Assembly (NCBI RefSeq): GCF_907163085.1
Contig: NZ_CAJQTX010000006.1
Span: 401,960 to 465,959, forward strand
Direction of reading: 5' to 3'
DNA from: Candidatus Accumulibacter sp. ACC003
GTDB taxonomy: Bacteria; Pseudomonadota; Gammaproteobacteria; Burkholderiales; Rhodocyclaceae
DNA length: 64,000 nt
The translations under genes were made by a program, and so were the position numbers. The notes beneath the pieces were generated by a model, which searched no databases, was not told the DNA's origin, and saw only the letters and a program-made list of their open reading frames with translations. Within the stretch, counting starts at the first letter, position 1, and the number at the start of each line of letters is the position of its first letter. This document shows positions 1-64,000 of this stretch, in pieces.

Positions 1-1
1 G

Positions 2-1510
2 GCGTCCGCCGGTAACGACGCCAAGATCACCGCCATCACGGCGCTGGTCGACGCGGCGCAACGCGAGGCGCTGCCGGTGCTCAAGGCAATGGCCAAGGGC
101 TCGCTGGCGCTGGCCGGCGAACGCGTGGTGATCGTCGATGGCGAACACGTCATCGACGCGGCGACCAATACCGAGATCATGCCAGCACCCGAGTTGACCG
201 AGTCGATCGGCATCAACAACCGTTTGCGTCGCGAACTGGCGTCGACGCTGGCGTCGCTGCGCCTTTTTTCGAACGATCGCGAAGTACGCTGGGACGCAGC
301 GCAGGAACTGGCGTCGGGAACCGACGCCGAATTGCTGCCCTTGCTTGAAAAGGCGCTGGCCTCCGAGACCGATCCAGAGATCAAGGCGCGCCTGCAGATG
401 GCGCACGCGCAGGGTAGCCTCGCTTCGAGCGACGCGGCCGTTCGTCTCAACGCCGTGCGTGTTCTCGGTGACAGCGGCGACCCCAACATTTGTCAGCTGC
501 TGCAAGCCTTGACCGAAAAGAACGGCGATAGCTGGGTTGAGCCCGATAGCGCCGTGCGCGCGGCCGCCGGTACGTCGATCCGGGCGATCGAGAAACGCCT
601 GGCTTTCGCCGAGAACGTCGGGCGCGCCTTCACCGGCGTTTCGCTGGCGTCGATCCTGCTGCTGGCAGCGCTCGGCCTGGCGATCACCTATGGCGTGATG
701 GGCGTGATCAACATGGCGCACGGCGAGTTACTGATGGTCGGTGCCTACTCGGCGTGGGCGATGCAGGGCGTCTTTCAGGCCTACCTCCCCAATTTGCTCG
801 ACTGGTATCTGCTGGCGGCGATCCCGGTCGGTTTTCTTGCCGCGGCGCTGGTTGGCGTGCTGATGGAGCGCGTCGTCATCCGCCACCTCTACGGGCGGCC
901 GCTGGAAACGCTGCTCGCCACCTGGGGAATTTCGCTGTTCCTGATCCAACTGGCACGCACCGTCTTTGGCGCGCAAAACGTCGAAGTCGCCAATCCGGTG
1001 TGGATGGCTGGCGGCATCGAAGTGCTGCCGAACCTGCTGCTGCCGTGGAACCGGATCATCATCATCGGCTTCTCGGTCGCCGTGCTGGCCGCCATGTGGG
1101 CGATCCTCAATCTCTCGCGGATGGGCATGTTCGTCCGCGCGGTGACGCAGAATCGGCCGATGGCCGGCTGCGTCGGTGTGCCGACCGGCCGCATCGATAC
1201 CATGGCTTTCGGCCTCGGCGCCGGAATTGCCGGCCTCGGTGGCGTCGCCTTGTCGCAGATCGCCAACGTCGGCCCGGACATGGGGCAGGGCTATATCGTC
1301 GATTCGTTCATGGTCGTCGTCCTCGGCGGCGTCGGGCAGCTTGCCGGCGCGGTCTGGGCGGCGCTCGGGCTCGGCGTGCTGACCAAGTTCCTCGAAGGCT
1401 GGACGGGCGCCGTGGTCGCCAAGATCGCCGTCCTGGTGATCATCATCATCTTCATTCAGAAGCGTCCGCAGGGCTTGTTCGCCCTCAAGGGCCGCTTCGT
1501 CGAATCGTAG
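2..1510 (+). CDS. urtB: Urea ABC transporter permease UrtB (5' partial)
   Basis: Inner-membrane permease of the UrtABCDE urea transporter, LivH-like. The frame is open from base 2, so the gene starts upstream of the window; the ATG at 77 is internal. A long soluble N-terminal region (about 190 residues seen, helical, with HEAT-like repeats) precedes the membrane domain, as is usual for UrtB and unlike plain LivH. The membrane part begins near FTGVSLASILLLAALGL and carries GLAITYGVMGVINMAHGE, the typical branched-chain/urea permease signature. The urtC start lies 27 bases downstream. The periplasmic binding protein gene urtA is expected just upstream, outside the window. Confidence 0.95.
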   Translation, partial: ASAGNDAKITAITALVDAAQREALPVLKAMAKGSLALAGERVVIVDGEHVIDAATNTEIMPAPELTESIGINNRLRRELASTLASLRLFSNDREVRWDAAQELASGTDAELLPLLEKALASETDPEIKARLQMAHAQGSLASSDAAVRLNAVRVLGDSGDPNICQLLQALTEKNGDSWVEPDSAVRAAAGTSIRAIEKRLAFAENVGRAFTGVSLASILLLAALGLAITYGVMGVINMAHGELLMVGAYSAWAMQGVFQAYLPNLLDWYLLAAIPVGFLAAALVGVLMERVVIRHLYGRPLETLLATWGISLFLIQLARTVFGAQNVEVANPVWMAGGIEVLPNLLLPWNRIIIIGFSVAVLAAMWAILNLSRMGMFVRAVTQNRPMAGCVGVPTGRIDTMAFGLGAGIAGLGGVALSQIANVGPDMGQGYIVDSFMVVVLGGVGQLAGAVWAALGLGVLTKFLEGWTGAVVAKIAVLVIIIIFIQKRPQGLFALKGRFVES

Positions 1511-1537
1511 CATCCTGACATTGTGACCGGAGCGTCC

Positions 1538-2758
1538 ATGAGTTCTTCGCCTGCCCGCACGCCCTTCATCGTCCGTCTCGGGCGCAGCTTCGACGCGCGC
1601 AGCTGGCTGCTGGTCGGGCTGTTCGCCGTCTTCGCGCTGATTGTCGTGCCGGTCCTGCACCTGCTGCTGCCGCCCGAGAGTCCGCTGCATCTGTCGACCT
1701 ACTTCATCACCCTGACCGGCAAGATCCTCTGCTATGCGATCGTCGCCGTGGCGATGGACCTGATCTGGGGTTACGGAGGCATCCTCTCGCTTGGCCACGG
1801 TCTCTTCTTCGCGCTCGGCGGCTACACCTTCGGCATGTATCTGATGCGCGAGATCGGGCGCGACGGCAGCTACCAGAGCGATTTGCCCGATTTCATGGTC
1901 TTCCTCGACTGGCAGGAGGTGCCGTGGTTCTGGACCGGCAGCGAGCACTTCGTGTGGGCCGTCCTGCTGGTGCTGATCGTGCCGGCCCTGATCGCTTTCG
2001 TCTTCGGCTTTTTCGCTTTCCGCTCACGGATCAAGGGCGTCTATTTCTCGATCATCACGCAGGCGCTGACCTACGCGGCGATGCTGCTCTTCTTCCGCAA
2101 CGAAACGGGTTTCGGCGGCAACAACGGCTTCACCGACTTCAAGCGCATCCTCGGCTATTCGATCACCGCGCCGGAAACGCGGGTGGTGCTCTTCGGCCTG
2201 TCGGCGCTGGCCTTGATCGGCACGCTGCTGCTGGCGCGTTTCCTGGTGACGTCGAAGTTCGGCCGCATCCTGACGGCGATCCGCGACTCTGAATCACGCG
2301 TCATGTTCATCGGCTACAACCCGCTGTGGTACAAGCTTTTCGTGTGGACGCTGTCGGCGATGTTGTGCGCCATCGCCGGGGCGCTTTACGTGCCGCAGGT
2401 GGGGATCATCAACCCCTCCGAAATGGCCGTAGCCAACTCGATCGAGATCGCCATCTGGGTCGCCGTCGGCGGCCGCGGCACGCTGATCGGCGCGGTCATT
2501 GGCGCCTTCATCGTCAACCTCGCCAAGAGCTGGTTCACGGTCAGCTTCCCCGAGTACTGGCTGTTCTTCCTCGGCGCGCTGTTCATCGTCTCGACGCTGT
2601 GGTTGCCGCAAGGCGTCGTCGGCCTCTTCCTGCGCTTGCGCAGCAGGAGCAGGCAGGCGACCCGGCCGGCGACCAGTCCGGCGCCGCGAGCGCCACAGCC
2701 GACACCCGTCGAGCCACGGCCGGCGCCGCCGCCGGCAGCGAAAGGAGCGCGCGCATGA
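1538..2758 (+). CDS. urtC: Urea ABC transporter permease UrtC
   Basis: Second membrane permease of the urea transporter, LivM-like, 406 residues. The ATG at 1538 is preferred over an in-frame GTG at 1523 because GGAGC lies 5 bases before it. Multiple hydrophobic helices are visible, with the family motif AMDLIWGYGGILSLGHGLFF near residue 75 and RDSESRVMFIGYN in the cytoplasmic EAA-type loop that contacts the ATPases. The C-terminus is a proline/alanine-rich tail. The stop overlaps the urtD start (ATGA), so translation is probably coupled. Confidence 0.95.
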   Translation: MSSSPARTPFIVRLGRSFDARSWLLVGLFAVFALIVVPVLHLLLPPESPLHLSTYFITLTGKILCYAIVAVAMDLIWGYGGILSLGHGLFFALGGYTFGMYLMREIGRDGSYQSDLPDFMVFLDWQEVPWFWTGSEHFVWAVLLVLIVPALIAFVFGFFAFRSRIKGVYFSIITQALTYAAMLLFFRNETGFGGNNGFTDFKRILGYSITAPETRVVLFGLSALALIGTLLLARFLVTSKFGRILTAIRDSESRVMFIGYNPLWYKLFVWTLSAMLCAIAGALYVPQVGIINPSEMAVANSIEIAIWVAVGGRGTLIGAVIGAFIVNLAKSWFTVSFPEYWLFFLGALFIVSTLWLPQGVVGLFLRLRSRSRQATRPATSPAPRAPQPTPVEPRPAPPPAAKGARA

Positions 2759-3591
2759 ATACCGGCGATCTGGTGGTCAGCGACAACCCCGACTGGGACA
2801 GCGGTAGCGCCGAACTGGGCCACATGCTCAAGCCAGGCCAGCTCGACCTGTCGCACAAGGTTGTCCTATATCTCGAAGACATCACCGTCAGCTTCGACGG
2901 CTTCCGGGCGCTGAACAAGTTGTCGCTGGCGATCGACGCCGGCGAGCTGCGCTGCATCATCGGGCCGAACGGCGCCGGCAAGACGACGATGATGGACGTC
3001 ATCACCGGCAAGACGCGGCCCGACGAGGGAACCGCGTTCTTCGGCCAGACGCTCGACCTGACGCGTCTCTCCGAACCCGAGATTGCGCACGCCGGCATCG
3101 GCCGCAAGTTCCAGAAGCCGACGATTTTCGAGAACCACACCGTTTTCGAGAACCTCGAGCTGGCGATGAAAACGGACAAGCGCGTCTGGCGCAGCCTGAT
3201 GGCGATGCTCGACTCGGCGGCCAGCGACCGCATCGCCGAGACGCTGCAGACGATCCGCCTCGGCGCGCACGCCAAGCGGCTGGCCGGGCTGCTGTCGCAC
3301 GGCCAGAAACAATGGCTGGAGATCGGCATGCTGTTGATGCAGGAGCCGCGGCTACTGCTGCTCGACGAGCCGGTCGCCGGCATGACCGACGAAGAAACCG
3401 AGCGCACCGGCGAACTCTTCCTGTCGCTCGCCGGCCAGCATTCGCTGGTCGTTGTCGAGCACGACATGGCCTTCGTCAAGCAGCTCGGCGGTAAGGTCAC
3501 CGTCCTGCACGAAGGCAGCGTTCTTGCCGAGGGCGCGCTCGACGAAGTACAAGCCGACGCGCGCGTCATTGAAGTCTACCTGGGGCGCTGA
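2755..3591 (+). CDS. urtD: Urea ABC transporter ATP-binding protein UrtD
   Basis: Cytoplasmic ATPase of the urea transporter, LivG-like, 278 residues. The ATG at 2755 overlaps the urtC stop and has AAAGGAG about 8 bases upstream; the frame is open further upstream but only inside urtC. Walker A is GPNGAGKTT near residue 75, the signature is LSHGQKQWLEIG (UrtD types have SHGQ where most ABC proteins have SGGQ), and Walker B is LLLLDEPVAGM. An N-terminal extension of about 45 residues precedes the ABC core. Confidence 0.95.
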   Translation: MNTGDLVVSDNPDWDSGSAELGHMLKPGQLDLSHKVVLYLEDITVSFDGFRALNKLSLAIDAGELRCIIGPNGAGKTTMMDVITGKTRPDEGTAFFGQTLDLTRLSEPEIAHAGIGRKFQKPTIFENHTVFENLELAMKTDKRVWRSLMAMLDSAASDRIAETLQTIRLGAHAKRLAGLLSHGQKQWLEIGMLLMQEPRLLLLDEPVAGMTDEETERTGELFLSLAGQHSLVVVEHDMAFVKQLGGKVTVLHEGSVLAEGALDEVQADARVIEVYLGR

Positions 3592-3595
3592 AGCG

Positions 3596-4288
3596 ATGTT
3601 GAACGTCAAGAATCTCAACCAGTTCTACGGCGGCAGCCATATCCTGCGCGACCTCAGTTTTACTGCCGAAGCCGGCAAGGTAACGACCATTCTCGGCCGC
3701 AACGGCGTCGGCAAATCGACGCTGCTCAAGTCGCTGATGGGCATGGTGCCAACCAGGGGCGGCAGCATCGAGTTCGCCGGTCGCGACCTGGTGCGCAGCG
3801 CGTCGCACCAGCGCGTCCGCGCCGGCATCGGCTACGTGCCGCAGGGACGCGAGATCTTTCCGCGCCTGACGGTGCACGAGAACCTGCTGATGGGGCTCGC
3901 CAGTCGTCCGGGCGGCACGCCGATTCCCGAGCGCATCTTCGAGATGTTCCCAGTGCTGCGGCAGATGCTGCGGCGGCGCGGCGGCGACCTTTCCGGTGGC
4001 CAGCAACAACAGCTGGCGATTGGCCGGGCGCTGGCGATGGGCCCGAAACTGCTGATCCTCGACGAGCCGACCGAAGGTATCCAGCCATCGATCATCAAGG
4101 ACATCGAGCGCGCCATCCGGGCGCTCGCGCAAAGTGGCGAAATGGCCATTCTGCTCGTCGAACAGTACTATGATTTCGCGCGTTCTCTCGCCGACCAGTA
4201 CCTGGTGATGGAGCGTGGCGAAATCATCATGCGCGGACGAGGCGAAGACATGGAGAAAGACGGCGTTCTGGCAGCGCTGGCTGTTTGA
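3596..4288 (+). CDS. urtE: Urea ABC transporter ATP-binding protein UrtE
   Basis: Second ATPase of the urea transporter, LivF-like, 230 residues. It starts at the ATG at 3596, 5 bases after the urtD stop; the frame is open upstream only within urtD. Walker A is GRNGVGKST near residue 35, the signature is LSGGQQQQLAIG, and Walker B is LLILDEPTEGI followed by QPSII, typical of UrtE. The stop codon overlaps the ureD start, linking uptake and hydrolysis genes in one transcript. Confidence 0.95.
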   Translation: MLNVKNLNQFYGGSHILRDLSFTAEAGKVTTILGRNGVGKSTLLKSLMGMVPTRGGSIEFAGRDLVRSASHQRVRAGIGYVPQGREIFPRLTVHENLLMGLASRPGGTPIPERIFEMFPVLRQMLRRRGGDLSGGQQQQLAIGRALAMGPKLLILDEPTEGIQPSIIKDIERAIRALAQSGEMAILLVEQYYDFARSLADQYLVMERGEIIMRGRGEDMEKDGVLAALAV

Positions 4289-5145
4289 GCACGGCGCAGC
4301 AGCGGGCGCTCGAGGAAGCGGCTCGCCCCGGCTGGCAGGCACGGCTGACGCTCGGCTTCGAGCGCCGTGGCGAGAAGAGCGCGCTGGTGCGCTGCGAGCA
4401 CTACGGCCCACTGCGCGTCCAGAAAGCGCTGTACCCGGAAGGCCCGGAGGTTTGCCATGCGATCGTGCTGCACCCGCCGGGCGGCATCGCCGGTGGCGAC
4501 AGCCTGGAGATCACGGTCAGCGCCGCGCCGGCAGCGCATGCGCTCTTGACGACGCCGGGCGCCGGCAAGTGGTATCGTTCGGGCGGTCGGCAGGCGCGGC
4601 AGTCGCTGCGCCTGCGGGTCGGCGAGGGCGGCATGGTCGAGTATCTGCCGCAGGAGACGATTGTCTTCGACGGCGCCGAGGCACAGATGCAGACGCAGGT
4701 CGAGCTTGCTGCCGGCGCCGTTTTCTGCGGCTGGGAAATTCTCTGCCTCGGACGAACGGCCGCCGGCGAACGCTTCAGTCGCGGCCAGCTCGAGCTGGCG
4801 ACGCGGATCGAACGCGACGGACGGCCGCTGTGGCTGGAACGTGGTCGGCTGCGCGGTGGCTCATCGTGGTTGGACGCCGCCGCGGGTCTCGCCGGTCGGC
4901 CGGTCAGCGCGACCTTGCTGCTCGCCGGCCGGGCGGTCGAGCGCGACTGGCTCGATGCCTGCCGGGCGCTGCCGGTAGCCGATGGCGTGCTGGCGGGAGT
5001 GACCGCGCTGCCCGAGGTGCTGGTCGCCCGCTGTCTGGCGCCGGGTAGCGAGGCGGCGCGAGCGTGGTTGACTGAAGTGTGGAAGCAGTTGCGCCCGCTG
5101 GCGCTCGGCAGGCTCGCCGTGCCGCCACGGATCTGGAATACCTGA
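4285..5145 (+). CDS. ureD: Urease accessory protein UreD
   Basis: UreD/UreH scaffold of the UreD-UreF-UreG nickel-insertion complex, 286 residues, cytoplasmic. The likely start is a TTG at 4285 that overlaps the urtE stop; no ATG or GTG gives a better full-length start, so expression probably depends on translational coupling. Family features include GGIAGGD and the segment [13 protein letters not shown], with QETIVFDGA further on. About 17 bases separate it from ureA. Confidence 0.93.
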
Positions 5146-5162
5146 ATGGATTGGAAAGCCGT

Positions 5163-5465
5163 ATGGAACTGACGCCGAGAGAAAAAGACAAGCTGCTGCT
5201 GTTCACCGCCGCGCTGCTCGCCGAACGACGCCAGGCGCGCGGGCTGAAGCTCAACTACCCGGAGTCGGTGGCGCTGATCAGCATGGCCATCGTCGAAGGC
5301 GCGCGCGACGGGCGAACGGTCGCCGAGCTGATGAGTTTCGGCACGACGATCCTGCGCCGCGACGACGTAATGGAAGGCGTTCCCGAGATGATCCACGACA
5401 TCCAGGTCGAAGCGACCTTCCCGGACGGTACCAAGCTGGTCACCGTTCACCACCCGATCGTCTGA
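5163..5465 (+). CDS. ureA: Urease gamma subunit UreA
   Basis: Structural gamma subunit of nickel urease, 100 residues, the normal length. The start is the ATG at 5163 ([14 protein letters not shown]); the upstream extension of the frame is not family-like. Characteristic segments are [24 protein letters not shown] and the C-terminal [15 protein letters not shown]. An internal Shine-Dalgarno (TGAGGAGG) at its stop serves ureB 9 bases downstream. Confidence 0.97.
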
Positions 5466-5474
5466 GGAGGCGCC

Positions 5475-5783
5475 ATGATCCCAGGAGAAATGCACGTTCA
5501 GCTCGGCGAGATTGAACTCAACGCCGGCCGTGCGACGGTGCAACTGAGCGTCGCCAATACCGGCGACCGGCCGATTCAGGTCGGTTCGCATTATCACTTT
5601 GCCGAAACCAATAGCGCGCTGGCTTTCGACCGCGCGGCGGCGCGCGGTTTTCGGCTCGATATCGCCGCCGGTACGGCGGTGCGTTTCGAACCCGGGCAGA
5701 CGCGTAGCGTGCAGCTGGTGGCGCTGGCCGGCGAGCGCCGCATCTATGGTTTCAACGGCCTGGTGATGGGAGGCCTGGAATGA
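5475..5783 (+). CDS. ureB: Urease beta subunit UreB
   Basis: Structural beta subunit of urease, 102 residues, normal length. It starts with MIPGEM, has a strong GAGGAGG ribosome site, and carries the family core [17 protein letters not shown] followed by GYRL-like residues and QTRSVQLV. Its stop overlaps the ureC start by four bases, so beta and alpha subunits should be produced in step. Confidence 0.97.
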
Positions 5784-7507
5784 GCGTCAAGATCTCCCGG
5801 CAGGCCTACGCCGAGATGTTCGGGCCGACGCTCGGCGACTGCGTGCGTCTAGCCGACACCGAGTTGTGGATCGAAGTCGAGGACGATTTCACGGTCTACG
5901 GCGACGAGGTCAAGTTTGGCGGCGGCAAGGTCATTCGTGACGGCATGGGGCAGGGCCAGCAAGTCGCCGCCAAAGTCGCCGATACGGTGATCACCAACGC
6001 GCTGATTGTCGACCACTGGGGAATCGTCAAGGCCGACATCGGCATCAAGGACGGCCGTATCTGCGCCATCGGCAAGGCCGGCAATCCGGACATCCAGCCG
6101 TCCGTGACGATCGCCATCGGCGGCAGCACCGAAATCATCGCCGGCGAAGGGATGATCGTCACCGCCGGCGGCATCGACTCGCACATCCATTTCATCTGCC
6201 CGCAGCAGATCGACGAAGCGCTGATGTCGGGGATCACGACCATGCTCGGCGGCGGTACCGGCCCGGCGACCGGCACCTTCGCGACGACCTGTACGCCGGG
6301 GCCGTGGCATATTCAGCGCATGCTCGAAGCCGCCGACGCGTTTCCGATGAATCTCGGTTTCTACGGCAAGGGCAACGTCTCGCTGCCCGAACCGCTGCGC
6401 GAACAGGTGCGCGCCGGCGCCATCGGTCTCAAGCTGCACGAGGACTGGGGGACGACGCCGGCGGCGATCGACAACTGCCTGGCGGTCGCCGACGAGATGG
6501 ACGTGCAGGTGGCGATTCACACCGACACGCTCAACGAATCGGGTTTCGTCGAAACGACGCTGGCCGCCTTCAAGGGGCGGACGATCCATACCTTCCACAC
6601 CGAAGGCGCCGGTGGCGGCCACGCACCCGACATCCTGCGGGCGATTTCCGAGAGCAACGTCCTGCCGTCGTCGACCAACCCGACGCGGCCGTACACGGTG
6701 AATACCGTCGACGAGCATCTCGACATGCTGATGGTTTGTCACCACCTCGACCCGGCGATCGCCGAAGACGTCGCTTTCGCCGAGAGCCGCATCCGCCGCG
6801 AGACGATCGCCGCCGAAGACATCCTGCACGACCTTGGCGCGCTGTCGATGATGTCGTCGGACTCGCAGGCGATGGGTCGCGTCGGCGAAGTGATCATCCG
6901 CACCTGGCAGACGGCGCACAAGATGAAGGTGCAGCGCGGCCACTTAGCGGCACCGGCGGCTGGCGGCGACGGCTCGCCAGCGAGCGACAACGACAATTTC
7001 CGCGTCAAGCGCTACCTCGCCAAGTACACCATCAACCCGGCGATCACGCACGGCATCGGCCATCTGGTCGGTTCGATCGCCGTAGGCAAGCTCGCTGACC
7101 TGGTGCTCTGGAAGCCGGCTTTCTTCGGCGTCAAGCCGTCGCTGATCGTCAAGGGCGGAATGATTGCCGCGGCCGCGATGGGCGACGCCAACGCGTCGAT
7201 TCCGACGCCGCAACCGGTGCACTATCGGCCGATGTTCGGCGCTTTCGGCAAGGCGCTGCGGACCTCCGTGACCTTCGTTTCGCAGGCCGCGCTGGACAAT
7301 CCCGCGCTGGCGGCGCTGCAACTGAGCAAGCCACTGTTCGCCGTTCGCGACACCCGCCAGGTGAAGAAGTCGGACATGGTGCACAACGCAGCGACGCCGA
7401 AGATCGACGTCGATCCTGAAACCTACGCCGTACGCGCCGATGGCGAGCTGTTGGTCTGCGAGCCGGCAAGCGTTCTGCCGATGGCGCAACGCTATTTCCT
7501 TTTCTGA
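5780..7507 (+). CDS. ureC: Urease alpha (catalytic) subunit UreC
   Basis: Catalytic subunit hydrolysing urea to ammonia and carbamate at a di-nickel centre, 575 residues. All hallmarks are present: the HIHFICPQ nickel histidines near residue 137, KLHEDWG with the lysine that is carbamylated near residue 218, [21 protein letters not shown], and the flexible-flap catalytic histidine in MVCHHLDP. The end PMAQRYFLF is the canonical UreC terminus. It is a few residues longer than the Klebsiella enzyme because of a small glycine/serine-rich insertion near [18 protein letters not shown]. Confidence 0.98.
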
Positions 7508-7514
7508 GCCAAGC

Positions 7515-8057
7515 ATGCTTTTTGCCGAATCCTTCGCCGATGCCGAAACCCCCGCCAGCGATCGCCTGGTGTTGCCCTACGAAGTGCGCCGCAAGAGCCG
7601 GCAGCGAGTGACGCTGCTCAGCGGCGAGGAGCTGGGCTACGTCCTGCCGTCGGGTACCGTGCTCAAACACGGCGACCGCCTGCTCACCGGCAACGGTCTG
7701 GTCGTCGTGGTCGAGGCGGCCTCGGAAGTGTTGCTCGAAGTGCGCACAGACGACAGCTTGCTGCTCGGTCGCGCCGCGTACCACCTCGGCAATCGGCACG
7801 TACCCGTACAGCTCGACCAGCGCTTTCTACGCTTTCAGCCGGACCACGTGCTGGCCGAAATGCTGCGCGGCCTCGGCTGCCCGGTCAGCGAGGTCGAAGC
7901 ACCCTTCGACCCCGAGGGTGGCGCCTACGGTGCACCAGCGCATGGCCATGCTCCGACGCACGACTACCGGCCGCTGCCAGGCGCCGACGTCAACGAAGCG
8001 CACCATCCCGGGCACGGCCCGCATCGCTCGCCGGCAAAAATCCACGAGTTCAAGTGA
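7515..8057 (+). CDS. ureE: Urease accessory protein UreE, His-rich nickel chaperone
   Basis: Nickel metallochaperone that hands Ni to UreG, 180 residues. The start is the ATG at 7515 (MLFAESF), 7 bases after ureC; the longer frame runs into ureC and is not used. The C-terminal tail from about residue 137 is rich in His and Asp/Glu (for example GHAPTHDY, EAHHPGHGPHR), the usual nickel-binding tail. It overlaps the GTG start of ureF by four bases. Confidence 0.93.
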   Translation: MLFAESFADAETPASDRLVLPYEVRRKSRQRVTLLSGEELGYVLPSGTVLKHGDRLLTGNGLVVVVEAASEVLLEVRTDDSLLLGRAAYHLGNRHVPVQLDQRFLRFQPDHVLAEMLRGLGCPVSEVEAPFDPEGGAYGAPAHGHAPTHDYRPLPGADVNEAHHPGHGPHRSPAKIHEFK

Positions 8058-8725
8058 GTCCGGCACTGCCTCGTCTGCTGCAGCTCGCCAGTCCGGCGCT
8101 GCCGGTCGGCGCCTACACCTATTCGCAGGGCCTCGAGTGGGTCGTCGAAAGTGGTCTGGTGCACGACCAGCCGAGCGCTCTGGAGTGGATCGCCGCTGTG
8201 CTCGAAGACGGTATCGGCTGCTTCGAGGCGCCGCTCACCGCGCAGTTGCAGCGCGCCTGGGCGAATCGGGAGCATGGCGAAATCGAACGTCTCAACGCCG
8301 ACTTCGTGGCCAGTCGCGAGTCGTCCGAGCTGCGCGCCGAGACGCTGCAGATGGGTTATTCGCTGCGCCGGCTGCTGCACGAGCTGGACGACTTCACCGT
8401 GCCGCCGGCTTACGACGCGCTGGCAGAAGTGTCCTTTCCGGTCGGCTGGGCGCTCGCCGCCGCCGTCTGGAAAATCCCGCTGGCCGATTCGCTGACGGCG
8501 TATCTGTGGTCGTGGTGCGAAAACCAGGCGATGGCGGCGCTCAAGGCGGTGCCGCTCGGGCAGAGCGCCGGACAGCGCATCCTGCTGGCTCTCGGCAGTC
8601 GCCTGCCGCGTGTCGTCGAGCAGGCGCTGGTCCTTCCCGAAGAACGCTGGAGTAACTTCGCTCCCGGCCTGGCGCTGGCGTGCAGCTGCCACGAAACGCA
8701 ATACACGAGACTCTTCCGCTCATGA
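8054..8725 (+). CDS. ureF: Urease accessory protein UreF
   Basis: UreF component of the urease activation complex, 223 residues, cytoplasmic. It uses a GTG start at 8054 that overlaps the ureE stop. The family opening [20 protein letters not shown] with EWVVESGLV is present, as is the C-terminal [18 protein letters not shown] that contacts UreD. The stop overlaps the ureG start. Confidence 0.95.
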
Positions 8726-9354
8726 AAGAAAGTGACCCCAAGATGACCCCACGTCCTGCGCTGCGTATCGGTATCGGCGGCCCGGTCGGTTCCGGCAAGA
8801 CCGCGCTCACCCTGGCGCTGTGTCTGGCGCTGCGCGACAAGTACAGCCTCGGCGTGGTGACCAACGACATCTATACCGCCGAAGACGCGAAATTTCTCGT
8901 CCAGCACGCGGCCTTGCCACAGGCGCGTATTCTCGGCGTCGAAACCGGCGGCTGCCCGCATACCGCGATTCGCGAGGACGCGTCGATCAACCTCGAAGCG
9001 GTGGCTCGCCTGACGACGGCTTTTCCCGACATCGAGATCGTCTTCGTCGAGTCCGGCGGCGACAATCTGGCGGCGACCTTCAGCCCCGAACTCTCCGACC
9101 TGACGATCTACGTGATCGACGTCGCCGCTGGCGAAAAGATCCCGCGCAAAGGCGGCCCGGGGATCACCAAATCCGACCTGCTGGTGATCAACAAGACCGA
9201 TCTGGCGCCAATGGTTGGCGCCTCGCTGCAAGTCATGGATAGCGACAGCCGGCGCATGCGCGGCGAGCGGCCGTTTGTTTTCAGCAACATGAAAACCGGC
9301 GACGGGCTGGCCGAGATCATTGCCTTCATCGAGTCGCAGGGCTTGCTGCGCTAG
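8722..9354 (+). CDS. ureG: Urease accessory GTPase UreG
   Basis: SIMIBI-class GTPase powering nickel insertion into urease, 210 residues. The P-loop is [11 protein letters not shown], with [10 protein letters not shown], the nickel-binding CPH in [28 protein letters not shown] and the base motif NKTDLAP. The start at 8722 overlaps the ureF stop; an ATG at 8743 ([10 protein letters not shown]) is an equally credible start with a length closer to typical UreG. Last gene of the urea operon. Confidence 0.96.
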
Positions 9355-9367
9355 TCCGGCGCGGCGT

Positions 9368-9405
9368 CTGGATTGCCACGGCGGCTACGCCGCCTGGCAA
9401 CGACG
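9368..9405 (-). repeat. Interspersed palindromic repeat, copy 1
   Basis: Degenerate minus-orientation copy of a 38-base element whose plus form reads CGTCATTGCGAGGAGGC... CGGCAATCCAG. Other copies are at 9510, 14796, 14869, 42012, 42106, 42240, 42334, 42740, 42831 and 48187. Confidence 0.75.
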
Positions 9406-9509
9406 CGTGCGTGGGTGTAGTGCTGCTGCGTTCTTGTCGCGATTTTCCGCAGAGCGCGACTGAAAGCCGCGTCAAACCCCTGCGCTAGCTATCCCTCCCG
9501 CGCACCCCC

Positions 9510-9547
9510 CGTCATTGCGAGGAGGCGCAGCCGACGCGGCAATCCAG
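9510..9547 (+). repeat. Interspersed palindromic repeat, copy 2
   Basis: Plus-orientation copy, beginning CGTCATTGCGAGGAGGC and ending CGGCAATCCAG. It faces copy 1 in opposite orientation about 105 bases away. Confidence 0.85.
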
Positions 9548-9726
9548 TGCCATCCTCTCACTGCTTTTGAGCCGTATCGACAACGCCAAGCGCCAAATTA
9601 TCGCCATCGGATCTGGGCGCACCACGAAGCCGCCTTGCAGACCCGCTTCCGCAAGCTGCGGCCGACCCGCCGCGATGCCCGGGTCAGCGCGCTGCCGTTC
9701 CAAGAAAACTCTCCACCATCAAAACG

Positions 9727-9747
9727 CAGGGGCCTGCTTGGCCCCTG
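9727..9747 (-). terminator. Hairpin terminator after the ParD-like gene
   Basis: Perfect 8-bp stem CAGGGGCC / GGCCCCTG with a 5-base loop. On the minus strand it is followed by CGTTTT and lies 13 bases past the ParD-like stop codon. On the plus strand only TTTC follows, so it is most convincing as a minus-strand terminator. Confidence 0.6.
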
Positions 9748-9760
9748 TTTCGTTCACCTC

Positions 9761-10048
9761 TCAGCGTCGCCGCCAAAATTCCTGCGGGCAACCGCCAACA
9801 GAACCGTTCTTGGCCTCCCGGCGCGCTTCGGCGGCGATCGACGCCATCGCGAAGGGCGCGGGTTCGCCACTCGTCTCGCCCTCGACCAGGGCTTGACGCA
9901 AAGCGCTCACTCTCTGTTCGTGCTCTTCGAGTAGCCGCATTGCGGCGCGCACCACCTCGCTCTTGGACTCGAAGCGTCCGGCATCGATCTGCTGAGCGAT
10001 AAAGCCTTCGCAGTGTTCACCCAGGGTGACGCTGGTGTTTCTCGGCAT
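9761..10048 (-). CDS. ParD-like ribbon-helix-helix antitoxin, no partner toxin
   Basis: Small RHH/CopG-type DNA-binding antitoxin, 95 residues. The N-terminal pattern TSVTLGEHCEGFIAQQI followed by GRFESKSEVVRAAMRLLEEHE is typical of the ParD family: a beta strand, two helices, then a disordered toxin-binding tail. AAAGGAG precedes the ATG. In parDE operons the ParE toxin gene follows directly; here a terminator hairpin and a repeat follow, and no ParE-like frame is present, so the antitoxin is an orphan. A region similar to its 3' end and downstream sequence recurs at 16765-16910. Confidence 0.8.
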   Translation of the reverse strand: MPRNTSVTLGEHCEGFIAQQIDAGRFESKSEVVRAAMRLLEEHEQRVSALRQALVEGETSGEPAPFAMASIAAEARREAKNGSVGGCPQEFWRRR

Positions 10049-10292
10049 GACGACTCCTTTGTTGGCTGATCATGTGTAATTGGATACCAATACACAAGCG
10101 TTCGATCAAGCACAACAGCTGCCAGTCATCGCGCCATTCCGGCAGTCGTGCCGATCCCGACGGCAGTTGCAGCAATCTTCCCGGCCACGTGCTTTGCCGC
10201 AACGCCTGGCAATCAGCGACCAGGAACCCCTGTGGCGCAAGGCCCGCGCGCGAGTCCCGGTGCGCTGCCATACATCGAGGCCGTGCTTGCCG

Positions 10293-10679
10293 TCAAATCA
10301 CCCGAACAAGTTCGCTATAAGCGGACAACACAGCGTTGGCAGTAACCAGGGTGGCCGGCATGGACAATGCCTGGGCGATCAACAAGCGGTCGAATGGATC
10401 GTCATGAATGGGCGGGAGCTGCGCGACCTGGCTCGCTTGGCTGGCGGACACGGGGAGTTCGGCGAAGCCTGTTTCGCGAGCTGCAGCGGCAATGTCATCG
10501 GGACGGTAGTTGAAGTCGAAGCGTCTCAGTGCGGTCTTGATGGCGATCTCCCAGATGCTGGCCGCGCTGAAATAGACGTCGTTCTCACGCCTGCTCAGGG
10601 CTTCGCACAGGTCGCTCGGCAGGCGTTCAACATGATGCAGTGAGCAGATGAGTACGTGCGTATCGAGGAGGATGCGCAT
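10293..10679 (-). CDS. VapC-like PIN-domain ribonuclease toxin (intact copy)
   Basis: PIN-domain toxin of 128 residues, presumed Mg-dependent RNase that cleaves specific RNA when free of antitoxin. It opens MRILLDTHVLI (first acidic residue D6), has E44-type acid in AASIWEIAIK, and a third acidic cluster in DDPFDRLLIAQA. The antitoxin gene ends 6 bases upstream on the same strand. This is the only one of three copies in the window that is full length. Confidence 0.88.
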   Translation of the reverse strand: MRILLDTHVLICSLHHVERLPSDLCEALSRRENDVYFSAASIWEIAIKTALRRFDFNYRPDDIAAAARETGFAELPVSASQASQVAQLPPIHDDPFDRLLIAQALSMPATLVTANAVLSAYSELVRVI

Positions 10680-10685
10680 TCAGCG

Positions 10686-10964
10686 TTAAGCCTTGCGCGA
10701 CCTGGCCGATTTTTCGGGGAAAATTGGCCCCTTGTAAAAGAGGTCGATCAGTTCGTCGGGCAATGGATCGTCGAAGCTTTCCGGCACCTCGAGCTTGCCG
10801 GTCAGGATTCCGAGTACCCGCGGTTCCATCGTTGCCGTTGCCAACGGCACCAGGCGGCAAATCGGCTTGCCAGCTTTGGCAATGATGATTTCCTCGCCAG
10901 CGGCAGCCTGCTCAACCAAACGAGAAAGTTGGGTCTTTGCGGCATGAATATTGACCATTTGCAT
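10686..10964 (-). CDS. Phd/YefM-family antitoxin, copy 1
   Basis: Antitoxin of 92 residues paired with the VapC-like toxin. The opening MVNIHAAKTQLSRLVEQA with GEEIIIAKAGKPICRLVPL is the Phd/YefM DNA-binding fold; the C-terminal part (DELIDLFYKGPIF) should bind the toxin. The ATG at 10964 is chosen because AAGGA lies 7 bases before it; an in-frame GTG at 10970 is the alternative. Nearly identical genes are at 14290 and 16381. Confidence 0.9.
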   Translation of the reverse strand: MQMVNIHAAKTQLSRLVEQAAAGEEIIIAKAGKPICRLVPLATATMEPRVLGILTGKLEVPESFDDPLPDELIDLFYKGPIFPEKSARSRKA

Positions 10965-10999
10965 GCTCACTTCCTTCAGCCAAGAAACAAGAAACGCAC

Positions 11000-11543
11000 T
11001 TAGTCTAGTCGAACTAACGGCGTTTTGGCGACTGTTGTGTGTTCTGGTGGCAGTTCCGTGAGAAGGCGCTTGCGCAGGGCTTGCTTACCGAGCCGGCGAC
11101 GGATGAAGCCGACGACTGGCCCCGGGCAGTCGGGTAGACTGCGGATAAGCGCCTCGCCACGCGCTAAAAATCCGGCGAGCGTGTGGTGGTTTCCCCTATG
11201 GTGTTGGTGGCAGCGTTGCCTGACCGTAGAAGCTTGGCCGTGAGTGGTCTGCGCCGGATGGCACCCACCGTATTCACAACGGCCGTTTCAGTTCGGGGAT
11301 ACCAGGTGCTGGCTCGGAGTAGTGAGCGGCGAAGACTGGGTCTATGTCGTTTCGTGTGGAACGGGCGCTGGTTTTGTCGGTTTGAGGAGGCGGTGATGTC
11401 AAGGGTTCGGCTGCGCCCGGACTGCGTCCGCCCTTGACATCACCGCCCCCTCGCTGACGCTTCCTCCGGGCCGAGGAAGGCAGTCTGCTGCCCTCGGCAT
11501 GGAGGACAATGGCGGCGGGCTTTCCTCTCGCGGTCGCTTCCTC
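11000..11543. other. Spacer without recognisable genes
   Basis: About 540 bases between the first antitoxin and the ISL3-like fragment. The first 90 bases are similar to 14610-14700 and partly to 16700-16750, i.e. they are the upstream flank of the repeated antitoxin cassette. A long inverted repeat lies at 11391-11445. No coding region is supported. Confidence 0.6.
11391..11445. repeat. Inverted repeat with 15-bp perfect arms
   Basis: CGGTGATGTCAAGGG at 11391-11405 is matched by its exact reverse complement at 11431-11445, with a GC-rich 25-base centre. The core GTCAAGGG ... CTGCGCC ... CCCTTGAC recurs at 42551-42599 inside the miniature element there. Function unknown; it could be a transcription terminator or a small mobile palindrome. 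Confidence 0.7.
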
Positions 11544-12017
11544 ATGATTGAAACGCTGTTCACCCAGGCTCTGGGCCTCGTTGCTCCTTGGCAGGTAGAA
11601 GAAGTCATCTTCAAGCCAGAGTCGGGACGGATCGATTTCCAGGTCCGGTTTGGCGCCGCCATTCATGCTTGCCCGGCTTGCGGTGCGGCGGCGCAGCCGC
11701 TCCACGACCGCCTGGCGCGCTCGTGGCGCCATCTGGATTTTTTCCAGTTCGAAGCGCACCTGCATGCCGAGGTGCCGCGAGTGGCCTGTGCCGGTTGCGG
11801 CAAGGTGACGCAGATCGCCGTACCGTGGGCGCGTGAAGGCAGTCGCTTCACCCTGCTGTTCGAGGCTTTGACGCTGATGCTGGCGCCGACCATGCCGGTC
11901 CTGGCGGCCGGCCGACTGCTGCGCGTGCGCAGTCGCAGACTGTGGCGCGTGATCAATCATCATGTCAGCCAAGCGCGTGTGCCGAATTCGCCACAATCGC
12001 CGTCCTGCAGCCGCTGA
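11544..12017 (+). pseudogene. ISL3-family transposase, N-terminal fragment
   Basis: The start at the ATG at 11544 (MIETLFTQALGLVAPW) matches the beginning of ISL3-type transposases. A zinc-finger region follows with ACPACGAAAQ and VACAGCGKVTQ cysteine pairs around LARSWRHLDFFQF, then the helix-turn-helix region ending in [13 protein letters not shown]. After about residue 145 the similarity stops and the frame runs into unrelated sequence; the DDE catalytic domain is missing. Dead IS fragment. Confidence 0.8.
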
Positions 12018-12060
12018 CCATCGTGACCGTTGCTCCTGCCCGGCTGCGGGCCCCGAATCC

Positions 12061-12640
12061 CGGATTGGCGCGTTGGCCTTCCTCCACCGCTTTGGCGCGC
12101 TGCTCAATCCGCCTGAGCGCTTCCACCGGCTCGTCATCGAGAGTGTCTTCGAGGCGGACGCCTGGGGAGTGGCGACGTTTCACGAAAGCCGTGCCTCCGA
12201 CCAGAAGTTGCTCGACGAAGCCCACGCCAAGGTCCGCCGCCGTCTGCTGAGCGGGTTGCCCCGACGCGGTGTGCTCGAGCCGGAAGAGGCCGAGGCGATG
12301 GTGAACTCGGAGCCCGGTGGCGGCTTCTCGCTCGACGCCAGCGTGCGCATCGAAGGCTCTGACCGGCAAGGCCTGTGATGTCTGCTGTGGTATTGCGCCC
12401 GCCCGCCCTTCGCGCTCGAGCGCTAACGTGAAATCGACGCCGAACACCTGATCTCTTAGAGCATAAAGCCGGGTTCCGGCGGCAGCGTCGCCCCATGCTC
12501 ACGCCGCTCGAACTGATCGAGCGTCTGGCGGCGCTGATTCCGCCGCCGCGTCGACATCGGCATCCTTACTTCGGGGTGCTGGCGGCCAACGCGCCGCTGC
12601 GGGGGCAGGTCACTGCGCTCGCCGGCGTGCCAGACAGTAC
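12061..12640 (+). pseudogene. Degenerate IS91-type (Y2) transposase
   Basis: Pieces of a rolling-circle IS91-family transposase in different frames. The first, up to 12378, includes [26 protein letters not shown] and [17 protein letters not shown]; right after it, in another frame, comes LLWYCARPPFALER; then from 12498 LELIERLAALIPPPRRHRHPYFGVL. These are in the order found in intact IS91-type proteins but separated by frameshifts and stops, and the N-terminal zinc ribbon is absent. Confidence 0.75.
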
Positions 12641-12661
12641 GCCGGCGGCAGCCGCGACCGA

Positions 12662-12859
12662 GTCAATCGTTGTGACCGCTGCGCCAAGCATGACGCCAAG
12701 CCGGTCGTCCGAGGGGACATTGATCGGCCACTGGTGACCGGCGTCGTCTACAACGGCAGCCACCGCCGGCCGCCCTTCAGTGGGGCTGGTATGGGCCAAC
12801 GCCTGACGCCGAAACACCTTGCAAACGTCGCTCAAGTAATCGCCTTTCAGTGCCGTTAG
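12662..12859 (+). pseudogene. Possible VgrG/Gp5-like scrap
   Basis: An open frame without a start codon reads GDIDRPLVTGVVYNGSHR then RPPFSG, which resembles the OB-fold region of VgrG/Rhs spike proteins (consensus DPDRPLVTG.VYN...PPF). Only about 30 residues match by eye and nothing upstream or downstream supports a complete gene, so this is at most a fragment. Confidence 0.35.
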
Positions 12860-12902
12860 CCTCTCATAGAAGTGGCGTTATTGGACGCTGAAGGAGATTG
12901 CC

Positions 12903-13970
12903 ATGATAATTGCCAGTGCCGAACTACGACTGGGCGCCAGCCACAGCAAAACACAGCAACATGAAATTCATGAATCATCACGCGCCTGGGTCGGCAATCG
13001 GCCCGATTCAGAAGGCAGCCAGCGCGGACGCGCGCCGGGCACCGGCCCCGTACAGATCTCTGAAGCCGGAAGAATGGCGCAGTCCAGCGAAGCCACAGCC
13101 GTCCGGGAGGGCATCGATGCGGCTGCGAACGACCCGAAGATGAGCCTCATCCGCGCCATGATCGCCATGCTGACCGGCCATGAAGTCAAAGTCTTTGACG
13201 CCAGCGAACTGCAAGGGACAGGCTCGGTGCCTACCGTAGCGGATCCCGGCCAATCGTCGCAATCGACTGAAGCCGCGCCACCTCAGCAACAGCCATCCGG
13301 CTATGGCATCGAATATGACCGCCACGAGTCTTACAGCGAAAGCGAGCAGACCAGCTTTGCAGCGACGGGGGTGGTGCGCACGGCGGATGGTAAAGAAATC
13401 AGTTTCAGCCTTTCACTGTCGATGGCCCGCAGCTACCACGAGGAATCCGATGTCAGCATCCGCCTGGGCGACGCACGCCAGCAGAAGGACCCGTTGGTTA
13501 TCAACTTCGACGGCAACGCAGCGCAACTGACTAGCCAACGCTTCAAGTTCGACCTCAACTCGGATGGCAAAACCGAAGACATCAACTTCGTCGCCGGTGG
13601 CAGTGGTTTTCTTGCTCTTGACCGAAATGGCGACGGCAAGATCAACAATGGATCAGAGCTGTTCGGGGCAAAAACAGGGGACGGTTTTGCCGAGCTATCC
13701 AAACTCGACGCCGATCAGAACGGCTGGATCGACGAAAACGATGCCGCCTACGCGCAGTTACGCGTGTGGACCAAGGACAGCACCGGCAACGACCAGCTGT
13801 CGACGCTCAAACAGGCCAATGTCGGGGCAATAAGCCTGGCCAGCGTTGAAACATCATTTGACCTGAAGGACAACAACAACGCTCTGCAAGGCCAGATCAG
13901 ATCCAGTGGAATCTATTTGCAAGAGGACGGCAGGGTCCGGACCGTGCAGCAGATCGACTTGACCGTATAG
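12903..13970 (+). CDS. Acidic protein with EF-hand-like calcium loops
   Basis: Protein of 355 residues without an obvious signal peptide. The C-terminal half has three Asp-rich loops: DLNSDGKTEDINF near residue 217, DRNGDGKINNGSELF near 240 and DADQNGWIDENDAAY near 270, the pattern of dockerin/EF-hand calcium loops. GSGFLALDRNGDGKINNGSE and the QIRSSGIYLQEDGRVRTVQQ ending are familiar from a conserved but uncharacterised proteobacterial family. The N-terminal third is low complexity (Gln, Ser, Glu). AGGAGATTGCC precedes the ATG. Surroundings are IS debris, so it may be acquired. Role unknown; calcium binding is inferred from motifs. Confidence 0.8.
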   Translation: MIIASAELRLGASHSKTQQHEIHESSRAWVGNRPDSEGSQRGRAPGTGPVQISEAGRMAQSSEATAVREGIDAAANDPKMSLIRAMIAMLTGHEVKVFDASELQGTGSVPTVADPGQSSQSTEAAPPQQQPSGYGIEYDRHESYSESEQTSFAATGVVRTADGKEISFSLSLSMARSYHEESDVSIRLGDARQQKDPLVINFDGNAAQLTSQRFKFDLNSDGKTEDINFVAGGSGFLALDRNGDGKINNGSELFGAKTGDGFAELSKLDADQNGWIDENDAAYAQLRVWTKDSTGNDQLSTLKQANVGAISLASVETSFDLKDNNNALQGQIRSSGIYLQEDGRVRTVQQIDLTV

Positions 13971-14135
13971 AAATCAAGGCGGCGCCAGTTTCAGATCGAC
14001 ACCGCAGCTCCTGCCTTTTTGCAGCGGCTTGACTCAGCTTGGCCGGTGCCTTGTTGGCGCCGCGCAAACGAGCGATCACCGTGGCAATCAATGTCTTGTA
14101 AAAAAACACTCCAGCACCGCATCCGAGCTGAGGTC

Positions 14136-14289
14136 GAGTGCGGCACTTGATGGCAATCTCCCAGATGCTGGCCGCGCTGAAATAGTCGTCGTTCTCACGC
14201 TTGCTTAGGGCTTTGCACAGATCGCTCGGCAGGCGTTCAACCTGATGCAGTGACCAGATCAGCACATGCGTATCGCGGAGGATGCGCAT
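14136..14289 (-). pseudogene. VapC-like toxin, copy 2, 3'-truncated
   Basis: Begins MRILRDTHVLIWSLHQVERL and follows copy 1 closely up to AASIWEIAIK (about 51 residues). Past about 14136 the similarity stops abruptly; the frame continues to 13897 but reads unrelated residues and overlaps the 3' end of the opposite-strand EF-hand gene. The last acidic cluster of the PIN domain is absent, so no active nuclease is expected. Confidence 0.85.
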
Positions 14290-14574
14290 TCAGCGTTCAC
14301 CCTTGCGCGATCTGGCTGATTCTTCGGGGAAAATTGGCCCCTTGTAGAAGAGGTCGATCAGTTCGTCGGGCAATGGACCAGCGAAGCTATCCCGCACATT
14401 GAGCTTGCCGGTCAGGATTCCGAGTACCCGCGGTTCCATCGTTGCCGTTGCCAACGGCACCAGGCGGCAAATCGGCTTGCCAGCTTTGGCAATGATGATT
14501 TCCTCGCCAGCGGCAGCCTGCTCAACCAAACGAGAAAGTTGGGTCTTTGCGGCATGAATATTGCCCGTTTGCAT
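14290..14574 (-). CDS. Phd/YefM-family antitoxin, copy 2
   Basis: 94 residues, almost identical to copy 1 (MQTGNIHAAKTQLSRL... AKAGKPICRLVPL...), with small differences in the C-terminal part (NVRDSFAGPL instead of EVPESFDDPL) and an extra GER end. The ATG at 14574 has the same AAGGA context as copy 1; the longer upstream frame is not conserved. Its toxin partner is truncated. Confidence 0.85.
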   Translation of the reverse strand: MQTGNIHAAKTQLSRLVEQAAAGEEIIIAKAGKPICRLVPLATATMEPRVLGILTGKLNVRDSFAGPLPDELIDLFYKGPIFPEESARSRKGER

Positions 14575-14795
14575 GCTCGCTTCCTTCAGCCAAGAAACAA
14601 GAAACGTACTTAGTCTAGTCGAACGGCGTTTTGGCGACTGTGGTGTATTCCGGTGGGTGCTTCCGTGAGAAGGCGCTTGAGCAAGGCTTGATTGCGGCGC
14701 AGCCGGCGTCCGCGCGGGCGGCTCCGCCAGCAAGCCGCATGGCCTCCGAAGGTCACCGCGCAAGCATCCTTGATCACGTTTCCCCGGCGTCAGGC

Positions 14796-14904
14796 CGTCA
14801 TTGCGAACGGAGTGAAGCAATCCAGGGCTTTGCAGCGGCGGCGTCAGCGCGGTCGTCGGAGGGGGCTACTGGACTGCCGCGTCGCTACGCTCCTCGCAGT
14901 GACG
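14796..14904. repeat. Inverted pair of interspersed repeats, copies 3 and 4
   Basis: A short plus-orientation variant at 14796-14825 (CGTCATTGCGAACGGAGT ... GCAATCCAG) and a minus-orientation copy at 14869-14904 (CTGGACTGCCGCGTCG ... CGCAGTGACG), separated by 43 bases. Together they could form a long hairpin. Confidence 0.8.
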
Positions 14905-14964
14905 GTGCTCAACGGTATGTGGGGGAGCGTTGGCCAGGCGGTTTTGCGAAAGCTCGACGTTGGC

Positions 14965-15090
14965 GATGGAAGCTTCCATCGTCGACATGGAAGCGTCTAT
15001 CGCTGGCATGAATCGTTTCATGTTTTTCATGGAATGATCGATCGTCGGCATGGAGCCTTGTACCTCCGGCATCGATCGATTCGCCCACCG
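14965..15090 (-). repeat. Six degenerate 21-bp tandem units encoding a heptad pattern
   Basis: Units begin at 14965, 14986, 15007, 15028, 15049 and 15070, an exact 21-base phase, most starting with CATGGA or CATG. Read on the minus strand they give seven-residue units PEVQGSM, PTIDHSM, KNMKRFM, PAIDASM, STMEASI. This looks like a remnant of a gene with a Met/Ser-rich heptad repeat, possibly coiled coil. No intact gene around it. Confidence 0.65.
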
Positions 15091-15292
15091 CACTGGCCGT
15101 ACGCTCCGCTGTTTCCCCCGCCCGCCAGCGGCGGGGATAGGCTCACAGAATGAAGCTACGAAAAACAAGGCCGCAGCCGACGAGAAGCTCGCCGGAAACT
15201 GGGGGCGGCTGGCTCGACAATGCGCAAGATCACCGTGCTGACCCCGAATGTGTAACGGCTTCGCTGAGGCACGGGTCCAGCCATTTTGCTCC

Positions 15293-15919
15293 TTAGCAGC
15301 TGACGCGCTTTCGGCGGACAGCAATCAGTCCGGCCAAGCCAAGGCCGAAGATGGCGATGCTGCCTGGCTCCGGCACGGCGAGGGCGTTGAGATTCGCTAC
15401 CGTGAGGCTCTCCCAGTTCTGGTCATTCAAACGGAAGCGCCCCCCTTGCCCACCGTTGCAGCATCCTTCCGCCCAGAATGCCTGCAGGACGTAGCTGCCT
15501 TGTGCCAGCGGTCCGCTGTTGGCGATCAGCAGTTCCGAAGTATTAGTCCAGTCGCCGCCCCACCACAAGTCACTTGTCTTTTGGTTCTTCAGGATGCCGT
15601 CCAGATAGACTTCGCCGCCATAGCCGGCGTCGGGTGCGAGTTGGAAGGACACGGTGTCGCCAGCGTGCGCGGCAGAGACGGTAAACCCTACCGTCAGTCT
15701 GTCGTAGCCGTTGTTGCTGCCGACAGATCCGTTGAAATCACTCAGCGACTGCGACGCAATGGGCGTGGACTGCGCCGCCCAGCCGGCCAGGTAAGTGGGC
15801 AAGGGAAAGCTATAGTTGTCTATGGACCGAACGTCATAGGTGATGCTGGCCGCTCGCGCATTTGCTGCACCAAGGGTGAGCGAAGCGAGAACGAGGGTGA
15901 CGACAGCGATGCGTTTCAT
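15293..15919 (-). CDS. PEP-CTERM sorting-domain secreted protein
   Basis: Exported protein of 208 residues. A signal peptide is visible (MKRIAVVTLVLASLTLGAAN, Ala-rich cleavage area), and the C-terminus is a textbook PEP-CTERM anchor: VPEPGSIAIFGLGLAGLIAV followed by RRKR. Exosortase (EpsH/XrtA type) is expected to process it elsewhere in the genome. The middle is beta-rich with an unusual EGCCNGGQGG segment. Such proteins are typical of Rhodocyclales and other exopolysaccharide or floc formers. No exosortase gene is seen nearby. Confidence 0.9.
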   Translation of the reverse strand: MKRIAVVTLVLASLTLGAANARAASITYDVRSIDNYSFPLPTYLAGWAAQSTPIASQSLSDFNGSVGSNNGYDRLTVGFTVSAAHAGDTVSFQLAPDAGYGGEVYLDGILKNQKTSDLWWGGDWTNTSELLIANSGPLAQGSYVLQAFWAEGCCNGGQGGRFRLNDQNWESLTVANLNALAVPEPGSIAIFGLGLAGLIAVRRKRVSC

Positions 15920-16116
15920 AAGGTGTCCAGATCCAAAGAAGAGTTTCGATGCGCTCAGAATAGCGGGGACGAACGGCAGTCGCCGTGAAGCAGTTCACGA
16001 AGAAGCCAAAGCAATTTTCCCGCGCTATCCCGGACTGGTAGTCGCGGCACGACGCAACAACGCACTTGTGCCGACGCCAGATTTGGGCGGAACGGCGCAG
16101 CAGCTAACAGGCGGCA

Positions 16117-16380
16117 GGTGCGCGATCTGACTCGCCTGACTGGCGGACACCGGGAGTTCGGCGAAGCTTGTTTCGCGAGTTGCTGCGGCTATGTCATCGG
16201 GACGGAAGTTGAAGTCGAAGCGCCTTGGCGCGGTCTTGATGGCGATCTCGAAGATGCTGGCCGCGCTGAAACAGACGTCGTTCTCAGGCCTGCTCAGGGC
16301 TTCGCACAGGTCGCTCGGCAGGTGTTCAACTTGATACAGTGACCAGATCACAGCACATGCGTATCGAGGAGGGCGTACTT
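16117..16380 (-). pseudogene. VapC-like toxin, copy 3, start lost, frameshifted and truncated
   Basis: Aligned with copy 1, the start codon is changed (ATG to AAG at 16380-16378), a CA dinucleotide is inserted near 16350 (CAGATCACAGCACATGCG against CAGATCAGCACATGCG in copy 2), shifting the frame after about ten codons, and the 3' third including DDPFDRLLIAQ is missing, the similarity ending near 16117. The remaining frame begins IWSLYQVEHLPSDL. No functional toxin can be made. Confidence 0.88.
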
Positions 16381-16665
16381 TCAGCGTTCACCTTTGCGCG
16401 ACCTAGCCGATTCTTCGGGAAAAATTGGCCCCTCGTAGAAGAGGTCGATCAGTTCGTCGGGCAATGGATCGTCGAAGCTCCCCGGCACATCAAGCTTGCC
16501 GGTCAGGATTCCGAGTACCCGCGGTTCCATCGTTGCCGTTGCCAACGGCACCAGGCGGCAAATCGGCTTGCCAGCTTTGGCAATGATGATTTCCTCGCCG
16601 GCGGCAGCCTCCTCGACCAAACGAGAAAGCTGGGCCTTGGCGGCATGAATGTTGACCGTTCGCAT
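16381..16665 (-). CDS. Phd/YefM-family antitoxin, copy 3
   Basis: 94 residues, opening MRTVNIHAAKAQLSRLVEEA and otherwise like copies 1 and 2. The ATG at 16665 is preferred: GGAGG lies 8 bases before it, a stronger ribosome site than in the other copies. It ends directly before the dead toxin copy 3. Confidence 0.88.
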   Translation of the reverse strand: MRTVNIHAAKAQLSRLVEEAAAGEEIIIAKAGKPICRLVPLATATMEPRVLGILTGKLDVPGSFDDPLPDELIDLFYEGPIFPEESARSRKGER

Positions 16666-17019
16666 GCGTATGTCCTCCAGGCAAGAAACCAACTTAGTCT
16701 GGTTGAAGCAATGGCGTTGTGGCGACTGTCGTGTATTCCGGTGGGCGGTTACGTGGGCTGCGGGTGACCCGCCGCGACGTCCGGGTCAGCGGCCCGCCGC
16801 TCTAACGAAACTCCACACTATCAAGAGTCAGCGGGCGTGCGTGACCCCTGTTACGTTCACATCTCACCGCTCAGGTCGCTGCCAAATTTCTGCGGATCTA
16901 CGCAACCGCCAATACTCTTCGGCCATGCGCATGCGGCGACATGCTAAGCTGCCGCGATCAAGGGGACATGGCTGTCACAGGCACGGTAACCCCGTAAGAA
17001 CCAGTCGAACTCAAGGTCC
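16666..17019. other. Spacer upstream of the sigma-factor operon
   Basis: Holds the antitoxin upstream flank and, at about 16765-16910, a stretch similar to 9659-9795 (3' end and downstream region of the ParD-like gene). The last 100 bases should carry the promoter of the defence operon, but I could not identify a convincing -35/-10 pair by eye. Confidence 0.5.
16765..16910. repeat. Relic duplicate of the parD downstream region
   Basis: Shares with 9659-9795 a run of matching blocks in the same order: GACCCGCCGCGA, CCGGGTCAGCG, ACTCTCCACCATCAAAA-like text, CCCCTGTT.CGTTCAC.TCTCA and GCCAAA.TTCTGCGG. The ParD coding part itself is not intact here. Indicates duplication of the cassette region. 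Confidence 0.65.
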
Positions 17020-19383
17020 GTGGATAACTTAAAGCCGCTTTTCAGGATGGCAGCGCTTGCTGGGGTCGGTGTGGCTGTGCGCCTGCACATCAGACGCGGT
17101 GACGACGTCAACGCCGTTGACGAGCGGGGGCGTACGCCACTCATGCTGGCAGCCTCGCGGGGCCACCTAGCCATTTGCCAGTTACTTCTCGATGCCGGTG
17201 CTGATCCGAGGGCCGTCGATGCAGAGATGAGCGATGCGCTTACGATGGCCAGAAACGCTGGTTTTCAGAAGGTCATTTCACTTCTCCAAGGGCATATTGT
17301 TGCCATGCAGCCGTTGAGTGGCGACCCACAAAAAAACGTTGCCATCACGTCGCTTCCAACCTTGACCGTTAACACGGATTCCGAGGATTTCGATCTCTCT
17401 GAATGGGTCGAGGAGACGGACACTCCACCCTCACCGCCTGACCACGAATATCTATTACGTGCCGCCGCGGTCCAGCACCAGATCGCGAGACATATTCCTA
17501 AGGATGTGGACGAAGACTGGTCAGAAATTGATCTTGACCTACCAAGCGCTCAAGAAACGCGCAGGCGCAGGAACGATCTTGATGACGATGCTTGTGCCGC
17601 GGTCAGGAAGTTGTTTCTTCTAGGGTTGCAAGAGGGGGGTATATCCGCAGACTGGGTCGTTGACGCCACCCTAAAGGAGAATGACGAGCCCGATGATGAA
17701 CTTGTGAGGCACATATTTCTTGTATTGGGTGACCTTGGTGCTGTCGTTTCTGAAGGAGAGTGGGGGTGGTCTATCGACGATATCCCAATCCGCCCTGCAG
17801 AAGAACTGGAGGATATGTCGAACAAGGCCCTCTTGACACTAAACAATTTCCTTCGCAATGACAGTGACCCGGAGCGCTTATATGTGCGCGAGATGTATCA
17901 AATTGCTCGGCTCACACCTGAAGGCGAGGTCGAGACCGCCAAGCGAATCGAGGACGGACAAAAGCAAATAATTCAGGCCATCTCGGCGTGTCCGACGACA
18001 ATCGCCGAAGTCCTAAATTGCGCCGACAAGATAGCTCGTGAGGAAGTGCGCATCGAGGAATTGATAGATGGGCTGATCTGTCACGATGGCGAGAGCGCCT
18101 TGGAGGAAGCGGGGGAGGGCGACGAAGACGACAACAGCGACGTGGCTGAAGGCGCAGGGGCAGCGGTCGCCCTGCTCAAGCTCAAGATCGAAGGACTCGA
18201 GCGCCTTGAGCTGATTCGTACCCGCCACAGCAAGGCGCAGGTGCTGTTGGCCAAAAAGGGCTTTCAGGACAAGGCCTATCTCCGGCTACAGGAACAGATC
18301 TCAGACGAGATGATGTGCATTCGTTTCACCTCGAAGACCATCAAAGGCCTGTGCGATACAGTGCGCGCCATGGTTGACGAAGTGCGCACCTGTGAGCGGC
18401 GGATCCAGAGAATCTGCGTTGACACGGTGCGCATGCCGCGCACGCACTTCATCAAGGTTTTCCCTGGCAACGAACTCAACCTCGACTGGGTGGAAAACCA
18501 AATCGCCACGGCAGGCAAGACCTACGCTGCGAGCCTTACGCGCAATGCCCCGAACATCACCGAGGAGCAACGGAAGCTGCTTGCCCTGCAGGACCGTATC
18601 GGCATCCCGCTGAAGGAACTGAAAGACATCAACAAGCAGATGTCTACCGGCGAAGCCAAGGCACGCCGCGCTAAACGAGAAATGACCGAGGCCAATCTGC
18701 GCCTAGTGATCTCGATCGCCAAAAAGTACGCCAACCGTGGCCTGCAGTTCCTAGATCTCATCCAGGAAGGGAATATCGGCCTGATGAAGGCTGTCGACAA
18801 GTTTGAATACCGCCGCGGCTACAGATTCTCGACCTACGCTACTTGGTGGATTCGGCAGGCCATCACCCGTTCGATTGCTGATCAGGCGCGGACGATCCGC
18901 ATCCCGGTACACATGATCGAAACGATCAACAAGATGAACCATATCTCCCGGCAAATCCTCCAGGAGACCGGTCTCGAAGCGGATCCGGCGACGCTGGCCA
19001 AGAAGATGGAGATGCCGGAAGAGAAGATCCGCAAGATCCTGAAGATCAGCAAGGAGCCGATTTCGATGGAAACGCCGATCGGCGACGACGACTTGTGCCT
19101 TGGAGATGCCGTCGAGGATAAGTCCGGCGCAGGCCCTTTCTCGCTCGATATCTACCGCAGCCTCCAGTATGTCGTGCGGGATGTTCTGGGCAGCTTGCCG
19201 CCACGTGAAGCCAAGGTGCTACGGCTGCGCTTCGGCATCGAGATGTATACCGACCATACATTGGACGAAATTGGTAAGCAATTCGATGTTACTCGAGAGC
19301 GCATTCGCCAAATCGAGGCTAAGGGCCTGCGAAGACTTCGTCATCCGTCACGTGCCGAAAGGCTGCGTCACTTCCTGGACTGA
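17020..19383 (+). CDS. RpoD-like sigma-70 factor with N-terminal ankyrin domain
   Basis: Sigma-70 paralogue of 787 residues, first gene of the defence operon. Residues 1-92 form ankyrin repeats ([33 protein letters not shown]). An acidic linker follows, then residues about 193-262 that resemble sigma region 1.1. Region 1.2 starts near 279 ([20 protein letters not shown]), a full RpoD-type non-conserved region spans about 313-545, region 2 lies at about 557-650 ([40 protein letters not shown]) and region 4.2 at about 747-787 ([20 protein letters not shown]). Regions 2.4 and 4.2 look like those of housekeeping RpoD, so ordinary -10/-35 promoters are probably recognised. The GTG at 17020 with weak AAGG is the most upstream start; a TAA at 16987 closes the frame. 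The next gene starts 3 bases after the stop. Codon use and GC are less extreme than in the urease or nar regions, suggesting transfer. Confidence 0.9.
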
Positions 19384-19386
19384 CTG

Positions 19387-20895
19387 ATGAAAACCCCATA
19401 TCGAACGCGACACGCGCCCCCCAAGGCTAGTTGCATGATCGAAGCCTTGCGCGGACTCGGCTACTCCACGGCAACTGCGCTAGCCGATGTTATCGATAAC
19501 AGTATTGCCGCGCGCGCGGACAGGGTAGATGTCCAGTTAAAGTGGAACGGGACGTCAAGCGTAATCACCGTGTTGGACAACGGTGAAGGCATGAACGCGC
19601 GCGATTTGGATCTCGCCATGCGTTTGGGTGAAAAAAACCCTTCCGACGAGCGGGCTGCCAATGATCTTGGTCGCTTTGGACTGGGGTTGAAGACAGCCTC
19701 GTTTTCTCAATGCCGTCGCCTGACGGTTGCCAGTCGGCAGGGGAGCGTTACCGACTGCCTGCAATGGGACCTTGATGTTTTGGCAGCCAGTGCTGACGGC
19801 GGGTGGCACCTGATTGAGGGCCCGGCAGACGGCTCTGAGGAGTTAATTTCACCACTGCTCTCACGCGATCAAGGAACCTTGGTACTTTGGGAAAAGCTCG
19901 ACCGGATCGTCACGGCCGGCTTCTGCGAACAGAATTTCCTTGATCTCATTGACGGTGTGGAACGGCACCTTGGGATGGTTTTTCACCGCTATCTTTCCGG
20001 ACCGGGAATGTGCTTGCGCCTACATATCAACGGGTGCCCTATCGTGGCTTGGGATCCCTTTTTAGCAGCACACGCGGCGACATGGTCGTCACCCGTCGAA
20101 CGTGTTTCTGGCGGATGTGGGGTTGTGGAAATGCAAGCTTACGTGCTTCCTCACAAGGATCGCCTAAATACCCGCGAGAGCGACTTGACAGCCGGTCTTG
20201 ACGGGTGGACTGCACAGCAGGGATTCTATGTTTATCGTAATCAACGTCTTTTGGTCGCGGGAAGCTGGCTCGGTCTGGGGCGTGCGCGTCCGTGGACTAA
20301 AGAGGAGGCGTATCGGCTTGCCCGAATTCGACTGGATATCCCGAATACATCGGATGCTGAATGGAAATTGGACATCCGCAAATCTAGGGCAAGGCCGCCA
20401 GTATATCTCCGGGAAAGACTCACGAGGCTTGCCGAAGACGCTCGCGAGCGAGCCCGTAGGGTTTTTGCACACAGAGGACAGGTTAATCGAGTGGCAAGCC
20501 ACCAACCACTCTTGCAGGCTTGGCGTGCCGAGCATTTCAGGGGAGGTATGCGATACCGAATCGATCCAGATCATCCAGCGATCAGTGCAGTACTTGACGA
20601 TGCGGGGACCATGGAAGGTGATATTCGGGCCATGCTTCGTGTAATCGAGGAAACGATTCCGGTGCAGCGAATCTGGCTCGATACAAGTGAAGCACGTGAA
20701 ACCCCACGTACCGGTTTTGCCGACGAGCCAGTCGAAGGAGTTGCCGTTGTCCTCCGTGTCCTGTTCAGGAACATGATCAAGCGCAAAGGCCTCTCGTCGA
20801 AGATGGCTCGCGAGCGACTGGCATGTACGGAGCCATTCAATAACTACCCCGGACTGGTGGCAGCCCTGCCAGATGATATCGACACACTGGAATGA
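19387..20895 (+). CDS. GHKL ATPase, MORC/MutL-like
   Basis: ATP-binding protein of 502 residues with the Bergerat fold. N-box region LADVIDNSIAA (N38), G1 box LDNGEGM (residues 63-69) and G2-like DLGRFGLGLKTAS (93-105) are clear. At the position where GHKL enzymes usually have the catalytic Glu there is Asp34 (D-V-I-D-N), which I understand occurs in this bacterial group. The rest resembles the S5-like and C-terminal parts of prokaryotic MORC-like proteins in restriction-type clusters. It probably clamps on DNA or switches conformation with ATP to license the nuclease components. It sits 3 bases after the sigma gene and 6 before the Z1 gene. Confidence 0.9.
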   Translation: MKTPYRTRHAPPKASCMIEALRGLGYSTATALADVIDNSIAARADRVDVQLKWNGTSSVITVLDNGEGMNARDLDLAMRLGEKNPSDERAANDLGRFGLGLKTASFSQCRRLTVASRQGSVTDCLQWDLDVLAASADGGWHLIEGPADGSEELISPLLSRDQGTLVLWEKLDRIVTAGFCEQNFLDLIDGVERHLGMVFHRYLSGPGMCLRLHINGCPIVAWDPFLAAHAATWSSPVERVSGGCGVVEMQAYVLPHKDRLNTRESDLTAGLDGWTAQQGFYVYRNQRLLVAGSWLGLGRARPWTKEEAYRLARIRLDIPNTSDAEWKLDIRKSRARPPVYLRERLTRLAEDARERARRVFAHRGQVNRVASHQPLLQAWRAEHFRGGMRYRIDPDHPAISAVLDDAGTMEGDIRAMLRVIEETIPVQRIWLDTSEARETPRTGFADEPVEGVAVVLRVLFRNMIKRKGLSSKMARERLACTEPFNNYPGLVAALPDDIDTLE

Positions 20896-20901
20896 CCTGA
20901 G

Positions 20902-23742
20902 ATGGCAGCAACTGCAGAGGAAAACCGCCGGAGAGTTGTCAAGTTCGTTCAAGAACTTCTGCTTGCAGAGGACGACAGATCCGCAGTGACACCGACTCTC
21001 ATCGCCGAGAAAATTGACTTGGTAGTAGTAATGCAACCGAAGTGGGGAGAGGGCCTCGACCGTGGGCTGGTGATCGAAGAACTGATCAGGCGCTTTAGCA
21101 TCTGGATCGGTCAAGACGCCACCTTGAAAAACAACGAGGGCCACCAACCGTGGCTAAACGCAACGAGAAAGCGCGAATGGCGCTACTGGCAGCGCTATCG
21201 AGAATTTCTTGAGCGGGAGATCTCTTGGAAAGCGGTCGAGGGCCTAGATGCGGCAACCGATGCTATCCTCGGAATGCTTGAGGATCCTGCCCGCAACGGT
21301 TCTTGGGACAGACGAGGATTGGTGGTGGGGCACGTGCAATCAGGCAAGACTGGTAACTACACGGGGCTGATCTGCAAAGCTGCAGACGCGGGCTACAAGA
21401 TCATCGTCGTGCTTGCTGGGCTTCACAACAACCTGCGTTCGCAGACTCAGATGAGACTCGATGAGGGATTTCTCGGATACGAGACTAAGCCAGTTGCAGA
21501 GGACATCAGAGTCATCGGTGTCGGGGAGATCGACGGTGACCCGGCCATCAGGCCGAACTTCGTGACAAATCGTTCAGAGAGCGGTGATTTCAGCACTGCC
21601 GCGGCAATGAACCTCGGTATCACGCCGGAGCAGAGGCCATTGCTGTTTGTTGTCAAGAAGAACAAGACGGTCTTGGAGCACCTCTACCGCTGGATACGCA
21701 ATCACGTAGCTAACCTACAGGATCCGAAGACGGGACGAAAAATCGTCACACATCTCCCCTTACTACTTATCGATGACGAGGCAGACCATGCTTCGGTCGA
21801 CACCGGCGAGCAAATCTTCGACTCCGATGGCAAGCCTGATGACGAGCATCAACCCACAGCGATAAACAGCTGTGTTCGTAAAATCTTGCACTCGTTTGCA
21901 AGGGTTGGTTATGTAGGCTATACGGCCACACCGTTTGCCAATATATTTATTCACGAACGGGGCGAAACAATCGAAGAAGGTCCAGACCTTTTCCCAGCCG
22001 CCTTTATTGTCAACCTCGCTGCTCCATCGAACTACGTGGGTCCCGCCAAGGTGTTTGGACTTGCCTCCTCGGAGGGGCGGATCGGTGGGTTGCCACTCCT
22101 GCGCGACATTGTGGATCATGTGTCGCCCGAGGGTGGAGGGTGGATGCCGCAGAAACACAGAAACGGCCACCACCCCCTCCATCAAGGGCATGACACCCTT
22201 CCCCCGTCTCTTGCGGAGGCAGTCGACTCGTTCCTTCTTGCGTGCGCCGCACGTCGTGTCCGTGGGCAAGGTGACGCCCACTCCTCGATGCTTGTGCATG
22301 TGACTCGGTTTAATTCGGTGCAAAGCGCAGTCTATCGGCAAGTCGCGGAACATGTGCGCTACCTAAGCCAGAGACTCCGCAGAAAGATCGACGACGGCCC
22401 CATTCTCTTGCGTCTCAAGGGGTTGTGGGACGACGATTTCTGCCATACGGCGCAGGCTGTCCCCGACTCACCCGGTTTGCCGAACTGGGATGAAGTGGAA
22501 GCAGAGCTGGCTGATGCCGCCGCTGATATCTCGGTGCGAATGATCAATGGTATGGCCAAAGATGCGCTCGATTATGTTGAAAATTCTGGGAAGGGCCTCA
22601 AGGTGATTGCCATCGGCGGCGACAAGCTCGCTCGTGGTTTGACGCTTGAGGGGCTATGCGTGAGCTATTTCCTGCGTGCGTCAAAGATGTACGACACGCT
22701 GATGCAGATGGGCCGATGGTTTGGGTATCGCCCAGGCTACTTGGATCTTTGCCGTCTCTACACAACTCCAGAACTCTCCAACTGGTTCTGTCACATCGCC
22801 GACGCGGCTGAGGAACTGAGGGAAGAGTTCGACCTCATGGCCGCAAGCGGCGCAACACCCAGAGAATATGGCCTCAAGGTGCAGTCGCATTCCGTTCTGA
22901 TGGTGACGTCGCGTCTCAAGATGCGTACCGCGAAAAACCTCATGCTCTCATTCAGTGGGCAGCTTCTAGAAACAGTATCCCTCCGCAGGAGTCGCCACGA
23001 CATCTCAAATAACCTTGAGGCAGCGCAAAGACTACTCAGGGCCCTTGGCAAACCAGACGAGATGGATCCAATAAGGATGATGGACGGAAAAGTCGACAAG
23101 TGGACGGGGTTCCTCTGGTCGGATGCAAGCGCATCGGCGATCTCGGACTTCTTCGCCGGCTACTCAACGCACCCGGCCGCTCTGAAGGTAAATAGCGCGA
23201 TGCTGGCGGAATTTATCGAATCAATGGCACGTATGGGCGAGCTAACCCGCTGGACTGTAGCGCTCGCGCGCAGTGGTTTGGGAGATGAGATCGAGCTGGT
23301 TCCCGGCGTGTGTCTCAGCATGAGCAAGCGCAGGGGCGAGAAGAAGTTCGACGATCGCTACGCGATAGGCCGGCTGCTGGACCCACGTGACGAAGCGGTA
23401 GACCTTGACGAAGCCCAGTGGAACGCGGCCCTTGCGGCGACACGGGCAGCACGAAAGACCGATCCGGCGAGGTCCTCGGACACGATGACCCCTGAGATTC
23501 CTAACGGTCCAGCAATTCGGAAGATTCGTGGCTTTGGGGCCAGTGGTATACCAGCGCGGCCGGACCGGGGCTTGCTTATCCTCTATGCGCTGGACCCGGC
23601 CAAAGCAGAGATTGATTTCCCGGAGGACACGCCACCCGTGATCGCTTTTGGCGTGAGTTTCCCAGGCAGCAATTCGGGGCTCAAGGTCGAATACAAGGTC
23701 AACAACGTGCTGTGGGAGCAGGAATATGGTCCTGCAGACTGA
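20902..23742 (+). CDS. Z1-domain helicase-like ATPase
   Basis: Large protein of 946 residues of the Z1 family (superfamily 2-like). Walker A is GHVQSGKTGNY near residue 147, then VVLAGLHNNLRSQTQ; Walker B is LLLIDDEADHAS near 288; VGYTATPFANIF near 337 corresponds to helicase motif III; GGDKLARGLTLEGL near 572 and LMQMGRWFGYRPGY near 602 to motifs V and VI. Expected to translocate on or remodel DNA as the motor of the system. It overlaps the next gene by 17 bases. Confidence 0.92.
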   Translation: MAATAEENRRRVVKFVQELLLAEDDRSAVTPTLIAEKIDLVVVMQPKWGEGLDRGLVIEELIRRFSIWIGQDATLKNNEGHQPWLNATRKREWRYWQRYREFLEREISWKAVEGLDAATDAILGMLEDPARNGSWDRRGLVVGHVQSGKTGNYTGLICKAADAGYKIIVVLAGLHNNLRSQTQMRLDEGFLGYETKPVAEDIRVIGVGEIDGDPAIRPNFVTNRSESGDFSTAAAMNLGITPEQRPLLFVVKKNKTVLEHLYRWIRNHVANLQDPKTGRKIVTHLPLLLIDDEADHASVDTGEQIFDSDGKPDDEHQPTAINSCVRKILHSFARVGYVGYTATPFANIFIHERGETIEEGPDLFPAAFIVNLAAPSNYVGPAKVFGLASSEGRIGGLPLLRDIVDHVSPEGGGWMPQKHRNGHHPLHQGHDTLPPSLAEAVDSFLLACAARRVRGQGDAHSSMLVHVTRFNSVQSAVYRQVAEHVRYLSQRLRRKIDDGPILLRLKGLWDDDFCHTAQAVPDSPGLPNWDEVEAELADAAADISVRMINGMAKDALDYVENSGKGLKVIAIGGDKLARGLTLEGLCVSYFLRASKMYDTLMQMGRWFGYRPGYLDLCRLYTTPELSNWFCHIADAAEELREEFDLMAASGATPREYGLKVQSHSVLMVTSRLKMRTAKNLMLSFSGQLLETVSLRRSRHDISNNLEAAQRLLRALGKPDEMDPIRMMDGKVDKWTGFLWSDASASAISDFFAGYSTHPAALKVNSAMLAEFIESMARMGELTRWTVALARSGLGDEIELVPGVCLSMSKRRGEKKFDDRYAIGRLLDPRDEAVDLDEAQWNAALAATRAARKTDPARSSDTMTPEIPNGPAIRKIRGFGASGIPARPDRGLLILYALDPAKAEIDFPEDTPPVIAFGVSFPGSNSGLKVEYKVNNVLWEQEYGPAD

Positions 23743-24745
23743 ACGGGACGAACTTCTTGCCGCCTGGAGTGCCCTCTCCGGCGATGCCGGGAGCAATGGA
23801 TGGCGCACCATCAGAGTTGCCTGCGGAGCGCCCTGCCCACTCTTCGCTGGACGTCGATTTCCGGGAAACGAGGAGGCGCTTCTGGTGGGGTTTGAGTCGG
23901 CGCGTGTTCCGCGCTCCGAGGAGCTTCCGCAGGGGAAGGGTTTCCTCGTCACACGAACAGATTTCGGCGGCTGCATCCCGGGTCTCACTTGGATCGCACT
24001 GATACGGCAAAGTCAGGGCCGACTGGATTTTTTTGCTTCGATGGCAGTCGACGTCGTTGCGATCTTGGCGGCAATGAAAGACCAGAATCGCGAGACGGTG
24101 GTCGATGCGTTCGTAGCCAGAATACGAGCGTGGCAGGAATTCATGCTCAGGGGTGATGACGGCCTGCTTCGCGCGGAGGCGGAATTGGGACTGTTTGGCG
24201 AGATAGAAATGCTGCTGGCGATATCTAGTGCTGGGCTCTGGCCGTCGTCGGCCGTCGATGCATGGCAAGGACCATTAGGCGGTATCCGGGATTTTTCTCT
24301 TGGTGCCGGTGCTATCGAGGTCAAGAGCACTTTGTCGCACGCTGGTTTTCCTGCGAAGGTAGGTTCCTTGGATCAACTTGACGATTCCGTGGTGCAACCG
24401 ATCTTTCTTGCGGGTGTCAGGCTCACCCTGTCCTCTGCTGGGCGGACTCTTCCCGAACTGGTCATGCGTCTACGCGCCACTCTTGGCGCCGACGGCGCGG
24501 TTTTGGCAGCGATTGACAGCAGACTAATTCATGCTGGGTTCGTTCACCAGGTGGCCTCAAGCTATACACGACGTTTCTCCGTCGTCGGAATCAAGTTGTT
24601 ATTGGTGGCCGGTAGTTTCCCGAGACTTACACAAGGCAACGTTCCGCCGGAAATCAGGGCGGCGCGCTACGACCTTGATCTCGATCTCGTCCACGGATGG
24701 GACACGACTATCGAGGGCGCACTCGAACGGCTTGGAGTGATTTAA
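23726..24745 (+). CDS. PD-(D/E)XK motif nuclease-like protein
   Basis: Protein of 339 residues, matching the family annotated as 'PD-(D/E)XK motif protein' found next to Z1 proteins. The candidate catalytic segment is RDF...GAGAIEVKS near residues 189-200, giving D then E-x-K with the usual spacing, with an upstream acidic residue in ELGLFGEIEM. The ATG at 23726 lies inside the Z1 gene and has GGAGCAGGA just upstream. It is probably the DNA-cleaving subunit; that is inferred from motif and context. One base separates it from the AIPR gene. Confidence 0.82.
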   Translation: MVLQTERDELLAAWSALSGDAGSNGWRTIRVACGAPCPLFAGRRFPGNEEALLVGFESARVPRSEELPQGKGFLVTRTDFGGCIPGLTWIALIRQSQGRLDFFASMAVDVVAILAAMKDQNRETVVDAFVARIRAWQEFMLRGDDGLLRAEAELGLFGEIEMLLAISSAGLWPSSAVDAWQGPLGGIRDFSLGAGAIEVKSTLSHAGFPAKVGSLDQLDDSVVQPIFLAGVRLTLSSAGRTLPELVMRLRATLGADGAVLAAIDSRLIHAGFVHQVASSYTRRFSVVGIKLLLVAGSFPRLTQGNVPPEIRAARYDLDLDLVHGWDTTIEGALERLGVI

Positions 24746-24746
24746 A

Positions 24747-26549
24747 ATGGAACTAGAAGAATTTCTTCGCCAGACGCAAGCCGAAGTGCTGGCCGAGATA
24801 GGAGAGAGGCTTGGCGCGGCAGGCGAGGCTTATCCCTATCCGGAGTCGGTTTTCGCCGAGATTGTAATGCAGCATATGTTCGAGATAGGGATGACGTTTG
24901 AACCAGTAGTGTGTCACTACGCTGCTAGGGTAGACAATGCCAATTTGCGGTTGAGTGGATTTGCTATATCCGATGATGCCGAACAGCTTGATCTTTTTGT
25001 TAGTCTTTATGACCAAGTTGGCAGTCTGACGCCGGTGGCAGACACAGACACCAAGAGAGCCGCACAACAATGTCTGCATTTTCTAGCTAAATGCGCTGAT
25101 GGCAGGCTGGCCAATACAATGGACGAATCCAACGATGCATACCTTCTCGCCGTAACCGTCCATGGTTGTTACGCTAAGCTGGACCAGATAAGGATCTACG
25201 TTTTAACCGATAGACAGGCTAGGGCCAAGAATTTCAAAGCACGGGAGATAGCTGGAAAAACAGTGAAGCTCGAGGTCATGGACATCGAGCGTCTTCACAG
25301 ACACTGGTCAGCGGGAAAGCCACGCGACGAACTGGTTGTGAATTTCGAGGAAATGGAATACGGGCCTCTGCCTTGCGTGTATGTTCCTGGCGAGATGGCT
25401 GACTACGACTATGCCTTGACCGCTATTCCAGCAGAAGCGCTGCGCTTGGTCTATGAGAAATATGGCGCACGACTACTCGAAGCCAATGTTCGGTCGTTTC
25501 TCAGCGCCGCCGGCAAGGTTAACAGGGGGATCCGTGACACCCTGCGGGATAACCCAGAGCGCTTCATGGCGTACAACAACGGCATCGTTGTTGTAGCCGA
25601 TGAAATTGTTCTTGGCAAAACCGCTGATGGCGGCCCCGGCATTCTCTGGCTAAAAGGTATGCAAATCGTCAACGGCGGCCAGACAACCGCTTCTATATAT
25701 TTTTCCAAGAAACGAACTCCGGAGATAGATTTACGATACGTGAGGGTGCCGGCCAAAATTATAGTCCTGCGGGCATGCAATACCGAGAGCGAGGAAACAC
25801 TTGTCTGCGATATTTCTCGGTACGCAAATACGCAAAACTCGGTGCGGCAGTCCGACCTGTCAGCAAACAAGCCCTTCCACGTCGAGGTCGACAAACTCGC
25901 ATCAACGACGTACTGCCCCGATGGCGTTGGGCGCTGGTTCTACGAACGTGCTACAGGTAGCTACAACACCATGCTTGCCCGTGAGGGGACGACGCCGGCA
26001 CGTCTAAGGCGTCTCAAGGAAGTGGTGATACCCCCGTCAAGGAAGATCATCAAGACGGATCTGGCGAAGTACATCAGCGCATGGGATCAGAAACCCGATC
26101 GAGTCAGTCTTGGCGCACAGAAGAACTTCGAGCGCTTCATGGAGGAGTACAGGGAGCAGGAAGGACAAGCGCCGGCTCCACTGCCCGACGTTGCCGCCTA
26201 CAAGACTATGATCGCCAAGGCTATTCTTTTCAAGAAGACCCACGCCTTGGTGCGGCCCATGTTTCCGGCTTTTCAGGGAAACGTTGTTGTATATCTGATT
26301 TCTCTCTTTGCGGAGCGCCTTGGCAACAGGATGGATTTTGACAAAATATGGATTCTTCAAGACATCTCCCCCAGTCTTCGACGGCATCTCAGGACTTGGG
26401 CGACAGAAGTTCATAGCGTGTTGCAGAACTCCGCGGACGGGCGAATGATTTCAGAGTGGGCCAAGAAGCCGGAGTGTTGGGTGGCTGTGCGATCCGCTTT
26501 ATATTCAGGCGTACCCGACGACATCCCAGAGTTGGTTCGGTATCGATGA
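24747..26549 (+). CDS. AIPR-family (abortive phage resistance) protein
   Basis: 600 residues, AIPR family, originally named from lactococcal abortive infection proteins. Diagnostic segments are NVRSFLSAAGKVNRGIRDTL near residue 247, RFMAYNNGIVVVADE, and GMQIVNGGQTTASIYF near 304, followed by ISRYANTQNSVRQSDL. The biochemical role in these clusters is not firmly known to me; DNA binding or nuclease-related activity is predicted. One base separates it from the previous gene, while 76 non-coding bases follow before the methyltransferase. Confidence 0.92.
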   Translation: MELEEFLRQTQAEVLAEIGERLGAAGEAYPYPESVFAEIVMQHMFEIGMTFEPVVCHYAARVDNANLRLSGFAISDDAEQLDLFVSLYDQVGSLTPVADTDTKRAAQQCLHFLAKCADGRLANTMDESNDAYLLAVTVHGCYAKLDQIRIYVLTDRQARAKNFKAREIAGKTVKLEVMDIERLHRHWSAGKPRDELVVNFEEMEYGPLPCVYVPGEMADYDYALTAIPAEALRLVYEKYGARLLEANVRSFLSAAGKVNRGIRDTLRDNPERFMAYNNGIVVVADEIVLGKTADGGPGILWLKGMQIVNGGQTTASIYFSKKRTPEIDLRYVRVPAKIIVLRACNTESEETLVCDISRYANTQNSVRQSDLSANKPFHVEVDKLASTTYCPDGVGRWFYERATGSYNTMLAREGTTPARLRRLKEVVIPPSRKIIKTDLAKYISAWDQKPDRVSLGAQKNFERFMEEYREQEGQAPAPLPDVAAYKTMIAKAILFKKTHALVRPMFPAFQGNVVVYLISLFAERLGNRMDFDKIWILQDISPSLRRHLRTWATEVHSVLQNSADGRMISEWAKKPECWVAVRSALYSGVPDDIPELVRYR

Positions 26550-26625
26550 TCGATGCGCAAGAGGAGATTAGATCGGTGCGCGTAGGCAATCACCGCCTTG
26601 AGTGCGGTGGCAGTATTCTTTCATC

Positions 26626-28212
26626 GTGATACACGTCATTGATCTTTTCGCAGGCCCTGGGGGGCTTGGCGAGGGCTTCGGCTCACTTCGTGACAGCACC
26701 GATGAAGCAGTGTTCGATATTCGTTCGTCGTTCGAAAAGGAGCCGGTGGCCTATCGCACCCTCTCTCTGCGGGCCTTCTACAGGGCTTTTGGCCATCCGA
26801 GTGATGTGCCCGGCGAGTACTACCAATACCTGCGCAACAGAATTTCCCGGGAAGATCTGTTGGGAAATCCTCGTTTTCGTGATCAGGCCAGCAGGGCGCT
26901 TGAAGAGGCGCATTGCGTTGAACTCGGCATCACGCCAGCCGAGGAGGTCGACCAGAAGATAGCGCACGCCCTCCGGGGCAATATGCCGTGGGTACTGATT
27001 GGCGGCCCGCCCTGCCAGGTCTACTCGGTGGTTGGGCGGGCTCGCTGGCGTCGAGACAATGTCGAGAAATTTGAAGGCGACCATCGGCATTTTCTCTACA
27101 AGGAGTATCTTCGGATCATCCAGAAGTTTCAGCCTGCCGTCTTCGTGATGGAGAATGTCCGGGGAGTACTGTCGTCGACACATGGCGGCACCCCGATCTT
27201 CAACAGAATCCTGGACGACCTCTCAAACCCTTCTCCGGGGCTCCACTACGAAATTCGTTCGTTCAATTGCGCCGGTGATGCGCGGACCGCGAACCCCATG
27301 AACTTTGTGGTTCAGTCCGAGAACCATGGCCTGCCACAAGCCCGTCACCGGGTGATGCTCCTTGGTGTTCGTGAAGATATCCGGGCCCGGCAGCATCAGG
27401 TGCTCGCAAGAACAGGTTCGGTGTCGGTTAACCAAGCAATTCATGATTTGCCTCGTGTCCGGAGTCTCCTCTCACGCGGCAAGGATTCCGCCGAAAGCTG
27501 GCAAACCATCTTTGACGAGCTGTTGGCAGTGCTGTCCAGAACGGCGCCAGGAACCCTGAGCTTCGTGAACCAGGAGCTCGAACTGTCCATGGCGGGCCGA
27601 GCGATACCGGCAAGCGCCGGGGGGCGCTATATGCGTGGCCTCGAAGCCAGAGCTGACCGGCTGCCTCCAAGCTTGAGAGAGTGGTTACGTGACGAACGCC
27701 TGGAGGGGTATATCCAGCATGAGGCCCGCGCCCACATGCGGGCCGATCTGCACCGTTATCTTTATAGTGCTTGTTTCGCCAAGCGGCACCGCCGCTCGCC
27801 AAAGGTTGATGAGTTTCCTCGAGAGTTGCTGCCCCAACACGCGAATGTGCATTCCGAGAAGGTGCCATTTCGTGACCGCTTCCGGGTACAGCTCGAAAAT
27901 GGGCCATCGACCACCGTGGTATCCCACATTTCAAAGGATGGTCACTACTACATTCACTACGATCCTGCCCAGTGCCGCAGTCTTACCGTTCGAGAGGCTG
28001 CGCGTTTGCAGACGTTTCCTGACAACTATTTTTTCGAGGGTAACCGTACGGAGCAATATTGGCAGGTTGGCAATGCCGTTCCGCCGTTTCTCGCCAGGCA
28101 GGTTGCAGGCATCGTAGCCGAGCTTCTTCAGGGCGGCGAACAGACCGCTGAACGAGCGGGCGAAGGAAGTCCGACCGTCGCCGTGGAGCCTCTCGCCAAG
28201 TTGCCAGCATGA
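26626..28212 (+). CDS. DNA (cytosine-5) methyltransferase
   Basis: C5-cytosine methylase of 528 residues. Motif I is VIDLFAGPGGLGEGF at the N-terminus, the catalytic Cys is in GGPPCQVYSVVG near residue 129, motif VI is ENVRG near 177, motif VIII is QARHRVMLLG near 239, and motifs IX/X read LTVREAARLQTFPDNYF and YWQVGNAVPP. A long insertion between motifs I and IV is unusual for short solo methylases. The GTG at 26626 (MIHVIDLF) is preferred to the GTG at 26602, since the family normally begins just before motif I; the ribosome site is weak. The 76-base gap before it may hold a separate promoter so methylation can precede restriction. The stop overlaps vsr. Confidence 0.93.
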   Translation: MIHVIDLFAGPGGLGEGFGSLRDSTDEAVFDIRSSFEKEPVAYRTLSLRAFYRAFGHPSDVPGEYYQYLRNRISREDLLGNPRFRDQASRALEEAHCVELGITPAEEVDQKIAHALRGNMPWVLIGGPPCQVYSVVGRARWRRDNVEKFEGDHRHFLYKEYLRIIQKFQPAVFVMENVRGVLSSTHGGTPIFNRILDDLSNPSPGLHYEIRSFNCAGDARTANPMNFVVQSENHGLPQARHRVMLLGVREDIRARQHQVLARTGSVSVNQAIHDLPRVRSLLSRGKDSAESWQTIFDELLAVLSRTAPGTLSFVNQELELSMAGRAIPASAGGRYMRGLEARADRLPPSLREWLRDERLEGYIQHEARAHMRADLHRYLYSACFAKRHRRSPKVDEFPRELLPQHANVHSEKVPFRDRFRVQLENGPSTTVVSHISKDGHYYIHYDPAQCRSLTVREAARLQTFPDNYFFEGNRTEQYWQVGNAVPPFLARQVAGIVAELLQGGEQTAERAGEGSPTVAVEPLAKLPA

Positions 28213-28724
28213 TGGATGTGGTGGATCCGGCGACACGTTCCCGCATGATGTCGGGTATCAGGGGCAAGAACACGCGCCCGGAAATGCTGGTACGGAAATT
28301 CCTGCACGGGCACGGCTTTCGTTACCGGCTGCACTCAAAGAGCCTGCCAGGAAGTCCGGACATCGTGATGCGGAAGTGGAAGGTTGCCGTTTTGGTGCAC
28401 GGCTGCTTCTGGCATCGTCATGAAGGCTGCAGATTTAGCACCACACCAGGCAGCAACGTTGGACACTGGCAGAGCAGGTTTGAGGAAAACACCGTGCGTG
28501 ATCGACGGAACGTCTGCGAGCTTGTAGCCAGAGGGTGGAGAGTTATCATTCTGTGGGAATGCGGTTTGAGAGAGGTTAAGGCGGGCAAGCTAAACCTCCT
28601 GTGGCTGCTCGACAGCATCAGGACTGCAAACTGTGCCGGCCGCCTATTGGAATGGCCCCAAGCAGAAGGTAAACTTGGACCCGAGCACCATTCCACCATT
28701 TCGACGGTCGGTTTGTTGACCTGA
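28209..28724 (+). CDS. vsr: Very short patch repair endonuclease Vsr
   Basis: Vsr-type mismatch endonuclease of 171 residues. It nicks at T:G mismatches that arise when 5-methylcytosine deaminates. The catalytic Asp is D51 in LPGSPDIVM, followed by VLVHGCFWHRHEGC with zinc and catalytic histidines (H64, H69, H71). It overlaps the methyltransferase stop by four bases, the usual pairing, which independently supports C5 methylation by the neighbour. Confidence 0.95.
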   Translation: MMDVVDPATRSRMMSGIRGKNTRPEMLVRKFLHGHGFRYRLHSKSLPGSPDIVMRKWKVAVLVHGCFWHRHEGCRFSTTPGSNVGHWQSRFEENTVRDRRNVCELVARGWRVIILWECGLREVKAGKLNLLWLLDSIRTANCAGRLLEWPQAEGKLGPEHHSTISTVGLLT

Positions 28725-28737
28725 AGGAGGAGTAGCC

Positions 28738-29043
28738 ATGGCGACGCAGACAAATGAAGGCCAGGACAGAATCGAGACGATGGCGTTCGAATTCAGTGTA
28801 AATCTGAAGAGATGGCTGTCGCACAAGCAGATGAAGAAGGTGGTTTCCCGGAACAAGCACGAGGACGAGCCAAACATCTGTCACAGTCATGATTTCTGCG
28901 ATGCAAACATGGCACTGCACGATGTGTTCATGAAGCATGGGATGGATGTGACGGCTGAAGGGGGTGTCACTCGTCATGGTCAGGAATGGCATGATGTCTG
29001 GCAACTGGCCAAGCGGAAGCGCTTCTGGTTCCGGCCAAAGTAG
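28738..29043 (+). CDS. Small uncharacterised protein at operon end
   Basis: 101 residues with a strong AAGGAGG ribosome site, 13 bases after vsr, so a real last gene of the operon. The sequence is rich in His, Lys and Asp with a striking ICHSHDFCDANMALHDVF segment (two Cys, two His) that could bind a metal, and a basic aromatic end (KRKRFWFRPK). I do not recognise a family with a known function. It could be an inhibitor, a DNA- or metal-binding cofactor, or an unrelated cargo gene. Confidence 0.75.
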   Translation: MATQTNEGQDRIETMAFEFSVNLKRWLSHKQMKKVVSRNKHEDEPNICHSHDFCDANMALHDVFMKHGMDVTAEGGVTRHGQEWHDVWQLAKRKRFWFRPK

Positions 29044-29189
29044 GGTGAGCGGACTCCTCTGAAGTCGAACTGGAAGGCCTTCGTTCGCGAAACGGCTGCC
29101 GCCGACAACAGCGCCCGCTTCCCCCAAACTACTACCCAGCAACTCCCCGCAGCCGCGCTTCCTCCTCGCGCCTTGCCTTCCCGCCAACC

Positions 29190-29588
29190 CTACAGCCAGT
29201 TCTCCATGGCCTTCGCGTCAACGCACTCTTCATCCGTCGTCACCACCGGTACTGCCTTCGCACGCTTGATCACTTCGCGCACCACGTCGGGTGACAGGAG
29301 ATTGGCGATACGCGCGTGTGGCAGCGGGAAAACGATTGCTTTGCAGCCGAGCTGCTCGGCGATGTCGCCTTCGCGGTAGTTCTCCTGGTAGGAAACGCCG
29401 GCCGCGGTCAGTGTTTGCACGGCATCGTGCAGGATGTCGGCCAAGGCCTGCGCCACTGCGCCGGTGATCGCCAGTTCGCTGCCGATGCCGACGACCATGA
29501 AGCCAAGCTGCTGGTTCATAAGTTCGCTGGCTATCGACGCGACGGCAATCTGATGGTGGTCGGGGCAAGCGGAAGCAGTTGACCCCAC
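29190..29588 (-). pseudogene. Chimeric relic: antiporter fragment fused to UspA C-terminus
   Basis: The first part reads LMNQQLGFMVVGIGSELAIT, which is a piece of a NuoL/MrpD-type antiporter (compare IVNQVGFMVVGIGIGTEMAL in the gene at 31820-33502). From about residue 50 it switches to a UspA C-terminal half, DILHDAVQTLTAAGVSYQEN ... KAVPVVTT, matching the intact UspA gene at 31258-31767. The UspA N-terminal half with the start of the nucleotide fold is missing. This looks like a deletion or recombination product of a second copy of the antiporter-uspA locus. Confidence 0.8.
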
Positions 29589-29683
29589 ACGTGACGCCGT
29601 TTTAAGGTGGCGACGAACCCGAATGCTCCGTGTTGAAAGATCGCCAGCTACCCACGACGACAGTCAGAATAACCGAGGGAATA

Positions 29684-31135
29684 ATGACCATGCTTTCGTC
29701 CCTGCTCGTTCGCCCGCTGCTGTTGCTGTCGCCGGCTCTGGCATGGGCCTCCGCAGGGGGTGGCGAGCGCCTTGACCTGACCGCGCACTGGGTCGGTTTT
29801 GCCGCCCTGGCCTTGTTTGGCCTCGCCTACGCACTGGTGATGGCGGAGGAGGTCACGCATCTACGCAAGTCGAAACCCGTGATCCTGGCCGCTGGCATCA
29901 TCTGGGCCCTGATCGGCAGCGTTTATACCGCCCACGGCATGAACCATGCGACAGAAATGGCGGTGCGGCATAATCTTCTCGAATACGCCGAGCTGATGCT
30001 GTTCCTGCTGGTCGCAATGACCTACATCAATGCCATGAGCGAGCGCAATGTCTTCGAGGCCCTGCGCTCGTGGCTGATCAAGAAGGGCTACGGACTGCGG
30101 AAACTGTTCTGGATAACGGGCGTGCTGGCGTTTTTCATCTCTCCGGTCGCCGATAACCTGACCACCGCGCTGCTGATGTGCGCGGTGGTCATGGCGGTCG
30201 GCGGCGAAAATGCCAGGTTCGTCCTGCTCGCCTGCATCAATATCGTCGTGGCGGCAAACGCCGGTGGCGCCTTTAGTCCCTTTGGCGACATCACGACGCT
30301 GATGGTCTGGCAGAAAGAGATCCAGACGCCGCAGGGTGTGGTGGGCTTCGGCTCCTTCTTTGCCCTGTTCATTCCCGCGCTGGTCAACTGGCTGCTACCG
30401 GCGGCCATTATGTCGACCAGGGTTCCGAACGTACAACCCCTCGGTGGCGGTGCGGCAGTGGTGATGAAACGCGGTGCCAAACGCATCATTGCCCTGTTCC
30501 TGCTGACTATCGCGACAGCCATCGGCTACCACAACTTCATAAATCTGCCACCGGTCATCGGCATGCTGACCGGCCTGGCCTATCTGCAGTTCTTCGGCTA
30601 TTACCTGAAGAAAACCGTGCACTTTGAGTACGGCATGAGCAGGCGTCGGTTCCGGACCGAGATCAGGAACGACGACAGCATGGGCAGCCTGCCGGCATTC
30701 AACGTCTTCGACAAGATTGCCCGGGCCGAGTGGGATACCTTGCTTTTTTTCTACGGCGTGGTGTTATGCGTCGGCGGCCTCGGTTTCATCGGCTACCTGG
30801 CGATGGCCTCCGAGCTGATGTATGGCGACTGGGGTGCGACCAGGGCCAATATCGCGATCGGCATCCTGTCGGCGATCGTCGACAACATCCCGGTGATGTT
30901 CGCCGTGCTGACCATGCTGCCGGAGATGTCGATGGGGCACTGGCTGCTGGTCACGCTTACCGCGGGGGTGGGCGGTTCCCTGATGTCAATCGGTTCGGCC
31001 GCAGGGGTGGCTTTGATGGGGCAGGCGCGCGGCAAGTACACCTTCTTCGGCCACCTCAAATGGGCGCCGGTCATCGCGCTCGGCTACGCTGCCAGCATCG
31101 CCACGCACCTGTGGATCAATAATGCGATGTTCTAG
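29684..31135 (+). CDS. nhaD: NhaD-type Na+/H+ antiporter
   Basis: Polytopic inner-membrane sodium/proton antiporter of the NhaD family, 483 residues from the ATG at 29684, chosen because GAGGGA lies 5 bases upstream. A signal-like first helix (SSLLVRPLLLLSPALAWASA) is followed by about twelve more helices. Typical segments are FFISPVADNLTTALLMCAVV, NAGGAFSPFGDITTLMVW and GILSAIVDNIPVMFAVL, which carry the conserved ion-site Asp, Asn and Thr residues. It stands alone on the plus strand between two uspA-like sequences and opposite the Mrp-type operon. Confidence 0.92.
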   Translation: MTMLSSLLVRPLLLLSPALAWASAGGGERLDLTAHWVGFAALALFGLAYALVMAEEVTHLRKSKPVILAAGIIWALIGSVYTAHGMNHATEMAVRHNLLEYAELMLFLLVAMTYINAMSERNVFEALRSWLIKKGYGLRKLFWITGVLAFFISPVADNLTTALLMCAVVMAVGGENARFVLLACINIVVAANAGGAFSPFGDITTLMVWQKEIQTPQGVVGFGSFFALFIPALVNWLLPAAIMSTRVPNVQPLGGGAAVVMKRGAKRIIALFLLTIATAIGYHNFINLPPVIGMLTGLAYLQFFGYYLKKTVHFEYGMSRRRFRTEIRNDDSMGSLPAFNVFDKIARAEWDTLLFFYGVVLCVGGLGFIGYLAMASELMYGDWGATRANIAIGILSAIVDNIPVMFAVLTMLPEMSMGHWLLVTLTAGVGGSLMSIGSAAGVALMGQARGKYTFFGHLKWAPVIALGYAASIATHLWINNAMF

Positions 31136-31257
31136 GGGGCATCGACCTTGCCCGCTGCGGACGCAATGGCAGCATGCGCTGCGCAAGCCGCGACGATTAC
31201 CAGTAGCGCTTGTCGTTGCCCAGCCGCTTTGCCGCGAACACTCTTGGCGTCGAATTT

Positions 31258-31767
31258 CTACAGCCAGTTGTTCTCAGCCTTCTCGGCAATGCCTGCCGCA
31301 TCCGTCGTCACCACCGGCACGGCCTTCGCGCGCTTGATCACTTCGCGGACCACGTCGCGCGAGAGGAGTTTGGCGATCCGCGCGTGCGGCAGCGGCAGAA
31401 TGATCGCCTGGCAGCCGAGTTGTTCGGCGACGTCGCCGATCTGCTCGACGATGTCGCCTTCGCGGTAGATCTTCTGGCAGGACACGCCTGCCGCGGTCAG
31501 CGCTTGCGCGGCATCGTGCAGGATGTGCGCGCCGCATTCGGCCTGGAAGCGGGCGATCTCGACGTGCGTACGAAAACGCAGCACTTCCGGCGCGGTGACC
31601 GCTTCCGAGACGAATAGCAGCGCGACCTGCACCGGCTGGCCGCTGCGCTGCAGACGCATGGCGTAGCGAATTCCCCAGCGCGAGCGTTCGGTCGGGTCGA
31701 CCGGGATGAGCAGCCGCTTGGCGCGTGCGCCTTGCGCAAGCGGTTGATAGGCAAGGGGCTGGCTCAT
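31258..31767 (-). CDS. Universal stress protein (UspA family)
   Basis: Cytoplasmic UspA-fold protein of 169 residues. The ATG at 31767 has AAGGAGG just upstream. AKRLLIPVDPTERSRWGIRY is the first strand and helix; the C-terminal part LGCQAIILPLPHARIAKLLS with VVREVIKRAKAVPVVTT is the usual end strand. A clear G-2x-G-9x-G(S/T) ATP motif is not seen, so ATP binding is uncertain. It is the last gene of the minus-strand antiporter operon and probably cotranscribed with it. Confidence 0.88.
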   Translation of the reverse strand: MSQPLAYQPLAQGARAKRLLIPVDPTERSRWGIRYAMRLQRSGQPVQVALLFVSEAVTAPEVLRFRTHVEIARFQAECGAHILHDAAQALTAAGVSCQKIYREGDIVEQIGDVAEQLGCQAIILPLPHARIAKLLSRDVVREVIKRAKAVPVVTTDAAGIAEKAENNWL

Positions 31768-31819
31768 GATGCCTCCTTTCGCGTTCAATCCGCTCGGAAT
31801 CGGCGAGCTGTTCATCGAG

Positions 31820-33502
31820 TCAGGGCAGGTAGTAGAGAGCCAGCCAGGCCAGCAGCATCACGACGGTCCACAAGGCCATGCTGCCGGTGGGCCAGGTTCT
31901 GGCCAATGCGCCCTGCGGGCCGTGGTGGTGGTGCAGGGACTTGCCGGCGCGCTGGGCCACCGACGCGGCAGTACGTTCCAGGCCGCCGATGACAGCTTTA
32001 AACAGCGGCGTCAGCAGAGTGGCGAGGCGGGGCGCAAACATTCGGTAAAACCAGTCAAGGTCCAGCGAGATGGTCAGCGTGCGCTTCAAGAAGCTGAGCA
32101 TGACGAAGAATGCCAGGCCCGAGAAAAGCAGGAGTTGCAGCTGCGTCAGCACGTGGGCGCCGCTGTATGGCGCGTAGTTGACCGCGAAGGGCAGCAGGGC
32201 ATAGAGCGGCGCCGGGAACAGGCCCAGGCCGATGCACAGTGCGGAAAAGAAGATCATCGGTATCTGCATGCTTGCCGGCGGATCGGCCGGGCGTAGTCCG
32301 CTATCCTTCTGGAAGAAAACGAACCACGGGAATTTGATGCCGGCGTGCAGGAACACGCCCGCCGAGGCCGCCGCCAGTCCGAGCCAGACGTACTGCAGAT
32401 GCTCGTCGCCAGCCGCCTGCGAGATCATTGATTTGCTGACGAAGCCCGAAGTCCAGGGAAACGACGAGATGGCGAGCGCGCCGATGATGCCGCACACGGC
32501 GGTGACCGGCATGCTCTGAAAGAGGCCGCCAAGATCGGTGCACTTGCGCCGGCCGGTGCGGTACAGGACGGAGCCGGCAGACATCAGCAGGAGCGCCTTG
32601 TAGATGATGTGGGCGAAGGCATGCGCGGCGGCGCCGTTAAGCGCCATTTCGGTGCCGATACCGATTCCGACGACCATGAAACCGACCTGGTTTACGATCG
32701 AGTAGGCGAGGATGCGCCGCATGTCGTTCTCGAGCAACGCATAGACGATGCCGTAGAAGATCATGAACATGCCGATCCAGATCAGGATTTCGGTTCCGGG
32801 GAAGCCGCGCAAGAGGACATAGACCGCCGTCTTGGTGGTGAACGCGGACAGGAAGACGGTGCCGCTCCACGACGCCTCGGGGTAGGCATCGGGTAGCCAG
32901 GCGGATAGCGGCGGTGCGCCGGCGTTGATCAGGAATCCTGCCAGGATCAGCCAGCTGGCCAGGGAATCGGGCGTTATTGGTGTAAAGGCGACCGAGCCGG
33001 TAGTGGCGACGTGACCGGCGATGCCGGCCATCAGGGCGACGCCGCCGAGCAGGTGGATAGACAGATAGCGCATGCTCGCCAAATAGGCGGCGCGGCTGCC
33101 CGCACTCCAGATCACCAGGGTCGAAGCGATGGCCATAAGTTCCCAAAAGATGAACACCGTGATGAGGTCACCGGCGAAGGCGACGCCGATCGCCGAGCCC
33201 GCGTAAAACAGCGCCGCCGGCACTTCCACGCGGCTCTCCTGGCGCAGCGCGAAGAGGGCGCCAGTCGCAGCCATTAGCGCGAAGATGGTGGCAAACAGGC
33301 GCGTCAGTTTGTCGCCGGCGAGCGGGCTCAGCGTGTAGTCGAGGAAGTGGAGTTGCCATGCGCTGCCGTCCGGCACCTGCCAGATCGCCCATAGTGCCGC
33401 CAGCGGCAGGGCCAGCGAGGCGGCTTGCCGGGCACCCCGCTGCGGCAGCCAGGGCAGCACCAGGGCACCGAGAACGAGAATCAGCGCTGGGTGGACGATC
33501 AT
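31820..33502 (-). CDS. NuoL/MrpD-family proton-translocating membrane subunit (third D-like subunit)
   Basis: Polytopic protein of 560 residues of the proton-antiporter superfamily (NuoL/M/N, MrpA/D). The core has FWELMAIASTLVIWSAGSRA with the conserved Glu, HLLGGVALMAGI, and RRILAYSIVNQVGFMVVGIG with the lysine/histidine helix region that follows (HAFAHIIYKALLLMSAGSVL). A C-terminal helix plus linker (FYRMFAPRLATLLTPLFKAV) is visible. It overlaps the small membrane gene upstream by four bases and is part of the Mrp-type operon. Confidence 0.9.
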   Translation of the reverse strand: MIVHPALILVLGALVLPWLPQRGARQAASLALPLAALWAIWQVPDGSAWQLHFLDYTLSPLAGDKLTRLFATIFALMAATGALFALRQESRVEVPAALFYAGSAIGVAFAGDLITVFIFWELMAIASTLVIWSAGSRAAYLASMRYLSIHLLGGVALMAGIAGHVATTGSVAFTPITPDSLASWLILAGFLINAGAPPLSAWLPDAYPEASWSGTVFLSAFTTKTAVYVLLRGFPGTEILIWIGMFMIFYGIVYALLENDMRRILAYSIVNQVGFMVVGIGIGTEMALNGAAAHAFAHIIYKALLLMSAGSVLYRTGRRKCTDLGGLFQSMPVTAVCGIIGALAISSFPWTSGFVSKSMISQAAGDEHLQYVWLGLAAASAGVFLHAGIKFPWFVFFQKDSGLRPADPPASMQIPMIFFSALCIGLGLFPAPLYALLPFAVNYAPYSGAHVLTQLQLLLFSGLAFFVMLSFLKRTLTISLDLDWFYRMFAPRLATLLTPLFKAVIGGLERTAASVAQRAGKSLHHHHGPQGALARTWPTGSMALWTVVMLLAWLALYYLP

Positions 33503-33753
33503 TGCTGGTCACCGTAGTAGGTGTCGGGCCGCTTGATCAGCAGGCCCAGCCCCTTGGCGAAAAAAATCATCGCCGCGCAGGTGAGGAAGCCGTACCACGC
33601 GTGGAAGCCGAACCAGCCGTCGAAGCCGAAATGCGGGTGTAGATGCACCACCCGTTCGGCGATGACCGTCGCGACCAGGATGGCGATGAACAGGCGCCAC
33701 AGCAAGGTGATCGTCTGCGGGCGCACCAACCAGTGCTTCTCGGCGTTCGCCAT
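33499..33753 (-). CDS. Small two-helix membrane protein
   Basis: 84 residues with two hydrophobic segments: LLWRLFIAILVATVIAERVV and FLTCAAMIFFAKGLGLLI, separated by an aromatic/His-rich loop. It lies between two antiporter D-like subunits with a 4-base overlap downstream and 5 bases upstream, so it is very likely a real operon member, perhaps an accessory subunit. I recognise no named family. Confidence 0.75.
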   Translation of the reverse strand: MANAEKHWLVRPQTITLLWRLFIAILVATVIAERVVHLHPHFGFDGWFGFHAWYGFLTCAAMIFFAKGLGLLIKRPDTYYGDQQ

Positions 33754-33758
33754 CAGTT

Positions 33759-35232
33759 TCAGCCTCCGAGCATCTGACGTGCCAGCGCCAGCGGCACATC
33801 GGGAAAGAAGAACAGCGCCAGCGTGCCGGCAGCGGTCACCGCCAGGGCCGCGACCATCGGCAGTGGCGCCTCACCGTGGGCGTCGCCGTGCTCGTGTCCG
33901 TCGGCTAGCGGCACGCCAAAGAAAGCGCGATAGACGATGGGCATGAAATAGCCGGCGGTGAGCAGCGTGCTGGCCAGCAGGACAATCACGATGGCCCACT
34001 GCCCAGCCGCCATGGCGCCGGACAGGAGATACCACTTGGAAACGAAGCCGGCCGCCGGTGGCAGGCCGATCATCGACAGCGCGCCGATGGTGAACGCGGC
34101 CATGGTCCACGGCATGCGCCGGCCGATACCGTCGAGCTCGCTGACCCTGGTCTTGTGGGCCGCCGTATAGATGGCTCCGGCGGCGAAAAACAGGGTGATC
34201 TTGCCGAGTGCGTGCGCGGCGATGTGCAATGCCGCAGCCGCCAGCGAGTACGGGGTGAGCAGCGCCGCGGCCAGCACGACATAGGACAGCTGGCTGACCG
34301 TCGAATAGGCCAGGCGCCGCTTCAGGTTGTCGGCGCGCAAGGCGACGATCGAGGCGGCGATGATGGTGAAGCCGGCTACCGCCAGCAGCCAGTCGGTGCT
34401 CGTTTCGGTGGCCAGTGTATCGACGCCGAAGACGTAGATGATCACCTTCAGGACGCTGAAAACGCCGGCTTTGACCACCTGCCACGGCGTGCAGCAGTGC
34501 CGAGACCGGCGTTGGCGCGACCATGGCTGCCGGCAGCCAGCGGTGGAAAGGCATCAGTGCCGCTTTGCCGATGCCGAACACGTACAACGCCAGCAGCCCG
34601 GCGAGCGCAACGCCCGACAGCTGATCGTGCAGGATGCCGCCCGGCGTGAAATCGGTGGTGCCGGCGACATGCCAGGTAAACACCAGCGCCGGCAGCAGGA
34701 AGACTATCGAGGTGCCGATCAGCAGCCCCAGATAAACGCGCCCGCCGGCTTTCGCCTGGTCGTCGCCGTGGTGGGTGACCAGCGGGTAGGTAATCAGCGT
34801 CAGCAGTTCGTAGAAAACGAACAGCGTGAACACGTTGGCGGCAAAGGCAATGCCGATTGCCGCCGCGATCGCCAGTGCGAAACAGACGTAGAAGCGGGTC
34901 TGGCGCGCTTCGCCGTTGGCGCGCATGTAGCCGATCGAGTACAGCGAGTTCACGACCCACAGCGCCGACGCGACGAGCGCGAAAATCATCCCCAGCGGCT
35001 CGAGCAAGAAGGCGATTTCGAGGCCCGGCAGGAGCTCGAACAAGCGCACCCCGGGCCGCCCGTCGCCCATTACCGTCGGCAGCAGCGCGAGCACGCAGAG
35101 CAGCAGCAAGGCGGCGCTGGCCAGCGTCGCCGTTTCGCGCAGGTTTGGCCAGCGCTTGCAGAGAGCGATCAGCGCGCTGCCGACGATCGGCACCGCGACC
35201 GCGACGAGGATCAGGGTCTCGGCGGCGATCAT
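33759..35232 (-). pseudogene. MrpD/NuoN-like antiporter subunit with one frameshift
   Basis: The N-terminal part is in one frame (MIAAETLILVAVAVPIVGSA to PVSALLHAVA) and the C-terminal part in another (VKAGVFSVLKVIIYVFGVDT to RQMLGG). The family sequence at the joint is HAVAVVKAGVFS; here one extra base near 34478-34482 (GGTGGTC where GTGGTC is expected) shifts the frame. Everything else is intact, so it is either a recent mutation or a sequencing/assembly error. The start overlaps the stop of the upstream D subunit by four bases. Confidence 0.85.
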
Positions 35233-36713
35233 CGCGAGACCCCGAGCAGTTGCGCCGCGGCGGTAGCTGCCGAGCCGACCGTTACCGAGGTGTCGACGCC
35301 GAACCAGATTGTCGCGGCGACCAGGATCCAGGCCGGCAGAGCCAGTGCCAGAGGCGCCTCACGGACGCCCGCGAGGTCGGCGCGTGGGGCGTGGAAGTAG
35401 GCCACCTCGACGAAGCGCCAGACGTAGGCGACGGCCAGCAGCGACGACAGCACGATCAGGAAGACCAGCCACCACTGGCCCTTCTCGAGCGCCGCCAGGA
35501 TCAGATACCACTTGCTGACGAAACCCGCCGTGCCCGGTACGCCGATCAGGCTCAGGCCGCACAGCACGATGCCGAAACTGGTCACGGGCATCACCCTTCC
35601 GACGCCGTGCACGCGCGCCAGGGTAACGCCACCCATGCCGGCGATCACCGCCCCGAGCAGCAGGAACAGGCCGCCCTTGGTGACCGCGTGGTTGACCAGG
35701 TGCACGATGGTCGCGGTCAGCCCGGTCACCGAGTCGAACGAGATACCGAGGACGACGTAGCTGATTTGCGCGACGCTGGAGTAGGCGAACAGCCGTTTCA
35801 GGTTGTCCTGGAAGATGGCCACCGTCGACGCGACAAACATCCCGGCGAGCGCCAGCACCAGCATCAGATCCTCCATCGGCAGGCGCTGGAAGATGGCCGT
35901 TTCCCCGAACACCGAGAAGTAGAAGCGCAGCAGCGCGTACACCGATACCTTGGTGGCGGTCGCGGCGAGGAATGCCGATACCGCCGACGGCGCGTAGGCG
36001 TAGGCGTTGGGCAGCCACTGGTGCAGGGGGAACAAGGCCAGCTTCAGCGAGATGCCGACGGTGAGAAAGGCCAGCGCCGCCAGCACCGGCCGGTGACTGG
36101 TCATCGCCTGCAGGCGGATGCTCAGGTCGGCCAGGTTGAGCGTGCCGGTCTTGATGTACAGCAGGCCAATGCCGATGACGATGAAGGTGGCGCCGATGGT
36201 GCCCATGATCAGGTACTGGAACGCCGCTACCAGCGAACGGCGGTCCTTGCCGAGCGCGATCAGGGCGTACGAAGAAAGCGACGAGATCTCGAGGAAGACG
36301 AAGAGGTTGAAGGCATCGCCGGTAATCGTGATGCCGAGCAAACCGCTCAGGCACAGTGCGAACAGGGCGTAGAACAGGTAGTGCTTGTCCTGGCGAATCT
36401 CGCGCTCGATGCTGGCGCGGCTGTAGGGCAGGACTACCGAGGCGATGCCGGCGACCAGCATCAGCATCAGCGACGACAGCGCGTCGACCCGGTACTCGAT
36501 TCCCCAGGGTGGCGGCCAGCTGCCGATGGCGTAGGAAATCAGCCCCGACTCGCCGACCTGCAGCCACAACAGGATGCTGATCGCGAAGGCCGTCCAGGTC
36601 GCCGCCAGCACCAGCACGAAAGCCGCCAGACGGTCGCGCAGGAGCACCGCCAGCGGCGCGCTGACGAGCGGCACGACGATCTGCAGGGCGGGCAGGTGCT
36701 CGGCGAAATTCAT
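35229..36713 (-). CDS. Mrp/Mnh-type antiporter subunit D
   Basis: Polytopic proton-antiporter subunit of 494 residues. It has FVFLEISSLSSYALIALGKD with the conserved Glu, FLTVGISLKLALFPLHQWLP with the key Lys, and LKRLFAYSSVAQISYVVLGI, typical of MrpD. In the order of genes (after C) it corresponds to classical MnhD. It overlaps mnhC upstream and the frameshifted D-like gene downstream by four bases each. Confidence 0.93.
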   Translation of the reverse strand: MNFAEHLPALQIVVPLVSAPLAVLLRDRLAAFVLVLAATWTAFAISILLWLQVGESGLISYAIGSWPPPWGIEYRVDALSSLMLMLVAGIASVVLPYSRASIEREIRQDKHYLFYALFALCLSGLLGITITGDAFNLFVFLEISSLSSYALIALGKDRRSLVAAFQYLIMGTIGATFIVIGIGLLYIKTGTLNLADLSIRLQAMTSHRPVLAALAFLTVGISLKLALFPLHQWLPNAYAYAPSAVSAFLAATATKVSVYALLRFYFSVFGETAIFQRLPMEDLMLVLALAGMFVASTVAIFQDNLKRLFAYSSVAQISYVVLGISFDSVTGLTATIVHLVNHAVTKGGLFLLLGAVIAGMGGVTLARVHGVGRVMPVTSFGIVLCGLSLIGVPGTAGFVSKWYLILAALEKGQWWLVFLIVLSSLLAVAYVWRFVEVAYFHAPRADLAGVREAPLALALPAWILVAATIWFGVDTSVTVGSAATAAAQLLGVSR

Positions 36714-37090
36714 GGCTTGGCCTCGCGCTTGTCGTCGGCCGGATCGAGATCAAGACGCAGAATCTCGTCCTCTTCGATGCTGTCGTACTCCTCGCGGATG
36801 CGTACCACCAGCGCCAGACCGAGGGCCAGCGTCGCCACGCCGACGACGATCGCGGTCAGGATCAGCACCTGCGGCAAGGGGTTGGAGTACACCGTGAAGC
36901 TGGCGTCGACGATCGGCGCGGTCGCCCCGACGATCTTGCCCGGCGTCAGGTAGAGCAGGTACACCGAGGTCTGCAGAATCGCCAGCCCGACCAGTTTCTT
37001 GATCAGGTTACCGCGGGCGATGACGATGAACAGTCCGCTCATCGCCAGGAAGAGCATCACCCAGTAGTCGTAATGGCTGAAGAAGTTCAT
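36710..37090 (-). CDS. Mrp/Mnh-type antiporter subunit C (NuoK-like)
   Basis: 126 residues with three transmembrane helices, NuoK-like. The middle helix has KKLVGLAILQTSVYLLYL and the last region ILTAIVVGVATLALGLALVV. The short acidic C-terminal tail (REEYDSIEEDEILRLDLD) is typical. It overlaps subunit B upstream and D downstream. Confidence 0.92.
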   Translation of the reverse strand: MNFFSHYDYWVMLFLAMSGLFIVIARGNLIKKLVGLAILQTSVYLLYLTPGKIVGATAPIVDASFTVYSNPLPQVLILTAIVVGVATLALGLALVVRIREEYDSIEEDEILRLDLDPADDKREAKP

Positions 37091-37512
37091 TCCTGGTCCT
37101 GGCCGCGCTGGGCGAACAGGTAGAAGATCTTCACCAGGACGCCACAGACGGTGATCGCCACGCCGAGCTCGATCCAGAAGATGCCGCGGTGCTGGCCGGC
37201 AACCGGGTCGGCGTCGAGGACGAAATAGTCGAGGAAGTTGCCGCCAAAATGCAGGCCGGCGAAACCGACAGCCAGGTAGAGCAGCACGCCGGCGGCGATC
37301 ATCGACTCGACCAGCGCGTCGGGAAGCACCCGCCGCGCCGTGCTCAAGCCGTAGATCATGGCGTAGAAGACCATTGCCGCGGCGACGATGGCGCCGGCCT
37401 GAAAGCCGCCACCGGGTCCGTAATCACCGTGAAACTGAACGTACAGGGCGAACAGCAGGATGAACGGAATGAGCAGCTTGCCGATCACTCGCAGGACCAT
37501 GTCGTTCTTCAC
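37087..37512 (-). CDS. Mrp/Mnh-type antiporter subunit B
   Basis: 141 residues with four helices, MnhB family (DUF4041-type C-terminal MbhF-like). FALYVQFHGDYGPGGGFQAG is the diagnostic segment, followed by GAIVAAAMVFYAMIYG. The GTG at 37512 overlaps the stop of the MbhD/E-like gene (GTGA); the longer frame upstream is only a shadow. Confidence 0.9.
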   Translation of the reverse strand: MKNDMVLRVIGKLLIPFILLFALYVQFHGDYGPGGGFQAGAIVAAAMVFYAMIYGLSTARRVLPDALVESMIAAGVLLYLAVGFAGLHFGGNFLDYFVLDADPVAGQHRGIFWIELGVAITVCGVLVKIFYLFAQRGQDQE

Positions 37513-38051
37513 TGCTTGCCCCTCCGGACATAGCGGCGGCGGCCGAGCAGAGCGATCACGCCGATCCCGGCGGTGAACACCACGACCGTTTCGCCGAGCG
37601 TGTCGAAGCCACGGTAGCTGGCGAGGATGGTGGTGACGACGTTCGGAACGCCGGTAACCCGCGGGCCGTCGGCGAGATAGCGCGGCGCGACATGGGTGTG
37701 GATCGGCGCCGTGGCATCCGAAAATGGCGGCAGGTCCCAGGTGCCATAGACCAGCACCAGGCCGGTGCCGATGGTCACCGCCAGCGGCAGCCAGGGCTTG
37801 TGGGCCGGCTTTTCCTCCTCGCTCTTGCACAGGTGCAAGGCGCCGAGCAGCAGCACGGTGGAGAAGCCGGCGCCGATCGCGGCCTCGGTCATCGCCACGT
37901 CTACGGCATCCAGGGCGACCATCACCGTCGCCGTGAGGAAGCTGTACAGGCCGAACAGGACGACCACCGCGAACAGGTTGCGCGTGCGCGTCAAGGCCAC
38001 CACGGCAATCATCATCTGGGTGAGCAGGACGTTGACGATCAGGGTTTCGAT
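37509..38051 (-). CDS. MbhD/MbhE-like (MrpA C-terminal domain) antiporter subunit
   Basis: About 180 residues corresponding to the MbhD plus MbhE domains that form the C-terminal end of full-size MrpA. The first part is NVLLTQMMIAVVALTRTRNL with FLTATVMVALDAVDVAMTEA; the second includes YRGFDTLGETVVVFTAGIG. The start is a puzzle: a good AAGGAGG lies inside mnhG, 7 bases before an in-frame ATC (38051), while the first in-frame ATG is at 38015, which would remove the first helix turn. I give the ATC position as best fit; it may be a rare non-canonical start. It overlaps mnhG by 13 bases. Confidence 0.8.
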   Translation of the reverse strand: METLIVNVLLTQMMIAVVALTRTRNLFAVVVLFGLYSFLTATVMVALDAVDVAMTEAAIGAGFSTVLLLGALHLCKSEEEKPAHKPWLPLAVTIGTGLVLVYGTWDLPPFSDATAPIHTHVAPRYLADGPRVTGVPNVVTTILASYRGFDTLGETVVVFTAGIGVIALLGRRRYVRRGKQ

Positions 38052-38434
38052 GGCGCGGCCTCCTTCGCCGGTGATTCCCTGCCGTGGTCGCTGGCGGGGC
38101 TGGTGGAGGCGGGCAGGGCGCCGTCGGCATCGGCCAGCAGCGGTGCCAGGCCGCCCCGCATTGCCGCCTTGGCCAGCGCATGGCCGGCGACCGGACCGGT
38201 GAAGAACAACAGCAGGCCGATCATCACCAGCTTGGCCGCGACCAGGCTCAGCCCCGCCTGCAGGATCAGCCCGAGCAAAATCAGTCCGGCGCCGAGCGTG
38301 TCGACGACGCTGGCGGCGTGCATGCGGGTGTAGAAGTCGGGCATGCGCAGCACGCCGAGCGCGCCAATGACGCAGAACACGCTGCCGGCGAGCAGGCAGA
38401 TCCAGCTCGGGATGTCGATCAGCGCGCTGCTCAT
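38039..38434 (-). CDS. Mrp/Mnh-type antiporter subunit G
   Basis: 131 residues, MnhG/PhaG family, three helices. SWICLLAGSVFCVIGALGVL followed by RMPDFYTRMHAAS and DTLGAGLILLGLILQ is diagnostic. The C-terminal 40 residues form a soluble tail. It overlaps mnhF upstream by four bases. Confidence 0.93.
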   Translation of the reverse strand: MSSALIDIPSWICLLAGSVFCVIGALGVLRMPDFYTRMHAASVVDTLGAGLILLGLILQAGLSLVAAKLVMIGLLLFFTGPVAGHALAKAAMRGGLAPLLADADGALPASTSPASDHGRESPAKEAAPSKP

Positions 38435-38715
38435 CGCGTCGCCTCGCGGTGACGGCGGCGGTCAGCAAGCTGGCCGTCGTGGAAGAACTTGAGCACGGCG
38501 ACGGTACCGACCAGGTTGAGCAGGCCGTATACCAGGGCCAGGTCGAGGAACTCCGGCCGACCGCCGAGAAAGCCGATCAGCGCCAGCAGCAATACCGTAC
38601 AGGTACCGATGGTGTTGGTCGCCAGCAGGCGGTCGAAGACCGTTGGACCCAGCACTGCCCGAGCCAGCGCCAGGCTGACGGTGATCAGTAGCGCCAGGGT
38701 GGCGGCGGCGAACAT
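38431..38715 (-). CDS. Mrp/Mnh-type antiporter subunit F
   Basis: 94 residues, three helices, MnhF/PhaF family. RAVLGPTVFDRLLATNTIG is the family signature, then ALIGFLGGRPEFLDLALVYG. The ATG shares one base with the mnhE stop (TGATG), so translation is coupled. Confidence 0.93.
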   Translation of the reverse strand: MFAAATLALLITVSLALARAVLGPTVFDRLLATNTIGTCTVLLLALIGFLGGRPEFLDLALVYGLLNLVGTVAVLKFFHDGQLADRRRHREATR

Positions 38716-39209
38716 CAGGCCGACTCCTCGAAGACGAAGCCCTCGAGGGCGGCGACGCGACGGTCCATCTCGCTACCGGCCAGTGCCGCGGCGCCGCTCG
38801 CCGTCAGCGCGTGTACGAGCATTTCACCCATGCCGACCTCGACGGTGATCGTACCCGGGGTCAGCGTGATCGAGTTGGCATGAATGACCAGGCCCAGCTC
38901 GGTGGTCTGCAAGGGCTTGAAGCGGACCAGCGTCGGCGTGATCGGCAGGCGAGGATCGACGATGCGCCGGCTGACGTCCCACGCCGACACGACGATTTCC
39001 CGGCTCAGCCACGGCCAGTAGGAGAACAGGGCGCGCCAGCCGAGCCGGGCCGGCCGCCCCTGATGATCGAAGCGGTCCATGCGGGCCGCGATGAGCAACA
39101 CGGACAGGGCGCCAGCGGCGCCAGCGGCGAGGAGAAAGGGCGTGTAGATTCCCGAGAACAGCAGCCAGAAAACATACAGCGTCAGCAAGGCACTCAGCGA
39201 GTAGAACAT
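38715..39209 (-). CDS. Mrp/Mnh-type antiporter subunit E
   Basis: 164 residues, MnhE family, first gene of the minus-strand antiporter operon with GGAGGGTTCC before its ATG. Two or three N-terminal helices (LLTLYVFWLLFSGIYTPFLL) precede the cytoplasmic domain with the motif HANSITLTPGTITVEV. The 260 bases upstream separate it from the divergent sensor kinase and should hold both promoters; I could not assign them. Confidence 0.92.
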   Translation of the reverse strand: MFYSLSALLTLYVFWLLFSGIYTPFLLAAGAAGALSVLLIAARMDRFDHQGRPARLGWRALFSYWPWLSREIVVSAWDVSRRIVDPRLPITPTLVRFKPLQTTELGLVIHANSITLTPGTITVEVGMGEMLVHALTASGAAALAGSEMDRRVAALEGFVFEESA

Positions 39210-39470
39210 CGGAACCCTCCATCAGCGCGGTCAAGTAGCGCGCCGTTGCGAGACGACGCTGCCAGTCCATGGTAGGAAGCGAAGTGGCGTTTGAAAATTC
39301 GGGATCGCGCGTACGGGCGCCCGCTCGTCGGCGGATCCGGCGCCGGCCTTGACGGCGGCGCTGGTCAGCCGGCGGCTAGGTGTTTCACGTACGCAGGCCT
39401 CCCGATTACGCAAGCGTCGGCGTTGGTGCACAATGCGTGTTCATTGAAGCGAAGCGAGCTGAAAGACACG

Positions 39471-41048
39471 ATGACTGCCGCAAGCCGACTGCGATGGAGC
39501 GATGCGCTGCTGTTGATCGTCGGCTATGTCGCGCTCGACTGGATGAGCTTCTTCCATCCCCTGCACGGTTCCTACATCACCCCCTGGAATCCGGCCCCGG
39601 CACTGGCCCTGGTGTTCATGCTGCGGCATGGCTGGAAGGCCGCGCTGCCGCTCGCTCTGGCCGTGCTGCTGGCGGAAATCTGGGTGCGCAGTCTGCCGGC
39701 CGCTCTGCCCGCGTCGGTGGCCATTGCCGCCCTGTTAACGCTCGGCTACGGCGCCATCGGCGGCATCCTCAGACGGCGGGTCGGTGGCCTGGGGATTTTT
39801 TTCGACCGTTCGGGAATGCTGCAGTGGTCGGGCATCGTTGTCGCCGGCACTCTCCTGACCAGCCTGAGCTTCGTGCTCGCGCTGGTCGGGCTCGATCTGG
39901 TACCGGCGGCTGCTTGGCGCGAGGCGGTCAGCCACTACTGGATCGGCGACGGCGTTGGCATCCTGGTGTCGATGCCGCTACTGTGGATGCTCTTCGACGA
40001 GCGCGATCGCGTGCGCCTGCTGGCCGCCGTCAAACGGCCCGATACGCTCGGTTACGTGCTGGCGGCGACGGCGGCGCTGTGGGTTGTCGTCGGCCTCGGC
40101 GTCGAAGCGGACATCAAGCACTTCTACCTACTGTTTCTGCCGATCATCTGGGCGGCGGCGCGCGAAGGCCTGGCTGGCGCGGTGCTCAGTGCGGCGGTGA
40201 TTCAGGTCGGGATCATCGTCGTCGTCCACTTGCAGGGTTTTTCGGCGGTGACCGTACTCGAAATCCAGGTGGTCACCGTGGTGCTGGTGCTGGCCGGTTT
40301 TTTCATCGGCGTGGTGGTCGACGAGCAGCAACGCATCAGCGCCGAACTGCGCCACACGCTGCGCCTCGCCGCCGCTGGCGAAATGGCCGGTGCGCTGGCG
40401 CACGAACTAAACCAGCCGATCACCGCGCTGTCAGCCTACGGCTCGGCTTGCGAGGAGTTGCTGGCGCGCGGCGAAACGGGTGAGCGCCTGAAGACGACGA
40501 TCCGCCTGATGGTCGCCGAATCGTATCGCGCCGCCGAGGTCGTCCGCCGATTGCGCGACTTCTTCCGCGCCGGCACCACCCGGCTCGAGCCGGTTCCGCT
40601 GCCACAGCTGCTGGCTGCTGCGAGCAGCGCCTTTGCCAGCCGCGCCGCCAGCGTCGGCGTGCAACTGACGCTGGCGGCGATCCCGGACGGCGTGCTGATG
40701 GCCGATCGGCCACAACTGGAAGTCGTCCTCCGCAACCTGCTGGCGAACGCTTTCGACGCCGTTGCGGAGCAAGCCGAAGGCAAACGTAGGGTCACTCTCA
40801 GCGCTGTGCTGGAGGGCGACGACCGGGTCTGCATCAGCGTCGAAGACAGCGGCCCCGGCCTCAGCAGCAGCGCGATTGCGCGGCTCTTCGAACCGTTCAA
40901 TTCGAGCAAGTCCAGCGGCCTCGGCCTGGGACTGGCGATCAGTCACGCCATCGCCGAGGCACACGGTGGCAAGCTCTGGGCCGAGGTCGGTGAGCGCGGC
41001 GTTTTCAGGCTCGTGCTGCCTTTCGAAGGAGCACCGGCCAGTGCCTGA
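39471..41048 (+). CDS. MASE1-type membrane sensor histidine kinase
   Basis: Histidine kinase of 525 residues from the ATG at 39471 (the frame is open upstream but unlike any family). The N-terminal eight-or-so helices (LLLIVGYVALDWMSFF, YITPWNPAPALALVFML) are a MASE1 sensor domain. The HisKA part has AGEMAGALAHELNQPITALS with the phospho-accepting His, like FixL/DctB types; the N-box is VLRNLLANAFDAV and G boxes are EDSGPGL and GLGLGLAIS. It overlaps the response regulator by 8 bases. Being divergent from the antiporter operon it may control it; the signal is unknown. Confidence 0.92.
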   Translation: MTAASRLRWSDALLLIVGYVALDWMSFFHPLHGSYITPWNPAPALALVFMLRHGWKAALPLALAVLLAEIWVRSLPAALPASVAIAALLTLGYGAIGGILRRRVGGLGIFFDRSGMLQWSGIVVAGTLLTSLSFVLALVGLDLVPAAAWREAVSHYWIGDGVGILVSMPLLWMLFDERDRVRLLAAVKRPDTLGYVLAATAALWVVVGLGVEADIKHFYLLFLPIIWAAAREGLAGAVLSAAVIQVGIIVVVHLQGFSAVTVLEIQVVTVVLVLAGFFIGVVVDEQQRISAELRHTLRLAAAGEMAGALAHELNQPITALSAYGSACEELLARGETGERLKTTIRLMVAESYRAAEVVRRLRDFFRAGTTRLEPVPLPQLLAAASSAFASRAASVGVQLTLAAIPDGVLMADRPQLEVVLRNLLANAFDAVAEQAEGKRRVTLSAVLEGDDRVCISVEDSGPGLSSSAIARLFEPFNSSKSSGLGLGLAISHAIAEAHGGKLWAEVGERGVFRLVLPFEGAPASA

Positions 41049-41643
41049 TCTGAACGTCTTCATCGTCGACGACGACGCCTCGGTACGCGATTCGCTGGGC
41101 CTGCTGCTCGGCCTGCGCGGCTACCGCACGGCGATCTTTTCCGACGCCGAGACTTTCCTGCAGGCGCTGTCGCCGCACTGGCGCGGCTGCGTGCTGCTCG
41201 ATATCCGGATGCCGGGAATGGATGGTCTTGCCCTGCAGCGGCGCCTGCTTGAACTCGGCTGCAGCCTGCCGGTGATCGTCATCACCGGCCACGGCGACGT
41301 CGAGTCGGCGCGCAGCGCCTTCAAGGCGCAGGCCGCCGATTTCCTCGAGAAGCCGCTCGACCAGGCCAGGCTGATGGCGGCGATCGACGACGCGCTGGCG
41401 AAGCACGGCGTCAGCAGCCACGAGAGCGACCAGCGCCAGCACTTTGCCGAGTTGCTGGCGACACTGACGCCGCGCGAACACGAAGTCATGGAACTGATCG
41501 TCGCCGGCGGCCACAACCGCGACATCGCCGACCAACTGGGAATCAGTCCGCGTACCGTCGAAGTACATAAGGCACGCGTGATGCAGAAGCTGAACGTCGA
41601 CGGCGTCGCGCAACTCGTCAGGTATAGCCTGGGCAAGCGCTGA
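41041..41643 (+). CDS. FixJ/NarL-type response regulator
   Basis: 200 residues from a GTG at 41041. The receiver domain has the acidic pocket FIVDDDAS, phospho-acceptor Asp in VLLDIRMPGMDG, Thr in VIVITGHGDV and Lys in DFLEKPL. The C-terminal LuxR-type helix-turn-helix is LTPREHEVMELIVAGGHNRD followed by GISPRTVEVHKARVMQKL. Partner of the overlapping MASE1 kinase; the receiver plus HTH combination resembles FixJ. Confidence 0.94.
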   Translation: MPDLNVFIVDDDASVRDSLGLLLGLRGYRTAIFSDAETFLQALSPHWRGCVLLDIRMPGMDGLALQRRLLELGCSLPVIVITGHGDVESARSAFKAQAADFLEKPLDQARLMAAIDDALAKHGVSSHESDQRQHFAELLATLTPREHEVMELIVAGGHNRDIADQLGISPRTVEVHKARVMQKLNVDGVAQLVRYSLGKR

Positions 41644-42011
41644 TACGAGGCGGCCAGTTCCTGGAAACGCCGGTGCCGGTGGACAGGAGCGATGCGAAGA
41701 CGGTCGAAGCGCGCTGGCCGGGCCGCCCCGGGTGCCGATTGCGATCGGCGCCAATCGCCGGCAAGGGCGCTCGGGCGCTCGGGCGGTCAGTCGGTGAGCG
41801 GCGTGAGCGGCGCGAGCGGCGCGCCTGGTGTAGTGTTGCCTTCTTGCCGAGACCTTCATCAAGCCTGAAGGCGAGGCCAGAGCGAAGCGTTGTGGTCGCC
41901 GAAATTGGCATCTGCGCAAGCGCCTGCGGCCACCCTGCAAGGACAAGCGCCGCGCTCGGCGAGCGTTGCCGAGCGCCACGGCCGAGACGCGGCACGCACC
42001 GACACGCACGC
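41644..42011. other. Spacer with no recognisable feature
   Basis: After the response regulator stop I find no gene, RNA or clear terminator in these 370 bases; open frames here lack family resemblance and ribosome sites. Confidence 0.5.
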
Positions 42012-42428
42012 CGTCATTGCGAGGAGACCAAGCCGACGCGGCAATCCAGCGCCACCCTCTGACTTATTCACGGCCGCCGCATCGCCGACGTCAGGAGCAA
42101 GCTTCCTGGATTGCCACGTCGGCTGCGCCTCCTCGCAATGACGCGGCGCGGGCCAGGCGTCGCGCCAGGACGTCGCCCGAAAGCAGCCACCGCCTAGACC
42201 AGCTACGGACGCGCGACAAAGGCGGCACCCACGCCCCACCGTCATTGCGAGGAGGCAAAGCCGACGCGGCAATCCAGTGCCACCCTCCGACTTCGTCACG
42301 GCCGCCGCATCGCCGACGCCAGGAGCAAGCTTCCTGGATTGCCACGTCGGCTGCGCCGCCACGCGATGACGCGGCGCGGGCCAGGCGTCGCGCCAGGACG
42401 TCGCCCGAAAGCAGCCACCGCCTAGACC

Positions 42429-42691
42429 TTGACGCTCTCAGGAATTGACCCACTTTTGCTCACGAAACCGGACCCGCCTAGTCGTCATGGCTGTGCGCAC
42501 GAAAATGCCGCGCACACAGCCATTCCCGAGCGTACTCGCCTCTACACGGCGTCAAGGGTACGCTGCGCCGGGCTGCAAAAACCGCAGCCCGCCCTTGACC
42601 CCGCTCCGAGGCGAAAACCTGGGTGTTGGCGCGCGCCAACGGTGGGTCAATTTCCGTGAGCGAAAAAGGGTCAGTTTTCGTGAGCGTTGAG
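42429..42691. mobile_element. 263-bp miniature element, IS21-like ends, 9-bp target duplication
   Basis: The insertion is bounded by the direct repeat GCCTAGACC at 42420-42428 and 42692-42700. Compared with unit 1, the sequence before and after joins perfectly when the insert is removed. The ends are imperfect inverted repeats with blocks ACGCTC, TGACCC, TTTT and GCTCACG repeated, the multi-repeat terminal style of IS21-family elements. The interior has two hairpins: GGCTGTGCGC-type arms around 42489-42524, and GTCAAGGG ... CCCTTGAC at 42551-42599. It has no coding capacity: a non-autonomous (MITE-like) element. Confidence 0.8.
42551..42599. repeat. Palindrome related to 11391-11445
   Basis: Arms GTCAAGGG and CCCTTGAC with inner GGGCTGC / GCAGCCC stem around AAAAACC. 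The outer arms and the CTGCGCC block match the inverted repeat near 11399-11438. Confidence 0.65.
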
Positions 42692-42952
42692 GCCTAGACC
42701 AGCTACGGACGCGCGACAAAGGCGACACCCACGCCCCACCGTCATTGCGAGGAGGCAAAGCCGACGCGGCAATCCAGCGCCACCCTCTGACTTATTGGCC
42801 GCCGCATCGCCAACGCCAGGAGCAAGCTTCCTGGATTGCCACGTCGGCTGCGCCTCCTCGCAATGACGCGGCGCGGGCCAGGCGTCGCGCCAGGAAAGCG
42901 CCCGCGCTCCGAGGCGTGGCCTCGTCTGTTCCCTGGCACGTTCAACACTACG

Positions 42953-44275
42953 CTAGCGCATGGCAAAAACCTCCTGATGGAAGCGGAGCTTGCCGCGCCA
43001 GAGCTTGCGCAGGCCATCGTGCAATCCCCTGGCGAGTCCCTGCGGGCCGCAGAACCAGACCTCGGCCGGGCGCCAGCGATCGTGGCCGGCGGCAAGTTCT
43101 TCGGCGCCAAGGCTCTGACCCTGTCGCGAACCATGGACGTGCAGGTGGATCGACGGCAGTGACGAGCACAGCGTTTGCAGCCGGGCGACGAAGGGGTCGG
43201 CGTCGCGGTCGCGCGTGCAGTAGTGCAGATCGGCGTCGGCCACCTCGTCGGGTCGGCTATGCAGCGCTTCGAGCCAGGCCAGGAAGGGCGTCACGCCGAT
43301 GCCGCCGGCGATCCAGATTTGTTGCGCGCCGCGCCGCTGGCGGGGCAAACCGAAACGTCCGTACGGCCCCTCGACAGATACCGGCTGGCCGACCGTGAGG
43401 CGTCTGCCGAGGCCGCCGGTATAGTCGCCGAGGGCCTTGATCTCGAATGAAATTTCGCCGTCGCCGTGGTCGGCACTGGCGATCGTGAAGGGATGCTGTC
43501 CTTCGCTTGGGTCGAAGCTGATGAAAGCGAACTGGCCAGGTCGATGGCCACGCCAGCGCTGATTCAGCCGGCAACGTACGGAGAGGACTTCCGGCGCCGA
43601 GTGGCTGACCGAGACAAGCTCGCCGCGCACCTGCCGCGAGCGACCGATGCGCCCGCTCAGCGACAGCACGCTGCCGTAGACGCCGCCGGCAATCAGGACC
43701 GCCAGCAGTAGCCCGACCGGCTGCGTCCAGTACGCCGCCGGCGCCAGCAGCAGGGCATGAAAGGCGAGCATCAGGTAAAGCAGCGGCATCGCCCGATGCA
43801 GGAAACGCCATATCCGGTACGGGAAACGCTGCCACAGAGTGATCGCCAGCATCGCCAGAAGCGCGTAGATCGCCCATTCACCGAGGTTTCCGGCGAGATC
43901 GCGCAGGACTTCGAGGAAGCCACCGTAGTTCTCCTTTGGCACGCGTCCGGCACGGCCGATGAGTGCCTTCAGGACGTCGCTCGACATCTCGATCAGCCAG
44001 TGCAGCGCGGCGAAAGCGCAGGCCAGGATGCCCGCCCACTTGTGCGTGCGATAGACCCGGTCCAGGCCACCCAGCGGCGCCTCCAGCCAGGTCGGGCGGC
44101 TGGCCAGCAGCATCGCTACCGATAGCAAGGAGATCGACAACAAGCCGCTCAGGTAGAGCGCCTCCTGGCGCAGCACCCACAGCGGCGCGCCAGCGGACGG
44201 CGTGCCGACGACCAGGGCATCCCAGCCCCAGGCCAGTGATACGAAGGCGATGATCAAGGTGAGAAAGCTTTTCAT
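42953..44275 (-). CDS. Ferric-reductase-like flavocytochrome b (FNR-type)
   Basis: 440 residues. The N-terminal half has about six helices with histidines suited to bind two hemes (THKWAGILACAFAALHWLIE, RFLHRAMPLLYLMLAFHALL): ferric-reductase-like domain. The C-terminal half is a ferredoxin-reductase module with FAD motif GQFAFISFDPSEGQHPFTIA, NAD-binding IWIAGGIGVTPFLAWLEAL and the terminal EVWFCGPQGLARGL. It should pass electrons from NAD(P)H across the membrane. It lies downstream of the diheme and SHP cytochromes, so it probably feeds them, taking the place of the cytochrome b561 often seen in SHP operons. Confidence 0.9.
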   Translation of the reverse strand: MKSFLTLIIAFVSLAWGWDALVVGTPSAGAPLWVLRQEALYLSGLLSISLLSVAMLLASRPTWLEAPLGGLDRVYRTHKWAGILACAFAALHWLIEMSSDVLKALIGRAGRVPKENYGGFLEVLRDLAGNLGEWAIYALLAMLAITLWQRFPYRIWRFLHRAMPLLYLMLAFHALLLAPAAYWTQPVGLLLAVLIAGGVYGSVLSLSGRIGRSRQVRGELVSVSHSAPEVLSVRCRLNQRWRGHRPGQFAFISFDPSEGQHPFTIASADHGDGEISFEIKALGDYTGGLGRRLTVGQPVSVEGPYGRFGLPRQRRGAQQIWIAGGIGVTPFLAWLEALHSRPDEVADADLHYCTRDRDADPFVARLQTLCSSLPSIHLHVHGSRQGQSLGAEELAAGHDRWRPAEVWFCGPQGLARGLHDGLRKLWRGKLRFHQEVFAMR

Positions 44276-44376
44276 GGTGAGTCCATCAGGTCAGGTGAAG
44301 TCGTCAAGCGGCCCGCCGCGCTGTTCATTGCTCGCCACGCCGCGGACGGCGGTGATTGCGGGCGGACGACCGCCGC

Positions 44377-44868
44377 CTAGTCGTCGTAGTAGCCGCGCTC
44401 CGCCGCCGCGTGGCAGGCGACGCAGTTGGCCTTGCTGCGAACGTCCTTGTGCTGCCACTCGCGGGCAGAAACTTCGCGGTGCTCGCGCAGCCAGCGGCTG
44501 AGTTCGGTGATCCGCAGCGGTGCATTGGTCGTCGAGGTTCCGCGCAGCAGCTTGTCGCCGTAGCGCCGGCCACCGGTATCGCCGGCGTTGGCGACCAGAT
44601 AGTCGGTGATGTGCGCGGCGGTCGCGGCGTCGACGCTGGCGTCGTCGCCGAAGTGGTTCTTGAGATCGCCCATCATCCGCTGCCACGAACCGGCGGGCAG
44701 CATCGAGGGCGGGAAAGCGAGGTGGCAGCTGCCGCATTCTTCCTTGACGACGGGGTCCGTGACCGGCGCGAAGTAGTGGCTGCCGCCGGCCTGGGCACGC
44801 TGGAAGAGCAGGGCCGAAAAGGCAATGGCAACGACGCCGAGGGCAATCGAGCGATAGGGCAGACGCAT
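44377..44868 (-). CDS. Diheme cytochrome c (DHC)
   Basis: Periplasmic diheme cytochrome of 163 residues. The ATG at 44868 has AAGGAGGA upstream. A signal peptide (SIALGVVAIAFSALLFQRAQ, cleavage near QAGG) precedes heme motif 1 ECGSCH near residue 46, with LPAGSWQRMMGDL in between, and motif 2 CVACH near the C-terminus. It is the DHC family that partners SHP-type cytochromes. Confidence 0.92.
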   Translation of the reverse strand: MRLPYRSIALGVVAIAFSALLFQRAQAGGSHYFAPVTDPVVKEECGSCHLAFPPSMLPAGSWQRMMGDLKNHFGDDASVDAATAAHITDYLVANAGDTGGRRYGDKLLRGTSTTNAPLRITELSRWLREHREVSAREWQHKDVRSKANCVACHAAAERGYYDD

Positions 44869-44900
44869 GGTTTCCTCCTTGACGAGAGACGGTGGTGTGG

Positions 44901-45320
44901 CTATTGGCTGAGCATGAAGCTGAGCCAGTCGCCTTTTTCCTGTGGCGTACATTCGCGGCCAAGGACTTCATTGCAATTGCGCTTGAACCATTTATCGACC
45001 TTGGCCGGGTCGGTGTAGCGGCCGGGGTTCACCGACACGGCGAGCGGATCGATTGCTTTACCGGTAGGCGTGCGGCCGGCCGTGCGCGGGTCAGTGGAGT
45101 GGCAGCTGGTGCACGCTGGCGTAGCGGCCTTGCCGCCAGCGAACGATTTGCGGTGAAAGGCTTCACCGCGCGTTGCCGAGAATCCGGCGAAGGCCGGGTC
45201 GGCTTTCTTCGCGGTGGTGGCGTAGCCGGTAAGCAGGTCGTCGCGTGCCGCGGCGACGACGGTGACGCTGGCCAGCGCCAGAGCGACGGCCAGCAGCAGC
45301 CTGCTTTTTGGTGCATTCAT
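44901..45320 (-). CDS. SHP-type cytochrome c (DUF1924 family)
   Basis: 139 residues with a signal peptide (LLLAVALALASVTVVAAA) and one heme motif CTSCH (C70, C73, H74). The C-terminal segment WFKRNCNEVLGRECTPQEKG matches the DUF1924/sphaeroides heme protein family, where an Asn in this region is the unusual sixth heme ligand (N115 or N117 here). SHP can bind oxygen or NO at this heme; the physiological substrate is not settled. First gene of a minus-strand operon SHP-DHC-flavocytochrome; the PepSY-regulator genes diverge from it. Confidence 0.9.
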   Translation of the reverse strand: MNAPKSRLLLAVALALASVTVVAAARDDLLTGYATTAKKADPAFAGFSATRGEAFHRKSFAGGKAATPACTSCHSTDPRTAGRTPTGKAIDPLAVSVNPGRYTDPAKVDKWFKRNCNEVLGRECTPQEKGDWLSFMLSQ

Positions 45321-45638
45321 GATGGCTTCCTCGCTGTTCGGGTTCGACATGGCGCCACTTTGCCTGGCGGTCGCTGAACGCTTGCTGAAGCGCTCGTTCA
45401 TCGTGCGTTCAGCCAATCCGGCGTAAAAGGGAGGGGGCGGGCAGCACGCGATCAAGCTGGCGCTGCGGCGCGCAAAGCCCTTACTGTGAAAGTCGCGTAG
45501 GCGACTCTCGAAACTCCCGTCTCCCCTTGCGGGAGAAGGGCCAGGGGAAGAGGGGAGCGGTCATGACTTTCATGATCTGGGGTATCTCGACATGTCATGA
45601 CCGTTATCGTGAAAAACCAGCTCCGTTACACTCTGGAG
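45321..45638. promoter_or_regulatory. Divergent control region between the SHP operon and the PepSY/two-component genes
   Basis: 318 bases without a gene. Features seen: two GTCATGAC palindromes (45560-45567 and 45594-45601), a small hairpin AGTCGC-GTAG-GCGACT near 45492-45507, and a CTCCC...GGGAG hairpin with flanking pyrimidine/purine runs near 45522-45536. Promoter boxes for either direction could not be assigned with confidence. Confidence 0.55.
45560..45601. promoter_or_regulatory. Paired GTCATGAC palindromes, probable operator
   Basis: Two identical 8-bp palindromes start 34 bases apart, framed as GGTCATGAC ... GTCATGACC. They lie 38-79 bases before the PepSY start and could bind the OmpR-type regulator encoded two genes on, giving autoregulation. 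The second site overlaps an ATG at 45597, which is one reason to prefer the start at 45639. Confidence 0.5.
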
Positions 45639-46004
45639 ATGCTTCGTTTGAATAAAGCCTTGTTCGCCGTCGCCGCTTTGTTGCTGGTGTCGGTCAGTAT
45701 CAGCGTCGCCGGTGACGGCCATGGTGAGGACCACGATCGCGCGCGGCAGGCGCTCGAAGCCGGCGAGGTGCTGCCGTTGCGGACGATCATCGAGCGCGTC
45801 GAGCGCGATTACCCCGGCCAGATCGTCGAGGTCGAACTCGAGCGCGATGACGGCCGCTGGCAGTACGAGTTCAAGCTGCTGCAACGGGGTGGTTCGCTGC
45901 TCAAGCTCAAGGTCGACGCGCGCGACGGCAGCGTTCTCGGCGTCAAGGGGCGCTCGGACGGCGGGCACGCCGAGCGCAGTCGACGCGGCCGGGCAGACGA
46001 CTGA
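45639..46004 (+). CDS. Periplasmic PepSY-domain protein
   Basis: 121 residues from the ATG at 45639 (MLRLNKALFAVAALLLVSVS is a good signal peptide). The single PepSY domain covers LEAGEVLPLRTIIERVERDY to LLKLKVDARDGSVLGVKG. Small PepSY proteins next to two-component systems are thought to modulate signalling. An ATG at 45597 would add 14 residues but lies in the putative operator. The stop shares one base with the regulator start (TGATG). Confidence 0.85.
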   Translation: MLRLNKALFAVAALLLVSVSISVAGDGHGEDHDRARQALEAGEVLPLRTIIERVERDYPGQIVEVELERDDGRWQYEFKLLQRGGSLLKLKVDARDGSVLGVKGRSDGGHAERSRRGRADD

Positions 46005-46666
46005 TGCGCATCCTGATCGTCGAGGACGAACCCCTCCTGCAAACGCAACTCGCCGCTGCGCTGCGCGCTGCCGGCTACGCGGTCGATAGCGCGGGCAACG
46101 GCGTCGACGCCCTTCATCTGGGCGACAGCGGCTCGTACGACGCGGTGATTCTCGACCTCGGCCTGCCGCAGCTCGACGGCATCAGCGTCCTGCGCCAATG
46201 GCGTGCCGCCGGCCGCGGCATGCCGGTGCTGATCCTGACCGCGCGTGACGGCTGGCACGAAAAGGTCGCCGGCATCGACGCCGGCGCCGACGACTATCTG
46301 AGCAAACCCTTCCACATGGAAGAACTGCTTGCCCGCCTGCGCGCGCTGATCCGCCGCGCCGGCGGTCACGCCAGCGCCGAGCTCGTTTGCGGGCCGCTGA
46401 CACTCGACACGCGCAACAGTCGTGCGACGGTGAACGGCCAGGCCCTGACGCTGACCAGCCACGAGTACCGCGTGCTCGCCTACCTGATGCATCATCGCGA
46501 GCAGGTGATATCGCGTGGCGATCTGGTCGAGCACATCTACGCGCAGGACTTCGATCGCGATTCGAACACCGTCGAGGTGTTTATCGCCCGCCTGCGCAAG
46601 AAACTGCCAGCGGGGCTGATCGAAACCGTTCGCGGCCTCGGTTATCGCCTGACGGCGCCTGGCTAA
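46004..46666 (+). CDS. OmpR/QseB-type response regulator
   Basis: 220 residues. The receiver has ILIVEDEPLLQT, phospho-acceptor Asp in AVILDLGLPQLDG, Thr in LILTARDGWHEK and Lys in DDYLSKPFHMEEL. The C-terminal winged helix includes LTSHEYRVLAYLMHHREQVI and NTVEVFIARLRKKL. Closest in style to QseB/PmrA regulators. It is co-translated with PepSY and followed after 8 bases by the kinase. Confidence 0.95.
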   Translation: MRILIVEDEPLLQTQLAAALRAAGYAVDSAGNGVDALHLGDSGSYDAVILDLGLPQLDGISVLRQWRAAGRGMPVLILTARDGWHEKVAGIDAGADDYLSKPFHMEELLARLRALIRRAGGHASAELVCGPLTLDTRNSRATVNGQALTLTSHEYRVLAYLMHHREQVISRGDLVEHIYAQDFDRDSNTVEVFIARLRKKLPAGLIETVRGLGYRLTAPG

Positions 46667-46674
46667 GCGTTCTC

Positions 46675-48093
46675 GTGCAATTCCTGGCCATCACCGCGCG
46701 CGCTTCACTACGTCTCCGGCTGCTCGCCGGCACGCTGTTCTGGATCGCCGCGTCGATCGCCGTTGCCGCCTGGGGATTGGGCGGCCTGTTCGGCGAGCAC
46801 GTCGCGAAACAGTTCTACGGCGAGCTGAAAACGCACCTGGATCAGCTGACCGCGCACCTGGCGGTCGGCGCGCAGGGACAGCCGACGCTGAGCTCGGCGC
46901 TCAGCGACCCGCGTCTGCGCCTGCCATATGGCGGGCTCTACTGGCAGGTCGACGAGATCGCCCAGCCCGACCAGGTCGCCGCGCCGGCCGCCGGTAGCCT
47001 GCGCTCGCGTTCGCTGTGGGACAGCGTGCTGCTCGTTCCACAGGACGCGCCCGCCGACGGAGAAATTCACCAGCACCGGCTGGCCGGTCCGGCCGATAGC
47101 TCGCTTGGCGTCGTCGAGCGCGTGGTGCGCATCGACCCGCGACCCGACGGCCCGGAACGGGCTTTCCGGTTGATCGTCGCCGCCGACGAGCGGCTGCTGC
47201 GTGAACCGGTGGCCGCCTTCAATAGCGCGCTATGGCTGGCTCTCGGCGTCCTCGGCGGCGGCCTGGTCATGGCCGCGCTGGTGCAGGTGCTGATCGGATT
47301 GGCGCCGCTACGCAAGCTGCGCGCCGCGCTCGCGCGCGTGCGCAACGGCGACGCGCAAAGCCTCGTTGGCGACTTTCCCGCGGAAGTCATGCCGCTGGTC
47401 GACGAGTTCAACGCCGTCCTGGCGGAAAACGCCGAGGTCGTCGGGCGCGCCCGGACGCAGGCCGGCAACCTCGCGCACGCGCTGAAAACGCCGCTCAGTA
47501 TTCTCGCCAACGCCGCCACCGGCAGGGACGACGAACTCGCCAGACTGGTCGTCGGCCAGGTCGATACCGCCAAGCGCCAGGTCGACTATCACCTGCTACG
47601 CGCGCGTGCGGCCGCCGCGGTGCGTGCGCCCGGTGCCCGCACGCCGCTGCCGGCCGTTCTCGAAGGCCTGCTGCGGACCATGCGCCGCCTGCACGCCGAG
47701 CGGCCGCTTGAGCTCGTGCTGCAGCCGATGAGCGAAGCACTGTCTTTTCGCGGTGAACAGCATGACCTGCAGGAAATGCTCGGCAACGTGATCGACAACG
47801 CCTGCAAGTGGGCTAGTCGCCGCGTCGAGGTCAGCGCCTGCGTCGACCGCGGCAGCCTGCTGATTGGCGTTGACGACGACGGCCCGGGGATCGCCGCCGC
47901 CGACCGCGAGGCGGTTCTCTGCCGCGGCGTTCGCGCCGACCAGCAGGTGCCGGGCAGCGGCCTCGGACTGGCGATCGTCGACGATCTCGCGCCGCTCTAC
48001 GGCGGCGAACTCGCTCTCGCCGATTCGCCGCTCGGTGGCTTGCGGGTGCTGCTCAGGCTGCCGCTTGCGGATGCCGCGGCGCAGGTCCATTAG
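46675..48093 (+). CDS. Sensor histidine kinase (QseC/PhoQ-like)
   Basis: 472 residues from a GTG at 46675; longer upstream frame lies within the regulator gene and is a shadow. Two helices (LLAGTLFWIAASIAVAAWGL and LWLALGVLGGGLVMAALVQV) frame a periplasmic domain; a HAMP-like linker follows, then the H-box RTQAGNLAHALKTPLSILAN (His in LAHALKTPL), N-box GNVIDNACKWA and G boxes DDDGPGI and PGSGLGLAIV. Cognate to the OmpR-type regulator; signal unknown, but the neighbourhood suggests redox, heme or metal status. Confidence 0.93.
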   Translation: MQFLAITARASLRLRLLAGTLFWIAASIAVAAWGLGGLFGEHVAKQFYGELKTHLDQLTAHLAVGAQGQPTLSSALSDPRLRLPYGGLYWQVDEIAQPDQVAAPAAGSLRSRSLWDSVLLVPQDAPADGEIHQHRLAGPADSSLGVVERVVRIDPRPDGPERAFRLIVAADERLLREPVAAFNSALWLALGVLGGGLVMAALVQVLIGLAPLRKLRAALARVRNGDAQSLVGDFPAEVMPLVDEFNAVLAENAEVVGRARTQAGNLAHALKTPLSILANAATGRDDELARLVVGQVDTAKRQVDYHLLRARAAAAVRAPGARTPLPAVLEGLLRTMRRLHAERPLELVLQPMSEALSFRGEQHDLQEMLGNVIDNACKWASRRVEVSACVDRGSLLIGVDDDGPGIAAADREAVLCRGVRADQQVPGSGLGLAIVDDLAPLYGGELALADSPLGGLRVLLRLPLADAAAQVH

Positions 48094-48186
48094 GACCATT
48101 GCTGCGGGTCGGCCGCTGACTCTTGACCGAGCGCGGGGTTTGTCGAGGCCCACTACCTTTCCGCCGCATCGACAACAGCCAAACCG

Positions 48187-48224
48187 CTGGATTGCCGCGT
48201 CGGCTACGCCTCCTCGCAGTGACG
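48187..48224 (-). repeat. Interspersed palindromic repeat, copy 11
   Basis: Minus-orientation copy CTGGATTGCCGCGTCGG ... TCGCAGTGACG. It covers the end of the NUDIX reading frame. The sequence that follows (CGTGCG...GTAGTGCTG-TGCGTTC.TGTCGCGA) parallels that following copy 1 at 9405. Confidence 0.85.
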
Positions 48225-48617
48225 CGTGCGCTGGTCTAGTGCTGTTGCGTTCCTGTCGCGACTTCCCAGGAAGCGCTCGATGATCTCTTGCGTCGCGGCG
48301 GACATTCTGCCGCCGAGTGTCGGATCGCCATAATCAAGGTAGTGCAGCGCTGCGGCGTCGTCGCCGGCGAGCGGTGTCCCCGACACAGAGGTGTGGAAGA
48401 CGTGGTGGCAGTTGGTATGCGATTCGTGGCTGAAGAGGAATTGCAGCGAGTCGGCGAGCAGGCAGGTTTCTTCGGCGAGTTCGCGGGCCGCGGCCTGCGC
48501 GCGCGATTCCTGCGGATTGATGCCGCCGCCGGGCAGCAGGATCAGTCCGCCACGGTTCTCGACCAGCAGGATTTTGCCGTCGATCTCGACGATCACGGTC
48601 GCTCTTTGTCGCTTCAT
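48204..48617 (-). CDS. NUDIX hydrolase
   Basis: 137 residues. The NUDIX box is GGGINPQESRAQAAARELAE with ETCLL after it (pattern Gx5Ex7REUxEExG, here slightly divergent at the end). Starts with MKRQRATVIVEIDGKILLVE. The last ten or so residues (DQRTRHCEEA) are encoded by the interspersed repeat that has replaced or extended the native 3' end, so the C-terminus may not be original. Substrate not predictable. Confidence 0.85.
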   Translation of the reverse strand: MKRQRATVIVEIDGKILLVENRGGLILLPGGGINPQESRAQAAARELAEETCLLADSLQFLFSHESHTNCHHVFHTSVSGTPLAGDDAAALHYLDYGDPTLGGRMSAATQEIIERFLGSRDRNATALDQRTRHCEEA

Positions 48618-48720
48618 GTGGGTACTCCGTACGGTCAGAGGGGGTGTTCCAGACAAGGGTCCGAGGCGGCTGGCGTGCCAGCGGTGGCGCCTTGCTCGGG
48701 CCATGGCCAGTGCCAGTGCG

Positions 48721-49713
48721 CTAGGCGGCCGCCAGTCCAGCGCATTCGACGGCGACCAGCGCCTTGGCCTGATTGAAGTCGCTGCTGCGGCCGCAGGCGT
48801 AGAGGCAGCAGGCGAGTTGATTGGCGATCGGGCTCGGCAGCGACGCTTCGCCGACGAGCACGCGGCGCAGCCAGGCGACCGTGCTGCTGGCGTCACAGGT
48901 CTCGGGTAGCTGCGGCAGCGCGCGCAGGCTGTCGCGCTCGGCTTCGAAGAGGACGTCGCTGACGCCGTCGTGCAGGTGTTCGATCAGCGGTCGGCGTTTT
49001 GGATTGGCGAAGGGCTCGCCTTCGGTGCCGCGCAGTAGCAGCGCGTGCGCGCCGCTGATGGTCAGGATCGCGCGCATGCTGTTGATGTAGTCGGGGTGCG
49101 TCGCGGCGGCCAGCAGCAGCGCTTCGCCGTGGAAGGGGTCGAGCATCTTGACCAGGCTGTGGGCACAGTTGCGCAGGCCGAGACGGCTGCGCAAGGCGAG
49201 TTGCCGGTCGAGGCCGGGGGAAAGCAAGGGTAGCGGCAGGTAGGCCAGACCGTACTCATCGATCGCCAGTTGCGCCTGCGCCAGGCTGCGACACGCCTGG
49301 ACGCCGAACTCGGCGAAAATCTGCTCGCTGGTGACGCGTCCGTAGTCGTCACCGAGGCCGTGCACCAGCACCGGCACGCCGAAGCGCTGCAGCAGCAGCG
49401 CCAGCAGCGGCGTCAGATTGGCGCCGCGCCGCGCGCCGTTGTAGCTCGGGATGACGATCGGACGCAGCGCTCCCGGCGGGCGACCGAGGCGCGGCAGGCG
49501 TTCGTTGGCGGCGGCCAGGAAGCCGGCCATTTCGTCGACCGTTTCGGTCTTCATGCGCAGGGCAATGGCGATGGCGCCCTGTTCGAGGTCCGGCACGTCG
49601 CCGTCTAGCATCGCGCCGTAGAGCTGCTGTGCCTGGCTACGCGACAGGTCGCGGGCGCCTGCCGCGCCACGTCCGATGTCCCTGATCAACGCCGCAAGAT
49701 CAATGCAATCCAT
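48721..49713 (-). CDS. ybiB: YbiB-like protein (TrpD2 / nucleoside phosphorylase-like fold)
   Basis: 330 residues, glycosyltransferase family 3 fold like anthranilate phosphoribosyltransferase (TrpD). AIALRMKTETVDEMAGFLAA is the N-terminal helical domain; PIVIPSYNGARRGANLTPLL and GVPVLVHGLGDDYGRVTSEQ correspond to the phosphoribosyl site, but the TrpD KHGN motif is altered. YbiB of E. coli is reported to bind nucleic acids rather than act as an enzyme. The 19-base gap to the nitrate reductase gene suggests an operon, an association I have seen commonly in betaproteobacteria. Confidence 0.88.
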   Translation of the reverse strand: MDCIDLAALIRDIGRGAAGARDLSRSQAQQLYGAMLDGDVPDLEQGAIAIALRMKTETVDEMAGFLAAANERLPRLGRPPGALRPIVIPSYNGARRGANLTPLLALLLQRFGVPVLVHGLGDDYGRVTSEQIFAEFGVQACRSLAQAQLAIDEYGLAYLPLPLLSPGLDRQLALRSRLGLRNCAHSLVKMLDPFHGEALLLAAATHPDYINSMRAILTISGAHALLLRGTEGEPFANPKRRPLIEHLHDGVSDVLFEAERDSLRALPQLPETCDASSTVAWLRRVLVGEASLPSPIANQLACCLYACGRSSDFNQAKALVAVECAGLAAA

Positions 49714-49732
49714 GCCCCCTCCAATAGTGTTC

Positions 49733-52492
49733 TCAGGCTAGCTCTGCGCTGGCGACGTGCGCCGCTCGATCGGCGACGATTTGCCGCAGTTCCGGTATGC
49801 ACGATCCGCAAAAGGTACCGCATTTCCGCTTTTCCTGCAGTATCGCCAGCGTCGCGCCAGCCTCGAGGTCGGCCCTGATCTGCGCTTCGCTGACGTCGGC
49901 ACAGTTGCAGAGCACGCGGCTGCGCTGCGGCAGTTTGCCCGGTCGCCGGCCGATCGGGGCGACTGCCCAACGGATCAGCGCCGGGTCGAGGCCGCCGTCG
50001 GCGCCTCCACCCTCGCCCGCGTCGGCCATGACGTCCTTGAGCCACGACTGCGCCTGGGTTTCGCCGGCCAGGCGGACGCCGATCAGTTGGCCATCGGCGG
50101 TGAGCGCTCGCTTGCTGATCTGGCGGCGGTGATCGGCATAGACGATCGCCGCGTGCTCGACGCCGAGGCCGAACAGGGCGTCGATTTCCAGCAGCCGGCT
50201 CTCCGGCAGGGCTTCGCCATGCGCCGCCTGGAAGACCACCAGCGGTGCGCCGCGACCGTAGAGGCCGACGCTGGCGAAGGCGAAGTCGCCGAGCAGCGTG
50301 CGCGCTTTTTTGAGGAGGGGAAGGGCTGCCAGTTCGCCAGTGCCGGCCTTGCGCAGAACGACCAGTTGCCACGGCAGGGCGGCCTTGCTGACGGCGACGG
50401 CGGCGTGCTTGAGTTCGGGTTGCTGCGAGAAGGGGTCGCACGCCGAGAGCGTCAGCGCGTTGACGCCGGCGCTGTTCATGAACTGGCTGCCCCAGTGCAT
50501 GGGCAACCAGGCGCGGCCGCGCACCAGGCCGGCGTCGGCCGCGACGCGCACATGAATGTCGCCGCGCGGATTGGTGACGCGCACCAGATCGCCGGCGGCG
50601 AGGCTGCGCTGGCGCAGGTCGGCGGGGTGCATCGACAGCAGCGGCTGGTCGTCGAGATTGAACAGCCGGGCGACGGTGCCGGTACGGCTCATGCCGTGCC
50701 ATTGATCGCGCAGGCGGCCAGAGAGCAGGGCGATCGGATACGCGGCGTCGGTGGCTTCGGCAGTTGGCCGATGCTCGACCTTGACGAAGCGGGCGCGGCC
50801 GCTGGGTGTCGGGAAGATCCCATCGGTATAGAGACGCCGGTGGCCCTTGCTGGCGCCCTCGGGAAATGGCCATTGTTGCGGGCCGACGGCGTCGAGCAGG
50901 GCATAGCTGAGGCCGCTAATGTCGAGGTCGCGGCCGCGGGTGCTCTCGCGATGTTCTTTGAAGATCGCTTCGGGATCACGGTAGGGAAACAGTTGCCCGG
51001 TCAGTGGCTGCCCGAGGCGGGCGCCGAGCCGGCGCGCGAAGTCGACGACAATTTCCCAGTCGGGCCGCGCTTCACCGGGTGCGGCAACGGCCGGCGTGAG
51101 GTGCGTGATGCAGCGCTCGGAGTTGGTGACCGTACCTTCCTTTTCTCCCCAGGTCGTCGCCGGCAGCAGCAGGTCGGCGTAGGCGGCGGTGTCGGTGTTG
51201 GCATAGGCTTCCTGGAGGACGACGAACTCGGCGGCGTCGAGCGCGGCGCGCACGGCGCTCTGGTCGGGTAGCGATTGCGCGGGGTTGGTGCAGGCGATCC
51301 AGACCGCCTTGATCTCGCCGCGCTTGAGTGCGGCAAAGAGTTCGACTGCTGCCTTGCCGGGCTGCGCGGGCACCGACGGCACGCCCCACAGGCGCGCGAC
51401 TTCGGCGCGGTGTTCGGCGTTGGCGAGGTCGCGGTGCGCCGAAAGCAGGTTGGCCAGGCCACCGACTTCGCGGCCGCCCATGGCGTTCGGCTGGCCGGTC
51501 AGCGAGAAGGGGCCGGCACCCGGGCGACCGATTTGCCCGGTTGCCAGGTGCAGGTGGATCAGTGCGGCGTTGTTGTGCGTGCCGTGCGACGACTGGTTGA
51601 GGCCCTGGCAATAGAGTGACAGCGCCGCGGCGGCATTGCCGAACCAGCGCGCGGCCTGGATGATCTCGGCTTCGGCGAGCTCGCAGATGCCGGCGACGAC
51701 CGCCGGCGGGTACGCGGCGACGCTCTCTTCGAGCGCGGCAAAGCCCTCGGTATGGGCGGAAATATAGTCGCGATCGACGAGTTCTTCGGCGAGCATGACG
51801 TGCAACAGGCCCATGTACAGCGCGATGTCGGTGCCGGGCTTCAGTGGCAGGTGCAGGTCGGCGATGGCGGCGGTTTCGCTGCGCCGTGGGTCGACGACGA
51901 TGATCCGCAGGTCGGGATTGGCGGCGCGCGCATCCTCGATGCGGCGGAAGACGATCGGGTGCGCGATCGCCGGGTTGGCGCCGGCGATCAGCAGGCAATC
52001 GCTGTCGTCGATATCCTCGTAGCAGCACGGCGGTGCGTCGGCGCCGAGCGTCTGCTTGTAGCCGGCCACCGCCGACGACATGCACAGCCGTGAGTTGGTG
52101 TCGACGTTGTTGGTGCCGATCAGCCCCTTGGCGAGTTTGTTGAAGACGTAGTAGTCCTCGGTCAGCAACTGTCCGGAAATGTAGAAGGCGACACTGTCCG
52201 GACCGTGCGCGGCGATGGTCTCGGCAAAGCGCTCGGCGGCGTGTTCGAGTGCTTGGTCCCAGCCGACGCGCTGGCGCGGCAGCGCGCGCTGCGGCCGCAG
52301 TTGCGGGTGCAGCAGGCGATAGTCGGCGCGCGCGGTGAGGTGCAGCGACGCCCCCTTGGTGCACAGACGACCGGCGTTGGCGGGGTGCTCGGGGTCACCA
52401 CGGACGCCGACGATTCGCTCGTCGTCGGTTTCGATCAGTAGGCCGCAGCCGACGCCGCAGTAACAACAGGTAGATTTGACGTGCTTGTTCAT
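49733..52492 (-). CDS. nasA: Assimilatory nitrate reductase catalytic subunit with BFD-type tail (NasA)
   Basis: Molybdopterin enzyme of 919 residues reducing nitrate to nitrite for assimilation, cytoplasmic. The start at 52492 (MNKHVKSTCCYCGVGCGL) has AGGAG 9 bases upstream. The [4Fe-4S] ligands are C-x2-C-x3-C in CCYCGVGCGL and GRLCTKG. GTNNVDTNSRLCMSSAVAGY is the Mo-cofactor region. The C-terminal BFD-like [2Fe-2S] domain has VLCNCADVSE and CGTFCGSCIPEL, normal for NasA proteins that take electrons from NAD(P)H or ferredoxin partners. No NasB-type partner is seen here. Confidence 0.93.
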   Translation of the reverse strand: MNKHVKSTCCYCGVGCGLLIETDDERIVGVRGDPEHPANAGRLCTKGASLHLTARADYRLLHPQLRPQRALPRQRVGWDQALEHAAERFAETIAAHGPDSVAFYISGQLLTEDYYVFNKLAKGLIGTNNVDTNSRLCMSSAVAGYKQTLGADAPPCCYEDIDDSDCLLIAGANPAIAHPIVFRRIEDARAANPDLRIIVVDPRRSETAAIADLHLPLKPGTDIALYMGLLHVMLAEELVDRDYISAHTEGFAALEESVAAYPPAVVAGICELAEAEIIQAARWFGNAAAALSLYCQGLNQSSHGTHNNAALIHLHLATGQIGRPGAGPFSLTGQPNAMGGREVGGLANLLSAHRDLANAEHRAEVARLWGVPSVPAQPGKAAVELFAALKRGEIKAVWIACTNPAQSLPDQSAVRAALDAAEFVVLQEAYANTDTAAYADLLLPATTWGEKEGTVTNSERCITHLTPAVAAPGEARPDWEIVVDFARRLGARLGQPLTGQLFPYRDPEAIFKEHRESTRGRDLDISGLSYALLDAVGPQQWPFPEGASKGHRRLYTDGIFPTPSGRARFVKVEHRPTAEATDAAYPIALLSGRLRDQWHGMSRTGTVARLFNLDDQPLLSMHPADLRQRSLAAGDLVRVTNPRGDIHVRVAADAGLVRGRAWLPMHWGSQFMNSAGVNALTLSACDPFSQQPELKHAAVAVSKAALPWQLVVLRKAGTGELAALPLLKKARTLLGDFAFASVGLYGRGAPLVVFQAAHGEALPESRLLEIDALFGLGVEHAAIVYADHRRQISKRALTADGQLIGVRLAGETQAQSWLKDVMADAGEGGGADGGLDPALIRWAVAPIGRRPGKLPQRSRVLCNCADVSEAQIRADLEAGATLAILQEKRKCGTFCGSCIPELRQIVADRAAHVASAELA

Positions 52493-52663
52493 CGTTTTTG
52501 GCTCCTGCTGGTGCAAAGCAACAGCCGTGCCAGGAACGCGAATCCTTGATTTGGCTGGCGCCGCGGCGTTGCCGACGCCGATCTCGCCTGGCCGGGCGCC
52601 TGTTCCTGGTGCGCTGCGACGCCGGGCCGCCTCAAGGCGGGGCGGCGGACACGCGCAGCAGCG

Positions 52664-53479
52664 TCAGTGCAGACCCGTCTTGTAGAAATAGACCAGCGTC
52701 AGCACGCTACCCAGGACGACGATGAAGCGACGCAAGCTGCGCGCCGAAATACGGCGGGCGAAAAGGCCGCCGCCATAGCCGCCGAGCGTGCCGGTAACGA
52801 CCATGACCAGGGTGTGCGGCCAGGAGACCGCGCCGGCGATGACGAAGGTGAGCACGGCAACCGAGTAGATCACCGCCGACAGCCAGTTCTTCAGGGCGTT
52901 GATTTCGTGTACGTCGTCGAAACCCTGGATGGCCAGCGCCGAGAGCATCAGGATGCCCATGCCGGCGCCAAAGAAGCCGCCGTAAATCGACACCAGCAAT
53001 TGAAAAACAAAGCCGGCCGGCCCGATATGCCGGTCGCCGCTGCTGCGATCGCCGCTTCTGCCGTCGTTGCCGCCGGCGGGCGCTTGCAGGCGGGCGACCA
53101 GGCGCGAGATCTGCGGGCTGAAGGCGAACAGCACCGTCGCGACGAGCAGCAGCCAGGGGATCAGCTTCGAGAAAGCGGCGTTCGAAGTGGCAAGCAGCAG
53201 CAGGCCACCGGCGGCACCGCCGATGAAGGCGACCAGGGTCAGCAGCGGCAGCGACTTCCTGAAGCGCATCAATTCGTTGCGAAATGCCCAGGCGGCGGCC
53301 AGGCTGCCCGGCCACAGCGCCACCGAGTTGCTGGCGTTGGCCATCACCGGCGGTACGCCGACCGCGAGCAGCGCCGGAAACGACAGGAAAGTGCCACCGC
53401 CGGCGAGTGAGTTCATCGCGCCGGCCGCGAAAGCGGCGACGCCGATCAACGAGTAGGTGGCAAGCAGGCTGACGTCCAT
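52664..53479 (-). CDS. TSUP-family (TauE/SafE) membrane transporter
   Basis: 271 residues with about eight helices. The start is the ATG at 53479 (MDVSLLATYSLIGVAAFAAG). GAMNSLAGGGTFLSFPALLA and the duplicate GFFGAGMGILMLSALAIQGF are the two TSUP repeats. Such proteins are proposed to export sulfonate, sulfite or related anions; next to nitrate reductase genes the substrate could be nitrite or sulfite, which is inference. Confidence 0.88.
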   Translation of the reverse strand: MDVSLLATYSLIGVAAFAAGAMNSLAGGGTFLSFPALLAVGVPPVMANASNSVALWPGSLAAAWAFRNELMRFRKSLPLLTLVAFIGGAAGGLLLLATSNAAFSKLIPWLLLVATVLFAFSPQISRLVARLQAPAGGNDGRSGDRSSGDRHIGPAGFVFQLLVSIYGGFFGAGMGILMLSALAIQGFDDVHEINALKNWLSAVIYSVAVLTFVIAGAVSWPHTLVMVVTGTLGGYGGGLFARRISARSLRRFIVVLGSVLTLVYFYKTGLH

Positions 53480-53624
53480 GGCGGCGGTGACCTTGCGGCG
53501 ACGCTTCGAGCGGGTGGGAAATGACGGCAATGCGCTTTGGCAGAGCGCTGCTCAAGGTGGCCTGGAGTGTAGCACCGCGGCCAGGAAAGCGAGTTCACGC
53601 GACTGGACGGGGTGCCAAAAAAAG

Positions 53625-53647
53625 GGGCCATCGTCCACCGATGGCCC
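53625..53647 (-). terminator. Rho-independent terminator of the nar operon
   Basis: Perfect 9-bp stem GGGCCATCG / CGATGGCCC with a 5-base loop, followed on the minus strand by seven T residues (A run at 53617-53623 on plus). It lies about 175 bases after the PpiC-like stop and before the TSUP gene, closing the nar transcript. Confidence 0.85.
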
Positions 53648-53821
53648 TCCTTGTTCACCGCCGATGACGTGCGCTCAGCCGATTCTGAAAATCCGCGAGT
53701 CCGAAGCCGAGTTCAGCGTGACGCTGATCGCTTGCTGGTGCGTCATCGGGCCCGCAAACTGCCGCCGACCGGGGGCGAGGCGAGGAACGGCATTGCTGGT
53801 GAGCGCGGCGTCGTTTCCGCG

Positions 53822-54610
53822 CTACTGCACCAGCGGCGTAGCCGCAGCGTCGAGGTCGACACCTTCGACGGTCGCCGCGCCGGCCAGCAGACGCACGTAT
53901 TGGCGCAGCGCGGTGATGAAGGACTGTTGACGCAAGGAATTGGCGACTGCGCCGCGGACTGCCTCGAACGACTGCGCCACGCCCGCCTGGCGCTCCTGTA
54001 CCTCGACGACGTGCAGCCCGAAACGGCTATGCACGAGCAAGGGCAGCACCCCGACGCCGACCTGCGCGAACAGCTCGCGGGCGAACTCTGGTGCGCAATC
54101 GCCTGTTTCAAGCCAGCCCAACTCGCCGCCCTCGGCGCCGCTGGGACAATTGGACCACTGGCGTGCGGCATTGGCAAAACCCTCGTTCGCTCGGCCGTCG
54201 TGGCAACGCACATCGAGCAGGGTGGCTTCCGCTCGCTGGCGCAAGGCCGCCACGTCCACCCCCGGCGTTACGGCAAACAGGATGTGCCGCGCGCGCACAC
54301 GTTCGCCGCTACGGTAGGCGGCTTCGTGTGCGGCATGGTGGCGACGGCAGGCTTCCTCCGAAGGCTCGGGTGAGGCCAGCTCACGTTCGAGCAGCGCCTC
54401 GATGGCATCTGATGCGGCCTCGCTGATCACCCCGTCGCCCGACGGCGCGTCACTGGCGGCGAGCAGGCCGGCCGTCTGCGCCGCCTGACGCAGCAATTCG
54501 GTGCACGCGCGTTGGCGCAATTCCTCGGCGGCTGGCGTTTCGCCAGCGCTGTTAAGGGCGATTCCGTTGATGCGGGCCACTCGCTCATCGACCGTCGTAT
54601 GGGTACTCAT
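53822..54610 (-). CDS. PpiC/NifM-type peptidyl-prolyl isomerase of the nar operon
   Basis: 262 residues. The parvulin domain is in the C-terminal half: ARHILFAVTPGVDVAALRQR, QWSNCPSGAEGGELGWLETG and PLLVHSRFGLHVVEVQERQ. The N-terminal half is helical with no signal peptide, so it is cytoplasmic, like NifM-type chaperones. Proteobacterial nar operons often end in such a gene; it may assist folding of NarGHI. 21 bases separate it from narI. Confidence 0.88.
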   Translation of the reverse strand: MSTHTTVDERVARINGIALNSAGETPAAEELRQRACTELLRQAAQTAGLLAASDAPSGDGVISEAASDAIEALLERELASPEPSEEACRRHHAAHEAAYRSGERVRARHILFAVTPGVDVAALRQRAEATLLDVRCHDGRANEGFANAARQWSNCPSGAEGGELGWLETGDCAPEFARELFAQVGVGVLPLLVHSRFGLHVVEVQERQAGVAQSFEAVRGAVANSLRQQSFITALRQYVRLLAGAATVEGVDLDAAATPLVQ

Positions 54611-54631
54611 GCCAGACCTTTCGTGAGTGTT

Positions 54632-55378
54632 TCAGAAACCGGCGCCGGGCTGGCGCGGCTCGTTGTAGCCGGCAGGGAGGTTGAGCTGTCGGCTGCGTAC
54701 CACCTGATGCGGACGAAAGACGTAGGCCAGCGTGGCAAAGCCGCTCCAGACGTGCACCAGACGGCTGAACGGGAAGAGCAGAAAAATCGTCATGCCGAGA
54801 ACCAGATGCACCTTGTACGGCCAGGCGATTCCGGCCAGGCCAGCGGCGTCGCCGACGCGGAAAGTGAATACGCCCTGCGCCCAGTCGCCAAGAAGCAACA
54901 TCACGCTGCCATCGGCATGGGCAAACGAGAACGGCAGGGTGATCAGGCCAAGCGTCAGCTGTACCCAGAGGATGATCAGGATGGCCAGGTCGGTGCGGTG
55001 GCTGGTCAAGCGGATGCGGTCGTCGGACATGCGGCGATGGATCAGCAGGCTCAGGCCGATGAAGCAGAAGAAGCCGGCCACGCCGCCCGCGGACATGGCG
55101 AGCACTTGCTTGTGGGCCGCACTGATGAACGGCTCGTAGACCCAGTGCGGCGTCAGCAGGCCGACCGCGTGACCAAAGAATAGAAACAGGATGCCGACGT
55201 GGAACAGGTTACTGCCCCAGCGCAGCGTGCCGGTACGCAGCATTTGCGACGAGTCGCTCTTCCACGTGTACTGATCGCGGTCGAAGCGAGCGAGGCTGCC
55301 CATCAGGAAAACCGACAGGCAAATGTACGGGTAATAGGAAAAGAAGAAGGTGTGCAGATAGGACTGAAAGGCGTTCAT
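54632..55378 (-). CDS. narI: Respiratory nitrate reductase gamma subunit NarI (cytochrome b)
   Basis: 248 residues from the ATG at 55378. Five helices; heme-ligating histidines in FHVGILFLFFGHAVGLL and in the C-terminal VHLVLGMTIFLLFPFSRLVH. It oxidises quinol at the periplasmic side and delivers electrons to NarH. The ATG overlaps the narJ stop. The upstream frame extension to 55462 lies in narJ and is a shadow. Confidence 0.96.
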   Translation of the reverse strand: MNAFQSYLHTFFFSYYPYICLSVFLMGSLARFDRDQYTWKSDSSQMLRTGTLRWGSNLFHVGILFLFFGHAVGLLTPHWVYEPFISAAHKQVLAMSAGGVAGFFCFIGLSLLIHRRMSDDRIRLTSHRTDLAILIILWVQLTLGLITLPFSFAHADGSVMLLLGDWAQGVFTFRVGDAAGLAGIAWPYKVHLVLGMTIFLLFPFSRLVHVWSGFATLAYVFRPHQVVRSRQLNLPAGYNEPRQPGAGF

Positions 55379-56058
55379 GCGACCGCTCCTGTTGGGGGGT
55401 TCTTCCGGACAATGTGTATCGGTTTTGGCTGGTCGGGCCGGGTCTGCCCCTGGGCAGAGCAACCGTCGAAAACCACCGGCTCTTCCCAGCTCTCGTCGAG
55501 CGGCTGCTCCGCTGCCACTTCGACGGCCTGCGCGGTGCTGCCCGCCAGTTCGAGCAGCGCGCCAAGAACGCTGGCGTAGCGACTCTGACGCTTGTGCAGG
55601 GCGCCGAAGAGGGCGTTGAGAATGTGTGCCATCTCCTCGAGAAAGGCGCGCGCCTCGCGCGCTGGCTGTGTCGACGCGAACTCGAGAACGGCCGGCAGGT
55701 AGTCGGGCAGTTCGCTGGGCGCCAAATAGAGACCGGCTTTCTCGTAAGTCTGTGCGAGATCGACCATCGCCGGGCCGCGGTCACGCGAATCGCCATGCAC
55801 GTGCTCGAAGAGGTGCAGCGAGGTGGCGCGGCCACGGTCGAAAAGCTCGACGTAGTCGGCTTCGACCTGCAGTGGATGGCTGCGGCCGAGCCAGTCGATC
55901 AGGGTCTCGATTTCGGCCTGACGAGTAGCGGAAAGCGCCGCTTCACGGCGCAGGATGGCGCACATCTCCGGCAGGTGCTGGCGCATCCCGGCATCGGGAT
56001 AGCTGAGCAAGGCGGCCAGCACGCGCAGGCTGCCAGAGGCTAACACGGGTCTTGACAT
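55375..56058 (-). CDS. narJ: Nitrate reductase assembly chaperone NarJ
   Basis: 227 residues, TorD-like helical chaperone for molybdenum cofactor loading of NarG. VLAALLSYPDAGMRQHLPEM and YVELFDRGRATSLHLFEHVH followed by GDSRDRGPAMVDLAQTYEKA are diagnostic. The ATG at 56058 is 2 bases after the narH stop. A C-terminal tail is enriched in Glu and Pro. Confidence 0.95.
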   Translation of the reverse strand: MSRPVLASGSLRVLAALLSYPDAGMRQHLPEMCAILRREAALSATRQAEIETLIDWLGRSHPLQVEADYVELFDRGRATSLHLFEHVHGDSRDRGPAMVDLAQTYEKAGLYLAPSELPDYLPAVLEFASTQPAREARAFLEEMAHILNALFGALHKRQSRYASVLGALLELAGSTAQAVEVAAEQPLDESWEEPVVFDGCSAQGQTRPDQPKPIHIVRKNPPTGAVA

Positions 56059-56060
56059 GC

Positions 56061-57584
56061 TCAGACCTCCAGCTTGATGGGGATGGTGCGCTTCTTCTCG
56101 CTGCCGAAGAGGCTGGTCTCGCCTGTGCCTTCCGAGCAGCCGTTGCCGAATGAGAAGCCGCATCCGCCACGCACGTTGAAGGTGTTCTCGGCGTATTCGC
56201 GATGGGTGCTGGGGATCACGAAACGATCCTCGTAGTTGGCGATGGCCATCACGTGGTACATCTCCTCGACCTCGGCCTGGCTCATGCCGACCTGTTTCAG
56301 AACCGCGGTGTTTACCCGCTGGTCAACGTGCTTCTCGCGCTGGTAGGCACGCATCGCCAGCATCCGTTCGAGCGCGCGTACCACCGGCGCGGTATCGCCC
56401 GCGGTGAGCAGGTTGGCCAGGTACTTGACCGGGATGCGCAATTGCTTGACATCTGGTATTTCGCCGTTGCTGCCGATATCGCCGACGTGCGCTGCGGCGC
56501 TGATTGGCGACAGCGGTGGCACATACCAGACCATCGGCAGCGTGCGGTACTCGGGGTGCAGCGGCAGCGCCACTTTCCACTGCACGGCCATCTTGTAGAC
56601 CGGGCTGTTGCGTGCGGCCTCCATCCACTTGTCGGGAATGCCGTCGATCGCCGCCTGTGCGATGACCGCCGGATCGTTGGGGTCAAGAAAGATCTTGAGT
56701 TGCGCGTGGTAGAGGTCGCGATCGTGCTCGACGCTGGCGGCTTCCTCGATGCGATCGGCGTCGTAGAGCAGGACACCCAGATAGCGAATGCGGCCGACGC
56801 AGGTCTCGGAACAGACCGTCGGCTGGCCGGATTCGATGCGTGGGTAGCAGAAGATGCACTTTTCGGCTTTGCCGCTTTTCCAGTTGTAGTAGATCTTCTT
56901 GTACGGGCAACCGCTGACGCACATCCGCCAGCCGCGGCATTTGTCCTGGTCGATCAGCACGATGCCGTCTTCCTCGCGCTTGTAGATCGACCCCGAGGGG
57001 CAGCTCGCCACGCACGCCGGGTTCAGGCAATGCTCGCACAGGCGCGGCAGGTACATCATGAAGGTGTTCTCGAACTGGCCGTAGATGTCCTTCTGGATGT
57101 CGTCGAAGTTGCGGTCCTTCGAGCGCTTGCTGAACTCGCCGCCGAGGATCTCTTCCCAGTTCGGGCCCCAGACGATCTTGTCCATCTGCTTGCCGGTAAT
57201 CAGACTGCGCGGCCGCGCGGTCGGCGTGGCCTTCATCTGCGGTGCATTCTGCAGATGACCGTAGTCGAAGGTGAAGGGCTCGTAGTAGTCGTCGATCTCC
57301 GGCAGGTTGGGGTTGGCGAAGATGCGCATCAGCATCTTCCACTTGGCGCCCTGGCGCGGCTGGATCGACCCGTCGGCGCGGCGAACCCAGCCGCCGTTCC
57401 ACTTGTCCTGGTTCTCCCATTCCTTGGGATAACCGATGCCGGGTTTGGTCTCGACGTTGTTGAACCAGGCGTATTCGACACCGGGCCGGCTGGTCCACAC
57501 GTTCTTGCAGGTGACTGAACAGGTATGGCAACCGATGCACTTGTCGAGATTGAGCACCATGCCGATTTGTGCGCGTACTTTCAT
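56061..57584 (-). CDS. narH: Respiratory nitrate reductase beta subunit NarH
   Basis: 507 residues, electron-transfer subunit with three [4Fe-4S] and one [3Fe-4S] cluster. Cys groups are CIGCHTCSVTCKNVW at the N-terminus, CEHCLNPACVASCPSG, CRGWRMCVSGCPYKKI (Trp replaces one Cys, giving the [3Fe-4S] cluster) and CIFCYPR with CSETCVGR. The start overlaps the narG stop (ATGA). Confidence 0.98.
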   Translation of the reverse strand: MKVRAQIGMVLNLDKCIGCHTCSVTCKNVWTSRPGVEYAWFNNVETKPGIGYPKEWENQDKWNGGWVRRADGSIQPRQGAKWKMLMRIFANPNLPEIDDYYEPFTFDYGHLQNAPQMKATPTARPRSLITGKQMDKIVWGPNWEEILGGEFSKRSKDRNFDDIQKDIYGQFENTFMMYLPRLCEHCLNPACVASCPSGSIYKREEDGIVLIDQDKCRGWRMCVSGCPYKKIYYNWKSGKAEKCIFCYPRIESGQPTVCSETCVGRIRYLGVLLYDADRIEEAASVEHDRDLYHAQLKIFLDPNDPAVIAQAAIDGIPDKWMEAARNSPVYKMAVQWKVALPLHPEYRTLPMVWYVPPLSPISAAAHVGDIGSNGEIPDVKQLRIPVKYLANLLTAGDTAPVVRALERMLAMRAYQREKHVDQRVNTAVLKQVGMSQAEVEEMYHVMAIANYEDRFVIPSTHREYAENTFNVRGGCGFSFGNGCSEGTGETSLFGSEKKRTIPIKLEV

Positions 57585-60500
57585 GACACTTCTCCATGGG
57601 CTTGCACGGGGCGGACCAACTCGTCGCCGACCGGCGTGTCCAGCCAGTCGATCTTGACCATCTTGCGTACCACCACGAACTCGTCGCGGTTGGTGCCGAT
57701 GGTGCCGTAGTAGTTAAAGCCGTAGCTGAACTGCGCGTAGCCGCCGATCATGTGCGTCGGTTTGAGGACGATCCGCGTCACCGAGTTGTGGATGCCGCCG
57801 CGCGCACCGGTGATCTCCGATCCCGGCGTGTTCACGATCTTCTCCTGCGCGTGGTACATCATCACCATTCCCGGATTGACGCGCTGGCTGACCACGGCCC
57901 GCGCGGCGATCGCGCCGTTGAGGTTGAAGAGCTCGATCCAGTCGTTGTCCACGATGCCGGCGCGTTTGGCGTCGTCTTCACTGAGCCAGACGCACGGTCC
58001 GCCACGACTGAGGGTGAGCATCAGCAGGTTGTCGGTGTAGGTCGAGTGAATCCCCCACTTCTGGTGCGGCGTAATGAAGTTCAGCAGGATTTCGGGGTTG
58101 CCGTTGCTCTTCACGCCATGGATGCCGGCGGTGGTCTTCAGATCGACCGGCGGGCGGTAGCTGACGCAGCCTTCGCCAAACGCCAGCATCCACGGGTGAT
58201 CGAGGTAGAACTGCTGGCGGCCGGTGAGCGTGCGCCACGGAATCAGCTCGTGCACATTGGTGTAGCCGGCATTGTAGGAAACCGTCTCGCTCTCGATGCC
58301 GCTCCAGGTCGGCGACGAGATGATCTTGCGTGGCTGCGCCTGGATATCGCGGAAACGGATCTTCTCGTCCTCGCGGTGCAACGCCAGGTGCCGGTGATCG
58401 CGGCCGGTCTGCTTGCCGAGCGCTTCCCAGGCCTTGACCGCGACGTGGCCGTTGGTTTCCGGCGCCAGCATCATCACCACCTCGCAGGCATCGATGTCGG
58501 TCTCGATCTTCGCCATGCCGAGCGTCGCGCCCTCAGCGCCCACCAGGCCGTTGAGTTCGCCGAGCTGCCTGACTTCGGTTTCGGTATTCCAGGAAATCCC
58601 CTTGCCACCGTTGCCGACCTTGTTCATCAACGGGCCGAGAGCGGTGAAACGCTTATAGACGTTGGGATAGTCGCGTTCGACGACGGCCATCTGCGGTGCG
58701 GTCTTGCCTGGAATCAGGTCGACCTCGCCGCGTTTCCAGTCCTTGACGTCGAGCGCCTGCGCGAGTTCGCCCGGCGTGTCGTGCATCAACGGCGTCAGCA
58801 CCAGATCCTTTTCGACGCCGAGATGGCCGATGCACACTTCGCTGAATTTCATCGCGAAGCCCTTGTAGATATCCCAGTCGCTGCGCGCTTGCCAGGCCGG
58901 GTCTACGGCGGTCGACAGCGGGTGGATGAAGGGGTGCATGTCGCTGGTGTTGAGGTCGTTCTTCTCGTACCAGGTCGCGGTCGGCAGGACGATGTCGGAG
59001 TACAGGCAGGTGGTACTCATGCGGAAGTCAAGCGTGACCAGCAGGTCGAGCTTGCCCTCCGGCGCCTTGTCGTGCCACACCACTTCGCGCGGCTTGGCGT
59101 CGTCGTTACCGAGGTCCTTGCCCTGCACGCCGTGACTGGTGCCGAGCAGATGCTTGAGGAAGTACTCGTGCCCCTTGCCGCTTGAGCCGAGCAGGTTGGA
59201 GCGCCAGACGAACATGTTGCGCGGCCAGTTGGCCGGGTGGTCCGGGTCTTCGCAACTGAGCTGTAGCGAGCCGTCCTTGAGGCCCTTGGCCACATAATCC
59301 CTGGCGTCCATGCCGGCCACCTGAGCATCGCTGACGACCTGCATGGGGTTGGTTTTCAGTTGCGGGGCAGAAGGCAGCCAGCCCATGCGTTCGGCACGCA
59401 CGTTGTAGTCGATCATGCTGCCGCCGTACGCTTTCTTGTCGGCCAGCGGCGACAGGATCTCGTCGATGCCGAGGCGCTCGTAGCGCCACTGGTCGGTATG
59501 CGCGTAGAAGAAGCTGGTGCTGTTCTGCTGGCGCGGCGGGCGGATCCAGTCGAGCGCGAAGGCCAGCGCCGTCCAGCCGGTCTGCGGCCGGAGCTTTTCC
59601 TGGCCGACGTAATGCGCCCAGCCACCACCGCTCTTGCCAATGCAACCGCACATCATCAGGATGTTGATGACGCCACGGTAGTTCATGTCGCAGTGAAACC
59701 AGTGGTTCATCGCCGCGCCGATGATCACCATCGACCGGCCTTCCGTCTTGTCGGCGTTGTCGGCGAACTGGCGGGCGACGGTGATCACCTGCTCGCGCGG
59801 CGTGCCGGTGATGCGCTCCTGCCAGGCCGGCGTATAGGGCGTGTCGTCGTCGTAGTCGGCGGCAGCGAGTTCGCCCGGCAGGCCGCGCGCGACGCCGTAG
59901 TTGGCGGCCTGCAGGTCGAACACCGTGGCGACCAGCGCGTCGCCTTTCGAGCCCAGTGAAATACGCTGCACCGGAACCGTGCGCACCAGCACATCGCCGT
60001 TCTCTCCCGGCCGCAGATTGTTCGGAAAATGCTCGCTGGCGATGCCGCCGAAGTACGGGAAACCGACCTTCGCGCTATCCTCGCCCGGCTGCTCGCCCTC
60101 GAGCAGCGACAGCTTCAGCTTGACCTCGCTCCCTTCCTGCGCTTCCTTCGCTTCGAGGTTCCACTGCCCCTGGTCGGCACGACCATCGGCTCCCCAGCGG
60201 AAACCGATGGCGCCGTTGGGAAGCACTACCCGGCCGCTTTCGTCGAAGGCAACGGTCTTCCAGTCGGGGTTGTTGGCCTGCCCGAGCTGATCATCGAAAT
60301 CGGACGCGCGCAGGTAGCGGTCGGGCACCCGAATCTTCTCGCCACCGGGTAGGACGTGTTCCTTCAACATCACCAGCATCGGCAGGTCGGTATAGCGACG
60401 GGCATAGTTGTCGAAGTAGGTGCTGCGCTTGTCGAAGTAGAACTCTTTCAGGATGACGTGCCCCATCGCCATGGCGACGGCGGCGTCGGTCCCCTGCTTG

Positions 60501-61390
60501 GGATGCAGCCAGATGTCGGAGAGCTTGGCGACTTCGGAGTAATCGGGGGTGACGGCAACGGTCTTGGTCCCTTTGTAGCGAACCTCGGTGAAGAAGTGCG
60601 CGTCCGGCGTCCGCGTCTGCGGCACGTTCGAACCCCAGGCAATGATGAAACTCGAGTTGTACCAGTCGGCCGATTCCGGGACATCGGTCTGCTCGCCCCA
60701 GACCTGCGGGCTGGACGGTGGCAGGTCGCAATACCAGTCGTAGAAACTCATGCAGACACCGCCGATCAGGCTCAGGTAGCGGCTGCCGGCTGCATAGCTG
60801 ACCATCGACATCGCCGGGATCGGCGAGAAACCGATGACCCGATCGGGTCCGTACTTCTTGATCGTGTAGACGTTGGCCGCGGCGACGATCTCGTTGACTT
60901 CGTCCCAATTCGAACGCACGAAACCGCCGAGTCCGCGCACGCTCTGGTACTCGCGCCGCTTGGCGTCGGATTCGACGATCGCTGTCCAGGCCTCGACCGG
61001 GCTCTTGCTCGCCCTTGCGTCACGCCAGCTCTTCAGCAGCTGGCCGCGAACCATCGGGTACTTCACCCGGTTGGCGCTGTACAGGTACCAGCTGTAGCTG
61101 GCGCCACGGGCGCAGCCGCGTGGCTCATGGTTGGGCATGTCCCAGCGGGTGCGGGGATAGTCGGTCTGCTGCGTTTCCCAGGTGACGATACCGCCCTTGA
61201 CGTAGATCTTCCACGAGCAAGACCCGGTGCAGTTCACACCGTGCGTCGAGCGCACGATCTTGTCGTGCGCCCAGCGGTTGCGATAGGCGTCCTCCCAGGT
61301 CCGGTCTTCACCGGTGACGACGCCGTGGCCGTCGGAAAAGGGTTCCCGCGGTTGGGAGAAATAGCTCAGTCGATCGAGAAAGTGGCTCAT
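57581..61390 (-). CDS. narG: Respiratory nitrate reductase alpha subunit NarG
   Basis: Catalytic molybdo-bis-MGD subunit, 1269 residues, cytoplasmic face of the membrane. The FS0 cluster ligands are His and Cys in STHGVNCTGSCSW, with the last Cys in EPRGCARGASY; the Mo-ligating Asp lies in SFYDWYCDLPPSSPQVWGEQ. The N-terminus MSHFLDRLSYF is the usual tail that is not a Tat signal. Length and motifs are normal and the frame is intact, in contrast to the narK genes just upstream. Confidence 0.98.
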   Translation of the reverse strand: MSHFLDRLSYFSQPREPFSDGHGVVTGEDRTWEDAYRNRWAHDKIVRSTHGVNCTGSCSWKIYVKGGIVTWETQQTDYPRTRWDMPNHEPRGCARGASYSWYLYSANRVKYPMVRGQLLKSWRDARASKSPVEAWTAIVESDAKRREYQSVRGLGGFVRSNWDEVNEIVAAANVYTIKKYGPDRVIGFSPIPAMSMVSYAAGSRYLSLIGGVCMSFYDWYCDLPPSSPQVWGEQTDVPESADWYNSSFIIAWGSNVPQTRTPDAHFFTEVRYKGTKTVAVTPDYSEVAKLSDIWLHPKQGTDAAVAMAMGHVILKEFYFDKRSTYFDNYARRYTDLPMLVMLKEHVLPGGEKIRVPDRYLRASDFDDQLGQANNPDWKTVAFDESGRVVLPNGAIGFRWGADGRADQGQWNLEAKEAQEGSEVKLKLSLLEGEQPGEDSAKVGFPYFGGIASEHFPNNLRPGENGDVLVRTVPVQRISLGSKGDALVATVFDLQAANYGVARGLPGELAAADYDDDTPYTPAWQERITGTPREQVITVARQFADNADKTEGRSMVIIGAAMNHWFHCDMNYRGVINILMMCGCIGKSGGGWAHYVGQEKLRPQTGWTALAFALDWIRPPRQQNSTSFFYAHTDQWRYERLGIDEILSPLADKKAYGGSMIDYNVRAERMGWLPSAPQLKTNPMQVVSDAQVAGMDARDYVAKGLKDGSLQLSCEDPDHPANWPRNMFVWRSNLLGSSGKGHEYFLKHLLGTSHGVQGKDLGNDDAKPREVVWHDKAPEGKLDLLVTLDFRMSTTCLYSDIVLPTATWYEKNDLNTSDMHPFIHPLSTAVDPAWQARSDWDIYKGFAMKFSEVCIGHLGVEKDLVLTPLMHDTPGELAQALDVKDWKRGEVDLIPGKTAPQMAVVERDYPNVYKRFTALGPLMNKVGNGGKGISWNTETEVRQLGELNGLVGAEGATLGMAKIETDIDACEVVMMLAPETNGHVAVKAWEALGKQTGRDHRHLALHREDEKIRFRDIQAQPRKIISSPTWSGIESETVSYNAGYTNVHELIPWRTLTGRQQFYLDHPWMLAFGEGCVSYRPPVDLKTTAGIHGVKSNGNPEILLNFITPHQKWGIHSTYTDNLLMLTLSRGGPCVWLSEDDAKRAGIVDNDWIELFNLNGAIAARAVVSQRVNPGMVMMYHAQEKIVNTPGSEITGARGGIHNSVTRIVLKPTHMIGGYAQFSYGFNYYGTIGTNRDEFVVVRKMVKIDWLDTPVGDELVRPVQAHGEVS

Positions 61391-61436
61391 ACGGTTTTCC
61401 CAGGAGAGTGGCGTTGGAATACGGGCAATAGGCTGA

Positions 61437-63082
61437 TCATGGATTTTTCACGTAGGCGTTGGCACGCAGGTAGAACCACCAGTTGAGGAACAGGCACAGG
61501 CCGTAGAACACCGCAAAACCGTACATCGCCATTTGCGGTGTACCGGCCTTGATCTGCTGACCGATGACCACCGGCGCAATAAAGGCGCCGTAGGCGGCGA
61601 CGGCCGAGGTCCAGCCCAGCACCGGGCCGGCCTGCTGGCGGTCGAAGATGATGCCGATGCTGCGGAAAGTCGAACCGTTGCCGATGCCGCTGGCCGCGAA
61701 GAGCACGATGAACAGCAGCATGAACGGCAGGAAGTACTGCTCGGGAGTCGCCGACTCATAGGCCTGCATCATCACGTAGCCGACCGCCACCGAGGCCACG
61801 ACCATCGCCGCCGAGACCCACTGCGTGACGATCGAGCCGCCGACCTTGTCGGAGACCCAGCCGCCGACCGGGCGGATCAGCGCGCCGACGAAGGGGCCGA
61901 TCCAGGCGAAGGCGAGCACCGCCGGTGCGTTCGGGTTACTCGCCGTATGCTGCATGACGCCAGCGGCATCGCGCACGTGACTGATGCCGAAAATCACTTT
62001 CATCGACAGCGGCAGCGCCATCGAGAAGCCGATGAACGAGCCGAAAGTGACGATATAGAGAGTGGTCATCGCCCAGGTGTGCTTGTTGCGGAAGATCTCG
62101 AACTGCTTGGTAACGCCCTCTTTCATCGGGCCGAAGGCCGCCATTTTCATCACCAGCAGCGCCATGATGATGTCCAGCGGAATGGCCACCCACATATTGA
62201 GCAGACCCAGCCCGGTCGGCGCCGGCAGGTACAGGTAGAGCATGAAGATCGACGGCACGAAAGCCAGCGTGTACAGGTAGGTGATCTTGGCGAAAGCGAC
62301 GACGGGATTGCCGGTGGCCGGCGAGATGGTCTTCAGGTTGTTCATGCCGAACCAGCACAACGCGGCCAAGGGCACCAGCGACAGCACCCAGGCAAAGCCG
62401 GCGTTCTGGATCCAGGTCTGCGTTCCGGCGGGGATCTTGCCGAAGATCCAGCCGCTATCCTTGATCAGGGTCATCGGCTCACCGCCAAAGCCACCGAAGA
62501 TGCCGAGGGTCATGACCAGCGGAATGACCACCTGCATGGTCGTCACGCCGAAATTGCCGAGGCCCGCATTCAGGCCCAGGCCGGTGCCCTGCAGGCGCTT
62601 CGGGAAGAAGGTGGCTGATATTGGACATCGAGCTGGCGAAGTTGCCGCCGCCGACGCCCGACCATAGCGCCATCAGCTGGAAGGACCACAGCGGCCAGTC
62701 GGTGTGCTGCAGCACGATGCCGGTACCGATCGCTGGCGCGAGCAGCATCGCCGTCGTCAGAAGATGGTGTTGCGCCCGCCGGCCAGGCGGATAAGGAAGG
62801 AAGCGGGTATGCGCATCGTCGCACCGGCGATGCCGGCGATGGCGGTCAGCGTGAACAGCTCGGCCTGGGTGAACGGAAGCCCAGGTTGAGCATCTGCACG
62901 GTGATGATTCCCCACATGCCCCAGACCGCGAAGCCGCACAGCAGTGCCGGGATCGAGATCCACAGGTTGCGATAGGCGACGCGTTTACCGGTGGATTCCC
63001 AGAAGGATTCGTCCTCGGGTCGCCAGTCGGCGATATCGGCCGAGTTGTCGCACTGTGCGTTCGCTGGTTGCGGCTTGTTCAT
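61437..63082 (-). pseudogene. narK2: Nitrate/nitrite transporter NarK2 with three frameshifts
   Basis: Major facilitator protein reconstructed from four pieces. From the ATG at 63082 (MNKPQPANAQ; AGAGGAA upstream) to TVQMLNLGF; then a missing C near 62879 moves to the frame reading PFTQAELFTLTAIAGIAG to GGRNTIF; then a missing C near 62760 moves to LTTAMLLAPAIGTG to SMSNIS; then an extra base near 62612 moves to FFPKRLQGTGLGLNAGLGNF and on to the stop at 61437. All pieces together give a complete NarK2 with typical GGNFASSMSN and GFIGFSMALPLSMK-like helices. Either a decaying gene or sequence errors. Confidence 0.85.
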
Positions 63083-63120
63083 CGTGATTCCTCTGTGCAG
63101 GGGTCTTGGGTTCGGTGCTC

Positions 63121-63143
63121 ACCCGCGGCTCTGCACCGCGGGT
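63121..63143. terminator. Hairpin between narK1 and narK2
   Basis: 8-bp stem ACCCGCGG / CCGCGGGT with a 7-base loop. Only a short T run follows on the plus strand (TTTCT) and an A-rich side lies on minus, so it is at most a weak terminator or an mRNA-stabilising stem in the intercistronic gap. Confidence 0.35.
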
Positions 63144-63207
63144 TTCTCGTTCCGGTGAGCGCGGAGGGCTGGGTGTGCTGGGTGACGTGGCGGCTTGCTG
63201 CAGGGTT

Positions 63208-64000
63208 TCAGTTAAGCCCCATCGGTTCGGGCGCGGCGAGCCGGCCGCTCTTGGCGGCGCTCAGTGGGCGCACTTCTGCGAAGTACATCCACATCAGGGA
63301 CACCCAGACGATACCGAACATCAGCATGAACGCCGACGAGCGCAGACCGGTCAGGGTCTACCAGCGCGCCGAAGAGGATCGGCAGGGATAAGCCGCCCAT
63401 ACCGCCGGCGAGGCCGACAATACCCGACACCACGCCGATGTTGTGCGGGTAGTCGTCGGCGATGTACTTGAACACCGATGCCTTGCCGATGGCAAAGGAG
63501 ATGCCCATGGTGAACATGATGATCGTGAACACCGTCGGATTGAGCCCAATGTGGAAGGTCTTCGGCCCGGACACCGTGTGAATGGTGAAGTCACTCTGCG
63601 GATAGGAAAGGAAGAAGAGGCAGACAAGTCCGACCCAGAGCACCCACCAGGTGACCGAATGGGCGCCGTACTTGTCAGAAAACCAGCCGCCGATCGCACG
63701 CAGCAATCCGCCCGGGATACTGAAACCAGCGGCCAGCAGGGCCGCGACCTGAATATCGAAACCGTACTCGCTGATGTAGTACTTGGTCATCCACAATGCC
63801 AGGGCGACGTAGCCGCCAAAGACGATCGAGTAATACTGGCTGTAGCGCCAAACGGCTGGATCCTTCAGTGCTTTCAACTGCTCCAGGACAGTAACCTGTG
63901 ATGCCCCTGTGCTATGGTCGCGCTCGGTTAAAGTAATACCCATAACAGCACGCCGTCCACCAGCATGAGCACGGCATAGACTTTCGGAACCATCGGGGGT
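63208..64000 (-). pseudogene. narK1: Nitrate/proton symporter NarK1, C-terminal half, frameshifted, partial
   Basis: The gene continues beyond the window. At the edge one frame reads VYAVLMLVDGVLLWVL, then a missing base near 63926 is needed to continue into TERDHSTGASQVTVLEQLKA, typical NarK1 mid-region. The main piece runs through VWRYSQYYSIVFGGYVALAL to LPILFGALVD; an extra G near 63355 then shifts the frame, and the correct continuation reads LTGLRSSAFMLMFGIVWVSL to the stop at 63208. The ATG at 63943 is not a true start. First gene of the nar operon in the usual narK1K2GHJI order. Confidence 0.82.

What the first reader, a model, noticed from the sequence alone, without database searches (positions are those of the whole stretch)
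17020..29043. Eight-gene defence-type operon headed by an ankyrin-fused RpoD-like sigma factor
Seen: eight same-strand genes, with most junctions 3-13 bases or overlapping (only AIPR to methylase has a 76-base gap), encoding an ankyrin/sigma-70 protein, GHKL ATPase, Z1 ATPase, PD-(D/E)XK protein, AIPR protein, C5-methyltransferase, Vsr and a small protein. Known: MORC-like GHKL, Z1, REase-like, AIPR and methylase genes were linked by comparative genomics as a restriction-type system. Inferred: a transcription initiation factor has become a regular component. Possibilities are a private sigma that keeps host or defence promoters active when a phage seizes RNA polymerase, a sensor for phage anti-sigma proteins through the ankyrin domain, or dedicated transcription of the operon.
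Basis: partly seen in the sequence, partly recalled or inferred. Interest (0 to 1): 0.88.

Follow-up and report, generated by a model that had tools for sequence, protein, structure and literature searches.

The report
MZA defence operon with host-derived sigma
This is a divergent copy of the known MZA anti-phage system, whose sigma-factor gene joins an ankyrin head to a second half that closely matches the bacterium's own main sigma factor; related systems appear to have picked up their hosts' sigma in the same way several times.

Summary
The eight genes are present as described. The new part is the origin of the sigma half. Residues 281-787 of the window's MzaA are 80% identical to the host's own RpoD (rank 1 of 112 RpoDs) and pair with it at 100/100 support, whereas the ankyrin-linker-sigma1.1 head follows MzaB/C/E. 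At least five MzaA lineages carry sigma halves from their host lineages; a single origin is rejected (AU p=0.001), and Ca. Nitrotoga shows a recent gene-conversion tract. Most MzaA (54 of 62 testable) are not best matched by their own host's RpoD. Across diverged MzaA the -35 and several -10 contact residues persist, while the sigma finger is eroded, also in captured tails. I read MzaA as a host-sigma impersonator that docks the MzaB-E machinery at RNA polymerase on housekeeping-type promoters; that function is inferred. A private promoter class is disfavoured. Nothing here tests phage defence.

The parts
17020..19383 (+). mzaA: chimeric ankyrin/sigma-70 protein (787 aa, GTG start)
   Evidence: AlphaFold model mean pLDDT 87.1, pTM 0.64; top Foldseek hits are E. 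coli sigma70 chains
17035..17304 (+). head, part 1: three ankyrin repeats (aa 6-95)
   Evidence: Pfam Ank_2 11-89; Ank_2 in 56 of 61 MzaA scanned
17305..17574 (+). head, part 2: MzaA-specific linker (aa 96-185); family consensus has WExE and DWxD...LP motifs
   Evidence: family consensus; no profile match to RpoD 1.1
17587..17829 (+). head, part 3: sigma 1.1-like domain (aa 190-270), 22% identical to host RpoD 1.1
   Evidence: profile match to RpoD 1.1, probability 92-94%
17860..19380 (+). tail: sigma 1.2-4.2 (aa 281-787), host-RpoD-derived, 80% identical to host RpoD
18826..18912 (+). sigma 2.3-2.4 promoter -10 contacts (aa 603-631)
19060..19113 (+). sigma finger 3.2 (aa 681-698), altered against host RpoD (0.74 identity; regions 2 and 3.0-3.1 0.98)
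19291..19323 (+). -35 recognition helix [11 protein letters not shown] (aa 758-768)
   Evidence: R759, E760, R763, Q764 kept in 68 of 68 other MzaA
19387..20895 (+). mzaB: GHKL (MutL/MORC-like) ATPase
   Evidence: (E 1.6e-195)
20902..23742 (+). [not shown]
23726..24745 (+). mzaD: DUF4420 PD-(D/E)XK protein
24747..26549 (+). mzaE: AIPR protein
   Evidence: (E 1.6e-234)
26602..28212 (+). C5-cytosine DNA methyltransferase, accessory (start may be 26626)
   Evidence: a similar MTase and/or Vsr ORF on the same strand in 36 of 44 roomy loci
28209..28724 (+). Vsr-family endonuclease, accessory; overlaps the methylase gene by 4 bases
   Evidence: Vsr right after mzaE in 18 of 80 loci
28738..29043 (+). 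small orphan protein, 101 aa
   Evidence: no Pfam or NCBIfam family; weak PADLOC hit, E 0.0084; hits at 35-39% on 4 plasmid records

Best explanation
The locus is a divergent MZA anti-phage system (mzaABCDE) with an accessory C5 methylase and Vsr. Shown: MzaA is a two-part protein. Its head (ankyrin repeats, linker, sigma1.1-like domain) belongs to the MZA system and evolves with MzaB/C/E. Its tail (sigma 1.2-4.2) is derived from the host's own RpoD, and equivalent tails came from host-lineage RpoD independently in at least five MzaA lineages, in one case with a recent gene-conversion tract. Inferred: the tail is kept like the host's housekeeping sigma because MzaA loads on host RNA polymerase and reads housekeeping-type promoters, which are also the early promoters of many phages (recalled). 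The eroded sigma finger suggests it marks or holds initiation complexes rather than supporting normal initiation. The head then couples such complexes to the MzaB/MzaC ATPases and the MzaD/MzaE effectors, with methylation as a possible self mark. Rough probabilities: MZA identity 0.95, host-RpoD capture 0.9, promoter or polymerase docking as the function 0.4.
For: Identity: PADLOC MzaA-E, E 4e-57 or lower for each, gene order, RefSeq-named E. coli mzaA with a homologous ankyrin head. Chimera: identity to own RpoD 22% in 1.1, then 60/72/96/97/85/80% from 1.2 to 4; own RpoD ranks 1 of 112. Independent captures: a tree of sigma 1.2-4 with 10 MzaA and 32 of the 115 RpoDs held needs 7 label changes, all forced by starred branches: window with own RpoD 100/100, L032 with own 99/99, L109 with a Rhodocyclales RpoD 99/98, L055/L057 in one clade with their two own RpoDs and one more 100/99, L038/L042/L043 in one clade with two Competibacteraceae RpoDs 100/100. 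AU test rejects one clade of the ten (dlnL 365, p 0.00095) and of window+L109+L032 (dlnL 98, p 1.5e-50). Conversion: L057 mzaA is 100% identical in DNA to its own rpoD over 40 codons, next best RpoD 71%; 96.7% over window aa 430-550 with 47/55 fourfold sites. Among the ten, head identity follows MzaB/C/E (r 0.87), tail identity less (r 0.51); on the MzaB+C+E tree RpoD-like tails need six label changes, at least four forced (quick tree). Function: in 59 diverged MzaA -35 contacts kept 0.96, -10/-12 contacts 0.75, mean of RpoD-invariant positions 0.56, finger 0.26. In ten RpoD-like tails the finger is 0.16-0.74 identical to the nearest-host RpoD (eight own, two a relative's) against 0.92 between RpoDs, region 2 is 0.77-0.99 against 0.97. 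Two MzaA carry inserted GcrA-type repeats.
Against: Own RpoD is the best match in only 8 of 62 testable MzaA (0.56 expected), so capture is not the general state; in L055, L043 and L042 a relative's RpoD scores slightly above their own at protein level (ranks 2, 2, 3 of 112). Core-contact positions are kept less well in diverged MzaA (0.47) than in RpoS (0.68) or RpoH (0.62), although D403/Q406 are kept: this speaks against strong core binding. RpoH also keeps the -35 helix (0.85) and has a low finger score (0.20), RpoS 0.43, so these signs do not prove promoter docking or loss of initiation. In captured tails regions 3.0-3.1 (0.37-0.98, baseline 0.76) and 4.1-4.2 (0.71-0.90, baseline 0.93) diverge too, and much acidic character of the finger remains. 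-10 contacts Y425, K426 and T440 are mostly lost in diverged MzaA (0.26, 0.40, 0.36). Five Pseudomonas-type loci have MzaB-E without an adjacent sigma. The ten RpoD-like MzaA were picked after the first tree. L109's own genome was not held. Residue classes are recalled, not computed from structures.
Confidence: 0.45

Rival explanations
1. Integrated decoy: MzaA's tail is bait that imitates the host sigma so that phage anti-sigma or RNA-polymerase-modifying proteins bind it and trigger the head and MzaB-E. Recapture keeps the bait up to date with the host.
Against: In diverged MzaA many of the best-kept residues are those that read DNA, which bait does not obviously need; most MzaA are not host-matched; no phage partner was tested.
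Confidence: 0.25
2. Working stand-in sigma: MzaA restores transcription of host or defence genes when a phage disables RpoD, or transcribes the mza operon itself.
For: Region 2, region 3.0-3.1 and the -35 helix of the window's tail are nearly host RpoD.
Against: The finger lies below the RpoD-RpoD mean in all ten RpoD-like tails compared, and the 3.2-4.1 linker in nine of ten; no sigma-70-like match at 16600-17020; residues argue against a private promoter class.
Confidence: 0.15
3. Neutral recombination: rpoD and mzaA are similar enough for ectopic gene conversion; rpoD is essential so only rpoD-to-mzaA events survive, and the host match has no functional meaning.
For: The tracts include the most conserved region; only a minority of MzaA is affected.
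Against: Host match extends over 1.2-4 including the fast-evolving non-essential region (NER 72% to own RpoD in the window, 78% over 324-550 in L057). Identity to own RpoD steps up from 1.1 (12-22%) to 1.2 (30-70%) in all eight pairs compared, as if the head were kept; no breakpoint program was run.
Confidence: 0.2

Closest known systems
MZA system mzaABCDE (Gao et al. 2020, Science, not held, recalled and cited in PMC9523054; NCBIfam NF041931-NF041935; PADLOC MzaA-E)
   Same: Five genes in the same order and families; E. coli mzaA named by RefSeq has a homologous ankyrin head and a sigma tail.
   Different: All five window proteins score below the NCBI equivalog cut-offs (593/800, 797/850, 1359/1500, 370/420, 987/1050); the sigma tail is host-RpoD-derived, while the three E. 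coli MzaA compared have diverged tails, best RpoD hit about 50% over the last 240-265 residues; methylase and Vsr follow.
Prokaryotic MORC/paraMORC restriction-type operons (Iyer, Abhiman and Aravind 2008, PMC2292703; passages read)
   Same: GHKL ATPase with helicase, RE-fold nuclease, AIPR, cytosine methylase and Vsr genes.
   Different: 'sigma' and 'ankyrin' do not occur in the main text of that paper.
[not shown]
   Different: That paper gives about 20% identity to mzaBCDE and says mzaA is present only in a few of them.
Housekeeping sigma factor RpoD
   Same: Regions 1.2-4.2, 80% identity to the host's RpoD.
   Different: Ankyrin head, diverged 1.1 domain, altered finger, defence-operon setting.

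Membership tests
MZA anti-phage system | Genes mzaA-E adjacent, same strand, in this order | tested here: met
MZA anti-phage system | Each protein matches its PADLOC Mza model | tested here: met
   MzaA 3.1e-83 (best stretch 417-668 of 683), MzaB 1.6e-195, MzaC 0, MzaD 4e-57, MzaE 1.6e-234; PADLOC's own system rules were not run
MZA anti-phage system | NCBIfam equivalog cut-offs for MzaA-E | tested here: not met
   all five below cut-off; the window's MzaA scores higher with an RpoD equivalog (724, cut-off 555). These cut-offs serve to name proteins, so I file it as a divergent variant, not as the equivalog
MZA anti-phage system | MzaA has an ankyrin head plus sigma-70 tail | tested here: met
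   (Ank_2 in 56 of 61; r2 and r4 in 61 of 61)
MZA anti-phage system | Protects against phage | not testable with these tools
Housekeeping-type sigma-70 factor | Regions 1.2, 2, 3, 4 present | tested here: met
Housekeeping-type sigma-70 factor | -35 and -10 contact residues kept | tested here: met
   ten RpoD-like MzaA (window included) -35 1.00, -10 0.96; per position
Housekeeping-type sigma-70 factor | Conserved sigma finger 3.2 | tested here: inconclusive
   window 0.74 against 0.92 between RpoDs, one residue shorter, acidic residues partly kept
Housekeeping-type sigma-70 factor | Binds core RNA polymerase and starts transcription | not testable with these tools
   needs biochemistry
Type II restriction-modification with Vsr | C5 methylase with matching restriction endonuclease | tested here: inconclusive
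   Methylase and Vsr families found; specificity and a cognate endonuclease unknown

The most novel reading that the evidence does not exclude
MZA is an immune system aimed at transcription initiation. Its MzaA subunit impersonates the host's housekeeping sigma, and in several lineages the impersonating half has been re-taken from the host lineage's rpoD (at least five captures, plus gene conversion caught in Ca. Nitrotoga), after which the sigma finger decays. It would bring ATPase/nuclease machinery to RNA polymerase at phage early promoters.
Probability: 0.35. Interest if true: 0.87.

Novelty: new variant of a known kind. Interest (0 to 1): 0.64.

Why it matters
No mechanism for MZA, or role for its sigma factor, turned up in the papers reached here (searches; passages naming MZA read in six papers; one of them tables Mza under nuclease activity). 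Showing that a mobile defence operon re-equips itself with the host's own sigma tells experimenters which half of MzaA is the system's (the head) and which is the host interface (the tail). It gives a clean test: tail swaps, finger changes, contact-residue changes. It is also a bacterial parallel to host-derived integrated modules in plant immune receptors (recalled).

Tried and rejected
Single-origin MzaA with some slow-evolving members: rejected by the AU tests and by host-lineage pairing. Host match as a general rule: rejected, own RpoD best in 8 of 62 only. In 40-codon DNA windows own RpoD is clearly first in L057 and the window, first by a small margin in L038, L055 and L035, and tied in L106, L070 and L090. 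First tree on regions 2-4 alone left placements open; adding 1.2 and NER resolved them. L080 with its own RpoD is weak (84/41) and L037 is a long branch: neither is counted among the five. Phage-borne MzaA: 0 of 273 phage records with a match cover 80% of MzaA; the one hit opened, H32, is a host rpoD operon next to a P2-like prophage. Promoter upstream of the operon: no match at 16600-17020, and the total for 16600-29700 equals the shuffles (5 found, 5.4 expected). Rfam: one match in the window, outside the operon. The 101-aa protein was left as an orphan.

Rows dropped: of 80 MzaC loci six (L033, L071, L074, L082, L083, L091) end before the upstream gene (L082 keeps a 57-aa sigma fragment); L110 has another ORF there. 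Of 69 MzaA, L063, L064, L107 and L109 had no own RpoD, and L036, L097, L098 had too little overlap, leaving 62. L042's and L048's own RpoD loci are cut short; L042 and L109 were held against a relative's RpoD. For the tree I took 32 of the 115 RpoDs. For the Pfam count eight of 69 MzaA were left out for size (L036, L039, L044, L067, L088, L090, L097, L108). MzaA starts were taken as the first start codon, so some N-termini are too long; L036, L042 and L044 are cut by contig ends and the L039 ORF used lacks the head. The RpoS control has 7 rows; the RpoH alignment may be imperfect.
Full report

Identity. PADLOC matches genes 1-5 to MzaA-MzaE. NCBIfam gives the same five names ('MZA anti-phage system associated sigma-70 family RNA polymerase sigma factor MzaA' and so on), but all five fall below the equivalog cut-offs and MzaA scores better with an RpoD model (724 against 593 bits). 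The system is that of Gao et al. 2020 (paper not held); PMC9523054 (passage read) describes mzaA as a sigma factor and says it is present in only a few of its related systems. Three RefSeq-annotated E. coli mzaA genes have a homologous ankyrin head. So the ankyrin-sigma layout and its regular presence are properties of known MzaA, although I found no paper that discusses the layout (searches; passages naming MZA read).

How regular. The upstream gene could be read in 74; a sigma ORF lies directly upstream of MzaB in 68, a C5 methylase in 5 Pseudomonas-type loci (L051, L056, L061, L062, L065), another ORF in L110. In a phylum-wide sample the MzaC family occurs at E 1e-20 or better in 20 of 398 genomes, the window's own included, none over the curated cut-off. 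MzaC relatives occur in 38 plasmid records, and the two opened carry the whole A-E row. A similar methylase and/or Vsr ORF lies on the same strand in 36 of 44 roomy loci (16 methylase, 24 Vsr, 4 both); some may belong to neighbouring systems. Of 61 MzaA scanned (of 69), 61 match sigma regions 2 and 4, 56 Ank_2 and 14 the NER.

A chimera. The window's MzaA has a head (ankyrin 6-95, linker 96-185, sigma1.1-like 190-270) and a tail (281-787). Against the host's own RpoD the identities are 22% in 1.1, 60% in 1.2, 72% in NER, 96% for 501-556, 97% in region 2, 85% in region 3, 80% in region 4; own RpoD is the best of 112 RpoDs (80%) and best in DNA over 281-787 (79.4%, next 71.7%). In region 4 alone (706-787) own RpoD ranks 13 of 113 in DNA, so the match is uneven. 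The 1.1-like domain is homologous to RpoD 1.1 by profile (probability 92-94%) but highly diverged. The structure model is confident (mean pLDDT 87.1, pTM 0.64); its top solved matches are E. coli sigma70 chains by fold and RpoD chains by sequence.

Independent captures. A tree of regions 2-4 put ten of 69 MzaA inside the RpoD clade (98/88). A tree of 1.2-4.2 with these ten and 32 of the 115 RpoDs held needs seven label changes, all forced by starred branches: window with own RpoD (100/100), L032 Pusillimonas with own (99/99), L109 Azonexaceae with a Rhodocyclales RpoD (99/98; own genome not held), L055/L057 Gallionellaceae in one clade with their two own RpoDs and one more (100/99), L038/L042/L043 Competibacteraceae in one clade with the RpoDs of L038 and L043 (100/100). 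L080 with own RpoD is weak (84/41), L037 unplaced. One clade is rejected for all ten (p 0.00095) and for window+L109+L032 (p 1.5e-50); the groups were chosen after the trees were seen. Ca. Nitrotoga (L057) shows a recent conversion: 100% DNA identity to its own rpoD over 40 codons where the next RpoD has 71%, 96.7% over window aa 430-550 with 47 of 55 fourfold sites, falling to about 71% upstream and 82-85% downstream; its sister L055 is 45-52% identical to its own RpoD in protein over window aa 428-548.

Head and tail have different histories. On the MzaB+C+E tree (quick method) RpoD-like tails need six label changes, at least four forced; L109 (RpoD-like tail) is the sister of L105 (diverged tail) at 100. 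Among the ten, head identity follows MzaB/C/E (r 0.87) more closely than tail identity does (r 0.51); among diverged MzaA both follow (0.89, 0.90). Against the reading: own RpoD is best in only 8 of 62 testable MzaA (0.56 expected), rank 5 or better in 18 (2.8 expected), and in L055, L043 and L042 a relative's RpoD is slightly ahead of their own in protein. Capture is repeated, not universal.

What the tail keeps. E. coli positions and contact classes are recalled. In 68 MzaA R584, E585, R588 and Q589 are kept in all, Q437 in 66, R441 in 67, W434 in 66, D403 and Q406 in 67 each. In 59 diverged MzaA -35 contacts average 0.96 and -10/-12 contacts 0.75, RpoD-invariant positions 0.56, core contacts 0.52, the finger 0.26. 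In a joint alignment with controls (-35 / -10 / core / finger): diverged MzaA 0.96/0.73/0.47/0.14, RpoS (7) 0.78/0.69/0.68/0.43, RpoH (25) 0.85/0.25/0.62/0.20. The weaker core contacts speak against strong polymerase binding. In the ten RpoD-like tails the finger is 0.16-0.74 identical to the RpoD compared (eight own, two a relative's), against 0.92 between RpoDs, while region 2 stays 0.77-0.99 (0.97); regions 3.0-3.1 (0.37-0.98 against 0.76) and 4.1-4.2 (0.71-0.90 against 0.93) diverge too, and acidic residues of the finger often remain. Two MzaA (L085 Pararhodobacter, L108 Sedimentimonas) carry two GcrA-like repeats between ankyrin and sigma parts (seen by eye; GcrA profile E 3.3e-43 in one scanned member); GcrA as a sigma70-binding, methylation-sensitive promoter factor is recalled.

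Mechanism. Residues that recognise housekeeping promoters and two core anchors persist, the finger decays, the tail is replaced by the host's own sigma in several lineages, and the head follows the ATPase/nuclease genes. My inference is a host-sigma impersonator that docks the MZA machinery at RNA polymerase on housekeeping-type promoters. A decoy for phage anti-sigma proteins is the main rival; neutral conversion and a stand-in sigma are others. No step of function is shown here.

Verdict. What is new, as far as the named searches show, is repeated capture of host RpoD by a defence operon.

Noticed in passing
window 14146-14667 and 16235-16755: A toxin-antitoxin-like cassette (PIN-type and Phd-type ORF pieces by eye) is present twice upstream of the operon, pieces 87-91% identical, spacing about 2090 bases.
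   Followed up: partly
window 29190-29437 and 31258-31526: A fragment that looks usp-like by eye is duplicated around an ORF that looks like an NhaD-type antiporter, just downstream of the operon (82-89% identical).
   Followed up: partly
window 5932-6218, minus strand: Rfam 5' ureB sRNA (RF02514, 121 bits, gathering 40) antisense within the urease genes.
   Followed up: no
L085 and L108, MzaA N-terminal half: Two GcrA-type helix-turn-helix repeats inserted between the ankyrin and sigma parts of MzaA.
   Followed up: partly
L051, L056, L061, L062, L065 (Pseudomonas-type loci): MzaB-E without a sigma ORF; a C5 methylase takes its place directly upstream of MzaB.
   Followed up: partly
L096 (Pseudomonas sp. 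GM50), MzaA: Ankyrin part nearest to L059/L060 (0.74), but the whole head (L102, 0.58) and MzaB/C/E (L089, L090; 0.90) nearest to an alphaproteobacterial group: a possible swap of the ankyrin part.
   Followed up: partly
L197, L198, L199, L227, L228: Five MZA-carrying genomes (two Duganella, Massilia, Janthinobacterium and a Burkholderiaceae MAG) hold a second full RpoD (876-882 bits).
   Followed up: no
L293 and L295 (E. coli), between mzaA and mzaC: mzaB appears interrupted by an IS4-like IS421 element in two of the three E. coli MZA loci looked at.
   Followed up: no
window 28738-29043: 101-aa protein with relatives at 35-39% identity on four Burkholderiales plasmid records (all that one search found there), and at 46-55% near two MZA loci, L054 and L064.
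   Followed up: partly
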